Positions 1-51,294 of a stretch of 51,294 bases of DNA are shown in pieces. Origin of the DNA: Phycisphaerae bacterium (lineage in GTDB: Bacteria > Planctomycetota > Phycisphaerae > UBA1845 > UTPLA1); assembly GCA_016935885.1 (NCBI GenBank), contig JAFGQA010000327.1:1-51294 (forward strand), given 5' to 3'. Below the pieces are notes generated by a model. It saw nothing but the letters and a program-made list of their open reading frames with translations. It was not told where the DNA came from and did no database searches. Position 1 is the first letter of the stretch, and each line of letters opens with the position of its first letter. The translations under genes and the position numbers were made by a program.

Positions 1-93
1 AAAACTGTGGCACCGGCGTCTCGCCGGTGGTTTTCACGGTCAAAAACGGCGTTTCCGAAACGCTGTTTTCCCTTTTACCACGGGCTGTTAGGC
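1..93. repeat. Family B dispersed repeat, copy 1
   Basis: About 92 bp, closely matched at 7303-7391 and 49378-49468. It begins with TGTGGCACCGGCGTCTCGCC, holds a GGCACCGGCG/CGCCGGTGG inverted repeat and a TTTCACGGTC box, then GGCG-TTTCCGAA and a CTGTTTTCCCTTTTACCA-like stretch. It lies just beyond the 3' end of the minus-strand DUF4340 gene, the same relative position as the other two copies. Positions 94-232 hold further palindromic sequence (GCAGGCAAGCCGCCCG type) and no convincing gene. Confidence 0.8.
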
Positions 94-232
94 CTGCTTT
101 TCTAATGCTTGAACAGTGTGGGTGCCACCGGCGGCTTGCCCGCCAGTGCCCGCACAGGCGACAGACGCACGGGCAGGCAAGCCGCCCGTGTCACCCGTGG
201 CTGTCAACTGCTCGAACATCACTCAGCCCCGC

Positions 233-2545
233 TCAGTCCATCTTCTCAAAAACGCGCACGCTCTTGGCGAACTTCGCCACGTCCTCTGACTTCATGACAA
301 ACACCCGCCCGTCGGCCGTGGAAACGGCGGCATACCGGTCATCGCCGCCGGGCCCGTTTGGGGAAACGGTCAGCGTAACCGACTCGCCGCCCTCCGTCTC
401 GGCAGTGATTGCCGCCGCCGGCCGGTCAAGCCCGAATTCCGCCGGGTTCGCACCCCCGTATCGCACGTAGTGCTTCGCACGCAGATCGCGGAGTGAATCG
501 AGCAACGAGACGATCTTCGCGGCATCCGTCGCGAAGCTCGGTTCCCCGCTCAACTCCCATGTGTTCCCATCCTTCACGAACGAGAAGCCATCCTCGCCCC
601 CAAACGACAGGCGTCGAACACGCGACGGCTCAATCATCGCCACCTTCGTGCTGAACAACTCCGCCTCCAGATCATCGAGCACCTTCCCGTCCACCTCGCA
701 AATCGTTTCCCCTCCGTCCGTCATCGCGTACACCTTGTCCTCGTGTCTGGCAACCAGCACCGTGTGAAGCGTCGGCGGCTCCGGTGCCTCCGGCCCTTCT
801 TCCAACGCCTCGACGGGCTGGCTGGCTGGTTGGGTCGTCGGCCGCTTCTCCGGCCTCGGCGGGGCGTCTACCGTCACGGTCACCCTGACCGCCGGTGAGT
901 GCAGCCCGAACTCCGCCGCGTCCGCCGCTCGACCGACCACCTGCCGTCCCCGCAGGTTCGACAGATCACTCAGGACATTGTTCACCGCGTCCGACTCCGC
1001 CTCACCTTGAACCGGCGAAACAAACCGCCATCTACTCCCCTCGCGATCCACCGCGCAACCCGCATCGCCCCGAACCAGTTCAATCCTCGACGCACGCCCA
1101 CGGGTGAACTTCAGTATTCCCCGGCTCAGAAACGACATCGGCTTCACCACGAGCGCTTCCGCCGACTCCGCCTTCACCACCGCCACAAAGCCTTCGCGCT
1201 CGTTGCGAATATAGGCCCCTGTCTTGCTCGGCGTCAACCCGCCCACTACGAGCTTCGCCGGCTCCAACTGGCCTTCGGCCGACACTTCAACCGTTGCCCG
1301 TGGTGCCTCAAACCCGTGCGTCGGAAGCTCCGCCGACTCGAAGCCGATCGCCTTCAGATCCCGGATGGCCTTCAACAGATCGTCAACCGCCGCGAACTCG
1401 GCCTCCCTCTCTGCTCCGCCTTCTGCACCGCCGGCAATCCGCCACTTGCCATCGGATTTCACCAACTCGATTGTCTCGCCCCCCGACGAAACCACAAGCC
1501 TCTGCGCCCGATTCGTGTTGATCGCCGTGATCTTCTTGTCTCGCACGTCCTCCAACGTCGGTCCGACCTCATCCAATACGCTCGACGCCACCTGGAACAC
1601 TGCCGGGCTCGACTCCTCATCGATCTTCGCAAAGACCTTGTCGTCCGCCGTTCCGCCGAAGGCCACGCGAATCGTCCGCGTCTCCACGTCATAGTCCGGC
1701 TCCGCCGGCGCGCTCGCCGGTGGCTCCGGCGGCGGCTTCTCCGTCTTCGTCTCCGTCGTCACGGCCACCCTTAGCCGCGGCGGGTCAAGCCCATACGGTC
1801 GCAGGTTGCTCGGCGCGTCATCCACAAACGCCGACACGTTCAAGTTCGACACGCCGCGCAACAGGCTGCTCACCTTGCCGGCGTCCACACGCCCCTTGAC
1901 GGGCCTCTCGACGGTCCAGTTCCCTTCGCTCTTGACGAGCGTGTACTGCTGCTCCCCACTCACGTCGATCCGAACCGCATCGGCCTGCGTGAACTCCGCC
2001 ACACGCTTGCCGCGATAATCCGACAGTCCCTTGCGCAGGTCGCTATTCAAATCGGCGTCAACCAGATAGATCGTGTCGTCTCCCTCTCTTTGCACGTACG
2101 TCTTGCTCGACAACGCCTGCTTCTTGCCGATCTTGACCACGTACGACTTGCCGTCCTTGTCGGTGAACCTCACCGTCCGAAGCGGGTCGTCCAACGACGT
2201 CATCTCCGCCGTCGGCCGCTCTGCATCATCCTTGCCGTACGCCTTGGCGTACTTCAGATTCTTGATCTTCGTTGCGTCGCTGTTGACCTTCCAATGCTCG
2301 CTCGGCCCACGCACCGGTGACGTCATGCGCCACTTCTCGTCTGCCATTTCAAAGACGAATGCCGGCGAATCACCCACCTGCAACTCAAACCGAGTCAACT
2401 CGCCCAACGGCGGATCGAATAGTGCCTTGGGACCGAGCCTCGCCTCCTTCGGCTCGTTCCTCGATGAAGACGACTGCGCCCACCACACCCCAATGACCGC
2501 GATGATCAACGCCACAACCAAACCGATCGTCGTTTTCGGATTCAT
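233..2545 (-). CDS. DUF4340 domain-containing membrane-anchored protein
   Basis: A 770-residue protein with one N-terminal membrane anchor (about residues 7-24, followed by a Ser-rich stretch), so most of it should lie outside the cytoplasm. It contains about five diverged copies of a unit at roughly residues 50-104, 190-242, 347-402, 486-538 and 643-694. Each unit has a short strand pair, a Lys/Asn/Arg-Trp motif such as EGNWTVERPV, and a helix ending in LLxxLxxL. This is the pattern of DUF4340 proteins. A Pro/Ala/Glu-rich linker (about 268-285) and a second one (about 560-592) break the chain. It is the last gene of the GldA/F/G-like module, 120 bp after the GldG-like gene, and is probably an extracytoplasmic partner of that exporter. 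The family's biochemical role is not known. Confidence 0.85.
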   Translation of the reverse strand: MNPKTTIGLVVALIIAVIGVWWAQSSSSRNEPKEARLGPKALFDPPLGELTRFELQVGDSPAFVFEMADEKWRMTSPVRGPSEHWKVNSDATKIKNLKYAKAYGKDDAERPTAEMTSLDDPLRTVRFTDKDGKSYVVKIGKKQALSSKTYVQREGDDTIYLVDADLNSDLRKGLSDYRGKRVAEFTQADAVRIDVSGEQQYTLVKSEGNWTVERPVKGRVDAGKVSSLLRGVSNLNVSAFVDDAPSNLRPYGLDPPRLRVAVTTETKTEKPPPEPPASAPAEPDYDVETRTIRVAFGGTADDKVFAKIDEESSPAVFQVASSVLDEVGPTLEDVRDKKITAINTNRAQRLVVSSGGETIELVKSDGKWRIAGGAEGGAEREAEFAAVDDLLKAIRDLKAIGFESAELPTHGFEAPRATVEVSAEGQLEPAKLVVGGLTPSKTGAYIRNEREGFVAVVKAESAEALVVKPMSFLSRGILKFTRGRASRIELVRGDAGCAVDREGSRWRFVSPVQGEAESDAVNNVLSDLSNLRGRQVVGRAADAAEFGLHSPAVRVTVTVDAPPRPEKRPTTQPASQPVEALEEGPEAPEPPTLHTVLVARHEDKVYAMTDGGETICEVDGKVLDDLEAELFSTKVAMIEPSRVRRLSFGGEDGFSFVKDGNTWELSGEPSFATDAAKIVSLLDSLRDLRAKHYVRYGGANPAEFGLDRPAAAITAETEGGESVTLTVSPNGPGGDDRYAAVSTADGRVFVMKSEDVAKFAKSVRVFEKMD

Positions 2546-2644
2546 CGTTCAGATCCATCAGCCGAGTAGGTCGAACACGTAAGACCCGACACACTTGCAG
2601 AAAACACTCCCGGCACGACTTGCCCTCCGCCAACCCTCCGACCA

Positions 2645-2665
2645 TCCCCCATTCGCTATTCGCGT
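2645..2665 (-). repeat. GCGAAT short repeat just after the gldG-like stop codon
   Basis: Read on the minus strand, the stop codon of the GldG-like gene is followed at once by GCGAATAGCGAATGGGGG. The same GCGAAT units occur inside the xanthine dehydrogenase gene (about 10990-11035). It belongs to the class of short GAA-containing repeats found at gene ends in this window. The rest of the gap (2546-2644) shows no gene. Confidence 0.6.
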
Positions 2666-5362
2666 CTACCTCCGCCGCACCCACCACATCACGACCCCTG
2701 CCGCAAACACCGCAGCCGGCCATACTCCCCAGATGAACACTCGCAGTGCCATCAGGCTTGTCGCCGCGATCGGCTCCACCCGAGGAACCGGCACCGCTCC
2801 CCGGGCGATCCACTGTGTTTGTCCCTGTAGCCAATACAGCGTGTTGACGAATAGATCTGCATTCTCCGTCGGCGGCGGGTCAAGACGCAGGACGTCCCCC
2901 GGCGCCACCACCGGATTCTCCAGATAATCGCCCCGCACGCTTGCCCCAAAACCTATGACTGCGATCTTGCCCTTGCTCTCCTCACCCTCGCGCCGCTCCG
3001 CCGTCACCATCACGTCGAACGGTCCGTGCTCAGGCGGTGGATCCAGCGTCACTTTGCCCTCGGTCCGACGATTCTGAAGCTGATCGATGATTTGGATGAT
3101 TTCCGACAGGCTCGCGCCGATGTAGTTCTCCTTGTCGGGAATGCGCAGGACCGTCTCGACCGTCACACCCTCCGGCAGTTTGTCTTTCACCTTGATCGTG
3201 CAGGCGTCGTTGATGAGGAAACGCGAGCCCTGCATGGGTTTGCCGACGGGATGGTCGAGGAAACCACCAGCCGGCATGTGATTGAAAAGGCGATGTGCCA
3301 CCATAAACGTGTTCGCCTTCTGCCGGTCTGGCTCGATCCACACCACCCGCCGACTGTTGTCCACGACGATACCCCAATCGTTCGCCAACAACGGCCCGTA
3401 ACCGTACGGCGGCGTCCGCGCAGGACCCCCGAAAGGCCCCCCGCCCCCGACCTCCCAGGTCGCCAGGAAGATCATCCGCGCGTCCTCCGCGAGCAGATCA
3501 CGCATCTTCTGCCGTTGCTCCTCGCCGAACTCGGGTCCTGGCGGCTGCTGCCGATCGAACGGATTCGGCTGTGCGGGGGCCGCGGGAGGGAGAAGCACAT
3601 AGACGTTCTCCGTCCCTTCCTCCGGCTCAGGTGCCGCCGCCTCCGGCGTTGCCAGATTCCAATCCACCACCTTGAAGTTCGCCGCCTCCAACCGCTCTCT
3701 GAGCTGCGACAGACTCCTCGACGGGATCCAACTCCGCGGCGGCGGCGGCGAGAACGGCCCTCGCTGCTGCGGCGCCGGCGGCTCGAACGCGACCAGCACG
3801 ACCGTCGCAAACGGATGCCCCCGCGTCAACGCCAGGATCGCCGACGGAATCGCGCTGTCACCATTGAAGGTCCGGCCCAACTCCTCCGAGGCCGCCCCGG
3901 GCCCACCCACGCTCTCCTGCATCGGAAACACTTCCGAAAAACCAACGACGCGAATCTTCCCGTTTGCCTCGATCACCACCACGTTGTCCTGCTTCAACTG
4001 GTCGGCGACCGAGCCCAGCTTCAACTCGGGCAGCCCCTCGATCTCCTTAACCAACGTGTCAATGGCCGCCACCTTCTCGGACATCAACTGCCCCCCCCGC
4101 GCCGCATCCAGCATTGCCCTTGAGCCGTCATCCAGGCTTGACAGACGATCCGCCAATCCTTTCAGCAGTTCCTCGCACACCGAGGCGTTCTGCTCCATGA
4201 TCGCCACGTCCTCCCGCGCGCCAACCAGCGCTTGCTTCAACTGCTCGGGGTCCCCGCGGTCCAACACGCTGAGAATCCCCAGCCGCGCCTGCGCCAACGT
4301 CTCCTCTGCCCGCTGAAGCACGTCCGCAACGGCCATCTGAAGACGGAGTGGGCCCACCCTCACCTGGGTCGTCCAATTCGGATGCTGCCTCACCATCGGG
4401 AACTTCTGGGCGAAATCGTCCACGCGCCGAACCAACGCATTGAGCTTCTTGCCAACCTGTTCCCCCTGCTCCTTCAGACCCCTGAGCGCCTCGGACGGAT
4501 CCGCCGGCACCGGTGCATCCTGCTCCCCAACCACCTGCCGCAAGGATGACACGGCCTCATTCGCCTCGGCGGCGACCTGACGCAGCATCGCCACATATAT
4601 CGAGTCCGGCTTCGACGTTTCCTCCGCCAACTCCGCCAATTCGCCCATCCGCAACGCGATGGCCTCGAAATGCCCCTTCACCTCCGTCAGGGCCGCCTTC
4701 GCCTTGGACGTCGCGTCCGCATACTTTGGGATTCCCCCCTCCGGCGCCAATTCCTCGATTTCTTCCGCCGCCTTCTTCAACGTTCTCTGATCAGCCTGGA
4801 ATGTCGCCACCACGCTCGCAAACAACGGAAAATCACCCAGCCACGACTCCCGGTCCATCAACGCCCCGCACTCGAGCAATCGCCGCTGAACCTCCGAGTC
4901 CAGGTCCTTCCGCAGCGCCGCAAACGACGACAGGGCTTCCTGGTGCTTCTGCGCCTCGCCGCCAAAGGTCGAACTGATCTGCGCCGCCAGCTTCTCCCGC
5001 TGGCTGTCCGACGTCACGTACGTCACCTTCACATGGGACGCATACCGCTCCAGCTCGTCGCAGTAGTCCTGCAATCGCTCGATGTAGCCCTGCTGTTTCT
5101 CATCCTCCTCGTCCGGCGCGTACAGCACCCACATCTGAATGTCATCCGGATATCCATCCAGAATGCTCTTCGACCGATCGCTCAATCCATAATTCGAAAA
5201 CGATGCCAAATCCTCGCGAACGTATTTGATCGAGCAGATCCAGTTCACCGCCACCACCAGCAGGGCCGCCACGATAATCGAAATGGCGACATTCGCCCCA
5301 ATCGCAAATCGGTGCCCGCCCGACGTCGCCTCCACGCCCTTGCCACCCGAATCTACCGCCAT
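2666..5362 (-). CDS. GldG-like ABC transporter auxiliary protein
   Basis: 898 residues. A membrane helix at about 20-44 is followed by the start typical of GldG/ABC auxiliary proteins (YGLSDRSKSILDGYPDDIQM). A long, mostly helical Glu/Ala/Leu-rich stretch at about 90-450 is probably coiled coil. The GldG-type alpha/beta region follows, with two Pro/Gly-rich loops (about 540-560 and 605-640), and the C-terminus ends in a membrane helix and WVRRR. Bacteroidetes GldG proteins are usually shorter; the helical insertion accounts for much of the extra length here. The gene overlaps the end of the permease gene by 10 bp, so the two are very likely co-translated. In Bacteroidetes GldA/F/G support gliding, but similar sets occur in non-gliding bacteria, so the substrate here is unknown. 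Confidence 0.85.
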   Translation of the reverse strand: MAVDSGGKGVEATSGGHRFAIGANVAISIIVAALLVVAVNWICSIKYVREDLASFSNYGLSDRSKSILDGYPDDIQMWVLYAPDEEDEKQQGYIERLQDYCDELERYASHVKVTYVTSDSQREKLAAQISSTFGGEAQKHQEALSSFAALRKDLDSEVQRRLLECGALMDRESWLGDFPLFASVVATFQADQRTLKKAAEEIEELAPEGGIPKYADATSKAKAALTEVKGHFEAIALRMGELAELAEETSKPDSIYVAMLRQVAAEANEAVSSLRQVVGEQDAPVPADPSEALRGLKEQGEQVGKKLNALVRRVDDFAQKFPMVRQHPNWTTQVRVGPLRLQMAVADVLQRAEETLAQARLGILSVLDRGDPEQLKQALVGAREDVAIMEQNASVCEELLKGLADRLSSLDDGSRAMLDAARGGQLMSEKVAAIDTLVKEIEGLPELKLGSVADQLKQDNVVVIEANGKIRVVGFSEVFPMQESVGGPGAASEELGRTFNGDSAIPSAILALTRGHPFATVVLVAFEPPAPQQRGPFSPPPPRSWIPSRSLSQLRERLEAANFKVVDWNLATPEAAAPEPEEGTENVYVLLPPAAPAQPNPFDRQQPPGPEFGEEQRQKMRDLLAEDARMIFLATWEVGGGGPFGGPARTPPYGYGPLLANDWGIVVDNSRRVVWIEPDRQKANTFMVAHRLFNHMPAGGFLDHPVGKPMQGSRFLINDACTIKVKDKLPEGVTVETVLRIPDKENYIGASLSEIIQIIDQLQNRRTEGKVTLDPPPEHGPFDVMVTAERREGEESKGKIAVIGFGASVRGDYLENPVVAPGDVLRLDPPPTENADLFVNTLYWLQGQTQWIARGAVPVPRVEPIAATSLMALRVFIWGVWPAAVFAAGVVMWWVRRR

Positions 5363-6072
5363 CGCCTCGACTCCAGTACCTTCACCGCCAAGAACAGGAA
5401 GAATAGTGTGCTGCTCAGGAAGAAGAAGATTGACTTCGTATCAAGGATGCCTTTGCTGAAGTCGCCGAAATGATGCAAGATGTTGATGTACCCCAGCACC
5501 GTCCGCCAGGTTCCACCCTGCCACCCCGCGAAGGCATCCACAACCAGCGTGAATACGCTCAACAGCCCGATCCCAACGATCGCCGCAACCAACTGATGAC
5601 GCGTCAGCGAACTGGCAAACACCCCCACCGCCACGTACAGTCCGCCCAGCAGAATCATCCCCACGTAGCCACAGATCACAACGCCCACGTCCGACGCCCC
5701 GTACGCGAACAGCAGCACCACGTGCACCAGCGTCGTCACCAACAGGGCCAGATAGAAGACAAACACGCCCAGGAACTTGCCGAACACCACCTCGAAGTCC
5801 GACACGGGTGCCGTCATCAGCGTCTCGATCGTCCCGCTCGCGAACTCGTCCGCCAACACCCGCATCGTCAGCAGTGGCATCGCGAACGCCAGCAGCCACG
5901 CCATGCCATTCAGCATCGTCCGGACCGACGCCTCCCCCCCCTCAACCAGCGTCTGCGTCATGAACAGATAGCCCGTGGCAATCAAGAACACCGCCGCCAC
6001 GATGTACGCCACCGGTGAAAGGAAGCTCGCCGCAAGCTCCCGTTGCGTCAGTGCCGTCACGTTCCGCATCAC
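5353..6072 (-). CDS. ABC-2 type transporter permease (GldF-like)
   Basis: 239 residues with about six membrane helices and the N-terminal amphipathic stretch typical of ABC-2 permeases (ALTQRELAASFLSPVAYI). Other family features are VLADEFASGTIETLMTAPVSDFEVV in two conserved parts and a terminal FLFLAVKVLESRRWR-type end. Two starts are possible: GTG at 6072 and ATG at 6069. Both follow a strong AGGAGG, 7 and 10 nt away respectively. The ATG forms a TGATG junction with the ATPase stop; the GTG overlaps that gene by 4 nt. Either way it is translationally coupled to the ATPase. It should form the membrane channel of the exporter, paired with the GldG-like and DUF4340 proteins. Confidence 0.9.
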   Translation of the reverse strand: MMRNVTALTQRELAASFLSPVAYIVAAVFLIATGYLFMTQTLVEGGEASVRTMLNGMAWLLAFAMPLLTMRVLADEFASGTIETLMTAPVSDFEVVFGKFLGVFVFYLALLVTTLVHVVLLFAYGASDVGVVICGYVGMILLGGLYVAVGVFASSLTRHQLVAAIVGIGLLSVFTLVVDAFAGWQGGTWRTVLGYINILHHFGDFSKGILDTKSIFFFLSSTLFFLFLAVKVLESRRWR

Positions 6073-7031
6073 GGCCGCACCTCCTGCTTCTCTGCCCGCT
6101 CTGCCTGTCTTGCGGTAATCTGAACGAAGAACTCCTCGAGGCTGCCCACCTCCAAGCGAAGCTCCCGCAAAGTCCAGCCCTTGTCCTTCACCAGCTTGAA
6201 GATCGCCTCACGAGGATCGCTCTTCTTCTTTGGCTCGATGGTCAGACGCTGCCAGCCGTTCTCCGACTTGGCCTCCACGCTATGCACGCCGTCGACCGCC
6301 GAGACCGCCTTCCTTACCTCCGCCTCCGGCCCTGATACCTCCGCGATCAAGCGCGAGCCCCCGAGAATCCGGTCCTTCAACTCGCCCGGCGACCCCGACG
6401 CCACGATCCTCCCACCGGAGATGATGATCGTCCGCTCGCACGTCGCCTCGATCTCCGGAAGGATGTGGCTGGACATGAAGACCGTGTGCCGCCGTGCCAA
6501 ATCCCGGATCAGGTTACGCGTCTCCCGAATCTGCGTCGGGTCCAGCCCGATCGTTGGCTCGTCCAGGATCAACACCTTGGGATCGTGCAGTAACGCATCC
6601 GCCAGCCCCACGCGCTGACGCATCCCCTTGCTCAATTGATGGATCGGCCGATCGATGAAATCCCCCAGCCAGCACTGCTCCGTCACGCGTTTGATCGTCG
6701 CCTTCCGCGCCGCCCCGTCCAGGCAGCGGATCTTCCCGCGGAAGTTCAGATACTCCCGCGTCCGCATGTGGACGTCCAAGGGCGCGCTTTCTGGCAGGTA
6801 CCCCACTGCACGACGAACCGCCATCGACTCGGAGAACACGTCATGCCCGGCCACCGACGCCGACCCCGACGTCGCCGGCATGTAGCAGGTCAGCACCCGC
6901 AGCGTCGTCGTCTTCCCGGCACCGTTGGGCCCCAGGAAGCCGACAATCTCGCCCTCCTCGATCGTAAAAGAGACCCCGTCAACCGCGCGGAGGTTCCCAA
7001 ATGTCTTCGTCAAATTGTGCACACGAATCAT
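6069..7031 (-). CDS. ABC transporter ATP-binding protein (GldA-like)
   Basis: A 320-residue nucleotide-binding subunit that powers the ABC-2 exporter from the cytoplasm. Walker A is GPNGAGKT at about 34-41, the signature LSKGMRQRV at about 133-141, and Walker B VLILDEPT at about 153-160, with the D-loop GLDP after it and the switch His in SSHILPEIE. A C-terminal domain of about 90 residues follows, as in the GldA/NatA-like class. The ATG at 7031 was chosen because the sequence MIRVHNLTKTFG is the normal beginning of the family; the 20 residues that could precede it look like read-through of the leader. It is the first gene of the four-gene minus-strand module. Confidence 0.93.
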   Translation of the reverse strand: MIRVHNLTKTFGNLRAVDGVSFTIEEGEIVGFLGPNGAGKTTTLRVLTCYMPATSGSASVAGHDVFSESMAVRRAVGYLPESAPLDVHMRTREYLNFRGKIRCLDGAARKATIKRVTEQCWLGDFIDRPIHQLSKGMRQRVGLADALLHDPKVLILDEPTIGLDPTQIRETRNLIRDLARRHTVFMSSHILPEIEATCERTIIISGGRIVASGSPGELKDRILGGSRLIAEVSGPEAEVRKAVSAVDGVHSVEAKSENGWQRLTIEPKKKSDPREAIFKLVKDKGWTLRELRLEVGSLEEFFVQITARQAERAEKQEVRP

Positions 7032-7541
7032 CAGCGTCTCACGCCTCACAAACCCGATCTGTGATCCCACACAAGTCCCCCGGTTTCTCACAAACCGGGA
7101 AGCCCAAGACCTCCCGCCCCCTTCTCTGCCGCTACAGCCGCCTCAGACTCCACAGGCACCCCAACCAGAAACCGGCACCCTCCGCAGCGTACCCCCCACT
7201 GTCCCTGCAGTGCGGCACAAACCGTGTTTATCTACAGAACTCACACACGCCAGTCAAGGCCCCAACCTGCGTCCCTGTGTGTGCGCTACCTGCTCGTGGC
7301 AAGACTGTGGCACCGGCGTCTCGCAGGTGGTTTTCACGGTCGGGAACGGCCTTTCCGAACCGCTGTTCTCCCTTTTGCCAGGGCTGCTGCTCTGAGACTT
7401 CACACACGTCCCGCGTGTTGCTGTCGGGTGACACGAGCAAGCATCGCTCCTGAAGGACGATACGCCGCAAAGAAAGTCTGGCGGGGCGACGCCTGCCCGT
7501 GCTTCACGGTGGCAATCCTTTCACGCCGACAGATCAGACCC
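7032..7541. other. Intergenic region upstream of the ABC module: hairpin and repeats, no gene seen
   Basis: A perfect 8-bp stem CCCGGTTT/AAACCGGG with a 5-nt loop lies at 7079-7099, about 50 bp before the ATPase start, so it would fall in the 5' leader of the ABC transcript if the promoter lies further upstream. There is no T-run, so it is not an obvious terminator. The stretch also holds family B repeat copy 2 (7303-7391) and further GC palindromes at about 7475-7525. Open frames here have no recognisable protein features. Confidence 0.6.
7303..7391. repeat. Family B dispersed repeat, copy 2
   Basis: Starts GACTGTGGCACCGGCGTCTC and continues with the TTTTCACGGTC, GGAACGGC-TTTCCGAACCGCTG and TTCTCCCTTTTGCCA blocks seen at 1-93 and 49378-49468. 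It lies about 150 bp beyond the 3' end of the minus-strand MocA-like gene, in the same orientation relative to that gene as the other copies. Confidence 0.8.
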
Positions 7542-8159
7542 TCATCCCGACCCGCGGAGCCGCTCGTAGTCCTCCGGCGTGTTGACGTCAATCGGCATCG
7601 GGCACGTCGTGATGGCCAACTCCCGAACGGCGTCGGGATGCCGCCGTGCCAACTCGTTCAAGCCCAGGTCGTCCGGCCATTGCTCGATCTCCGCGAGCAT
7701 CTCGACCGAGAAGATGGCCGGGTGGCCGCGGCGACCACCGTACGTGGCGACCAAGATGCCAGGCGGCTTGCGCGGCAGGCGATACGTCTCGGCCAGCGTC
7801 GTGATCGTCCCGCCTGTGACCTGAGGCTGATCGCCGAGCAGGATCATCACCCCGTCACGTGGCAACGGGGCGAACTCCGCCATAACGCAGCGGAGGCCAA
7901 TCTGGACGGAAGTGAGCATCTCGCTGTCGGCATCGTGGTTGATCGCAACGCAGCACCGATCCGGCAACTCGTCGGCCAACAGTGTCCCAATCTCCGGGTT
8001 CGTCACGATGACCAGACCGTCCGCACTCGATTCCAGAACGGCGCTGGTGACCGCCTCCAGCACCGTGCCCTCACCATAGGGCAGCATCTGCTTGGGCCGC
8101 CCCATCCGCCGGCTCTGCCCAGCCGCCAGGATCATGGCGAATACCCGATGACCGTTCAC
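7542..8159 (-). CDS. MocA-like nucleotidyltransferase (molybdenum cofactor cytidylyltransferase family)
   Basis: 205 residues with the NTP-transferase start AMILAAGQSRRMGRPKQMLP (loop residues Gly, Arg, Met-Gly and Lys that bind the nucleotide). MILLGDQPQV in the middle carries the metal-binding Asp. The C-terminus, PEDYERLRGS, is typical of MocA/MobA-like enzymes. MocA makes the cytidine dinucleotide form of the molybdenum cofactor used by xanthine dehydrogenase-type enzymes, which fits the two genes upstream. The start is GTG and overlaps the XdhC stop by 4 nt (GTGA). Other members of the fold transfer other nucleotides, but the XdhC/XDH context supports this reading. Confidence 0.85.
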   Translation of the reverse strand: MNGHRVFAMILAAGQSRRMGRPKQMLPYGEGTVLEAVTSAVLESSADGLVIVTNPEIGTLLADELPDRCCVAINHDADSEMLTSVQIGLRCVMAEFAPLPRDGVMILLGDQPQVTGGTITTLAETYRLPRKPPGILVATYGGRRGHPAIFSVEMLAEIEQWPDDLGLNELARRHPDAVRELAITTCPMPIDVNTPEDYERLRGSG

Positions 8160-9115
8160 AACGCCTCCCCCTCAACGCTCACCTCGAACGGCCCCTCCAC
8201 ACGCGTCGGTTTCTCGCTACGCCGAACCTCGATCAACTGCCCGACGATGCTCACCGCAATCTCGGGTACCGTCACAGCGCCGATCGCCAGGCCAATCGGC
8301 GAGTGTACGCGCGAAAGCTTCTGCCGATCGACCCCCAGCGCCTCAAGATTGTCGAAAATCGTCTTGATCTTCCGCCGGCTGCCGATCATGCCGATGTATC
8401 GGGCCTCGCTGTCGATCACCGCGTGCAGCGCCTGTTCGTCACACTTGTGCCACCGCGTCACGATCACCACAAACGTATTGGCGTCGATCGGTTGCTCGCG
8501 CAGTGTCGTCACGATGTCACCCACCACCGGCTTGATCGGCGGCGACAGGAGCCTGTCGCCGGCAAACTCGCGACGGTCGTCGATCACGACGACCTCGAAA
8601 TCCAAACCCACCGCCAGCTTCGCGACCGCGGCACCGACGTGGCCCGCCCCGGCGATAACCAGCTTGGCGGGCGCCTCGATGTGCAGCCTGTATTCTTCCA
8701 TACTGCCTTGATGCTCGACCTGCAACGAAACGAACGCCGGCTCACAACGCGCCAACGCCGCCGCCGCGTCCGCAAAGGGCCGCGCCGCCTCGACATCCAC
8801 GATCGGCGTCACCGCCACTCGCATCCTCCCCCCACAGATCAGCCCGTCGTCCGAGTCGATGTCTTGGTCCAGGTCAAACGCCAGCAACTCGCTCCGGCCA
8901 CGCCGCAACAGGCCAAGTGCCCGCTCGCGGACCTCCGCCTCGACGCGCCCCCCGCCCACCGTGCCCTCCGTCGTCGTGTCCTCGTGCAACAGCATCGTCG
9001 CCCCGGCCGCCTGCGGCGTCGAACCGTGCGTGCTGACAACGGTGCAGATCGCCACCCGGCGGTCTTGCGCGACCTCCCCGACAAGCGATCGAAACATGGC
9101 AACGTACGTATTCAT
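8156..9115 (-). CDS. XdhC/CoxI family protein, molybdenum cofactor insertion or maturation
   Basis: 319 residues. The N-terminal XdhC/CoxI domain includes STHGSTPQAAGATMLLHED and GTVGGGRVEAEVRERA at about residues 29-70. A C-terminal Rossmann domain begins VIAGAGHVGAAVAKLA. The C-terminal motif IGMIGSRRKIK followed by HSPIGLAIGAVTVPEIAVSI is diagnostic. XdhC proteins bind the molybdenum cofactor, help sulfurate it and deliver it to xanthine dehydrogenase. The gene lies 153 bp after the xanthine dehydrogenase gene and overlaps the MocA-like gene, so the three form one maturation operon. Confidence 0.92.
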   Translation of the reverse strand: MNTYVAMFRSLVGEVAQDRRVAICTVVSTHGSTPQAAGATMLLHEDTTTEGTVGGGRVEAEVRERALGLLRRGRSELLAFDLDQDIDSDDGLICGGRMRVAVTPIVDVEAARPFADAAAALARCEPAFVSLQVEHQGSMEEYRLHIEAPAKLVIAGAGHVGAAVAKLAVGLDFEVVVIDDRREFAGDRLLSPPIKPVVGDIVTTLREQPIDANTFVVIVTRWHKCDEQALHAVIDSEARYIGMIGSRRKIKTIFDNLEALGVDRQKLSRVHSPIGLAIGAVTVPEIAVSIVGQLIEVRRSEKPTRVEGPFEVSVEGEAL

Positions 9116-9168
9116 GTCTGCGCCCTACACGAGCCCCGTGATCCGCTGACGCACATCCGACCTGGCTT

Positions 9169-9260
9169 GCCGCTTAGCGGCAAGAAACGGCTCACGACTC
9201 GGCTTGCCGCTTGCCGGACAAACAAGTAGCCCCGGGCTCGGCTTGCCGTTTGGCGGCCCT
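9169..9260. repeat. Iterated GGCTTGCCG-type hairpin repeats between xdh and xdhC
   Basis: Three related units follow one another: CTTGCCGCTTAGCGGCAAG (a near-perfect hairpin), GGCTTGCCGCTTGCCGGAC, and GGCTTGCCGTTTGGCGG at 9240-9256. The last 17-mer also occurs exactly at 34661-34677, 38482-38498 and 47676-47692, inside the family A elements. The units lie in the gap between two minus-strand genes of one operon, so they could shape processing or relative expression of the transcript. Confidence 0.7.
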
Positions 9261-9268
9261 TTCAACCG

Positions 9269-12133
9269 TCACGCCTTCGCTGCTCGGCGCGACTTCAGGA
9301 TCCCCCGTGCCGCCGGCGAGTCCTTCATCGGCAGCCGCGTGCGTCGAATCCCGTCGAACGAGTACAACGCTCCCGCCACAGCCGGCGCCGTCGGAACCAG
9401 CCCGATCTCGCCGATGCCTCGTGCGCCATACGGGCAATCCGGATCCGCCTCCTCGACAAAAACCACCTCGACATCAGGCATCTGATGCGCCCGAAGCACC
9501 CCGCAACTCCTCACGTCGTTCGACCTGACCTCACCGTTCTCGACAACGAACTCCTCGGTCAAGGCGTAACCCAGACCCATGTGGACCGCGCCTTCGATCT
9601 GGCCCTCGGCCAGCACGGGGTTCATGACGCGCCCCGCGTCATGCGCGGCCACCACTTTCTTGACTCGCCCCTCGTCATCCAGGATCACCACCTGTGTTGC
9701 GAAGCCATACGTCAGATGCGTCTTCGGATCAGGCACGTCGGCGCCGAACTTATCCGTCGCGTAGCAGTCCCACCGGCCCTGGTACACCCGCCCGATCAGG
9801 TCGCCGAGCGACCTGCCCGCGTCCAGATCGGCCCTCAGCTTGCGGGCCGCATCCATCACACCATGACAACCCAACACCGTCCCGCGGCTGCCCGTGGTCT
9901 GCCCGCAGTCCAGGTCGTCCCGCGTGTCCGTTGTCACGTGGAACAGTTCGGCAGGCAACCCGGTTTCCTCGACGGCCGTCTGGATCAGCACGGTGAACAA
10001 GCCCTGCCCCATCTCGGTGAAACCAGACCGAATCGTGATTCGCACGCCGGCCTCGGCGCCTTCATCTCCTGTCTTACTGACTTCTTGACGTTTCGACGTT
10101 TCGACGTTTCGATGTTTCAGCGTTTCGACGGTCAGACTGGCACGACCCCACTCAGGCAGGCCGTTCCCGATGCCGACGTTCTTGATCCCGCACGCGATCC
10201 CGGCATACTTGGCGTCTCGGTATGCGTCCTTGACCGCTTCAAGCGTCTTGCGGAGCCCAAACGGCTTTGTCATCCGCTGGCCCGTCAGGAAGACGTCGCC
10301 CGGCTCGATGATGTTGCGGCTGCGCATCTCCCAACCGTCGACGCCGACCTTCTCCGCCAGCATGTCCAGGCATCCCTCGATCGCGAATGCCGCCTGGTTG
10401 ACGCCAAAACCCCGCATCGCTCCACAAGGTGGGTTGTTCGTATAGACCGCCAACGCCTCGACATCCACGTTCCGAACTCGATACGGCCCCGCCGCGTGCC
10501 CAGCGCATCGTTCCAGCACCTTCCCACCGACCGATGCATACGCCCCCGTGTCGCCGATGATCCGCGCACGCAACGCCGTCAGCCGGCCGTCCGCATCGCA
10601 ACCGACTTGGTAGCGCAGCCGAATAGGGTGGCGCTTGGGGTGCAACCGCAGGCTCTCCCGCCGCGTGAGCGCCGTCTTGACCGGCACGCCCGTCAAGTGC
10701 GCCATCAGCGCCGTTTGCCCCTGAACGGACAGATCCTCCTTGCCGCCGAACGCCCCCCCGTTCGAGACCAACTCGACGTCAACCCGGTCCTTCGACAATC
10801 CCAGTATCTTGCAGATCTGCTTGCGGTCGTCGAAGATCCCCTGTCCCTGTGACAGCACATACAAGCCGCGCTCCTCAGGCGGCAGGTGCGCCACCGACGC
10901 GAACACCCCGCCACGCTGCAACCTGGCAAACACCGACGCGCGGATCGCCGACTCCGAATCCGCGCCTCCCAATCCGCCGGTCGTTATTCGACGCCCCCCA
11001 TTCGCTGCTCGCAATTCGCCATTCGCTATTGGAATCGCAACACACGCCTCCGGCTCCAGGAACAGATGCTCGATGCGCTGTGTCTGCCACTCTCCCTCAA
11101 CCACGTGGGCGCTCTTCGACAATGCCACATCGACGTTGCCCCGCGCCAACGTCGAGCGTTCGAGCAGGTTGCCCTTGTCATGCACCTTCGGCGCGTCAGG
11201 CTTCAGCGCCTCCCGCGGATCGACGACCGGCGTGCGGACTTCATAGTCGATATCGACCAATGCAGCTGCGCGGCGTGCCGCCTGCTTATCCGTCGCGACA
11301 ACCGCCGCCAGCACGTCGCCGACGAACCGCGTCTCCTCGCCCTCGGCCACGAAAATCGGCCAGTCCTGCTCGATCAGGCCGAGAAACCGATCCCCAGGCA
11401 CATCCTTCCACGTGACCACTCGCAGCACGCCATCCACCGACTCGGCCGCCGACGTGTCGATCCGCCTGACCAATGCCCGCGGGTGATCGCTGAACCGCAG
11501 CGCTCCGAACGCCATGCCGTCAATAGCGACATCGTTGACGAACTTGCGGTCCCCCAGCACGGCGGCATATCCGTCATACTTGGCCAGCCGCGTCCCGACT
11601 TCGCCCGTGCCATCCGCTGCCGGCAGCAGCTCACCCCGGCGGACCCGTGCCAGCAGCTCCACCGCGTCGATGATCTTCTTGTAGCCGGTACACCGGCACA
11701 GATGCGCCCGCAATTCGGCCTTGATCTCGTCGCGCGTCGGCTCGGGGTTCCGCTCCAGCAGGGCGTAGCTCCGCATCGCGATCCCGGGCGTGCAGTACCC
11801 GCACTGCACCCCACCGGCCCGCACAAAGCAGTCCGCGAGCTGCTTGCGAGCCTCCTCCGACAGCCCCTCCAGCGTCGTCACACGCTTGCCCGCCGCCTGC
11901 GAGGCCTTCATTCTGCACGATAGCATCGGCCTGCCGTTCACCAACACCGTGCAGCAACCGCACTGCCCCAACGGCTGGCATCCGTCCTTCGGCGAGACAA
12001 TGCCAAACCGTTCACGCAGCGCATCGAGCAACGACAGGTCACAGCCGGCCTCCAGCGTGACGTCACGGCCGTTCAAGTTGAACGCGATCGGTTCGCAGTG
12101 GGCCTTGGCCGCCACCGTGACACTCCCTTGCAC
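9269..12133 (-). CDS. Xanthine dehydrogenase-like molybdenum hydroxylase, fused iron-sulfur and molybdopterin subunits
   Basis: 954 residues. Residues about 12-165 are the two [2Fe-2S] domains, with cysteines in DGCQPLGQCGCCTVLVNG and then QCGYCTPG and CRCTGYKK. The molybdopterin part follows directly with no FAD domain, as in Mop-type aldehyde oxidoreductases and the proposed selenium-dependent xanthine dehydrogenases. Active-site features seen are FGGKEDLSVQGQ, PCGAMRGFGVNQA, GFTEMGQG and GARGIGEIGLVP with the catalytic Glu. The phrase ACGIKNVGIGNGLPEWGR supports the last-named group. Two stretches look inserted: about 364-401, with GCGAAT-type DNA repeats, and about 664-690, with GTCGAAAC repeats. 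The start is GTG. XdhC and MocA genes follow. The substrate (purine or aldehyde) and electron acceptor cannot be told from sequence. Confidence 0.88.
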   Translation of the reverse strand: MQGSVTVAAKAHCEPIAFNLNGRDVTLEAGCDLSLLDALRERFGIVSPKDGCQPLGQCGCCTVLVNGRPMLSCRMKASQAAGKRVTTLEGLSEEARKQLADCFVRAGGVQCGYCTPGIAMRSYALLERNPEPTRDEIKAELRAHLCRCTGYKKIIDAVELLARVRRGELLPAADGTGEVGTRLAKYDGYAAVLGDRKFVNDVAIDGMAFGALRFSDHPRALVRRIDTSAAESVDGVLRVVTWKDVPGDRFLGLIEQDWPIFVAEGEETRFVGDVLAAVVATDKQAARRAAALVDIDYEVRTPVVDPREALKPDAPKVHDKGNLLERSTLARGNVDVALSKSAHVVEGEWQTQRIEHLFLEPEACVAIPIANGELRAANGGRRITTGGLGGADSESAIRASVFARLQRGGVFASVAHLPPEERGLYVLSQGQGIFDDRKQICKILGLSKDRVDVELVSNGGAFGGKEDLSVQGQTALMAHLTGVPVKTALTRRESLRLHPKRHPIRLRYQVGCDADGRLTALRARIIGDTGAYASVGGKVLERCAGHAAGPYRVRNVDVEALAVYTNNPPCGAMRGFGVNQAAFAIEGCLDMLAEKVGVDGWEMRSRNIIEPGDVFLTGQRMTKPFGLRKTLEAVKDAYRDAKYAGIACGIKNVGIGNGLPEWGRASLTVETLKHRNVETSKRQEVSKTGDEGAEAGVRITIRSGFTEMGQGLFTVLIQTAVEETGLPAELFHVTTDTRDDLDCGQTTGSRGTVLGCHGVMDAARKLRADLDAGRSLGDLIGRVYQGRWDCYATDKFGADVPDPKTHLTYGFATQVVILDDEGRVKKVVAAHDAGRVMNPVLAEGQIEGAVHMGLGYALTEEFVVENGEVRSNDVRSCGVLRAHQMPDVEVVFVEEADPDCPYGARGIGEIGLVPTAPAVAGALYSFDGIRRTRLPMKDSPAARGILKSRRAAKA
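10086..10135 (-). repeat. In-frame 8-bp tandem repeat within the xanthine dehydrogenase gene
   Basis: On the coding strand the unit GTCGAAAC is repeated several times with small changes (CGAAACGTCGAAACGTC), giving a Lys/Arg/Glu/Thr/Val-rich loop that begins TVETLKHRNVETSKRQ. Flanking protein sequence on both sides is conserved for the family, so the repeat looks like an in-frame insertion in a surface loop. Confidence 0.75.
10950..11040 (-). repeat. In-frame GCGAAT repeat insertion within the xanthine dehydrogenase gene
   Basis: The coding strand reads GCGAATGGCGAATTGCGAGC and then GCGAATGGGGG. These are units shared with the sequence just after the GldG-like stop codon (2645-2665). They encode the stretch from IANGELRAANGGRR, between FLEPEACVA and LYVLSQGQG, where related enzymes have only a short connection. 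Confidence 0.7.
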
Positions 12134-13020
12134 CCCTCGCGCGCGGGCATAGAACGTCTGCGAGTACGTATCTAGCGTATCTCAGACGGATGCCGCCAAC
12201 AAGCCGCAGTGGCATGGCCAAGGAGCACCCAGGTGGCTGGCTCGACGTGGCAGAACGTCCGGCGCGGCCCGTGCCACTGGCAGCTTGCCTGCCAGTGTGT
12301 AGGCCCCATGTGCCCACCAGAGAGACCGCACGGGCGGACAAGCCTGCCTGTCGGCAGACAGGCCGCCCGTGGTACCCAGAATCGAATGCCTCCGGAAGTG
12401 TCACGGACGCGTGAGAGTGATGTATGGGGTCCTGGGGCATTATTGGGAAACCTGCTTCGCAGCAAGACCGGGCCGGCTTGAGCGACGGCTCGCTGCTGAA
12501 GGCTCAACAAAGGGGAGCGGTCTGGCTTTGGAGTGCGGCGGAGGCGCTGCCCGTCCAGTCGGCACTGGATGCCCATCGGGAGGTGGACGCGCTGCGATCG
12601 TCACGTACACGCGCCACGTTGTGGTGCCCCTCGGAGCGCAGGAGTCGCCGGATGCGTGGCGAGGACCCAGGTTGAACCAGAGCGAGCGTCGCGGCGTACA
12701 GTGTCGTAGGAGGTTGAAGCTCAAGTCCGCGGCGGGCGGGTACCGATCTAACTGCTACGACTCGCGGAGTTTACGCCAGTATTGCGGTTCGGCCGGCAGC
12801 TTGCCGAGCGTGATTGTGCCGGAGACTCCGGGCCGATTCCGAGACCCCGCCCAATACTCGATTCGTCCGGACATGCTGACGGCATCGAAGCTGTTGGAAC
12901 GAGCGGTCCCCCCACGGGGCCTGGGCGTCATTGGCCCCACCTTGAACTGGTAGGGCGTGCAGATCAATGGGTCCCCTCCGTCGTTTGGGCCCTCTTCGTC
13001 ACCGTTGGGTTGAATGCCGG
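12134..13020. other. Divergent intergenic region between the xdh operon and the polysaccharide locus
   Basis: Nearly 900 bp separating minus-strand xdh from plus-strand wzx-like genes, so promoters for both directions should lie here, but no convincing -35/-10 pair was found. The left third is repeat copy A (12271-12477). A small minus-strand frame at 12755-13042 (95 codons, containing SMSGRIEYWAGS and ending LPAEPQYWRKLRES) has a natural-looking composition but matches no family I recognise and would overlap the next gene's start, so it was not called. Confidence 0.5.
12271..12477 (+). repeat. Composite palindromic repeat, copy A
   Basis: Begins GTGCCACTGGCAGCTTGCCT (a palindrome), then a CGGGCGGACAAGC/GCCGCCCG arm pair around a 22-bp palindrome at 12342-12363, an AGAATCGAATGCC block, and from 12411 a 67-bp block ending GCAAGACCGGGCCGGC. 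The first two thirds recur at 43368-43491. The last block and the first palindrome recur inverted at 44760-44866. The 22-bp palindrome recurs inverted at 34592-34613 and 38446-38467. No transposase is present, so this looks like a modular non-autonomous repeat. Confidence 0.8.
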
Positions 13021-14298
13021 ATGCAACTGGCTCGTACAACACGTCACGCGGGGTACCTGTTCTGGGTGGCCAGCGAACAGGCCGCGGGTATCGGCGTAAC
13101 GCGCTTCCTGCTCTTTCCGTTGGCGGCCTTTCTGATCGGCGAGAACGATTTCGGCGCTTTCATCACGGCTTTCAGCGTCGCGGCCATTCTCGGCACGACG
13201 CCCTCGATGGGGCTCAGCACCGGCCTGCTCCGGCACATGGCGGACTACCCCAAGGAAGAGCACGATCGTGTCTGTGGGACAGCCATGCGCATGTGCCACG
13301 TGGCCATGCTGATCATCATTGCCATCGGCTTGGTGTGCATGACGGTGGCCGGGATGATACGGATCACACCGGCGATGGTGCTTGGCTGTCTGGTGCCTCT
13401 GTCCTTGTCCCTGTATCCGGAGAATCAGCTTGCGCTCGCCTTGAGCGATCTACGCGTCAATCGCGAATTCCGACGGCGAGCGATGTGGGTGATGTTGCAG
13501 GCGGGATGCTCGGTGGTGGGAGGCCTGATTGGTGTACTGGTGGGCGGGCCTATCGGGCTGGCAAGTGGTTTTGCCTTGGGTAATGCGGTCGCGTACGTGT
13601 TACTTCGCCGGCGGCGCGCGGCCTGGATGAAGGAGCCCCACGATCCGCAGATCGCCAGCGTGCTCAAGCCGGTCTGGCTGCATCTGACGATTGCCGGCAT
13701 GTTGCTGTTCTCAGGCCAGTATCTGAATCGAATCATACTGAGCGCGTGGTGCCCGTTCTCGGAGGTTTCGCATCTATACGGTGCGACCAGCGTGATGTTT
13801 CTCTTCCTCGTGCCGGTCTCCTGCTGCAATTACGTTTTGCTGAGCATGCTGGCGACCTACAAGTCGTTGGCGGATCTTTCGTATCAGGCCAAGATGCAGT
13901 GCGCGGTCCTCATGATAGGAACCGTGGTAGGGTTGCCGATACTGATGAAGATTGGCGGACCGCTCGTGTTGAGAGTCATGTTTCCCGAGTTCGCCTCGGA
14001 GTCGGCCAAGTTGCTGGACATTGTGGTCTGGGCGGTTCCGTCCAACGCCTTGATCCTTTTGTGGCGTCCGTTCGTGATAAAGTTCTACCCAGTGCAGGTT
14101 CATCCGATCGTCAACGCGATTGCCCTGTTGGCGCATCTTGTGCCCGTGCTGCTCCTCGTACCCTGGTTTGGCAGCCGGGGCGCGGCCTGGAGCCTCGTGT
14201 TCGGCTATGGCGCACAGGCGGTGGCAATGGTGGTGGTGCCGCCCATCATGAAGAAGAGGGACACGGCACCTCGTGTGGCTTCGGAGACGCAGCCGTGA
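13021..14298 (+). CDS. Polysaccharide flippase, Wzx/MATE-like membrane protein
   Basis: About 425 residues and 12 or more hydrophobic helices spread over the whole length. The N-terminal RHAGYLFWVASEQAAGIGVTRF-type amphipathic helix and first membrane segments are those of lipid-linked oligosaccharide flippases. Family features include GAFITAFSVAAILG and a conserved Pro/Arg-rich region near WRPFVIKFYPVQVHPI. Such proteins flip undecaprenyl-linked repeat units from the inner to the outer face of the membrane. It is the first gene of the plus-strand polysaccharide locus, 88 bp before the O-antigen ligase-like gene. The ATG at 13021 was preferred to one at 12967 because the 18 extra residues are Arg-rich and unlike the family. 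Neither start has a strong ribosome-binding site. Confidence 0.8.
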   Translation: MQLARTTRHAGYLFWVASEQAAGIGVTRFLLFPLAAFLIGENDFGAFITAFSVAAILGTTPSMGLSTGLLRHMADYPKEEHDRVCGTAMRMCHVAMLIIIAIGLVCMTVAGMIRITPAMVLGCLVPLSLSLYPENQLALALSDLRVNREFRRRAMWVMLQAGCSVVGGLIGVLVGGPIGLASGFALGNAVAYVLLRRRRAAWMKEPHDPQIASVLKPVWLHLTIAGMLLFSGQYLNRIILSAWCPFSEVSHLYGATSVMFLFLVPVSCCNYVLLSMLATYKSLADLSYQAKMQCAVLMIGTVVGLPILMKIGGPLVLRVMFPEFASESAKLLDIVVWAVPSNALILLWRPFVIKFYPVQVHPIVNAIALLAHLVPVLLLVPWFGSRGAAWSLVFGYGAQAVAMVVVPPIMKKRDTAPRVASETQP

Positions 14299-14386
14299 AG
14301 CTGCCGGCACAACGGGCTGGCGGGCATCGGTGATCGCCATGGTCTGGATGACCTGATTCACGTAAGTCGAGAGATTTGGAAGCAAA

Positions 14387-15760
14387 ATGGATCTTTTCCA
14401 GACGATTCCGATTGTGGAACGGTTCAGGCAGATACTGGAATCGGAGCACGCCGGTATCCTGATGATTGGGCTGTTTGTTGCGATCAGCGTGCTGATCGTG
14501 CTGGTGGTTCGGGGCGCCTACCGGCCGGTGTTGGCCATGTTGCTGGTCGGGCAGATGTTCTCGCAGCACGTGGGGCCCTCTCAGGGCATTCTGACATTGA
14601 TGCGATTCGGCGCGATGTTTGCTCTGGTCTTCTTGGGCTTTCGCGGATTGAGCCAATTGAAGGGCTGCCAGGTTCTGATGATCGTGTACGGGCTCTTCAT
14701 GATCGCCATGTCGCCGGTATCGAGTATTGCCTCCTGGAGCATTCAGCTTGGGGTGGGTTCCACACTGTTGGCGGTGGGGGTTTCGAGTGCAACGGCGTCC
14801 TACGTAACCGATCTCGACAGAGCGCGGAAGGTGCTGGCACTCGTGGCGCTGGTCAGTATAGCGTGGATCGTAGCCAACCTCACCGCGGGCTCGGCCGCGA
14901 AGACCGTGACGTGGGGCGGAGAGGGCAGGTTCGGAGGCCTGTCGGGGGGCACCGGGGCCACGGCGAATGTTGGTGGTTTCCTGACGCCGTTTCTGCTGTG
15001 GGGCTGCTTCTGGTGCTCGAAACGGATCTACAGGTACGCGTGTCTGGTCGGGCTTCTGGCTCTCATTCCGATGTTGGTGTACGTAGGACAGCGGATCGGC
15101 CTGTTCGCTGCGTTCGTCGGGGCGATTCCGCTGCTGGCCTTTCGCCTGAGCGCGAAACGCATCGTGTACGGCCTCGTCGTAGCCGTCATCGCTGGCGTTT
15201 TGAGCTTCCAGCTGTTGAACGTCATCAATCCTGCCGTGAGGAGCTACCTGATGGACAAGTACATCTACAAGGTAAAAGAGCTCTCCGGTCGGGAAGTACG
15301 GTGGGTGATGGCATTCCGATTGTGCATGCGATCCCCCTTGGTAGGACGTGGGGCCGGGACGGCTGACATGCTCAGCAAGCAGAGGTTCGGCGGGGGAGTG
15401 CATAACTCGTACTTGACGATCTGGTACGATGGAGGCATCCTGGCGATCCTCATTTGGGTTTATGTCATCATCGTGAGTCTCCTCCGGACCATGCGGGGGC
15501 TGTTCAGCCGGGCACCGCCGGAAGTGAAGGATATCCTGCGTTTGCTTCTCGGATGTCTGATGGCCTTGACAAGTCAGGCGTTTTTCGAAAGTACGCTGGC
15601 CAGCCCCACTAATCTGAACGTAGGGCTTTTCCTGTTGTGCATCACGCTGGTGGATCGCGTCCGCTCGATCACTCAGGAGTCGGCGCAGCATCTCGCCGGA
15701 TTCGAGTACCAGGGCAGCCTGATGGACGTGCGCCAGGCCCAACAACAACCGAGTTGGTGA
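14387..15760 (+). CDS. O-antigen ligase/polymerase family membrane protein
   Basis: 457 residues and about 11-12 membrane helices. A large external loop holds SPLVGRGAGTADM followed by GGVHNSYLTIWYDGGIL; the HNSYL motif is the Wzy_C/O-antigen ligase signature, with the His expected to be essential. Proteins of this family either transfer finished polysaccharide onto an acceptor or polymerise repeat units. Because a separate Wzy-like polymerase is encoded at 16192, this one may be the ligase. The start follows a GGAAG ribosome-binding site. Codons for residues about 124-232 are duplicated, in decayed form, directly downstream (15794-16122). Confidence 0.82.
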   Translation: MDLFQTIPIVERFRQILESEHAGILMIGLFVAISVLIVLVVRGAYRPVLAMLLVGQMFSQHVGPSQGILTLMRFGAMFALVFLGFRGLSQLKGCQVLMIVYGLFMIAMSPVSSIASWSIQLGVGSTLLAVGVSSATASYVTDLDRARKVLALVALVSIAWIVANLTAGSAAKTVTWGGEGRFGGLSGGTGATANVGGFLTPFLLWGCFWCSKRIYRYACLVGLLALIPMLVYVGQRIGLFAAFVGAIPLLAFRLSAKRIVYGLVVAVIAGVLSFQLLNVINPAVRSYLMDKYIYKVKELSGREVRWVMAFRLCMRSPLVGRGAGTADMLSKQRFGGGVHNSYLTIWYDGGILAILIWVYVIIVSLLRTMRGLFSRAPPEVKDILRLLLGCLMALTSQAFFESTLASPTNLNVGLFLLCITLVDRVRSITQESAQHLAGFEYQGSLMDVRQAQQQPSW

Positions 15761-15793
15761 TCCCGTTCTGCGCGACGGAGAGTCCTTGTTCGT

Positions 15794-16122
15794 GTGGGTC
15801 CCACACTGCTGGCGGTGGGGGTCTCGGGCGCAACGGCGCGTTACGTAACAGATCTTGACAGAGCACGGAAGGTGCCGGCGCTCATCGGGCTGGTCAGCGT
15901 AACCTGGATCGTGACCAGTCTTTTCGCGGGCTCGGCCGCGCAGGCCGTGACGTGGGGCGGACAAGGCAGGTTCGGAGGCCTGTCTCGGTGCACCGGCTCC
16001 ACGGCGAATGTTGGCGGCTTTCTGGCTCCGTTTCTGCTGTGGGGCTGTCTCTGGTGCTCGAGACGGATTTACAGGCACACATTCTGGTCGGGCTTCTTGT
16101 CCTGGTTCCCATGTTCGTGTAT
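15794..16122 (+). pseudogene. Decayed partial duplicate of the O-antigen ligase-like gene
   Basis: Translation from about 15796 (TLLAVGVSGATARYVTDLD onwards) aligns with residues about 124-215 of the intact gene upstream (14756-15031) and is clearly similar at DNA level. A frameshift at about 16078 moves the homology into the next frame (LVGLLVLVPMFVY matching LVGLLALIPMLVY), and homology stops near 16122. Neither end of the parent gene is present: no membrane-protein start and no HNSYL motif. It is therefore a remnant of a tandem duplication rather than a gene. Confidence 0.85.
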
Positions 16123-16191
16123 AAGACCCGCAGACCGGAGTCTGGCGAACACGCGTGCATGACACAACCAAGACACGACCAAGACACGACC

Positions 16192-17562
16192 ATGATAATG
16201 GGCGACATTTCGGGTTCACATCTCGCCTTTGGCTGGGTCGCCGTTGGGCTGTTCGTCGGCTACATGGTCTTGCGGTGGCGAAGCATGAGCCCGTTTCGTT
16301 TGAGCGTGCCTGGTATCGCCTTCACAACGTACATTCTCATTTTGTTGATTCCTGGCCTGCTGCTCGCGCCGTCCCAATGGAACTCAGTAGCAGCTGAGCG
16401 GTTTGTCGTCATCACGGTCCTTTCGGGTTTTTTGCTGCTGATGGGGATGGCGCTCTGTTCGATGGCGTATCCGGCACCGAAGATCGATCTGCTGGAATAC
16501 ATTCGTGCCCCCGTTGTCATGCCCACCCGAGGTTCGTGGCTCTGGGTGATGACGTTTTTTGCCGTCATCGTGGTGATCGCCGTAGCCTTGCGATACTATC
16601 TGACGGGGCGTGTCCCTGTGCTTTATATGTTGACTCACGCGCATGAATACGATGCGATCCAAGAAGCCAGGTTTTCGGTGAAGGAGCTTGGACAATCGTG
16701 GGGCCTCTTTCGCCGCGTTCAGATCTACTACATGGCGTGGTCTGTCATCCTGATCCTACCCTTCATTGTCGTCATCGCACAGGCCATGCATCAAACGACT
16801 AAGCGATCACTCTGGCGCAACATCTTTTGGATAACTGCCGCTGTCGCGCTGCTCCTGGGAGGGTGGGACGCCAGTAAGTCGAGGGCGGCACAAATGGCGA
16901 GCGTCTTACTCGCCAGTGCTCTTTTAATTCGCGGGCGCATTACGTGGAAGCTCGCGCTTGGCGTGGTTCTTGTATTGATCATGCCGGTTGCCCTGGCGAT
17001 CATCATCCATCCCACTTACATAGCTCGTTCGCAGATTTACGCCGCGATGTTTAGCAGGGCGTTCGTGACGCCGGCGGAACTCACATATCAGTATGTTGCC
17101 ATGTTCCCAGACTACTATGAGCACACTTGGGGGCGAGGGACATTCTGGATGGGCGCCATGCTGGGGCGTGAACCGGCACACATCCCGCTGATGGCTGCCC
17201 GTTACATCACGGGCAATCAGAGCACGCAGACCTACATGAACTGCGGGTTCATTGGCACAGGATGGGCGGAGTTCAGCTATCTTGGTGTTGCGGGTTACTC
17301 GCTGATGGCGGGCGGCTTGTCGCAATTCATCCAGAACTTCGTTATGAGAAGATCGACGCACGGAAAGAAGCTCCATCTACTCTTCCTCCAGGCGTGCCAA
17401 GTCCCTTTGTGGACCGTCATATTGGCTTCAGCGGGCATTACACAGTTTTTCGTTGGAAACGGGTTGATCCCCAGCCTTGTGCTGGTGTGGTGGCTGGGGA
17501 ATAAGCTCTACGGCACCGACTCCTTCGGCGTCCACGCACCCTATGGGTGCGTAACGCAATGA
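16192..17562 (+). CDS. O-antigen/oligosaccharide repeat-unit polymerase (Wzy-like)
   Basis: About 456 residues with some 10-12 membrane helices, starting near MIMGDISGSHLAFGWVA. A large polar loop in the second half (about residues 290-390) is marked by PAELTYQYVAMFPDYYEHT and GNQSTQTYMNCGFIGTGWAEF. This organisation fits O-antigen polymerases, which join lipid-linked repeat units on the outer face of the membrane; sequence identity across the family is low, so the call rests on topology and context. ATGs at 16192 and 16198 are both possible. The frame is also open upstream to 15952, but that part is the decayed ligase duplicate. A small CAAGACACGAC tandem repeat lies just before the start. 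Its stop lies 62 bp before the 2-epimerase start. Confidence 0.7.
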   Translation: MIMGDISGSHLAFGWVAVGLFVGYMVLRWRSMSPFRLSVPGIAFTTYILILLIPGLLLAPSQWNSVAAERFVVITVLSGFLLLMGMALCSMAYPAPKIDLLEYIRAPVVMPTRGSWLWVMTFFAVIVVIAVALRYYLTGRVPVLYMLTHAHEYDAIQEARFSVKELGQSWGLFRRVQIYYMAWSVILILPFIVVIAQAMHQTTKRSLWRNIFWITAAVALLLGGWDASKSRAAQMASVLLASALLIRGRITWKLALGVVLVLIMPVALAIIIHPTYIARSQIYAAMFSRAFVTPAELTYQYVAMFPDYYEHTWGRGTFWMGAMLGREPAHIPLMAARYITGNQSTQTYMNCGFIGTGWAEFSYLGVAGYSLMAGGLSQFIQNFVMRRSTHGKKLHLLFLQACQVPLWTVILASAGITQFFVGNGLIPSLVLVWWLGNKLYGTDSFGVHAPYGCVTQ

Positions 17563-17624
17563 AGTGCAGCGAGATTCAGTACGGGCGCACACAAAGTCAT
17601 GGCATTCGGACCTGCAAAACCGCG

Positions 17625-18806
17625 ATGATTGGGTCTGTGAGCGTTGTCACGGTCGTCGGCGCGAGGCCGCAATTCATCAAGGCGTCGGCGGTCAGCCGGG
17701 CAATTGCTCGTTTCAACGCCGAGAACGCGGCGAGCGCCCGCTTGGACGAGGTCATTGTCCACACCGGCCAGCACTACGATGAGGGTATGTCCCAGGTCTT
17801 CTTCGACGAGTTGGAGATTCCAGCGCCGCGGTACAACCTCGGGGTAGGCTCGGCAGGCCATGGGCAGCAGACCGCCACCATGTTGGAGCGGATCGAGCAG
17901 GTCCTGCTCAAGGAGAAACCGGACTGGGTCCTGGTCTATGGCGACACGAACAGTACACTGGCAGGAGCCCTGGCGGCCGTCCAGTTGCACATTCGGGTGG
18001 CCCACGTCGAGGCTGGCCTGCGGAGCTTCAATCGTCGCATGCCGGAGGAGATCAACCGGATCATGGTCGACCGCATGGCCAGCCTGCTGCTCTGTCCCAC
18101 GCGCGCGGCAGTCGACAATCTGGCCCGTGAAGGTATCACCGGCGGCGTTCGGAACGTTGGCGACGTCATGTACGATTCCGTTCTCTTCTACGCGGCACTG
18201 GCTGCCGAACGCAGCAAGATCCTCTCGACCTTGTCCCTGAAGCCGAGGACTTACTTCCTGGCGACGGTGCACCGGGCGGAGAATACTGAAGAGCCGGGCC
18301 GGCTTGAGGAGATCATCGAAGCGCTTGGCAGTGTTGATGCGCCGGTCATTCTTCCGCTTCATCCGCGGACCCGGAAGGCTATGCGCTCACGGTCAATCGA
18401 GGCGGCCGGGCGGCTCCGCGTCATCGGTCCCGTGTCTTACCTTGACATGCTTGTGCTGGAAAAGAACGCCCGGGGGATTCTGACGGATTCCGGCGGGATG
18501 CAGAAAGAGGCGTACTTCCTGGGCGTGCCGTGCGTCACGCTTCGGAATGAGACCGAATGGGTCGAGTTGGTTCAGGTGGGGGCAAACTTCTTGGCAGGCT
18601 GTGATCGCCAGCGGATCCTGGATGGTATAGCCTGGGCCGCGAGGTGGAGTGGCACCGCGCAACCGGAACCGCTCTACGGAGACGGCAATGCAAGTCGCGC
18701 TGTGGTGGAGCACCTGACCGCCGAGATGCCGGGGGCGCCGGGAGACCCGCGTGCGTGCGCGGACCACCCGTGTAAGGAGGGAGCGGTCTGGTGTCATCCG
18801 GTGTAA
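17625..18806 (+). CDS. wecB: Non-hydrolysing UDP-N-acetyl-hexosamine 2-epimerase, WbpI-like subgroup
   Basis: 393 residues, GT-B fold. Motifs in order: VVGARPQFIK near the N-terminus, VHTGQHYDEGMS, VYGDTNSTLAGALAA, HVEAGLRSFNRRMPEEINR, LATVHRAEN, and LTDSGGMQKEAYFLGVPCV then TLRNETEWVELV. The QKEAYF and TLRxxTEWVE wording resembles WbpI-type epimerases (acting on UDP-2,3-diacetamido-glucuronic acid) more than classical WecB, which has QEE and TERPE. The second epimerase at 48116 is of the WecB wording. ATG 17625 was chosen as nearest the conserved SVVTVVGARPQ strand; 26 further codons are open upstream. Its last 230 bp are duplicated at 20800-21040. Confidence 0.85.
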   Translation: MIGSVSVVTVVGARPQFIKASAVSRAIARFNAENAASARLDEVIVHTGQHYDEGMSQVFFDELEIPAPRYNLGVGSAGHGQQTATMLERIEQVLLKEKPDWVLVYGDTNSTLAGALAAVQLHIRVAHVEAGLRSFNRRMPEEINRIMVDRMASLLLCPTRAAVDNLAREGITGGVRNVGDVMYDSVLFYAALAAERSKILSTLSLKPRTYFLATVHRAENTEEPGRLEEIIEALGSVDAPVILPLHPRTRKAMRSRSIEAAGRLRVIGPVSYLDMLVLEKNARGILTDSGGMQKEAYFLGVPCVTLRNETEWVELVQVGANFLAGCDRQRILDGIAWAARWSGTAQPEPLYGDGNASRAVVEHLTAEMPGAPGDPRACADHPCKEGAVWCHPV

Positions 18807-18831
18807 CATCATTGGTTTTTGCGAGGCAGTC

Positions 18832-20127
18832 ATGCGGATTGCAATAGTCGATCCTTACTTCGTCACCAATATGGGCTACCAGACGACGGGCTGGTTCAAT
18901 GCGCTGGTAGCCGGTGGACATCGTGTTCGCGCGATCTGTTCTTGTTATGTTCCCACAGTCCTGCACGGCCGCTACGATCCTCCGTTCGCGGAGGGCCTCG
19001 AGGAAGTGAACGGCGGGGAAGTGCTGCGTTTGCCGGGTCGCGAGTTGCCACATGACATCATCAAATGCCCGGGCGTCTTGCGTGAATTGCTCGATTTCTC
19101 TCCAGAGCTGACGCTCGCGGTCTACCCAGGGACCATGTTTGCGCGCGAATTGGTCTCCCGCCGCGCCGTTTTGCCAGGCGGTCTGTTCAGTATGTTCGGC
19201 GAGAATCGAGCCCAGCGTGAGGTGGTGGACCCAAGTGTTCGGTCCAAGATGAAGAGGGCCATGTTCGATGTCGCGTTCTTCGCGCTGAAGCGCCCCTATT
19301 ATCAGAGAATCATGGCTGCCAGCGACGTCCTGTTGATGCAAACACCGGACACGCTGGACTTCCTCCTTCCGAGGGTCGCGAGAGGCAGGCGGCTGGCGCG
19401 TTTCAGGGCCAAGTCCGCGCTGTTCTTCCTGGGATTCGACAAAGCCGTTTTCCACGTGGACGCCGACGCCCGGCGTGCCGAAAGACGACGGTTGGGGATC
19501 GGTGACGATGAGGTCGTTGCCCTGTACGCGTGCAAGATCACCGCCGTCAAACGATTGGGGCTATGGGTATCGCTGATGGCTGCCGCGATGCGGCAGGTTC
19601 CCAAGCTACGAGCCGTGCTCGTCGGCATACGTGACGGCGATCCCGAAAGCGCGCGGACCTTGTCTTCGATCGAGGCGACGGGGCTGAGAGATCGCTTCAT
19701 TTGTCTGCCGTTCGCGAGCCGGGAGGAACTGCCGAAGCTCGGCAATGCTGCCGATTTCGGCGTATGGCATCTGCATCCTGCGATCACCATTCAGGAGGTG
19801 ATGGGAACGGGCCTGTACATGGTCCTGACAAATGACGCGACGGTCTCGCACCTGGTCGCAGATCCGGAGACTGGACGCTATTTCCGCAGGGAGGACTTCG
19901 CCCAAGCCGAGAAACTGGTGATCGAGACGGCCAGTGCTTTCCTGGAAGGTCGGCCCTTGGCCAGTCCCGAGGCTCGCCGGCGCCGCGCGGAATCGAATGC
20001 GGGGCGTTTCAGCTACCATTCATTGGCCGAGAAGCTCATGGCGGCGGCCCAGGACCTGCCAAACGCCGTGCGCCATCTCCATTTCGATTACGCGTGCCGC
20101 CAGGACGCAAGTGAAAGGTCGCGATGA
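18832..20127 (+). CDS. GT4-like glycosyltransferase, copy 1 of a tandem pair
   Basis: 431 residues, GT-B type. The N-terminal MRIAIVDPYF and GYQTTGWFNALVAGGH form the acceptor-side Rossmann start; the C-terminal domain has ALYACKITAVKRLGLWVSLM and a HLHPAITIQEVMGTGLYMVL motif where family 4 enzymes place the nucleotide-sugar Glu. ATG 18832 begins the conserved strand; 27 upstream codons lie within the end of the epimerase gene's neighbourhood and look non-coding. Its stop overlaps the acetyltransferase start by 4 nt. The protein is about three-quarters identical to the product of 21104-22402. The sugar transferred is unknown. Confidence 0.82.
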   Translation: MRIAIVDPYFVTNMGYQTTGWFNALVAGGHRVRAICSCYVPTVLHGRYDPPFAEGLEEVNGGEVLRLPGRELPHDIIKCPGVLRELLDFSPELTLAVYPGTMFARELVSRRAVLPGGLFSMFGENRAQREVVDPSVRSKMKRAMFDVAFFALKRPYYQRIMAASDVLLMQTPDTLDFLLPRVARGRRLARFRAKSALFFLGFDKAVFHVDADARRAERRRLGIGDDEVVALYACKITAVKRLGLWVSLMAAAMRQVPKLRAVLVGIRDGDPESARTLSSIEATGLRDRFICLPFASREELPKLGNAADFGVWHLHPAITIQEVMGTGLYMVLTNDATVSHLVADPETGRYFRREDFAQAEKLVIETASAFLEGRPLASPEARRRRAESNAGRFSYHSLAEKLMAAAQDLPNAVRHLHFDYACRQDASERSR

Positions 20128-20750
20128 ACGTTGAGCCGCCGATACGCTTCAAGATCAAGAAGTGGTTTCGCTGGAAACGAAACGCCGTGTTCATGTGGAC
20201 GATGCGCTGGTTCGGGTACCGCTTCAAGAAAACGGGCAGGTGCTTCTTCTGCGCGGGGACGTCGTCCGTTTTCAAGAAGAACAGCATCACAGTCGGAGAC
20301 TATGTCTTCATCAATCGTAACGCCTTCCTGTTCGCAAACACGCAGATCGGGCACTTCGTTGAGATGGCCGCCGACGTGGCCATCGTGGGAGGAGACCACC
20401 GGTTCGACTTGGTGGGGGTGCCGCTGTGGTTCTCCGGTCGCGCCGGAATGAGCGAGCAACTGACGATCATCGAAGACGACGTCTGGATCGGACACGGTGT
20501 CACGATCATGGCGGGCAGGCGTATCGGGCGCGGAGCGATCGTCGCGGCCGGTTCCATCGTCACCAAGGACGTTCCCCGGTATGCGATCGTGGGCGGAGTT
20601 CCCGCCACGGTGATTCGATACCGCTTCACGGACGAGGAGCAGAAGCGCCACGACCGGTCGCTCGACGAGTTGATCCAGTGCAAAGATCCCGAACTCGAGG
20701 CTTACCGCAGATTTGTCGAACTGACTGGGGAGGAGCCGCAGATGGCGTGA
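20124..20750 (+). CDS. Left-handed beta-helix acetyltransferase (hexapeptide repeat family)
   Basis: 208 residues. Hexapeptide repeats run from about residue 50 to 175 (ITVGDYVFINRNAFLFANTQ, WIGHGVTIMAG, IGRGAIVAAGSIVTKDVP) and end in the family's YAIVGGVPATVIRYRF. The HRFD loop near residue 92 places a likely catalytic His. Such enzymes acetylate sugar hydroxyls or amino groups using acetyl-CoA. The 4-nt overlap with the upstream glycosyltransferase suggests coupled translation and a shared sugar. It is present only in the first half of the duplicated region. Confidence 0.88.
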   Translation: MNVEPPIRFKIKKWFRWKRNAVFMWTMRWFGYRFKKTGRCFFCAGTSSVFKKNSITVGDYVFINRNAFLFANTQIGHFVEMAADVAIVGGDHRFDLVGVPLWFSGRAGMSEQLTIIEDDVWIGHGVTIMAGRRIGRGAIVAAGSIVTKDVPRYAIVGGVPATVIRYRFTDEEQKRHDRSLDELIQCKDPELEAYRRFVELTGEEPQMA

Positions 20751-20799
20751 AGCAGGCAGATGAAACAAGCCTGCCAGGGCGCCGATCAGGTTTCGTGGG

Positions 20800-21040
20800 A
20801 GGCGTGTGCCGTGCGTCACGCTTCGGAATGAGACCGAATAGGCCGCGTTAGTGCGTGTGGGGGCCAACTTCTTGGCAGGCTGGGATCGCCATCGTATCCT
20901 GAAGGGCGTCGCTTGGGCCGCAAGGGTGAGTGGGCTCACGCAGCCCAAGCGGTTGTACGGAAGCGGCAACGCGAGGCGCGCGGTGGTCGAACACCTGACC
21001 ACCGGCACGGAGACGGCGCGACGGGCGCCGCCCAATCGCA
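20800..21040 (+). pseudogene. Remnant of the 3' end of the 2-epimerase gene (tandem duplication)
   Basis: DNA from GTGCCGTGCGTCACGCTTCG (about 20807) matches the 3' part of the epimerase gene (from about 18529) for some 230 bp. Translation from 20851 (VGANFLAGWDRHRIL, then LYGSGNARRAVVEHLT) follows VGANFLAGCDRQRIL and LYGDGNASRAVVEHLT of the intact protein. An in-frame TAG replaces the TEWVE tryptophan and no 5' part exists, so it cannot make an enzyme. It marks the left edge of the second copy of a duplicated unit whose main part is the glycosyltransferase pair. Confidence 0.88.
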
Positions 21041-21103
21041 AGGGCCGGCAGTTGCGGCGGATGGCCCCTTGTGGCCCCCCGCAACGATACTCAGGAGACA
21101 CGG

Positions 21104-22402
21104 ATGCGGATTGCGATCGTTGATCCTTACTTTATCAAGGGCCTGGGCTACCAGACGACGGGCTGGTTCGACGCTTTGGTTGCCCAGGGGCATCACGTCC
21201 GCGTATTCTGTTCGTGCTATGTCGGTAACGTTGTTCGTCACCTCTATGATCATCGTCAACCGTTCGTGCAGGGGCTCACAGAAGTAGATGGGGGAGAGGT
21301 GCTGCGTCTGCCGGGCCGACAACTGCCCCGCGATATCGTTGAATGTCCCGGCCTCGCGCGCGAGGTGCTGGCCTTTTCTCCGGAGACGACCTTAGCGATC
21401 TATCCCGGAACCATGTTCGCCCGTGACCTGATCGCCCATCGTGATATGATACCGGGCAGCCTGTTCAGTACGTTTGGCGAGAATCGGTGCCAGCGTGATG
21501 TCACGGAGACTGGTATCCGGCCCAAAGCCAAGAGGACCTTGCTCGATGCCGCCTTTTTCCTGCTCAAGCGCCCCCATTATCAAAGGGTTATGGAAGCCAG
21601 CGATGTGGTGTTGATGCAAACGCCAGACACGCTTGATTTCCTCCTTCCTCGAGTCGCGAGGGGCAAGCGTCTGGCGCGGCTGAGCGCCAAGTGTGCTTTG
21701 TTCTTTCTTGGCTTCGACAAGGCCGCTTTCCACGTGGACTCCGAGGCACGAAGCGCCGAACGACGGCGGTTAGCGATCAATGACGATGATGTCGTCGCCC
21801 TGTATGCGTGCAAGATCACCGCCGTGAAGCGATTGGGCTTATGGGTTTCGCTGATGGCAGCCGTGATGCGGCGCGTTCCCAAACTGCGGACCGTACTCAT
21901 CGGCATTCGCAATGGCGATCCGGAGAGTGCGCGGGTCCTGTCCTCGATCGAGGCGACCGGGTTGAAGGATCGGTTCATCTGCCTGCCGTTCGCGTCGCGC
22001 GAGCAATTGCCACGACTGGCCAATGCCGCCGATTTCGGCGTTTGGCATCTGCATCCCGCCGTTACTATTCAGGAGGTCATGGGTACGGGTTTGTACATGG
22101 TGCTGACAAACGACGCAACGGTCTCACACTTGGTGGCGGATCCTGAGACTGGGCGATACTTTCACAAGGGGGACTACACACACGCCGAGGATCTGGTGGT
22201 CGACACGGCCAATCTGTTCATCGAAGGTCACCCCGTGGGAAGCCCCGAGACCCGGCTGCGCCGCGCCGAGATGAATGCGGCGCGCTTCAGCTATAAGGTC
22301 TTGGCCGAAAAGCTCGTGGCGGCCGCCCACGATTTACCGAACGCCATGTCCCATTTACACTTTACTGATGAACGCGCGCCGGGGATGGGCGACAACATCT
22401 GA
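21104..22402 (+). CDS. GT4-like glycosyltransferase, copy 2 of a tandem pair
   Basis: 432 residues, same layout as the product of 18832-20127: MRIAIVDPYFIKGLGYQTTG, then LMQTPDTLDFLLPRVARGKR, ALYACKITAVKRLGLW and HLHPAVTIQEVMGTGLY. The central and C-terminal parts are almost unchanged, while about residues 45-60 and 120-150 differ most, so acceptor preference may have shifted. The ATG at 21104 follows AGGAGA, a good ribosome-binding site. The stop overlaps the next start (TGATG). Confidence 0.82.
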   Translation: MRIAIVDPYFIKGLGYQTTGWFDALVAQGHHVRVFCSCYVGNVVRHLYDHRQPFVQGLTEVDGGEVLRLPGRQLPRDIVECPGLAREVLAFSPETTLAIYPGTMFARDLIAHRDMIPGSLFSTFGENRCQRDVTETGIRPKAKRTLLDAAFFLLKRPHYQRVMEASDVVLMQTPDTLDFLLPRVARGKRLARLSAKCALFFLGFDKAAFHVDSEARSAERRRLAINDDDVVALYACKITAVKRLGLWVSLMAAVMRRVPKLRTVLIGIRNGDPESARVLSSIEATGLKDRFICLPFASREQLPRLANAADFGVWHLHPAVTIQEVMGTGLYMVLTNDATVSHLVADPETGRYFHKGDYTHAEDLVVDTANLFIEGHPVGSPETRLRRAEMNAARFSYKVLAEKLVAAAHDLPNAMSHLHFTDERAPGMGDNI

Positions 22403-23562
22403 TGACCTCTACAAAGGAAACAATCAAGGAGCACGCAAGGAGGGCAATATGGCAGGTATTTCCGGTAACACCTGGCACTGCGGGGGCATACATTGATGCA
22501 TTGCAATCGGCATCCCATAAAGCCAATATCAGATCATACGCCATCGTTAGTAGATGGTACGCATACAACACAAAGAACGTTGTGATGCTGTTTCTCCCTC
22601 TGACCGACCGGACCAAGAAACGCAACACGCTGATTAGGGTTGTTCGTGGCTCTGAACTTCTTGCCGGCTACGTACTTGTCTGGTTAGCGGCATTGGTGAT
22701 GCGGCCCGTAGTCAGCATTCACATGGCCGGCATCTTCTGGTTTGTTTGGTTTTTCTTTCACTTGTGCAAGCTGGCCCGTCTTCGGGTATGTGTGACATGT
22801 CACGATGTGGCAAACGGGAACCTGAAGATGACCGAGCAGCGCTTGCACATGCTTCGTGCTGCGGACAGGCTCGTTGTCCATAGTTCCGCCGCACGGCGTC
22901 TCCTGCTCGGGTACCTTGGGGATGAGGGTGCTGATCGTATTGTACAGTATAGTTTCCCATTTAGTTCATATGATTCGATTCTGTCACAAGAGAAGATGAG
23001 AACGTCCGCAATGACGCTGGATGACGCTGTGGGTGATGCGGATGCCGACATCTTTTCGTTCATTGGTGTAGTGAGGCCTGCCAAGGGTATAGAAACGCTT
23101 GTGAAGGCATGGAAGACCTGTAGGGACAGGCAGAAGGCTAGACTCTTGATTGCGGGGAAATGGGCTGGCATGCCTCAGGCTACCAGGGATGAGGTCGACG
23201 AACTTGAAAACTGTGTAGTTCTGGACAGATTCCTGACTGATGAAGAGTTCGTGTATTCCATCAGGATGTCAAAATTCGTGGTGTTTCCGTATCTGAGTTA
23301 TTCGCATAGTTCGGTTCTGATATCGTGTGCGAGGCATAATGGCGCAGTCATAATCAGTGACATTGAGCTGTTCCGAGAATTCCTACCTGATTACGACTTA
23401 ACCTTTCCATGTGGCGATAGTGCAAGGCTTGCAGCGTTACTTGACAAAGCGGCTGCTTTGTCAAAGGAGGAGAGGGAAATTAGGGCGAAGCAACTGAGGG
23501 ATGCTGTAGAAGAGCATGATAAGAGGCTGGTGACGGGACTCATCCATGCCTATGAACTGTGA
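22402..23562 (+). CDS. Glycosyltransferase, GT-B type, with atypical base composition
   Basis: 386 residues. The N-terminal half contains VSIHMAGIFWFVWFFFHLCK (a hydrophobic, perhaps membrane-associated segment, about residues 105-125) and VCVTCHDVANGN. The C-terminal half starts FSFIGVVRPAKGIETLVKAW and carries FVVFPYLSYSHSSVLISCA, the usual position of the nucleotide-sugar site. It resembles mannosyl- and other family 4-type transferases but I cannot name the sugar. By hand count of two 60-bp blocks the GC is about 43-53%, below the rest of the locus, and codons such as ATA, AGG and AGT are common. This suggests separate acquisition. It starts by TGATG overlap with the preceding gene. Confidence 0.75.
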   Translation: MTSTKETIKEHARRAIWQVFPVTPGTAGAYIDALQSASHKANIRSYAIVSRWYAYNTKNVVMLFLPLTDRTKKRNTLIRVVRGSELLAGYVLVWLAALVMRPVVSIHMAGIFWFVWFFFHLCKLARLRVCVTCHDVANGNLKMTEQRLHMLRAADRLVVHSSAARRLLLGYLGDEGADRIVQYSFPFSSYDSILSQEKMRTSAMTLDDAVGDADADIFSFIGVVRPAKGIETLVKAWKTCRDRQKARLLIAGKWAGMPQATRDEVDELENCVVLDRFLTDEEFVYSIRMSKFVVFPYLSYSHSSVLISCARHNGAVIISDIELFREFLPDYDLTFPCGDSARLAALLDKAAALSKEEREIRAKQLRDAVEEHDKRLVTGLIHAYEL

Positions 23563-23670
23563 ATTCTCGCGCAGACACGCGTGGCGAGATGGTTGTGGCA
23601 CAAGGGTTCACGGCGGGACTCCCTAGAAGGCGGGCAGCCCTGGCTGGGGTTTCAACGACAAGGCTTGACG

Positions 23671-25239
23671 ATGTACGTCCTTGGAAAGACCTGGTGTAAC
23701 GGGTACCTGGACTATCACCTGTCCGCCGGACTGGTAAGGGTCCGCGTGTCGGCGTGGTGGGTCTTGGAGCAGCTTCGCGATGTGACCTGGGAGCAGCCCA
23801 GGAACTTGCGACGGGTCTGGAACTACGTTCGCGAGGTGGGCGTCGCGGCGGTCATTCGCAAGATCCGATCGCGGCGAGCGGAGTGGCTGAAGAATCGACG
23901 CGTGCTCGCGGTTGGATTGGGCGAGGTCATCGAGGGTGGCGACGCCTCCGGCTATCCGAATGGGTGCCCGGTCGTCTTTGTGGCTTTGTGTCATCCTGAA
24001 TGCGTCGAGCGGGTCGTTCTACCACCGGAGTTGCTGGCGAAGATTCCGAAGGATCTGTTCGAACGCTTCCATCATCCCGGCGGCATCCACCTGTTTAGTG
24101 AGGCCGTCCCGGAGGCTCATGCCGATTGGACGGACGTTGCAGGTTGGAGTCGGTTCTCCGGAACTCCCGTCAGCGATTCGGCGCAGGCGATCCTGGAATG
24201 GGCCCGGCGGGAGTTCGAGAAGTTCGACGCGATATCGGCGAGGATGCTCTCGCTGGCCCAGGCCACGCCGGTCAACGAGCGCACGGTTCGGCCCGGCTCG
24301 AGCACTGGGGGGCTGACGGCGGTGCTTTTCGGCCTCGGCAACTACGCCAAGACTTGTGTGCTCCCGAACCTTGACGCCGACATGCGCCTGACCTGCATTC
24401 ACGAAGTCGACCCCACCCAAATCGGAAGGCTCGACGACAGGCAAACGGTTGCGCACGACACGGCCGAGTTCATTCGACCGGAGGAGAAGTACGACGTTTA
24501 CCTGATCGCCGGGTATCACCACACGCATGCAGACCTGGCCGTCCACGCGCTGCGCAGTGGAAGTTGGGCCGTGATTGAGAAGCCGGTCGTGACCACACGG
24601 GAGCAACTGGCGAGCCTGCTTTCGGCGATGGAGGAACACCCCGGCCGTGTCTTCGCGGGTTTCCACATGCGTTACAGTCCGCTTTGGGAACTTGCTCGCC
24701 AGGACCTGGGCGTTCCTGTCGGAGAGCCGATACACTACCACTGCATCGTGTACGAGGTTCCTCTGGTACGGCGGCATTGGTACAATTGGCCCAACTCCCG
24801 AAGCCGCGTCGTCAGCAACGGCTGTCACTGGCTGGACCATTTTCTTTACATGAATGGCTTTAGCGCGCCGGCCCGTTACGATCTGTGGAGAGGAGGCAAT
24901 GGAGACCTCCACGCGAGTGTGGAACTGGAGAACGGTGCCGTCTTCGGCATGCACCTGACGGACATCGGAAGCCGCCGAATCGGGGTCCAGGACCACATCG
25001 AGCTGCGCGCCAACGGCGTCACCGTGAGGGTGCAAAACACCGGACGGTACTCCTCCGAGGACGAGCATCGGATCATTCGCAAGAAGCGCATCAACAAGGC
25101 GAGCCTCCACCGCATCATGTACGGCACGATCAGCCGTCGGATTCTGCGAGGCGAGCCGGGCGATTCCGTGGAATCCGTCCGATCAAGCTGCGAACTCATG
25201 CTTGCGCTCGAGAAGCTGCATGAACAGACCGACGAGTGA
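23671..25239 (+). CDS. Gfo/Idh/MocA family oxidoreductase with a long N-terminal extension
   Basis: 522 residues. From about residue 214 it is a standard Gfo/Idh/MocA enzyme: VLFGLGNYAKTCVLPNL (NAD(P)-binding loop), YLIAGYHHTHADLAVHAL, VIEKPV with the conserved Lys-Pro, and GFHMRYSPLW, then the C-terminal sheet domain. The first 210 residues are unusual. They hold VLGKTWCNGYLDYHLSAGLV, VLAVGLGEVIEGGDASGYPN and CHPECVERVVLPPELL, and match no domain I recognise. ATG 23671 was chosen because 30 earlier codons (from 23581) are Arg/Gly-rich and lack a ribosome-binding site. A role in oxidising or epimerising a nucleotide sugar is likely from context. Confidence 0.78.
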   Translation: MYVLGKTWCNGYLDYHLSAGLVRVRVSAWWVLEQLRDVTWEQPRNLRRVWNYVREVGVAAVIRKIRSRRAEWLKNRRVLAVGLGEVIEGGDASGYPNGCPVVFVALCHPECVERVVLPPELLAKIPKDLFERFHHPGGIHLFSEAVPEAHADWTDVAGWSRFSGTPVSDSAQAILEWARREFEKFDAISARMLSLAQATPVNERTVRPGSSTGGLTAVLFGLGNYAKTCVLPNLDADMRLTCIHEVDPTQIGRLDDRQTVAHDTAEFIRPEEKYDVYLIAGYHHTHADLAVHALRSGSWAVIEKPVVTTREQLASLLSAMEEHPGRVFAGFHMRYSPLWELARQDLGVPVGEPIHYHCIVYEVPLVRRHWYNWPNSRSRVVSNGCHWLDHFLYMNGFSAPARYDLWRGGNGDLHASVELENGAVFGMHLTDIGSRRIGVQDHIELRANGVTVRVQNTGRYSSEDEHRIIRKKRINKASLHRIMYGTISRRILRGEPGDSVESVRSSCELMLALEKLHEQTDE

Positions 25240-25257
25240 GGAGTACGATTGATGCAT

Positions 25258-25264
25258 GGAGAGG
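25258..25264 (+). promoter_or_regulatory. Ribosome-binding site that decides the asnB start
   Basis: GGAGAGG, 6 nt before the GTG at 25271. It lies inside the sequence that would be coding if the ATG at 25256 were used, and so favours the later GTG, which exposes the catalytic Cys after Met removal. Confidence 0.75.
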
Positions 25265-25270
25265 TACTGC

Positions 25271-27202
25271 GTGTGCGGCATCTGCGGCTACGTTGGTGAT
25301 CACAAGCCCGAGTTGTTGGAGCCCATGTGCCTCGCCATGGCGCACCGGGGACCCGACGACATGGGCACCTGGCATGATCCTGCCAGCGAAATCGGCCTCG
25401 GTCACCGCCGGCTGTCGATCATAGATCTCAGTCCCGCCGGCCATCAACCCATGTCGAACGAGGATGGGACCATCTGGATCTCGTTCAACGGGGAGATCTA
25501 CGACTTCCAGCAGCACCGGCAATACCTGATTGAGCAGGGCCATCAGTTCCGCAGTCAGAGCGACACCGAGGTCCTGATCCACCTTTACGAGGAAAAGGGC
25601 GTTGGATTCCTCGCCGAACTTAACGGCATGTTCGCCTTGGCGATCTGGGACGGTCGTCGTCGTCAACTGCTGCTGGCCCGCGATCATGCGGGCATCAAGC
25701 CTGTGTACTACTGGCAGGACGGGCGGCGGCTGTTCTTCGCGTCGGAGATCCGGGCGTTGCTGCGTGTTCCGGGCCTGCCCCGTGAGTTGAACCCACAGGC
25801 GATACCCGACTTCTTGACCTTCGTGTACGTTCCCGGAGACGCGACGATGCTCAAGGCGATCAGGAAGATCGAACCGGGGCACTATCTTCTTTGGCGGGAC
25901 GGCCGCGTCGAGGAGAAGCAGTGGTTCTCCATGGCCTACGAGCCGGACGAATCCGTACCTGAAGATGAATGGGTCGAGCGGGTGCACGACACCTTCATGC
26001 GGACCACGCGGCGGCAGATGGTCTCGGATGTCCCGCTTGGTGCGTTTCTCTCCGGGGGGCTGGATTCCTCCGCCATTGTCGCGTGCATGCGGCACAGCTT
26101 CCCGGATCGGGAGATCAAGTGCTACACGTATTACTATGACGAGGAGGATATGGCCCGCGACCAGTTTGAGCGCGACTTCCCATACGCGCAGAAGGTCGCC
26201 CAACTCCTGGACGTGACCTTGCAGAGCTTCCCGTTGAGAGCCGACGTGGTCTCACTGCTGCCCAAGATGGTATTCTCGGTCGAGGAGCCCAACGGAGATC
26301 AGGCGATCTTCGCGAGCTACCTCATATCGAAATGGGCCCGGGAGGATGGGACGACGGTCCTGTTGTCCGGCATGGGCGGAGACGAGGTGCTGTTCGGCTA
26401 CCGGAGCTTCCAGGCTTTGCGTTTGTTTGAACGGCTCAGGTGGGTCCCGCGGTGGTTGCTGGGGCCGGGCTTGGCCGTGGGGACGTCGCTCGCATCCGCC
26501 GTGCGGGGCGCGCAGAGTGCGATTCCGCGCCGGCTGAGGGTCTTCCGAAGGGCGCTGCAAGGGGACGGATTCCAGCGGTACATGGCCCTCTCCGATTGGT
26601 CCAGTCCGGACATCCGACAAGGCCTGTTCACCGGTGAGTTCGCCGACAGGCTGCGGCAAGCCGAACCGCACGCGGACTTCGTGCGAACGTACTACGACGG
26701 CTTCGAGGGGACTGGGGAACTGAACCGCCGGTCGCACGTACTCATTCAATCGTTCATGGGCGCGCACAACCTGATCTACACGGACAAATCGAGCATGGCC
26801 GTGTCTTTGGAGGTCCGCGTGCCGTACATGGACCTCGAGCTGATGAGGCTTTGCGCACGGATACCGGAGCGCTACAAGCTGAAGGGCCAGACCACGAAGT
26901 ATCTGCTAAAGGCTGCCATGGAACCGTACCTCCCACGGAACGTGTTGCACCGCAGCAAGAGCGGTTTCGGCGTGCCGTTGCGGAAATGGGTGGCGAAGGA
27001 CTTGAGCCCGGTCATTCGCGAACTGCTATCGCCCGAGCACACGAAGGCCCGTGGCCTCTTCAAACCTGAGGCGATCCAGCGGATCCTCCGGGAGAACCAC
27101 GAGAACAAGGCCGACCACGCCTACCTCATCTACGCTTTGTTGGTGCTCGAGTTGTGGTTGCAGACATTTGTCGACCGCGCCGGCGAGGAGGTGACGCTCT
27201 GA
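25271..27202 (+). CDS. asnB: Asparagine synthase-type glutamine amidotransferase (AsnB family)
   Basis: 643 residues. The start is GTG at 25271, not the ATG at 25256: it puts Cys directly after Met (MCGICGYVGD), as the N-terminal nucleophile requires, and GGAGAGG (25258-25264) sits 6 nt before it. The Ntn glutaminase domain (about 1-190) has AHRGPDDMG, GHRRLSIIDLSPAGHQPMS and FNGEIYDF. The synthetase domain has the ATP loop GAFLSGGLDSSAIVA and GMGGDEVLFGY. In polysaccharide loci such proteins often amidate uronic acids (WbtH in Francisella) rather than make free asparagine. The 7-bp repeat array begins right at its stop. Confidence 0.9.
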   Translation: MCGICGYVGDHKPELLEPMCLAMAHRGPDDMGTWHDPASEIGLGHRRLSIIDLSPAGHQPMSNEDGTIWISFNGEIYDFQQHRQYLIEQGHQFRSQSDTEVLIHLYEEKGVGFLAELNGMFALAIWDGRRRQLLLARDHAGIKPVYYWQDGRRLFFASEIRALLRVPGLPRELNPQAIPDFLTFVYVPGDATMLKAIRKIEPGHYLLWRDGRVEEKQWFSMAYEPDESVPEDEWVERVHDTFMRTTRRQMVSDVPLGAFLSGGLDSSAIVACMRHSFPDREIKCYTYYYDEEDMARDQFERDFPYAQKVAQLLDVTLQSFPLRADVVSLLPKMVFSVEEPNGDQAIFASYLISKWAREDGTTVLLSGMGGDEVLFGYRSFQALRLFERLRWVPRWLLGPGLAVGTSLASAVRGAQSAIPRRLRVFRRALQGDGFQRYMALSDWSSPDIRQGLFTGEFADRLRQAEPHADFVRTYYDGFEGTGELNRRSHVLIQSFMGAHNLIYTDKSSMAVSLEVRVPYMDLELMRLCARIPERYKLKGQTTKYLLKAAMEPYLPRNVLHRSKSGFGVPLRKWVAKDLSPVIRELLSPEHTKARGLFKPEAIQRILRENHENKADHAYLIYALLVLELWLQTFVDRAGEEVTL

Positions 27203-27335
27203 AAGGATGAAGGGTGAAGGATGAAGGATGAAGGATGAAGGGTGAAGGATGAAGGATGAAGGGTGAAGGATGAAGGGTGAAGGGTGAAGGATGAAGGGTG
27301 AAGGGTGAAGGATGAAGGGTGAAGGATGAAGGATG
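27203..27335 (+). repeat. 7-bp tandem repeat array (GGATGAA/GGGTGAA) after asnB
   Basis: About 18-19 units of 7 bp, alternating irregularly between GGATGAA and GGGTGAA, starting within a few bases of the asnB stop. Because 7 is not a multiple of 3, all frames stay open on the minus strand, giving artefactual HPSSFILHPS-type peptides. The rest of the gap to 27532 holds a GGAATGGAGGACGGAGGA tail and a fragment resembling the GTCGAAAC repeat family (about 27493-27531). No gene is seen. Confidence 0.95.
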
Positions 27336-27532
27336 AAGATGAGGAATGGAGGACGGAGGATGACGGAAGCATGAAAGGAGACTGTCGAGGCGCTGGGCAG
27401 CCAGGTGCATACGTCGTCGCGAGGACACGAGCCGCACAGGCGGGGCTTGCAGTTTGGCGGAATCCCCAACACCGTGACGCGGTTACCTGGACGTTTCTGC
27501 GCCTTGGTGCCTTGACGTTTTGATTTCTTGAC

Positions 27533-28600
27533 ATGACTCACGACAGCGTCCCCAAGCTGGAGATACGGCATCAATGTGCCGGACGGGCCCTACATGCTCG
27601 GCCGGACGGCACGCTCTACGTCGGCCGGAAGTTCGACATCTATCGCTCAAACGACGATGGACGGACGTGGACATTCGTGGCCTCGATGCCCCGCTCGTTC
27701 GGAAGGCGGCTGGCGGAGGCGTCGCGACTGGCGTGTCGACTGCTTCGGCACGAGGTCAAGGCGTTGGCCGCGTTGTCCGACGGCACGCACGTGGCCTGCA
27801 ATCGCCAGTGGGTTTACTACGCGCGGCCCGGGGACCGGCTGATGTGCCCGAGCGCCGTCGACGAGCAGGACGGGCGTCTGTTCCCCTCCATGACGATCAC
27901 GGTGGGGCCGGAGGACCGCGTGATCTGGGGCGAGTACAACTCGAAGACCGGCCATAACCTGCCGATGCGTCTGTACGTGTCCGATGACCGTGGCCGAAGC
28001 TATCAGGTCGCCCATGTCTTCGATGGCGGCAGCATCCTGCACGTGCACAACCTGTTCTATGACGAGCGGCTACGGCACTATTGGGTATTCACAGGCGATC
28101 ACGACCACGAGCCCGGCATAGGCTGTCTGTCCGCCGACCTGAAGCATTTCGAATGGGTCTGCCGTGGCGACCAGCGTTACCGTGCGGTGGAGGTGTTCGA
28201 TTTTGGCGATCACCTGATCTACGGCATGGACACCGAGATGGAGGCGAACGCGGTCGTGCGGTTTGACAAGGCGACGGGTCGCGTCGAGCGGCTCCAGGAG
28301 TTGGACGGCGGTTGTATCTACGCCTGCCGGTTTGGCGGCCTGTACGTCCTGTCAACGACCGTCGAGCCCTCGAAGGCGAACGCTTCAAAACAGGCCTCGC
28401 TGTGGGTTTCACGCGACGGTGAACACTGGAGCAAGGCCTTCGGCGCCGAGAAAGACGGATGGCATCCCGTCTACTTTCAATTCGGCTCACTGGTCTTGCC
28501 GCGCGGGGCGAGTGGCAGCGAGGTGATCCTGTTCAGCGGCCAGGCACTAAAGGGCATCGACGGCAAGGCGATGGCAGCGCGGTTGACGGAGCCGCCGTAA
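27533..28600 (+). CDS. BNR/sialidase-like beta-propeller protein of unknown function
   Basis: 355 residues. At least three Asp-box-like motifs (SNDDGRTWTF at about 43, SDDRGRSYQV at about 147, SRDGEHWSKA at about 295) and repeated four-strand patterns suggest a six-bladed propeller as in sialidases and BNR proteins. There is no signal peptide, so it is probably cytoplasmic unless exported another way. The catalytic Arg triad and Tyr of true sialidases could not be placed, so no enzyme activity is claimed. It sits between asnB and the lyase. The start lacks a clear ribosome-binding site and lies next to repeat debris. Confidence 0.65.
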   Translation: MTHDSVPKLEIRHQCAGRALHARPDGTLYVGRKFDIYRSNDDGRTWTFVASMPRSFGRRLAEASRLACRLLRHEVKALAALSDGTHVACNRQWVYYARPGDRLMCPSAVDEQDGRLFPSMTITVGPEDRVIWGEYNSKTGHNLPMRLYVSDDRGRSYQVAHVFDGGSILHVHNLFYDERLRHYWVFTGDHDHEPGIGCLSADLKHFEWVCRGDQRYRAVEVFDFGDHLIYGMDTEMEANAVVRFDKATGRVERLQELDGGCIYACRFGGLYVLSTTVEPSKANASKQASLWVSRDGEHWSKAFGAEKDGWHPVYFQFGSLVLPRGASGSEVILFSGQALKGIDGKAMAARLTEPP

Positions 28601-28605
28601 CGACC

Positions 28606-28692
28606 CGAGCCGCGGGCTTCAGCCCGCGCGGTCTATCGTATTCGAGAGGCCGGATACGATAACGAAAGGCCGCACAGGCTGAAGCCTGTGGT
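28606..28692. repeat. Compound palindrome: two REP-like units around a hairpin
   Basis: Unit 1 (28611-28628, CGCGGGCTTCAGCCCGCG) and unit 2 (28668-28692, CGCACAGGCTGAAGCCTGTG) flank an imperfect 11-bp inverted repeat TATCGTATTCG/CGGATACGATA (28634-28644 and 28651-28661). It fills the gap between the BNR gene and the lyase gene, and the presumed GTG start of the latter lies in unit 2. The arrangement resembles bacterial mosaic REP elements. Confidence 0.8.
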
Positions 28693-30808
28693 TGACCTTC
28701 TGGAAGCTGGTTTCGATCGGGAGGAGACTATTTCTATCCGCCACAACCTGGAGCTTACTCGAAGACTCGGCATTCGGTGGGTGCTGTGGCGCCTGGGATA
28801 TGCGCTGCGCATGAAGAGCGGCCTGCTCAAGCGGCGCTTTCCAGCCGTGGCGTTCGACAAGACGGAATTGAGCGACGTCGTCCGAGCCGGCACGCCAACC
28901 GAGCCGGAGGCGTACCACGCGTTTCGCGAATCAAGTCCCGCCCGGTTCCTCTTCCAGCATGGCAGACTCCCTGCTTCGGCAGTGCTGCATGACATCGTCA
29001 CGGAGGCGGGAAGCCGTCAGACGCTCGACGTCGCCGACGACTTCTGCCGTGGGCGGTTCCTTTACTTCAGCCGCCACGTCCACAATCTGGGCTGGCCCGT
29101 CGATTGGCTACTGAACCCCTTCACGGGCGGCCGGCACGACGCGCGGACGCACTGGTGCGATTACGCCACCTTCGCACCGGGCTTGGGCGACATCAAGGAC
29201 GTGTGGGAGCCGTCTCGCTTCGCCTGTGCGTACTGGCTGGTCCGTGCCTACGCCTTAACGGGTGACGAGAAGTACCCGAAGGCATTCTGGGACCTGTTCG
29301 AGTCGTGGTGCCGGCAGAACCCGCCCAATATGGGACCGAACTGGAAGTGCGGGCAGGAAACGGCGTTCCGGACGATGGCATGGTGCTTCGCCCTGTACGG
29401 CTTCTGGCACGCGCCGGCCACCACCGCCCGACGAGTGGCGGACATGGTCAAGATGATCGCCATCCAGGCCCATCGGATTGCGCGGAACATCGATTACGCG
29501 ATCTCCCAGAACAACAACCACAGCATCAGCGAGGCCGTGGGGTTGTTGACCGTCGCCTTGCTGTTCCCCGAATTGAGGGGGTGCGAGGGATGGCTGAGGC
29601 TCGGGCGGGACACGCTTGAGAGCGACGCCCGTCGCCAGATATATCGCGATGGCAGCTTCGTCCAACACTCGACGAACTACCATCGCGTGATGTTGCACGA
29701 TTACATCTGGGCGATCCGGCTGGCGGAGCTGAACGGCAAGCCACTGTCGCGGGAACTGACCGATCGCGTGGCCAAGGCCGGTGAGTTCCTGTTCCAAGTG
29801 CTCGATGTTGACAGCGGGCGCGTCCCCAACTACGGCGCCAATGACGGTGCCCTGATCCTGCCGCTGGCCGCGTGCGATTACGTGGACCATCGCCCGACCG
29901 TTCAGGCGGCGCGATACCAGGCAACAGGACAGCGGACGCTTGGGCCAGGCCCGTGGGACGAGATGCCGCTGTGGCTATTCGGGGATGTGGGGGTCGTTGG
30001 CGGACGTAGGGCCGCACGGGCTGAAGCCCGTGGCTCTTCTTTGAATGATGCCCATGTCGGACCGGAGTCCGAGGGCAGACCGACTTCCCAACGGCTTGAT
30101 GCGGGAGGCTACTACACGCTACGTGGCACGGAGAGCTGGTGCATGATCCGCTGTCACAGCTTTCGCAGCCGGCCGGCTCAGGTGGACATGCTTCATCTTG
30201 ACTTGTGGTACAAGGGGATCAACGTCCTGGGAGATAGCGGCTCGTACAGATATTATGACCCCGAGAATCCGCTCCTGGAGCGATACTTCAAGGACATCAG
30301 CGCCCACAACACGGTCGAGATCGACGATGCGTCTCCGCTGGAGCTGTTTTCCAGGTTCATCTGGCTCCCGTGGCCCAAGGCCAGGTGCTTGGCGCACGAG
30401 TCTGATCGTTGGCAAGGCGAGCACTTTGCCTACCGCCGCTCCCCGTGGAACGTGACACACCGCCGGAGCGTCGTGCGCGCGGACGAGCACAACTGGGAAA
30501 TCACCGACGAGATCCTGGGACAAGGGCGCCACAGACTGACACTCCGCTGGCACCTGGCAGACGGCGTCTTCCGTCTTGACGAAGACAACCGCTGCCTGGA
30601 GCTTGATCTGCCCTGCGGTTGTATCACGCTCTGCGTCGAGTGTCCGGCCGGGTTCGACATGAGAGTCTGCCGGGGAGCGAAAGAGCGCGATCAGGTTATC
30701 GGCTGGCGGTCCGATTACTACGGCGAATGCGTCGCCAGACCCACCGTGGAGGTCACTGGCTGTTGCACGTGCCCGGCCAGGTTTGTCACGCGCATCTGCC
30801 TGCGTTAG
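28688..30808 (+). CDS. Heparinase II/III family polysaccharide lyase
   Basis: 706 residues. The N-terminal half is the alpha-toroid with ISQNNNHSISEAVGLLTVAL near residue 275 (catalytic Asn region). The C-terminal half is the beta-sandwich with GGYYTLRGTESWCMIRCHSF, LGDSGSYRYYD and AHNTVEIDD. The family cleaves uronic-acid polymers by beta-elimination; in biosynthetic loci it is thought to trim or release the polymer. No signal peptide is visible. The best start is doubtful: no ATG precedes the conserved RLGIRWVLWRLGYAL, the GTG at 28688 lies in a palindromic repeat, and a GGGAGGAG box stands at about 28720 before non-standard codons only. Residues about 439-465 are encoded by an inserted repeat. 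Confidence 0.85.
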   Translation: MVDLLEAGFDREETISIRHNLELTRRLGIRWVLWRLGYALRMKSGLLKRRFPAVAFDKTELSDVVRAGTPTEPEAYHAFRESSPARFLFQHGRLPASAVLHDIVTEAGSRQTLDVADDFCRGRFLYFSRHVHNLGWPVDWLLNPFTGGRHDARTHWCDYATFAPGLGDIKDVWEPSRFACAYWLVRAYALTGDEKYPKAFWDLFESWCRQNPPNMGPNWKCGQETAFRTMAWCFALYGFWHAPATTARRVADMVKMIAIQAHRIARNIDYAISQNNNHSISEAVGLLTVALLFPELRGCEGWLRLGRDTLESDARRQIYRDGSFVQHSTNYHRVMLHDYIWAIRLAELNGKPLSRELTDRVAKAGEFLFQVLDVDSGRVPNYGANDGALILPLAACDYVDHRPTVQAARYQATGQRTLGPGPWDEMPLWLFGDVGVVGGRRAARAEARGSSLNDAHVGPESEGRPTSQRLDAGGYYTLRGTESWCMIRCHSFRSRPAQVDMLHLDLWYKGINVLGDSGSYRYYDPENPLLERYFKDISAHNTVEIDDASPLELFSRFIWLPWPKARCLAHESDRWQGEHFAYRRSPWNVTHRRSVVRADEHNWEITDEILGQGRHRLTLRWHLADGVFRLDEDNRCLELDLPCGCITLCVECPAGFDMRVCRGAKERDQVIGWRSDYYGECVARPTVEVTGCCTCPARFVTRICLR
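30010..30040 (+). repeat. REP-like palindrome inside the lyase coding region
   Basis: A 31-bp sequence around the palindrome CACGGGCTGAAGCCCGTG, identical base for base to 34786-34816 in an intergenic gap. Here it is read through in frame as AARAEARGSS, between LWLFGDVGVVGG and GGYYTLRG, where related lyases vary in length. Confidence 0.9.
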
Positions 30809-30860
30809 GATATCGCGCACGTGAGGAGCGGTCGCTCCGGCCACCCGTTGGAGGATATTC

Positions 30861-32021
30861 ATGGCCAAGATTAGAGAACGTCGGCACGATATCGACATTG
30901 CCCGCGCCATTGCAATGATAGGCGTAGTCTGGCTTCACATAAACACGTACTTCTGGATCAACTACGAACTTGAGTACTTCCACGGCGAGGCTGCTGCCGA
31001 CTTCCGCGCCGTGGCTGTGGGCAGGTTCACCGTAACCGTCTTCATGTTCGTGGCCGGCATGACCTTGTCGTTCAGCAGCCAGCCCTACCGCACGCTCAGG
31101 CAATACGGGCGCTTTGCCGGCAAGAAGTTTGCCCGTTTGATTCTGCCCTTCCTGGCGGCTTCGTTGGTGACACTGGCGGTGAAGCTGGTTGCCCCAGGCA
31201 GGGGATGGGCGGAAGTGCGCGAGAACTGGCTGGGTACACTCATAGCCCCGGAGGCCGGCGCGGCACCGCATCTGTGGTTCTTGTACTGCCTGATGGGCAT
31301 CTTCCTGGTTTGGCCGCTTCTGGTTCGCCTGACGGAGGGCCGGAGGATGCCCATCGTGTTGGTCGGCTTATTCGTCCTGGCGGTCGCGCCTATCCCGTAC
31401 CCGATGTTCAAAGGGCGTGGCTTGCTTACGCTGAATGAGTTGACATGGTGGCTTCCGGTGTTCACGCTTGGCTATTGGTATGGCGGACATCCGGTTGGCC
31501 AGCGACAGTATGGCGTGAAGGCCATCCTGATCCTTCTCGCTGTGACCGTGCTGACGGCGTTGGCCGGGTACCTTACTCCTTGGTCCCAAGCTGTCTGGAG
31601 GAATGCGCACCGTATCAATACACAGTCCTTGGCCGAACTGATTGCGTCCATGCCGAATGGGAATCTTTGGGTGGCCGTGGAGAACGCGTTGAGGCTTCTG
31701 TGTCAGATCTTCGGCGCCGTTTTGCTCGTGTGGATCTGTGGCATCCTGGCCAAGTACAAGAATCGATTCCGCGCAGTCCTGGAGACTGTTGGATTCTACT
31801 CCTACGACATCTATCTGCTCCATGTGGCATTGGTGGGTCACCCGGTAGTGTTCGCTATCAGCAAGCTGCATCCCGGGCCGGTGATGACCTATGTGCTGTA
31901 TGGCGTCGCCCTGGTCGTCACAGTCGTTGTCCCAATGGGGATCGGCCTGGTGATCCGTCGCATCCCGCCGTTGGCCTTCGTCATGTTGGGCGTGCCGTTG
32001 CCGGCGAAGCGTGAAGCGTGA
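30861..32021 (+). CDS. Acyltransferase 3 family membrane protein
   Basis: 386 residues and about ten membrane helices. The N-terminus has the family's RRHDIDIARAIAMIGVVWLH with the essential His on helix 1, then RFTVTVFMFVAGMTLSFS. LWFLYCLMGIFLVWPLL and SYDIYLLHVALVGHPV are further landmarks. Members move acetyl, succinyl or other acyl groups across or onto envelope polysaccharides. GGAGG stands 8 nt before the ATG. Its last codons run into a GCGTGAA-type repeat that also holds the stop. Confidence 0.88.
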   Translation: MAKIRERRHDIDIARAIAMIGVVWLHINTYFWINYELEYFHGEAAADFRAVAVGRFTVTVFMFVAGMTLSFSSQPYRTLRQYGRFAGKKFARLILPFLAASLVTLAVKLVAPGRGWAEVRENWLGTLIAPEAGAAPHLWFLYCLMGIFLVWPLLVRLTEGRRMPIVLVGLFVLAVAPIPYPMFKGRGLLTLNELTWWLPVFTLGYWYGGHPVGQRQYGVKAILILLAVTVLTALAGYLTPWSQAVWRNAHRINTQSLAELIASMPNGNLWVAVENALRLLCQIFGAVLLVWICGILAKYKNRFRAVLETVGFYSYDIYLLHVALVGHPVVFAISKLHPGPVMTYVLYGVALVVTVVVPMGIGLVIRRIPPLAFVMLGVPLPAKREA

Positions 32022-32040
32022 AGCGTGAAGTGTGAGGCGT
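32005..32040 (+). repeat. GCGTGAA short repeat spanning the acyltransferase stop codon
   Basis: Four to five degenerate copies of GCGTGAA (GCGAAGCGTGAAGCGTGAAG then GTGTGAGGCG) cover the last codons (AKREA) and the stop and continue into the gap. A partly inverted CGCTTCACGAGA copy follows at about 32070. It is of the same class as the arrays at 27203 and 2645. Confidence 0.75.
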
Positions 32041-32119
32041 CGTTCATGAATCGCGAGTGATCGGCGAAACACGCTTCACGAGATACGATATGCGCTTCAT
32101 GAGAAGCTTGTTTGGGGCG

Positions 32120-33364
32120 ATGATGCACATCATCTACATCCACCAGCACTTCTGCACCAGTGAGGGTTCCGGTGGGACGCGCAGTTACGACGTCAGCCGG
32201 CACCTCGTGTCGATGGGACACAAGGTGACCGTGATTTGCGGCGTGCTTGACATCAGTGGCCTGGAGATGGCCCCGTGGTATCGCCCGTTTCGCAGATGCT
32301 GCATGGACGGCTTCGACGTCATCATCTGCAACGTCTTGTACTCCAACGCGCAGGGCTTCATGGCCAGGCTGTGGTCCTTCCTCTGGTTTGCTTTCCTTGC
32401 CAGCATCGCGGCGATGCTCGTACGCGAGCCGGACGTAGTCTTTGCGACGCACACGCCGCTCACAGTGGGCATTCCCGGCTTCGTGGCCGCCCGCGCCCAG
32501 CGCGTGCCGTTCATCTTCGAGGTCCGCGACCTGTGGCCGGAAAGCGACATCATCAGCGGCAATCTGAAGGAGAACTGGTTCACGAGGTGCGTCGAGGCGT
32601 TGGAGGTCTTCCTGTACGCCAAGGCCGACAAGATTCTGCTCGTCTCGCCCGGTTTCGAGAAGCGCCTCCTTGAACGTGGATACCCGCGGGCCAAGCTTCG
32701 GACCGTTCTCCTGGGCGCCGATGGGGACATCTTCACAGAGCTACGGCCCAATGTCGAGTTTCGGTCTGAATACGGTCTTGAAGGCAAGAAGGTGGCGGTT
32801 TACACCGGCGTGCACGGCCGAGCGAACGGGCTGGACTACGTTCTCGATGCCGCTGAACGCCTGAAGGATCGTCAGGACGTCGCGTTCGTTCTCGTGGGCG
32901 ACGGGATGGAGAAGCCCAGGCTCGTGCGGCGAGCCGAGGAGATGGGACTGACCAACGTGCGGTTCGTCGATTATGTGCCCAAGACCGAGTTGCCCGGCAT
33001 CCTGGCCGTTTGCGACATTGGCCTGATGATCCTCGCGAACGTGGGCGAGCGACCGGTCACGCCCAACAAGATCTTCGATTACATGTTCGTCGGCCTGCCG
33101 AGCATCGTGAACTTCGCGGGGCCCACGATCGACATGGTCCGCGCCGACGGAACCGGCACATACGCTGATCCAGCGAGGCCGGAGGACCTGGCGGAGCGGG
33201 TCGTTTACTGGGCCGAACATCCGGACGAGGCCAAGGCAGTGGGGGTACGCGCCCGCGAGGTTGCGTACGCCAAGTACGATCGCCGCCGGATCGCCGGGCA
33301 ACTGGCCGAGACCTTCGAGCAAGTGCGGACGGATTGGAAGAAAGGCCGGCCGGGTCGCGTATGA
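32120..33364 (+). CDS. WbuB-like family 4 glycosyltransferase
   Basis: 414 residues. It starts MMHIIYIHQHFCTSEGSGGT and SYDVSRHLVSMGHKVTVICG, the typical beginning of WbuB-type enzymes (amino-deoxyhexose transferases in O-antigen loci). The middle holds PFIFEVRDLWPESDIISG. The C-terminal domain starts VAVYTGVHGRANGLDYVLDA and has NVGERPVTPNKIFDYMFVGL with the donor-site Glu/Asn region. ATGs at 32120 and 32123 are adjacent; upstream codons are repeat-derived. Its stop overlaps the ATP-grasp start by 4 nt (ATGA). Confidence 0.87.
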   Translation: MMHIIYIHQHFCTSEGSGGTRSYDVSRHLVSMGHKVTVICGVLDISGLEMAPWYRPFRRCCMDGFDVIICNVLYSNAQGFMARLWSFLWFAFLASIAAMLVREPDVVFATHTPLTVGIPGFVAARAQRVPFIFEVRDLWPESDIISGNLKENWFTRCVEALEVFLYAKADKILLVSPGFEKRLLERGYPRAKLRTVLLGADGDIFTELRPNVEFRSEYGLEGKKVAVYTGVHGRANGLDYVLDAAERLKDRQDVAFVLVGDGMEKPRLVRRAEEMGLTNVRFVDYVPKTELPGILAVCDIGLMILANVGERPVTPNKIFDYMFVGLPSIVNFAGPTIDMVRADGTGTYADPARPEDLAERVVYWAEHPDEAKAVGVRAREVAYAKYDRRRIAGQLAETFEQVRTDWKKGRPGRV

Positions 33365-34557
33365 CGGATTCCCACAAACGCTTGCGCGTGCTGATCCTGG
33401 ACGACGGTCGCCAATGCCTGCCTTTCATGCGGGCATTGAAGCGGGCCGGGCATCACGTCACGGTCGCCTGCGGATCGAGACTGTCCACCGGGTACTTCTC
33501 GCGTCACGCGGATCGTCGCCTGCTGTGGCCCGATTACTTCAAGGATCCCGGCGGCTTCACACAGCGGTTGCTCGCCTACGTGCGTCGCTGCCAGCCGGAC
33601 GTGACGCTGTCCGTGGGTGACATCAGCGCGGCGATCGTCTCGCGCAACCGGCAGGAGTTGATCCGCTACACCGGAGTTGCGACACCGGAGTGGGATGTCT
33701 TTGACTACGCCGACGATAAGGGCAAGACGATGGCGTTCTGCATGGAGAACGACATCCCCTGCCCGAAGACGTTCTGCGTGGGGCCCGACGGCGTGGACGG
33801 CATCATCGAAAAGCTGACCTTTCCCGTGATGGTCAAGCCCAGCCGTGGCATCGGCGCCGTGGGACTGCACCGGATTGACACGCCGGAGGAGCTTCGGCGT
33901 CACTACGGCGCCTTACACGGGAAGCACGGCGAACTCGTCATTCAGGAGTTCATCCCGCTCGAAGGCGGAACGCAATACCAGGCCGAGGCGTTCCTCGATT
34001 CTGACAGCAGGATGAGGGCCTGCACGGTCATTTCCAAACCCCGGTTCTTTCCGGTGACCGGTGGCACGTCCACCGCGAACATGACCATCGACAGACCGGA
34101 TATCCAGGAATCGACCCGCAGGTTACTGGAAGGCATCCGCTGGAGCGGCGCGGCCGACGTGGACTTCATCCTCGATCCGCGCGACAACGTTCCCAAGGTG
34201 CTGGAGATCAACCCGCGCGTGACGGCCGGCATCAAGATCGGCTTTGCGGCGGGCATCGATTACGCCGATCTTCACCTCCGATTGGCAACCGGCCAACCGG
34301 TCCCGAGCATCACTTCCTACAAGCTCGGTGTCTACTCGCGTAACCTGTGTATGGACATCCTATGGTATCTGTTCTCGACGAAGGCGGACCGAAGGTCCAC
34401 GCCGCTTCCGTTCTTCAAGTTCTTCGGCAAGGATGTGTGCTACCAGACGTTTGGGCTGGATGATCCACTGCCGCTGTTGGGCTTTGTGCTGGGTATGCTG
34501 CGGAAGTACGCCAGCCCAGCGGTTTGGAAGGCGAAGCTCGGGATGGATCTGCGGTAA
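33361..34557 (+). CDS. ATP-grasp family carboxylate ligase
   Basis: 398 residues. The N-terminal Rossmann-like domain begins RLRVLILDDGRQCLPFMRAL. The ATP-grasp fold has FPVMVKPSRGIGAVGLHRI (nucleotide-binding Lys and Gly loop), IQEFIP, and the metal-binding VDFILDPRDNVPKVLEINPR. It resembles carbamoyl-phosphate-synthase-like ATP-grasp proteins found in envelope and peptide biosynthesis. The expected chemistry is joining a carboxylate to an amine through an acyl phosphate, perhaps an amino acid onto a uronic acid. Translation is coupled to the upstream glycosyltransferase. The stop codon TAA is the first triplet of a family A repeat element. Confidence 0.83.
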   Translation: MTDSHKRLRVLILDDGRQCLPFMRALKRAGHHVTVACGSRLSTGYFSRHADRRLLWPDYFKDPGGFTQRLLAYVRRCQPDVTLSVGDISAAIVSRNRQELIRYTGVATPEWDVFDYADDKGKTMAFCMENDIPCPKTFCVGPDGVDGIIEKLTFPVMVKPSRGIGAVGLHRIDTPEELRRHYGALHGKHGELVIQEFIPLEGGTQYQAEAFLDSDSRMRACTVISKPRFFPVTGGTSTANMTIDRPDIQESTRRLLEGIRWSGAADVDFILDPRDNVPKVLEINPRVTAGIKIGFAAGIDYADLHLRLATGQPVPSITSYKLGVYSRNLCMDILWYLFSTKADRRSTPLPFFKFFGKDVCYQTFGLDDPLPLLGFVLGMLRKYASPAVWKAKLGMDLR

Positions 34558-34730
34558 GGCGTCGCGCGAAAGTGACATGACCGATTGTGCCGCCTGTCTG
34601 CCGACAGGCAGGCTTCGCTGGCCTGCCGGCTTGCCCTTGACAGGAGCTTGCTTTGTCAAGGGCTTGCCGTTTGGCGGACCTACCCGCGGGTAGGCGGGTC
34701 AACCGTTTACGTTGTTTCCGCGCGGTTCTC
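34555..34730 (+). repeat. Family A structured element at gene 3' end, copy 1
   Basis: Starts TAAGGCGTCGCGCGAAAGTG, where TAA is the stop of the ATP-grasp gene, and ends CCGTTTACGTTGTTTCCGCG. The ends are imperfect inverted repeats (CGCGCG plus an ACCGATT/GGTTGAC arm). Inside are a 22-bp palindrome (34592-34613), an extra CTTGACA/TGTCAAG hairpin (34635-34659) seen only in this copy, GGCTTGCCGTTTGGCGG and the palindrome CTACCCGCGGGTAG. The remainder of the gap to 34853 holds a REP-like palindrome (34786-34816). Confidence 0.85.
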
Positions 34731-34785
34731 AAGCGATCTGGTACGCTTCGACGCCCCAGGCTTGGTGCTGAGCGCGGCTGTGGAA

Positions 34786-34816
34786 GGCCGCACGGGCTGA
34801 AGCCCGTGGCTCTTCT
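34786..34816 (+). repeat. REP-like palindrome, intergenic twin of the one in the lyase gene
   Basis: Identical over 31 bp to 30010-30040. Related, less exact copies lie at 28611-28628, 28668-28692, 39837-39864 and 49318-49343; all follow the plan (G)CnCGGGCT-GAAGCCCGnGGCTC. Confidence 0.9.
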
Positions 34817-34853
34817 TCGCATGTAACGGTCCGTCGAAGAATGGAAGAAGGCG

Positions 34854-37442
34854 ATGACGAGTTTGTCTGACCCACGCTTGCCGCCGAGGCGCCGCCGCAT
34901 TGGGCTTGGCGTGCTCGTGGTGGCTTGGGGCCTGCAGGCCATCGTCATGCAGTCGCTCCTGGTCCGCGAGGCCCTGGTGCTGATGTTCGGGAGCGAATTC
35001 GCCTGGGGCATCGTGCTGTTTGCGTGGCTACTGGGCATCGCCGTCGGGGCGGCCGCTGGCGGCTGGGCGGCCGGGCGGCTGCGGCGGGCAGACGTCGCCC
35101 TCGTGGCCGTGCTGATGGCCCTCAGCGTTGCCGCGTGCGCCGAGCTTTGGGTGTTTCGCGGCGCCCGGGCGTGGCTGGGCATCGGGCCGGGGGAACTGTT
35201 GCCGCTGGCGAAGACGGCGTTGGCGGCGATGCTGTTCATCTCGCCGGCCAGCGCCCTATTGGGGATGGCGTTTCCATTGGCGTGCCGCATTGCAGGCGGC
35301 GGCGACGAAGCCAAGCGACGGACCCAAGACCGTGGCACCGGCGCTTCGCCACAGCCCCAATCACCGGATCGGCGGTGTCAGAAAGATGCAGGGCGATGCC
35401 ACGACGGCACGGCCACGCATCCTGAGACAGCCGGACCGATCGGCGTAGGGCCGATCGCCGACATCTATGCGTTGGAATCGATCGGCAGCCTGGTCGGTGG
35501 GGCGGCGTTTAGCTTCTGGGCGGTCGAGCACCTCGCCCCGATCGAGACGGCGATGCTGTGCGTGGCGATTACGGCTGCGGCCTCGGCAGGCTTCCTTGCC
35601 GCAACGGCCCGCGGGCGATTCGGCCCGATCCTCCTGACGGTTGTAGCGGTGGCCAGCCTGGTTTTGACGGTCCTCGCAGGGCGTGAGCTGAACCGCCGGC
35701 TCGTCCTTCGGCGGTGGCGGAATGTCGCCCCGGGCTATGAACTGTGCGCCGAGGCCGAGTCGAAGTATCAGAACCTCGCCGTCGGCCGGCGGTTGGACCA
35801 GTTCACGTTGTATTGCGACGGCCACGTCACGGCGGACTTTCCCGATCCGTACACCTATGTGCCATTGGCCCACTTCTGGATGTGTGAGCACCCTGCGCCG
35901 CGACACGTCCTGGTTCTGGGCGGCGGGGCCGAGGGCCTGCTGGCCGAGATCTTGCGGCATCCGATCGAGCACGTGGACTACGTCGAGCCGGACCCGCGTC
36001 AGATTGGATTGATCGAACCGTATCTCCCCGAAGCGGATCGCCGGGCGATCCACGACCAACGCGTCACGGTGCACCACGTGGATGCAAGGTACTTCGTAAA
36101 AACCCAGCGCAGCAGGTTTGACCTCGTCATTGCCCGACTGCCCGAGCCCACCTCCGCCCTGCGGGCTCGGTTCTATACCGACGGGTTTTACGGCGAGCTG
36201 CGCCGCGCGATGACGGGCCGATCGGTGCTCTGCACGACCGTCGCCGCCGCCCCCGCGGACCTGCCCAGGGCAACCGCGGATTACGTCGCCTCGATCCGGG
36301 CCACGCTGGAACGGCATTTTCCGTACGTGACAGTCGGTTGGGGTGACACCGCGCAGGTCTTGGCCGCCACCGCATCTGGGCTCGTCTCCACGGATCCCGC
36401 CGAACTGGCCCGGCGCTACGCGCACCTCGGCATCCAGTCGCCCTTCTTCCATCCCCTGATGTTCGAGGCAACAGATCAGCTCGACCCCGAGAAGCTCCAG
36501 GCGCGGGCCGAACAACTCGACGCCGCCGCCAACGTCGAGATCAGCACGGATATGCGGCCCGTGGTCTACGTGCAACGCCTTGCCTTGTGGGAGCAGATGA
36601 CAAGCGGGCAGGCCGGCCGCGTGATCGGGCAGCTTCGATCGGTCAGTTGGCCGATGCTGACAACGGCGTTGGCCGTCATTGCGGCGGTCACACTGATCGC
36701 ATGCCGCCTTCGCAGCCGCTCGCAAACCGGGTTGAAGTCTGCGGATCTCAATCCGTGGGCCTCCGGTGTCATCGTCCTGTCAGTCGGCACAACCGGTTTC
36801 GCGACGATGGCGCTGAGCGTCGTTTGGCTGTTCGCCTTCCAGAACCTGTACGGCTATGTCTATTCCCGCATCGGCTGGATCATCGCCCTGTTCATGGCCG
36901 GCCTGGTCATTGGCTGCTGGCTGATCAGCAGGCGATCGAAGCGCTTCGACGACGCGGCCAACGGGAAGGATGCAACGTGTGACGTCCGCCGGGCAGGCCA
37001 CGAGACGTTATGGCGACGCCTGATCGCCGTCGATGTGCTGATCGCCTTGCTGGCCCTTGCGGTCCCATTCGTCCTACCGGTGCTCGGCGACTTGCAGGAC
37101 TCGCGGTCGGCCTTCGTGTTGGTCGAATGGGCCGTCTCGATCATGGTTGGCCTGACTGGCATCCTGTGCGGCGCCGCCTTCGCGCTGGCCGGCGGCCTGC
37201 AACTCGCCCTAACGGGCCGTGTCGATACTGCCGCTGGCAGCGTCGTCGGTGCCGACCACGCGGGCGCTTGCCTCGGCGCCTTGTTGACCGGCATCTTGCT
37301 GGTGCCCGTCTTCGGCACCGCGGCGGCGGCGTATCTGCTGGTCGGGATCAAGGTTTGTTCCGCCGTCCTCTTGCTGCTTGTCTGGAAGACCTCCCACACC
37401 GTCCGGGAGCCAACACTTGCTCCCAAGGACAGGCGCGATTAA
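34854..37442 (+). CDS. Membrane protein with spermidine synthase-like domain
   Basis: 862 residues. A block of about six membrane helices (10-150 and 205-290) precedes a Rossmann methyltransferase-like domain at about 295-530 with VLVLGGGAEGLLAEIL, VDYVEPDP and VHHVDARYF. A second block of helices fills the C-terminal third. This is the layout of the large membrane-bound 'spermidine synthase' proteins; their true reaction is unproven, so polyamine synthesis is not asserted. Residues about 150-199, between FPLACRIAGG and ADIYALESIGSLVGG, hold a Gln/Arg/Asp/His-rich stretch encoded by repeat-like DNA (GTGGCACCGGCGCTTCGCCA), apparently inserted. The ribosome-binding site is GGAAGAAGG. The gene stands alone. 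Confidence 0.8.
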   Translation: MTSLSDPRLPPRRRRIGLGVLVVAWGLQAIVMQSLLVREALVLMFGSEFAWGIVLFAWLLGIAVGAAAGGWAAGRLRRADVALVAVLMALSVAACAELWVFRGARAWLGIGPGELLPLAKTALAAMLFISPASALLGMAFPLACRIAGGGDEAKRRTQDRGTGASPQPQSPDRRCQKDAGRCHDGTATHPETAGPIGVGPIADIYALESIGSLVGGAAFSFWAVEHLAPIETAMLCVAITAAASAGFLAATARGRFGPILLTVVAVASLVLTVLAGRELNRRLVLRRWRNVAPGYELCAEAESKYQNLAVGRRLDQFTLYCDGHVTADFPDPYTYVPLAHFWMCEHPAPRHVLVLGGGAEGLLAEILRHPIEHVDYVEPDPRQIGLIEPYLPEADRRAIHDQRVTVHHVDARYFVKTQRSRFDLVIARLPEPTSALRARFYTDGFYGELRRAMTGRSVLCTTVAAAPADLPRATADYVASIRATLERHFPYVTVGWGDTAQVLAATASGLVSTDPAELARRYAHLGIQSPFFHPLMFEATDQLDPEKLQARAEQLDAAANVEISTDMRPVVYVQRLALWEQMTSGQAGRVIGQLRSVSWPMLTTALAVIAAVTLIACRLRSRSQTGLKSADLNPWASGVIVLSVGTTGFATMALSVVWLFAFQNLYGYVYSRIGWIIALFMAGLVIGCWLISRRSKRFDDAANGKDATCDVRRAGHETLWRRLIAVDVLIALLALAVPFVLPVLGDLQDSRSAFVLVEWAVSIMVGLTGILCGAAFALAGGLQLALTGRVDTAAGSVVGADHAGACLGALLTGILLVPVFGTAAAAYLLVGIKVCSAVLLLLVWKTSHTVREPTLAPKDRRD
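35305..35450 (+). repeat. Repeat-like insertion in the spermidine synthase-like gene
   Basis: Contains ACCGTGGCACCGGCGCTTCG, resembling the core of family B repeats, and further GC palindromes. It is in frame and adds about 45 residues of low hydrophobicity between two membrane helices where relatives have a short loop. Confidence 0.55.
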
Positions 37443-37741
37443 AGCACTTCACGGTCGGATGCACCTGGTGGCACCGCCGCCAAAGGCGGTGGATTCACGG
37501 GCGGGACGCCCATTCCACAGACGCCCATGCCACAGAGGCTACGGACGACAGATCTTCAAGGCCGCCGAGACCTCAGGCCGTGGAGGTTCCGGGGCACACA
37601 CCATTTGCCCGCTGTTCGCTCTCGTGGGGTGCGGGGCCGACGCGCGATTCGCGTGGGTGTTCGAATCGTAGTGCATTGGCGCCCTCAGTCGCCAATTGTA
37701 TGGTGCCTTCGCCTGTGACCGCTGATGCAGGGCCACGAAGC
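37443..37741. other. Intergenic region with GC hairpins, no gene seen
   Basis: About 300 bp between two plus-strand genes. It has a GGTGGCACCGCC/GGCGGTGG hairpin at about 37467-37491, directly after the upstream gene and possibly a factor-independent end of transcription, though without a T-run. CCCATTCCACAGACGCCCAT repeats and a GCGATTCGCGTGGGTGTTCG stretch follow. Open frames crossing it show no protein character until the ATG at 37742. Confidence 0.5.
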
Positions 37742-38380
37742 ATGACGCAGTCTTCTTCAACTGCTGACGTCCCGGATGAAACCCCCGCTGGATCCGGTCC
37801 AAAGGCGGAAGGCGATTTGACCAAGCCCGATCTGCCCGAATTGAAGGACTGTCCCGTCTGCGAATACCCGTTGATTGGCTTGCCCAGGAGGCATCGATGC
37901 CCGGAATGTGGGTTCGAGTATGACGAGCACACGCGGATTTGGCAGGCGCGGCGTCCTTGGAGGCTTTGGAAAGCAGTGTCTCTGCTCATGAACGGCGTGG
38001 CGTTCTGCTTCTTCGCGCTGGGTGCGTATCTTTTCGCCTTTACGTCGCTTGCGTTGCGATGGGTAGCGCCTGTCCTCGCCGCCTTCTATGCGTGCTGTTT
38101 CGTCTATCAGTGGATCTTGAATCGTCGCCGGGAGTACGTGGCCGTCACGCCAGGCGGTGTGATCGTACGAATGTACGGGACCAAACCAAGAGCCGTGCCG
38201 TGGTGTGATGTGTTGATGGTTGGCGGCGTGGGTGCAAGCGCCGCGCCAGGGTGGACGGTTCTTCACACGAAGCGAGGGCGATACCGCATCGGCCTGGCCC
38301 TGCGAGACCCAGTGGAGGCGCAAGCGCTCGCCGAGGCCGTCGAAGATGGAAAGAAACGCTACGGGGCTGGAGCGTCGTAG
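37742..38380 (+). CDS. Small membrane protein with N-terminal zinc ribbon
   Basis: 212 residues. Cysteines CPVC (37, 40) and CPEC (53, 56) with LPRRHRCPECGFEYDEHTR form a zinc ribbon of the type common in planctomycete membrane proteins. Two membrane helices follow (about 79-100 and 105-127). A C-terminal cytoplasmic domain of beta strands (YVAVTPGGVIVRMYG, WTVLHTKRGRYRIGLALRDP) may have a PH-like fold. The ATG at 37742 was chosen because the open frame upstream runs through the repeat-rich gap and the end of the previous gene. Function is unknown. Confidence 0.7.
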   Translation: MTQSSSTADVPDETPAGSGPKAEGDLTKPDLPELKDCPVCEYPLIGLPRRHRCPECGFEYDEHTRIWQARRPWRLWKAVSLLMNGVAFCFFALGAYLFAFTSLALRWVAPVLAAFYACCFVYQWILNRRREYVAVTPGGVIVRMYGTKPRAVPWCDVLMVGGVGASAAPGWTVLHTKRGRYRIGLALRDPVEAQALAEAVEDGKKRYGAGAS

Positions 38381-38404
38381 ACGCCGTCACCGCTGTCCGA
38401 TTCG

Positions 38405-38550
38405 CCGGTCAGGCGTCGCGCGAAAATGACATGACCGATTGTGCCGCCTGTCTGCCGACAGGCAGGCTTGGCTGGCTCGCCGGCTTGCCGTTTGGCGGAC
38501 CTGCCCGCGGGCAGGCGGGTCAACCGTTTATACTGTCTCTGCGCGGCTCC
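38405..38550 (+). repeat. Family A structured element, copy 2
   Basis: Begins CGGTCAGGCGTCGCGCGAAA 25 bp after the zinc-ribbon gene's stop and ends ACTGTCTCTGCGCGGCTCC. It has the same internal 22-bp palindrome (38446-38467), GGCTTGCCGTTTGGCGG (38482-38498) and a TGCCCGCGGGCA palindrome as copy 1, but lacks the extra hairpin. The rest of the gap to 38638 shows no gene. Confidence 0.85.
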
Positions 38551-38638
38551 ATATGGGTGCATGTGCCGGGCCTGGTCATCGCTGCTTCAATGTGTGCTTG
38601 CCCTCAGGACGATCGAAGATCCTGGCCGGATGCCGTGG

Positions 38639-39231
38639 TCACCACGGCTTAAACGTCTCGCGGACACGGGCGAGGTCCAGAACAAAACCAGCCACCGCCT
38701 GGCTGGCAAAGGTGTCGCCGGTGGCGGGCACCTCTGTGAATCGGCCTTCCTCCAGCCGGTAGAAGGCCATCGACGTCCGTTCGGGATCGATGAGCCAGTA
38801 TTCCCGCACGCCGAAACGCTCGTAGTCCTGCTTCTTCGTCTCGCTATCCATGCGGCGTGAGCCCCGGGAAACAACCTCGACGACGAGGTCCGGACCGCCG
38901 ACGATCTTCTCGCGCATCGCCGGCAGCCGCTCGGCGCGGACAAACAGGATCTCCGGCTTGTAGACCACGTCGCCGCCGGTGGGGCCTCGTCAAGCTCGGC
39001 GAACACACGGCCAACGCGTGGGTGCTCGCGCAAGTAGTTGTAAAGCTGAGCAGCGATTTCCATAGCCACGGCCTGATGCTGCGGCGTGGGACCGGGTGAC
39101 ATCATAACGACACCGTCGATAAGCTCGTAGTTGTAGCCGTCGTCGGGGATCTGGAGGAATTCATCGGCGGTCATTCGCAGGCCGCGAAACCGCGCTTCTG
39201 TCGATTCGCTGGCGGCGGTTGGAGAAGCCAT
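38639..39231 (-). pseudogene. Uma2 family (DUF820) endonuclease-like gene with a frameshift
   Basis: Two frames together make one Uma2 protein of about 197 residues. The N-terminal part (MASPTAASESTEARF, then YNYELIDGVVMMSPGPTPQH) reads from 39231 to about 38985. The C-terminal part (VVYKPEILFVRAERL, GPDLVVEVVSRGSR, YERFGVREYWLIDPE) reads to 38639 in another frame. One base appears to be missing in the GGGGC run at 38981-38985; restoring it gives ELDEAP-TGGDVVYKPE. Uma2 proteins have the PD-(D/E)xK nuclease fold, but their role is unclear. It may be a real pseudogene or a sequencing error in a homopolymer. Confidence 0.8.
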
Positions 39232-39275
39232 GACAGAACTCCCACGTCTTTCATCATAGCCTGCTGCGCAGTGTT

Positions 39276-39728
39276 TCACAACGATGTCGCCCATTCCACA
39301 TTCGGGCAGTCGCCCCACAAGGATTCGAGGTCGTAGTAGGCCCGCTGCTCGGCGTCGAAGAGGTGGATGACGACGTCCACGTAGTCCAGGACGATCCACG
39401 CGCCCTCGTCGTAGCCGGCGATGCCGTAAGGCGTTTCGTTCTGTGCTTTGCCCATTTCCTTGATGTGATCGCCGACGGCCCGCATCTGGCGGTCGGATGT
39501 GCCCGTGGCAATGAGGAAGTAGTCACAAACCGGGCTGACGCCCCGCAGGTCGAGAAGGAGGATGTCCTCGCAATGGTCGGCGTCCATCAACCGGGCGCAC
39601 TCGACGGCGAATCGGCAGGCGGCCTCGTTGGGCCGGCTAGGTGGAGGGCGAACCGCATCGGCGGCGTCGGCCGCCGTGGTCACGGCGAGGCGTTTGGCTT
39701 GCTTGGCTCGTGCTTGTTTCTTCGGCAT
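39276..39728 (-). CDS. rsfS: Ribosome silencing factor RsfS
   Basis: 150 residues. The Iojap/RsfS core has CARLMDADHCEDILLLDLRG, YFLIATGTSDRQMRAVGDHI and EGAWIVLDYVDVVIHLFD. RsfS binds ribosomal protein L14 and blocks subunit joining in stationary phase. The N-terminus carries an unusual basic/Ala-rich extension of about 35 residues (PKKQARAKQAKRLAVTT). ATG 39728 was chosen for its GAGGTGG ribosome-binding site; 20 open codons upstream come from palindromic repeat sequence. It stands alone, without its frequent partner nadD. Confidence 0.93.
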   Translation of the reverse strand: MPKKQARAKQAKRLAVTTAADAADAVRPPPSRPNEAACRFAVECARLMDADHCEDILLLDLRGVSPVCDYFLIATGTSDRQMRAVGDHIKEMGKAQNETPYGIAGYDEGAWIVLDYVDVVIHLFDAEQRAYYDLESLWGDCPNVEWATSL

Positions 39729-39836
39729 ATCCACCTCGTGGCACCGCCGTGTCGACAGTGAGGACACAGGCTTCGGCGCCTGTGCCACGGTTCTGTGATG
39801 GGGTTCAGGGAACCTGTAGCCAAACGCCAGTTCGCC

Positions 39837-39864
39837 AGGCCGCGCGGACTGAAGTCCGCGGCTC
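39837..39864. repeat. REP-like palindrome between rsfS and hppA
   Basis: CGCGCGGACTGAAGTCCGCG with GGC flanks, a diverged member of the family at 30010, 34786 and 49318. It lies 87 bp beyond the hppA stop, with another GC hairpin (GGCACCGCC type) at about 39735. Confidence 0.7.
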
Positions 39865-39950
39865 GTCGTCGAGGCAATGTCTCGCAGGAACCTCCATCCC
39901 CGTCCAGCAGTCTATCACCGGCAGTTGCCAATCCGCAATCGTCGATCTTA

Positions 39951-42785
<2,835 letters not shown>

Positions 42786-43039
42786 TACGTCGTCTCCTGC
42801 TGAAGATTAGGAAGTTAAGATTCTCCGTATCCGATTCGGATGCCGGTGAACGAACGAGCCAGGCCCCTTCGACCGCCTGCGGAACTGCTGTCTACCTGAG
42901 ACTCTATTGACGGCTGCCCCACCGCGTCGACATCGGGCAGCCGGCAACACACAGCAGGTCGGTGCAAGGCCAATCGCATAATGTGGCAGTGGCGGCTCGG
43001 TTTTATCGGACGCACCGCCACGCACACCAGAATCGGCGC

Positions 43040-43068
43040 AATATAGGCACGACCCTTCTGTCGTACAA
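43040..43068 (-). promoter_or_regulatory. Candidate sigma-70-type promoter for hppA
   Basis: On the minus strand TTGTAC (43068-43063), a 17-bp spacer and TATATT (43045-43040). Both hexamers are close to consensus and the spacer is ideal. It would give a leader of about 250 nt before hppA. Prediction from sequence only. Confidence 0.4.
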
Positions 43069-43367
43069 GCACATCCTGTTGGTCTTCGGCCGCGGTACTT
43101 CTGCGGGCTCCGTAGGCGCCTGTGGACCGTCGAGGCGCGTGCAGGAGGCGAATGATCGCCACGGCGAGCTGATTCCGGCAGCATCCGCGTGCGGTCCGAT
43201 CGTTGTTGCCACCACGATGGCAGATGCAACATCTTTTGTGGGAACGAGTTATGGTCATCCGGGTCGAGGCAGGGATAGCGCGGGAGGCACGGTTTGTGGG
43301 AGGCCTGGGCGGAATTGACCGTCTGCGCACGAAGACTAAGATGACGAGTCCATGACCGTTTAGGCGG

Positions 43368-43491
43368 GTGCCACTGGCAGCTTGCCTGCCAGTGCGCATG
43401 CCCCATGCGTCCACCGGAGACACCACACGGGCGGACAAGCCGCCCGTGGCACACAGAATCGAATGCCGCCGGGAGTGTCACGGACCCTAAG
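43368..43491 (+). repeat. Composite palindromic repeat, copy C
   Basis: Matches the first two thirds of 12271-12477: GTGCCACTGGCAGCTTGCCT, the CACGGGCGGACAAGC/GCCGCCCGTG arms without the extra 22-bp palindrome, then CACAGAATCGAATGCC and GGGAGTGTCACGGAC. It lies just upstream of the FlgT-like gene. Confidence 0.8.
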
Positions 43492-43533
43492 ATGACCGGT
43501 TACGATATGCGGGAGATACCAGACGGGAGATAG

Positions 43534-44727
43534 ATGATGCCAAGCCATCCATTCACGCGAGCGAGTAGCCTGGGCCTTTCCATTACGATGTTCCTGGCAT
43601 TGGCGAACACAGGCGTGGCGGGCCCGAGGGACGAGAAGGTCATTGTCATCGAAGGGTCGGCGGCGGGCACGAATGCCAATGCGATGGAGCAGGCGCGGCT
43701 GGACGCCCTGCGCAGGGCCGTTGAGCAGGCCTGTGGCACGTTCCTCAGTTCGCAGACAAAGACAGAAGACTACAAGGCGATCTATGACAAGGCCATGTCG
43801 TTCGCGGTGGGGTATGTGACGGGGTTTGAGGTCCTTGATCGGCGCGTCGAGGACGGTGTCAGCTACTGCAAGCTTCGAGCCAAGGTCTCGACAGCCAGCT
43901 TCGAGAAGGAGTGGGCCAGGCTGCGGCACACGATCGAGGCCGAAGGAAACCCCCGGTGCGTGGTCGTCGTTGTGGAGGACAACGACGTGGATGACCACGT
44001 GGGTCCCAAGACGAACGGCGTCGTGCAGAGCATCATCGAGAACTTCTTCTTGGACAAGGGCGTCCAACTGATGGACAAGGGCGCTTCGGATCAGGCGAAG
44101 AATCGCGACATCGAATTGGCGGCGTTGAACGACGACATCAACAAGCTCGCGGCGATGGCGGCGGCGTTCAAGGCGGACGTCGTGATCAGAGGCGTTGCCG
44201 AAGGCCGGCGGGCCGGAAGCTCGGAGCTGGGCGGGCGGACGGTCTACAAGTGGTCCGGCACGATCAGCATCCGGGCGTATCACACGGACAGCGCACAGTT
44301 GATCATGTCCAACACCTACTCGGCGACGAAGACAAGCGTCAACGAGAACGCTGGCGGTGACGAAGTATTGAAGGAATGCGCGCAGGACAACGCCGCGAAG
44401 ATCCTCCGCGACATCGGAAAGTCCTGGCGTGAGCGGCAGAACATCCGCCGCACGGTTCAACTCACGTTGGAGAATTGTAGCCGGCCAGACTTCAAGTCCT
44501 TCGAAGCCGCCATGCGGCCGGTGACCGGCGTGCAGGAGATCCGCCTCAAGGAATTGGTCAACAACGTCTGCCAGGTCGAGATCGACTGGGCGTATGACGT
44601 CGAGCGGCTCGTCGTCCGCATCGAGGAGTTGGAGGTTCCCGGCACGCGCTACGAGATCACCGAACAGACGCACGATCGGGTGACAGTGAAACTGGTCAAA
44701 GAAGAGTCGAAGACGGGGTCGGCCTGA
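43534..44727 (+). CDS. Secreted protein with FlgT/LPP20-like N-terminal domain
   Basis: 397 residues. A signal peptide (about residues 1-30, cleavage near TGVAGP) is followed by VIVIEGSAAGTNANAMEQAR and LDALRRAVEQACGTFLSS, then MSFAVGYVTGFEVLDRRVED. This is the pattern of FlgT N-terminal and LPP20 domains (G-A-A, A-R-x-x-A, V-x-Q-x-x-G). The middle (VVVVEDNDVDD, VIRGVAEGRRA) resembles the CsgG/LpoB-like fold of periplasmic assembly factors. No flagellar genes are present nearby, so a specific flagellar role is not supported. GGGAGA precedes two adjacent ATGs; the second (43537) has the better spacing. Confidence 0.65.
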   Translation: MMPSHPFTRASSLGLSITMFLALANTGVAGPRDEKVIVIEGSAAGTNANAMEQARLDALRRAVEQACGTFLSSQTKTEDYKAIYDKAMSFAVGYVTGFEVLDRRVEDGVSYCKLRAKVSTASFEKEWARLRHTIEAEGNPRCVVVVVEDNDVDDHVGPKTNGVVQSIIENFFLDKGVQLMDKGASDQAKNRDIELAALNDDINKLAAMAAAFKADVVIRGVAEGRRAGSSELGGRTVYKWSGTISIRAYHTDSAQLIMSNTYSATKTSVNENAGGDEVLKECAQDNAAKILRDIGKSWRERQNIRRTVQLTLENCSRPDFKSFEAAMRPVTGVQEIRLKELVNNVCQVEIDWAYDVERLVVRIEELEVPGTRYEITEQTHDRVTVKLVKEESKTGSA

Positions 44728-44759
44728 TCTCGTTGCGGCCTAGCCCACGAGCGCGCGCA

Positions 44760-44866
44760 CGGAGCACACACACTGGCAGGCAAGCTGCCAGTGCCACCCG
44801 CCGGCCCGGTCTTGTTGCGAAGCAGGTTTCCCATCAATGCCCCAGGACCCGACACATCACTCTCAC
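44760..44866 (-). repeat. Composite palindromic repeat, inverted copy B
   Basis: Reverse complement of modules of 12271-12477: first the ACTGGCAGGCAAGCTGCCAG palindrome, then from 44800 the 67-bp block (GCCGGCCCGGTCTTG onwards, with AAGCAGGTTTCCCA and ATGCCCCAGGACCC). The module order differs from copy A, so the blocks move or recombine separately. The gap to purQ otherwise holds no gene. Confidence 0.85.
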
Positions 44867-44956
44867 CGTCCAACGCTCCCGAGCTTGCACTTGCCCCACG
44901 ATGACGCTGGCCCAACGCGCCGCAGACACCTTGGCGGCGAATGGTAGAATGTCCTT

Positions 44957-45724
44957 ATGGCCGAGCCACGCGTACTGGTTCTTCGAGCCGCGGGGATCAA
45001 CTGCGACGAGGAGACGGCTTACGCCTGGCAATTGGCGGGCGCGCGGGCGGAGCGGCTGCACGTCAACCGCCTGCTCGACGACCCGCGAAAACTGGCGACA
45101 TTCCAGGTCATTACAATACCCGGTGGGTTCAGCTACGGTGACGACATCGCAAGCGGCAGAATCCTGGCGAGCCAGCTTGTTCACCATCTCGGCGAGGTGA
45201 TTCGCTCGTTTGTCGATGGCGGCGGGCTCGTGCTCGGAATCTGCAACGGGTTCCAGGTGCTGGTCCGGCTTGGCCTGTTGCCGGGGGCCGACTGCGGCGT
45301 ACGGGCAACGCTGGCGCTGAACGACTCCGGGTGGTTTGAGGACCGGTGGGTCAGCGTGCGAGCGGAGGTGGGCCACTGCGCGTTCATCGAGCAGGGCGAG
45401 GTTTGCCGTTTCCCGGTGGCCCACGCCGAAGGGAAGGTGGTGGTAGAGGGGAACGAGGCCGGCTTATCAAGGCTGGAATGCGAGGATCACATCGCCCTGC
45501 GGTATGTGGCAGCCGACGGCGGAGAGCCGGAATACCCCGAGAACCCCAACGGCAGTATTGGCAACGTGGCCGGCCTTACGGACAAGACCGGCCGCGTCCT
45601 CGGCTTGATGCCGCACCCTGAGCGGAACATCCTCCCGACGCATCAACCGGGGTGGACCCGCGATTCCAGGGTTGAAAACGACGGGATCCGTCTGTTTCGA
45701 CGGGCGGTCGCGTCTTTGTCGTAG
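44957..45724 (+). CDS. purQ: Phosphoribosylformylglycinamidine synthase subunit PurQ
   Basis: 255 residues, a class I glutamine amidotransferase that supplies ammonia to PurL in step four of purine synthesis. It begins RVLVLRAAGINCDEETAYAW; the nucleophile elbow is LVLGICNGFQVL (Cys), and GLMPHPERN supplies the His and Glu of the triad. IPGGFSYGDDIASG is also diagnostic. There is no Shine-Dalgarno sequence; a -10-like TAGAAT (44945-44950) ends 6 nt before the ATG, so the message may be nearly leaderless. The partner purL and purS genes are not in the window. Confidence 0.95.
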   Translation: MAEPRVLVLRAAGINCDEETAYAWQLAGARAERLHVNRLLDDPRKLATFQVITIPGGFSYGDDIASGRILASQLVHHLGEVIRSFVDGGGLVLGICNGFQVLVRLGLLPGADCGVRATLALNDSGWFEDRWVSVRAEVGHCAFIEQGEVCRFPVAHAEGKVVVEGNEAGLSRLECEDHIALRYVAADGGEPEYPENPNGSIGNVAGLTDKTGRVLGLMPHPERNILPTHQPGWTRDSRVENDGIRLFRRAVASLS

Positions 45725-45906
45725 CATCGCCGCCGGCCGGGAAGACCGAAGACAATCCGAGGAACGGTGCTGCATCCGCGTTCTCCGGGTTGAGCGGTGG
45801 GGCTCGACAGGCCGATAATGGCACGAGGGCAGTTTTGCGGCTGTTCCCTCGTCGCCTACAGCAGTAGAATTCCTGCCAAGTGATGATGCCAAGCAAGGAT
45901 GCTGCC

Positions 45907-47625
45907 ATGTGTTCAACGTCACGGATGATTCTCCTCGCAGTCGCGGTCGCAGCCCTGACCACGACGGCGTGTAACCGGATGCCCGCCCCGTTTGAGGTGA
46001 AAGATCGTTCGCCGCGGGCCGATCGGGACGCGCCGTTTGACCCGCCAAACACGTATCCAGGGTGGGCGTACGACAGTCCCAGCTACATGAAGCCGGCGGG
46101 GGAATTGGAGCCGGCGCCGCGTGCAAAGGCGGGCGATCCGCTCCACTACTTCACAAAAGAGACGCTGGTGGAAATTCGGCAACCGTCCGGGTACGAGCCG
46201 GAGGAGATCCCGCGAGTCGCGATCTGGTGGACGGACAACAACGGCTTCCACTGGCACAAGGGCGGCTACTTCGGTCGGGGGCAGACGTTCTTTCCATTCG
46301 AGGTGGAGGAGGACGGCGATTACGGCATCCGCTTTGTCGGCCCGGGGCAGACACCGGCCGTCCATACGCCGGCCTACCCTGAACGTGTCTACCACGTTGA
46401 CACCACGGTGCCCGACGTCGAGGTGACGATCGACCCCGAACAGAGTTGGTATCAGGTCGGCCAGCCGATCACGATCGCTTGGCGCGCCGATGACTATCAT
46501 CTCCTCGAATACCCGGTCTGCGTCAGCCTACTGATGGATTTCACGACCGACGAACCGAAGGTGGTTGAGTTGCAGCGCGACCTCGACCACGAGGGATCCA
46601 TCACTTTCGAGATACCGACAGAAGCACTGGATCACGAGATCAGGTTTCGCGTCGAGGCGTTCGATCGGGCGGACAACCTTGGCCTCGCTTATTCCCACGC
46701 GATTCAGGTGGTGGAGCAGACACTTGCCGCCGCGAGCGAAGTGGAAGACGACCTCCTTGAGACGAGCGACACGGGCGAGACGTTCACCGACTACGACGAA
46801 TCGTCGCCGGTCGCTGATCCGGCGGAAGTGCCCCCGCGAACAGAGGCTGACATAGCGGCCGACGCGAGCGGTGCGGACGGCTATGCGACCTCCTCCACCG
46901 ACACGATCAACGCGGCGGAGTTCAGCCTGTTGGGTGGTGGTCCTGTAGTGGTTCCGTTTGCCCGCGCGGACGCACGGTCCCCGATGGGCGAGGACCGACT
47001 CGCCTGGCATGGCCCGACGGCTTCCGCATTCCCGAGTGGGGGCGCAGTGGACGGCCAACGGTCGCCCGGCGGCCTTTTTGACACGGATTTGCCTGTACCG
47101 GCCGATTCGGTGGACGACGAGCTGGCGGGCGGCGGAGATCCTCAGGCCGCGGATCAGGAAACGACGGACCCCACCGATGCCGAGGCAATCACCATGGTGC
47201 CCACGGACGCCGACGCGCCACTCGTCTTGGCTCAGAAAGCAAGCGATCTGCGAGACGAGGACGACGAGATCGCGCCGGTCGAGGTTCCCGACTGGATAGA
47301 GCGTGTGGTCTCCAGCCTGGACTTGACACACGGCAACGGTCTGCTAATCCCGTTGCCGGCGACGGTCGACGCCCAGGCACCGGACGTCCGTTGGGCAACT
47401 GCCCATCCCTGGCGGATCCTGGGTGACGTATTGAGTTCACCGTTGCTGACGGTGTGGGCGTTGCCACGGGCGCGCTTCGACTATGAGCTGAACCGCACGT
47501 TCGACGGGCAATTCCTGGTGGACCACCCAGCGTTGCGGCCCGTTGCCGGACCCGGCGCCGTGGAGAGGGCCGTCGCCGGTCTGCCGGCAGACACTATCGA
47601 CACCGAACCACCGATCCTGCCGTAA
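45907..47625 (+). CDS. Secreted or lipid-anchored protein of unknown function
   Basis: 572 residues. The N-terminus MCSTSRMILLAVAVAALTTT followed by AC looks like a lipoprotein signal with a weak lipobox (TTAC). Residues about 30-280 form a beta-rich part with IWWTDNNGFHWHKGGYFGRG and two stretches resembling Ig-like or fibronectin-type domains (DTTVPDVEVTIDPEQSWYQV). From about 290 to 470 the chain is Asp/Glu/Ala/Thr-rich and low in complexity. The C-terminus ends with a short conserved-looking segment (WRILGDVLSSPLLTVWALPR). ATG 45907 was chosen for AAGGA 7 nt upstream. I do not recognise a family. The TAA stop is the first triplet of family A element copy 3. Confidence 0.65.
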   Translation: MCSTSRMILLAVAVAALTTTACNRMPAPFEVKDRSPRADRDAPFDPPNTYPGWAYDSPSYMKPAGELEPAPRAKAGDPLHYFTKETLVEIRQPSGYEPEEIPRVAIWWTDNNGFHWHKGGYFGRGQTFFPFEVEEDGDYGIRFVGPGQTPAVHTPAYPERVYHVDTTVPDVEVTIDPEQSWYQVGQPITIAWRADDYHLLEYPVCVSLLMDFTTDEPKVVELQRDLDHEGSITFEIPTEALDHEIRFRVEAFDRADNLGLAYSHAIQVVEQTLAAASEVEDDLLETSDTGETFTDYDESSPVADPAEVPPRTEADIAADASGADGYATSSTDTINAAEFSLLGGGPVVVPFARADARSPMGEDRLAWHGPTASAFPSGGAVDGQRSPGGLFDTDLPVPADSVDDELAGGGDPQAADQETTDPTDAEAITMVPTDADAPLVLAQKASDLRDEDDEIAPVEVPDWIERVVSSLDLTHGNGLLIPLPATVDAQAPDVRWATAHPWRILGDVLSSPLLTVWALPRARFDYELNRTFDGQFLVDHPALRPVAGPGAVERAVAGLPADTIDTEPPILP

Positions 47626-47745
47626 GGCGTCGCGCGAAGATAACATGACTGATTGTGCCGGGTGGCTGCCCTGCTGGCTTGCCGTTTGGCGGGCTTGCCC
47701 GCAGGCAGGCGGGTTAACCGTTTACGTTATTCCTGCGCGACTCCT
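47622..47745 (+). repeat. Family A structured element, copy 3
   Basis: Starts GTAAGGCGTCGCGCGAAG, with TAA the stop of the preceding gene, and ends TACGTTATTCCTGCGCGACT. The terminal inverted repeat is clearest here (GTCGCGC paired with GCGCGAC, then GATAACATGA with TTTACGTTATTC). It keeps GGCTTGCCGTTTGGCGG (47676-47692) and the TTGCCCGCAGGCAGGCGGG arm but has lost the 22-bp palindrome. Confidence 0.85.
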
Positions 47746-47986
47746 AACCCCGAGACTCGGCGCGTGGCTGGCACGGCCCCGGCACCGGCGACAGAGGCCA
47801 GCCCGCCACAACCGCGTTAAGCAACAGGCGACCGCGTCGAGGAGTGCCCGACCTTCTGTCGAGGCGTACCCTTGCACGAGACGTCCAACGCCCCCGAGCA
47901 AGATCGGGTGCCCTTTTGTGTCCGGCGCGGCGATCCTGCAACCCACGAGCCGTCGAGTCTCGCATGTTCTCATGATGCGATTGCTG

Positions 47987-47992
47987 TATAAT
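47987..47992 (+). promoter_or_regulatory. Candidate -10 box upstream of the second 2-epimerase
   Basis: A perfect TATAAT 124 bp before the start codon. No good -35 box is present at the normal distance (ATGTTC or TGTTCT at best), so an activator might be needed. Sequence prediction only. Confidence 0.4.
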
Positions 47993-48050
47993 GCGAGCGG
48001 TCAAGACACCACGAGCGAGCAGCAACGACGGCAACTGAGGGGGCTTGGCT

Positions 48051-48090
48051 CGGCAAACTGATCCACGGCTTGGCAAACTGATCCACGCCG
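48051..48090 (+). repeat. 20-bp direct repeat in the leader of the second 2-epimerase
   Basis: GGCAAACTGATCCACG occurs twice exactly, 20 bp apart (two helical turns), between the candidate -10 and the gene start. The spacing suits a dimeric DNA-binding protein or a small duplicated RNA element. Confidence 0.7.
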
Positions 48091-48115
48091 CCCGCGGTCC
48101 ACCCGAGGTTAGTTC

Positions 48116-49207
48116 ATGCTCAACATCTTCTGTGTCTGCGGAGCCCGACCCAATTTCATGAAGATCGCCCCCTTGGTCGAGGCTTTTGCCAAGACCGGGC
48201 AAATCGAACCCTTCATAGTCCATACGGGCCAGCACTACGACGAGCGGATGAGCAAGTTGTTCTTCGAGGACCTCGGCATCCCCGAGCCGGACGTCAATCT
48301 GGAGGTCGGCTCCGCCAGTCACGCGGCGCAGACGGCAGACATCATGCGCCGCTTCGAGCCCCTCCTCCTGGAGCACCGGCCGGATTGGGTGGTCGTTGTG
48401 GGGGATGTCAATAGCACCGTTGCCTGCGCGCTGGTGGCGTGCAAGCTGGGCATCAAGGTGGCCCACGTCGAGGCGGGGTTGCGGAGCTTCGATCGTCGGA
48501 TGCCCGAGGAGATCAACCGCCTGCTGACCGACGCGATTTCAGACCTGCTCCTGGTGAGCGAGCCGAGCGGGTTGGAGAACCTGAAGCGCGAAGGCGTGCC
48601 GGACGAGAAGGTGCGATTCGTCGGAAACGTGATGATCGATACGTTGATGAAGAACCGGGCCAAGGCCGACGCGTCGCGCATCCTCGATGAACTGCACTTG
48701 AGGCCGAACGGCTATGCGGCGGTGACGCTCCACCGGCCGAGCAACGTGGATAGCAAGGAGACGTTCAGTTCAATCCTCGACGCCTTCGACAAGATCGCCG
48801 AAGACATGCCCATCGTCTTCCCGATACACCCTCGCACGCGCAAGAACATCGCCGCGATGGGATTGGAGGATCGCGTCGCTTCCATCAGCAGGCTGCTGAC
48901 GCCCGAGCCTTTGGGATATCTCGATTTCCTCAAGCTGATGGCCGAATCCGCCCTGGTAATGACCGACTCAGGCGGCATCCAGGAGGAAACCACCATCCTG
49001 GGCGTGCCGTGCATCACTGTCCGCGAAAACACCGAGCGGCCGGTCACGATCACCGACGGCACCAATCGCTTGTCAGAGCCCGAGTCCGGCGCCATCTTGA
49101 GGGCCTATGCCGATCAGATGGCACGCGAGCCGGATGCGCACCGACGGCCGGACCTGTGGGACGGCCGAGCGGCCGAGCGAATCGCTCAGGTGTTCCTCGA
49201 AGTCTGA
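48116..49207 (+). CDS. wecB: UDP-N-acetylglucosamine 2-epimerase (non-hydrolysing)
   Basis: 363 residues, GT-B fold. Motifs: VCGARPNFMKIAPL, VHTGQHYDERMS, VVGDVNSTVACALVA, HVEAGLRSFDRRMPEEINR, VTLHRPSNVD and MTDSGGIQEETTILGVPCIT then VRENTERPVTI. The QEET and TERPV wording is that of classical WecB, which interconverts UDP-GlcNAc and UDP-ManNAc. It differs from the WbpI-like epimerase at 17625, so the two probably serve different nucleotide sugars. It is transcribed towards the WbpB/D/E-like operon, with repeats in between. Confidence 0.9.
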   Translation: MLNIFCVCGARPNFMKIAPLVEAFAKTGQIEPFIVHTGQHYDERMSKLFFEDLGIPEPDVNLEVGSASHAAQTADIMRRFEPLLLEHRPDWVVVVGDVNSTVACALVACKLGIKVAHVEAGLRSFDRRMPEEINRLLTDAISDLLLVSEPSGLENLKREGVPDEKVRFVGNVMIDTLMKNRAKADASRILDELHLRPNGYAAVTLHRPSNVDSKETFSSILDAFDKIAEDMPIVFPIHPRTRKNIAAMGLEDRVASISRLLTPEPLGYLDFLKLMAESALVMTDSGGIQEETTILGVPCITVRENTERPVTITDGTNRLSEPESGAILRAYADQMAREPDAHRRPDLWDGRAAERIAQVFLEV

Positions 49208-49479
49208 TATCGACGGATGAGTCGGATGCCCCGTCTTGCCCATTGGGGTGGCCGTGCGGACTTCAAGCCGGCGCCTCCTCCTTGGGCCTTCGGGGGGGCT
49301 CCTGTTGTGCGAAACACAGCGCGGGCTTCAAGCCCGCGGCTCTCAAGGCAGGGTCGTCGATCAGCAGCCCGCTGCAGAATTGTGGCACCGGGACGTCTCG
49401 CCAGTGGTTTTCACGGTCAGGAACGGCGCTTCCGAACCGCTGTTTTCCATTTTACTACGGGCTGTTAGCCGAGAGGTCC
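49208..49479. other. Convergent intergenic region with REP-like and family B repeats
   Basis: Between the converging ends of the epimerase (plus) and the aminotransferase (minus). It contains GGACTTCAAGCCGGC and, at 49318-49343, a REP-like palindrome CGCGGGCTTCAAGCCCGCGG, then family B copy 3. Such hairpins could end transcription from both sides. No gene seen. Confidence 0.6.
49378..49468. repeat. Family B dispersed repeat, copy 3
   Basis: Begins AATTGTGGCACCGGGACGTC, then TTTTCACGGTCAGGAACGGC, TTCCGAACCGCTGTTTTCC and TTTTACTACGGGCTGTTAG. It ends 12 bp from the stop of the minus-strand aminotransferase gene, the same placement as copies 1 and 2 relative to their minus-strand genes. Confidence 0.8.
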
Positions 49480-50577
49480 TCAGCCGAAGCTCTTGATGCA
49501 ATCGGCTACGTAGGTGAGGTCCTCGTCGGTCAGTTCGGCATAAATGGGCAACGCCAACACCTGCTGGACCGCCTCCTCGGCGATGGGCAGGCTCCCGGAG
49601 CTGTAACCAAGAGAGGCGAAACACTCCTGGAGATGGAGCGGAACAGGGTAGTAAACCTCGGTGCCGATTCCCTTTCGCGTGAGATGCTCCCGGATCGCGT
49701 CGCGCTGGGCCGAGCGAATGACGAACTGGTTGAAGATCATCTGGTTGTAGCCACGGACAACCGGCAGCGTGACAGGGGCATTCGCCAGGAGTTTGCCGTA
49801 GACCCCGGCGTTGCGGCGGCGGCCCTCGGACCACGATTCGAGGTAGTTGAGCTTGACGCGAAGCACCGCGGCCTGAATCGCGTCAAGCCGGAAGTTCGCG
49901 CCGACGAGTTTGTGGTAGTACTTGGGGTGGGCGCCGTGGTTTCGGAGCAGGGCGCAGCATTCGGCGAGTTTCTCATCATTGGTCGTGATCATGCCGCCAT
50001 CGCCGAAGCCGCCGAGATTCTTGCTCGGGAAGAAGGAGAAACAGGCGATGTGGCCGAGGCTGCCCGCGGGACGGCCCTTATGCTTGGCGCTGAGGGCCTG
50101 AGCGGCGTCCTCGACGACGGTGATGTCCCTGCCCGCGACCAGCTCCATGAGCGGGTCCATGTCGGCGCATTGGCCGAACAGGTGCACCGGCATGATGACC
50201 TTGGTCCTCGGCGTGATCAAATCCGGAAGCCTGGAGACGTCCATGTTGTACGTATCCGGCTCGATATCGGCGAAGACCGGCGTCGCGCCGAGGCGGTGGA
50301 CACAACCGGCGGTTGAGAAGAACGTGAACGTGGGAACGATCACCTCGTCGCCGGGTCCAACGCCGATGGCCATCAGGGCGCAGAGGATCGCGTCCGTTCC
50401 GCTGCTGACGCCGATCCCGTGGGCGCAACCGACAAAGGCAGCGATTTCGCTCTCCAACGCCGTGATGTTGGGGCCCATGATGAAGCGTTGGGTATCGAGG
50501 ACCTCGTCGATGGCCTCCCGGATTTCCCTTTCGATGGATACAAACTGAGCTTTGAGATCAAGCAGGGGGACTTTCAT
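49480..50577 (-). CDS. DegT/DnrJ/EryC1/StrS family sugar aminotransferase (WbpE-like)
   Basis: 365 residues, a PLP-dependent aminotransferase of nucleotide 3-keto or 4-keto sugars. GVSSGTDAILCALMAIGVGP (phosphate-binding region), VEDAAQALSAKHKGRPAG and SFFPSKNLGGFGDGGMITTN with the PLP Lys are diagnostic. By neighbourhood (an N-acetyltransferase and an oxidoreductase in WbpB-WbpD-WbpE fashion) the likely substrate is UDP-3-keto-GlcNAc-uronic acid, giving the 3-amino sugar. Its start overlaps the end of the acetyltransferase gene by 4 nt. Confidence 0.9.
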   Translation of the reverse strand: MKVPLLDLKAQFVSIEREIREAIDEVLDTQRFIMGPNITALESEIAAFVGCAHGIGVSSGTDAILCALMAIGVGPGDEVIVPTFTFFSTAGCVHRLGATPVFADIEPDTYNMDVSRLPDLITPRTKVIMPVHLFGQCADMDPLMELVAGRDITVVEDAAQALSAKHKGRPAGSLGHIACFSFFPSKNLGGFGDGGMITTNDEKLAECCALLRNHGAHPKYYHKLVGANFRLDAIQAAVLRVKLNYLESWSEGRRRNAGVYGKLLANAPVTLPVVRGYNQMIFNQFVIRSAQRDAIREHLTRKGIGTEVYYPVPLHLQECFASLGYSSGSLPIAEEAVQQVLALPIYAELTDEDLTYVADCIKSFG

Positions 50578-51164
50578 GATTTCACCAATTCTATTCGATT
50601 CTCGGCGATGCGGCGATACCGCTGGCCGGTGCCGGGGCAGACCGCCTCATCTCCTGATCCAAAATCCAGGCGCTCACCGTGCTGGCTCATCCAACCGATG
50701 ATTCGCCCGGGAACGCCTACAACCAGGGCGTAGGGGGGAATGTCGCCCTTGACGACGGCACCAGCCCCGATGAAACAGTACTCTCCCAGCGTCGAGCCGC
50801 AGATGATCGTGGCGCTGGCACCGATCGTGGCGCCGTGGCGTACGCGGGTCGTCATGTATTCGTCTTTCCGGGATACGCCGCTCCGCGGATTCATGACGTT
50901 CGTGAAGACCATACACGGCCCGCAGAACACGTCGTCCTCGATCTCGACGCAGTCGTAGATGGGAACGTTGTTCTGAACCTTGACATTGTTGCCGACGCGC
51001 GCGCGCGAGCCGACGAAGACGTTTTGCCCGAAGGAACAACGCTCCCCAATCACCGCACCGCCCATGATATGGCAGAAGTGCCAGATCTTGGTGCCGGCGC
51101 CAATGGTGGCGCCCTCATCGATAATGGCAGTGGGATGCACAAAGACGGAGTCACTTACGCTCAC
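50574..51164 (-). CDS. Left-handed beta-helix N-acetyltransferase (WbpD-like)
   Basis: 196 residues of hexapeptide repeats. ATIGAGTKIWHFCHIMGGAV, NNVPIYDCVEIEDDVFCGPC and FTNVMNPRSGVSRKDEY are close to WbpD, which acetylates the 3-amino group of UDP-GlcNAc3NA. The end is YALVVGVPGRIIGWMSQHGE. The start is GTG and overlaps the stop of the upstream oxidoreductase gene by 4 nt (GTGA), so the operon reads oxidoreductase, acetyltransferase, aminotransferase. Confidence 0.92.
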   Translation of the reverse strand: MSVSDSVFVHPTAIIDEGATIGAGTKIWHFCHIMGGAVIGERCSFGQNVFVGSRARVGNNVKVQNNVPIYDCVEIEDDVFCGPCMVFTNVMNPRSGVSRKDEYMTTRVRHGATIGASATIICGSTLGEYCFIGAGAVVKGDIPPYALVVGVPGRIIGWMSQHGERLDFGSGDEAVCPGTGQRYRRIAENRIELVKS

Positions 51165-51294
51165 TTGGCACCTCCCGAGACGGAGACCGGCTCGCCACCA
51201 CGTCGAATGGACTCGCTGCCCGCTTCGAGGACGCGAACGACGCGGAGGCCGTCGGCACCGTCGGTTCGGATCGGTTTATTGTCTAGGACACAAT
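51161..51294 (-). CDS. Gfo/Idh/MocA family oxidoreductase, C-terminal end only (WbpB-like)
   Basis: Only the last 44 codons are in the window: CVLDNKPIRTDGADGLRVVR, then VLEAGSESIRRGGEPVSVSG and a short tail. DGADGLRVVRVLEAGSESI is the usual C-terminal helix of sugar dehydrogenases in this family. With the WbpD- and WbpE-like genes after it, a WbpB-type 3-dehydrogenase of UDP-GlcNAc-uronic acid is the best guess. The gene is cut by the window edge. Confidence 0.75.
   Translation of the reverse strand, partial: CVLDNKPIRTDGADGLRVVRVLEAGSESIRRGGEPVSVSGGAK

What the first reader, a model, noticed from the sequence alone, without database searches (positions are those of the whole stretch)
34555..47745. 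A structured repeat (family A) sits at gene 3' ends and includes the stop codon of two genes
Three copies (34555-34730, 38405-38550, 47622-47745), all on the plus strand and all directly after plus-strand genes. Two start with the TAA that ends the gene, in the shared string TAAGGCGTCGCGCGAA. The ends are imperfect inverted repeats and the middle holds palindromes that differ between copies, while GGCTTGCCGTTTGGCGG is kept. This looks like a mobile or regulatory RNA-like element targeted to gene ends. It could be a terminator, a transcript-stabilising 3' UTR, or a MITE with target preference.
Basis: partly seen in the sequence, partly recalled or inferred. Interest (0 to 1): 0.7.

Follow-up and report, generated by a model that had tools for sequence, protein, structure and literature searches.

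The report
Small transposon landing on stop codons
The repeat is a small non-coding transposon in planctomycete bacteria, related by its ends to a known transposon family; it inserts at TAA/TTA sites, sometimes right on a gene's stop codon, where it leaves the protein unchanged.

Summary
The three copies are real. They belong to a dispersed family with 87 listed places (75 at 65 bits or more) in the Phycisphaerae MAG CSMAG_386 and a cousin family in a second genome. It is a MITE: a 105-bp imperfect palindrome with terminal inverted repeats, flanked by a 3-bp TAA or TTA duplication (31 of 87 places, one discordant TWA pair). Ends and duplication match ISAzo13-family insertion sequences (PF07592) of the same class, so an ISAzo13-type transposase is the likely mover. 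None with matching ends was found in the window or in CSMAG_386, and no PF07592 match at all in two genomes that carry the elements. The gene-end association is enriched: 17 of 75 copies overlap a predicted stop, against 100 of 1263 non-coding TAA/TTA sites. It occurs in both orientations, and the cousin family shows it weakly. On a stop, the duplication keeps TAA, or TTA plus the element's first G gives TAG at the same place. RNA and terminator readings get little support. The variable centres are subfamilies with inserted hairpins. A new member of a known kind with a notable target bias.

The parts
34555..34557 (+). left target trinucleotide TAA of copy 1; also the stop codon of the ATP-grasp ORF
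   Evidence: sequence; covariance-model border; relatives' C-termini
34558..34729 (+). MITE copy 1, with hairpin modules inserted on both sides of the conserved core
34730..34732 (+). right target trinucleotide of copy 1, CAA (one change from TAA)
33334..34557 (+). ATP-grasp protein gene upstream of copy 1; stop position shared with relatives
38409..38411 (+). left flank trinucleotide of copy 2, TCA (decayed or different target)
38412..38550 (+). MITE copy 2, 28 bp after the stop of ORF 37010-38380
38551..38553 (+). right flank trinucleotide of copy 2, ATA (no duplication legible)
47623..47625 (+). left target duplication TAA of copy 3; also the stop codon of the 581-aa ORF
47626..47744 (+). 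MITE copy 3, the least expanded of the three
47626..47659 (+). 5' terminal inverted repeat region of copy 3
47711..47744 (-). 3' terminal inverted repeat region of copy 3, GGAGTCGCGCAGGAATAACGTAAACG read on the minus strand
47745..47747 (+). right target duplication TAA of copy 3
45880..47625 (+). 581-aa protein gene of planctomycetes upstream of copy 3; most aligned relatives end at or near the same residue

Best explanation
Family A is a miniature inverted-repeat transposable element (MITE) of a Phycisphaerae lineage. Shown: a 105-bp imperfect palindrome (with its target trinucleotides) bounded by terminal repeats GG[AC][AG]TCGCGC..AATAAC, flanked by a 3-bp duplication of TAA or TTA, dispersed in about 80 copies, with subfamilies that gained central hairpins. 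Inferred: a transposase of the ISAzo13 family, acting in trans, binds the two ends and pastes the element into TWA trinucleotides. Stop codons are one acceptable kind of TWA site. An insertion there leaves the protein unchanged: the duplication keeps TAA, or, where the stop overlaps TTA by two bases (TTAG or TTAA), the element's first G makes TAG at the same place. Insertions on or just behind stops therefore accumulate. Any effect of the hairpin on the 3' end of the mRNA is secondary and untested.
For: Copies: 104 rows in CSMAG_386 at E <= 0.1, 87 distinct places kept. Duplication: of 87 places 32 have TAA or TTA on both sides, 31 of them the same (22 TTA, 9 TAA) and one unlike. Window copy 3 has TAA on both sides. 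Empty site: one CSMAG_386 copy sits in a dispersed repeat whose uninterrupted form is in the window at 10-93; removing the element plus one TTA gives a sequence identical over 23 bases across the joint. Parent family: of 14 ISAzo13 elements with both ends legible, 9 have TAA/TAA, 2 TTA/TTA, 1 TAT/TAT and 2 unlike trinucleotides. In all 5 IS loci tested the best match to the MITE end (18 or 19 of 24) is an end of the IS. ISAzo13 is reported to make 3-bp duplications (PMC10045372, passage seen). Gene ends: 17 of 75 copies overlap a predicted stop, against 100 of 1263 non-coding and 100 of 3223 of all TWA sites (Fisher p 1e-4 and 4e-10). Caller-free check: 9 of 31 against 262 of 3223 (p 7e-4). 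Full ISAzo13 elements: 3 of 11 behind open frames of 175 to 278 codons, against 5 of 336 sites; CSMAG_386's own copy, in pieces on two contigs, lies behind a frame open for at least 390 codons.
Against: No ISAzo13 element with matching ends was found in the window (one chance-like match) or in CSMAG_386, whose own ISAzo13 has ends GGGATTGTC / GGGAGCGTC. G012 and G401, which carry the elements, have no PF07592 match. The mover is thus inferred across genomes, and ends vary within ISAzo13: several of the 14 have GTA instead of CGC in the end. No interior homology of the MITE to a transposase was shown. The script that placed the IS ends gave a bonus for equal trinucleotides. One of the 9 TAA/TAA places (C261) lacks a recognisable 3' end. 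Most copies (58 of 75) do not overlap a stop. The cousin family in G012 is seldom at a stop: 1 of 12 exactly and 1 within 5 bp; 2 of 8 by the caller-free test against 73 of 763. A large survey reports a 'normal' distribution of ISAzo13 over the four gene-neighbour arrangements (PMC9208149, passage seen). Gene calls are from my own simple codon-usage caller.
Confidence: 0.87

Rival explanations
1. A structured cis-acting RNA (3' UTR stabiliser, terminator or riboswitch) kept by selection at gene ends; mobility is incidental.
For: Strong hairpins in all three copies (z -4.4, -2.7, -2.1). Double changes exceed the letter shuffles (23 cells against 10.9, 0 of 500). Copies in CSMAG_386 are enriched at gene 3' ends.
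Against: No Rfam match in the window at gathering score. Cells paired exceed shuffles by only 0.5 points, and double changes are about as many in structures slid by 1 to 3 columns (18 to 25). Near-equal orientation at stops, 8 sense and 9 antisense. Terminator-like sites are not above chance. Terminal repeats explain the hairpin by themselves.
Confidence: 0.06
2. A REP/REPIN element moved by a RAYT (IS200/IS605-type tyrosine transposase).
For: Palindromic, intergenic, near gene 3' ends; GTAG/CGTC-tagged REPs are reported from planctomycetes (PMC3733652, passages seen).
Against: A 3-bp target duplication in 31 of 87 places, 105-bp size with long terminal inverted repeats, and ends matching a DDE-type IS family. 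RAYT genes were not searched for.
Confidence: 0.03
3. Same element, but the stop-codon enrichment is only what is left after selection removes insertions from genes and promoters; the transposase has no preference beyond TWA. (This concerns the target bias and does not exclude the best explanation.)
For: No extended target consensus is visible in 31 empty sites. Divergent intergenic regions are rare among copies (5 of 64 with both neighbours called) compared with non-coding control sites (205 of 992). The cousin family shows little enrichment.
Against: Odds ratios stay 3.4 (75 copies) and 5.5 (31 copies) against other non-coding TWA sites, although those are not all equally neutral.
Confidence: 0.6

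Closest known systems
RUP of Streptococcus pneumoniae (MITE thought to be moved by IS630-Spn1)
   Same: 107-bp non-coding element, terminal inverted repeats like those of an IS, targets containing TA (PMC2229807, passages seen)
   Different: Different IS family; no stop-codon bias in the passages seen
Correia (NEMIS) and ERIC elements
   Same: Small MITEs that fold when transcribed; Correia has a ~107-bp form and a ~155-bp form with a 50-bp internal sequence (PMC2229807, passages), like the hairpin subfamilies here
   Different: Neisseria and enterobacteria; no ISAzo13 link in the passages seen; sequences not compared here
ISAzo13 family insertion sequences (and eukaryotic Zator)
   Same: Terminal repeats and 3-bp duplication (PMC10045372 passage)
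   Different: Family A has no transposase gene and is about 100 to 178 bp instead of about 1.3 kb
REP elements with RAYTs
   Same: Extragenic palindromes in many copies
   Different: REPs are 20-40 bp by the abstract of PMC3733652 (listing); here 105 bp with a target duplication

Membership tests
MITE (bacterial) | Short, non-coding, dispersed in many copies | tested here: met
   about 100 to 178 bp when complete; 87 places in CSMAG_386
MITE (bacterial) | Terminal inverted repeats | tested here: met
MITE (bacterial) | Target site duplication | tested here: met
   31 of 87 places with identical TWA on both sides, one unlike TWA pair; empty site
MITE (bacterial) | Ends match an autonomous IS of the same genome | tested here: inconclusive
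   CSMAG_386's own ISAzo13 has different ends; none in the window; no PF07592 in G012 and G401. Matching ends in other genomes of the class; G053 has both a MITE-like element and an ISAzo13 remnant with such an end. Assemblies are fragmented
ISAzo13-derived element | 3-bp duplication, here TWA | tested here: met
   11 of 14 ISAzo13 copies with both ends legible have TAA/TAA or TTA/TTA; MITE the same
ISAzo13-derived element | Terminal repeat like ISAzo13 elements of the class | tested here: met
   17 to 19 of the first 24 bases identical to the ends of the five ISAzo13 elements compared; others are less alike
ISAzo13-derived element | Moved by an ISAzo13 transposase | not testable with these tools
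   needs an experiment
Intrinsic terminator | G+C hairpin followed by a U tract | tested here: not met
   3' flanks printed
Known structured RNA | Match to an Rfam family | tested here: not met
   0 matches at gathering score in the window
REP moved by RAYT | Short size and no target duplication | tested here: not met
   105 bp and duplication present; the absence of duplications in REPs is recalled
REP moved by RAYT | RAYT gene in the genome | not tested
   not searched for

The most novel reading that the evidence does not exclude
ISAzo13-type transposases and their MITEs actively prefer stop codons (TAA, antisense TTA, TTAG/TTAA), with an element end that begins with G so that a stop is rebuilt whichever way the element lands: a transposon that makes itself a harmless 3' UTR hairpin and so can reach high copy number in a gene-dense genome.
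Probability: 0.2. Interest if true: 0.65.

Novelty: new member of a known kind. Interest (0 to 1): 0.42.

Why it matters
It may be the first described MITE family with ISAzo13-type ends. In open-licence PubMed Central, a search for ISAzo13 with MITE listed one paper, whose passages do not describe one; planctomycete with miniature inverted-repeat listed seven, of which I saw passages of two. It gives a simple, testable route by which a short TWA target turns into stop-codon insertions that keep the protein intact and add a hairpin behind many genes.

Tried and rejected
An RNA family reading: no Rfam match, marginal covariation (the 81 rows include one place read on both strands, L070, and the structure-fitted alignment leans to the structure). 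An intrinsic terminator reading. Autonomous element in G012 by pairing exact ends: no facing pair 0.8 to 3 kb apart among the 91 matches. Exact patterns of the 5' arm in genome contigs and viral contigs: 0 hits. Matches in G222, G017 and G183 looked like chance: no TNA at the end; four other genomes have a single control hit. G030 is an AATAGCGAAT repeat, judged chance. A tblastn match of ISAzo13 to the window (E 0.014, 28%) was judged chance. The count of copies within 10 bp of a gene 3' end (31 of 75, against 107 of 1243 non-coding sites) is inflated by up to 13 frames that end inside the element, so I rely on the overlap counts. Of those 13, five regain a stop at the same place in the rejoined site: three had TAG (TTAG) and two TAA (TTAA), all TAG now. 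In C70 and C334 the frame would run 303 and 596 codons further, so these may be true interruptions or chance open frames. From I dropped 17 of 104 rows: 12 opposite-strand repeats of the same palindromes and 5 with E above 1e-3. Counts with '75' use places with at least 65 bits. Two ISAzo13 elements with unlike trinucleotides (L200, L207) were left out of the table and are counted here; L198 ends at its contig end and L201, L210, L211 and the partial ones gave no ends of this kind.
Full report
The observation. Three + strand copies of one repeat lie at 34555-34732, 38409-38553 and 47623-47747 (borders; sequences; repeat finder). A 27-base pattern from the left end matches only these three places in the window with up to three mismatches, and none in 100 shuffles. 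Copies 1 and 3 begin with the TAA of the upstream gene. These stops look native: 11 aligned relatives of the ATP-grasp protein, and most of 22 aligned relatives of the 581-aa protein, end at or within about 10 residues of the same place. Copy 2 begins 28 bp after the stop of an ORF with no Pfam match.

Where else it occurs. No whole genome is held for the window. Relatives of the 581-aa protein led to nine planctomycete loci. One of the nine genomes, CSMAG_386 (G001), has the repeat. A covariance model from 14 copies lists 104 rows there at E <= 0.1, reduced to 87 distinct places. Of 61 genomes searched (G001 included), 4 had matches: G001, a cousin family in G012 with the same kind of ends and another centre, one place in G053, and a chance-like match in G030. 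A pattern for the ends matched in 9 of 397 genomes of the class; I judge six real (G001, G012, G053, G366, G289, G401) and three chance. G401 carries a close relative of the window's form between TGA and CAA.

What it is. The compact form is 105 bp including the two target trinucleotides, an imperfect palindrome end to end. Its ends are GG[AC][AG]TCGCGC..AATAAC in inverted orientation. Of 87 places, 32 have TAA or TTA on both sides: 22 TTA/TTA, 9 TAA/TAA and one TTA/TAA. That is the mark of a 3-bp target duplication; I take the rest as decayed or cut. One of the nine (C261) lacks a recognisable 3' end. One copy sits in a dispersed repeat whose uninterrupted form is in the window at 10-93; the rejoined site is 80% identical over 84 bases and identical for 23 bases across the joint. 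Length classes are subfamilies: one inserted hairpin was found in 15 copies and another in 6 at fixed places (lengths), so elements copied after gaining them. The same two modules also match 4 and 3 places outside the called elements. The window's copies have their own modules. This explains the 'palindromes that differ between copies'.

Who moves it. The ends led to ISAzo13-type transposases (PF07592). Of 7 genomes searched 4 have the family; G012, G401 and G017 have none. In 298 genomes of the class 42 do. Of 14 elements with both ends legible, 11 have TAA/TAA or TTA/TTA, one TAT/TAT and two unlike trinucleotides. Two complete ones, in G283 and G047, have left ends GGAGTCGCGCATAAATAAATTAAACGA and GGAGTCGCGCAAGAATAAGTTAAATGA, against GGAGTCGCGCAGGAATAACGTAAACGG in the window. 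Partial ones in G053 and G289 fit too. In the five IS loci tested the best match to the MITE end is an IS end. Other ISAzo13 elements have less similar ends. ISAzo13 and its eukaryotic relative Zator are reported to make 3-bp duplications (PMC10045372, passage seen). But CSMAG_386's own ISAzo13 has other ends, and the window has none. So the family is assigned by ends and target, and the actual mover is not in hand.

Gene ends. With a simple codon-usage gene caller on 68 stretches (723 kb) of CSMAG_386, 17 of 75 copies with at least 65 bits overlap a predicted stop codon, and 10 of the 31 with perfect duplications do. Among other TAA/TTA sites it is 100 of 3223, or 100 of 1263 when sites inside genes are left out (p 4e-10 and 1e-4 for the 75). 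Without the caller, 9 of 31 end an open frame of 150 codons or more, against 262 of 3223. One of 75 lies inside a gene, and 5 of the 64 with both neighbours called lie between divergent genes, against 205 of 992 control sites. Five copies have the gene's stop one base off the target (TTAG in three, TTAA in two): the element's first G makes TAG at the same place. Orientation at stops is 8 sense to 9 antisense. Full ISAzo13 elements do it too: 3 of 11 behind frames of 175, 278 and 208 codons, against 5 of 336 sites, and CSMAG_386's own behind at least 390. Against this, the cousin family in G012 does so rarely (1 of 12 exactly, 1 within 5 bp), and a survey reports a 'normal' neighbour-gene pattern for ISAzo13 (PMC9208149, passage). 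No wider target consensus is visible.

RNA readings. Hairpins are strong, but terminal repeats make hairpins anyway. On 81 aligned rows, paired cells are 90.3% against 89.8% in shuffles; double changes are 23 against 10.9 in shuffles but 18 to 25 in slid controls. There is no Rfam match at gathering score and no excess of terminator-like sites. I take the RNA-element reading as not supported, while an effect on mRNA 3' ends stays open.

Literature. MITEs near genes that affect transcripts are well known (PMC2229807, PMC10969869, PMC3733652; passages seen). Searches for ISAzo13 with MITE (one paper) and planctomycete with miniature inverted-repeat (seven papers) showed nothing on this family in the listings and the passages I saw. 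Two searches aimed at stop-codon targets listed no paper that I recognised as such from titles and abstract openings (25 of 43 and 11 of 11 listed).

Verdict. A MITE family with ISAzo13-type ends, new as far as searched, ordinary in mechanism, with a stop-codon bias that deserves an experiment.

Noticed in passing
window 1-83, 7301-7383, 49378-49460: Another dispersed repeat (CGGCGTCTCGCCGGTGG..TTTCCCTTTTACCACGG); one copy of it in CSMAG_386 carries a family A insertion, and the window shows the empty form.
   Followed up: partly
window 9162-9260: Three degenerate copies of GGCTTGCCG.TT..CGG, the conserved core of family A, without its ends.
   Followed up: no
window 12339-12366: The hairpin module of copies 1 and 2 (GCCTGTCTGCCGACAGGCAGGC) occurs alone, reversed.
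   Followed up: no
window 27203-27345: Tandem repeat of GATGAAG/GGTGAAG units, just after an asparagine-synthase gene.
   Followed up: no
L060, L063-L069 (G012) and L022 (G001): The cousin family's centre is a separate GGTGGTACGGGC..GCCCGTACCACC palindrome that also stands in place of the 5' arm of one CSMAG_386 copy: palindromes nest in palindromes.
   Followed up: partly
L150, L151, L152, L169, L172 (G366): Five contigs break off within a few bases of ISAzo13-type ends, as expected for a multicopy IS that breaks the assembly.
   Followed up: partly
window 34785-34812, 30010-30047, 28668-28705, 39838-39875: GGCCGCACGGGCTGAAGCCCGTGGCTC family of short palindromes; one lies just past copy 1.
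   Followed up: no
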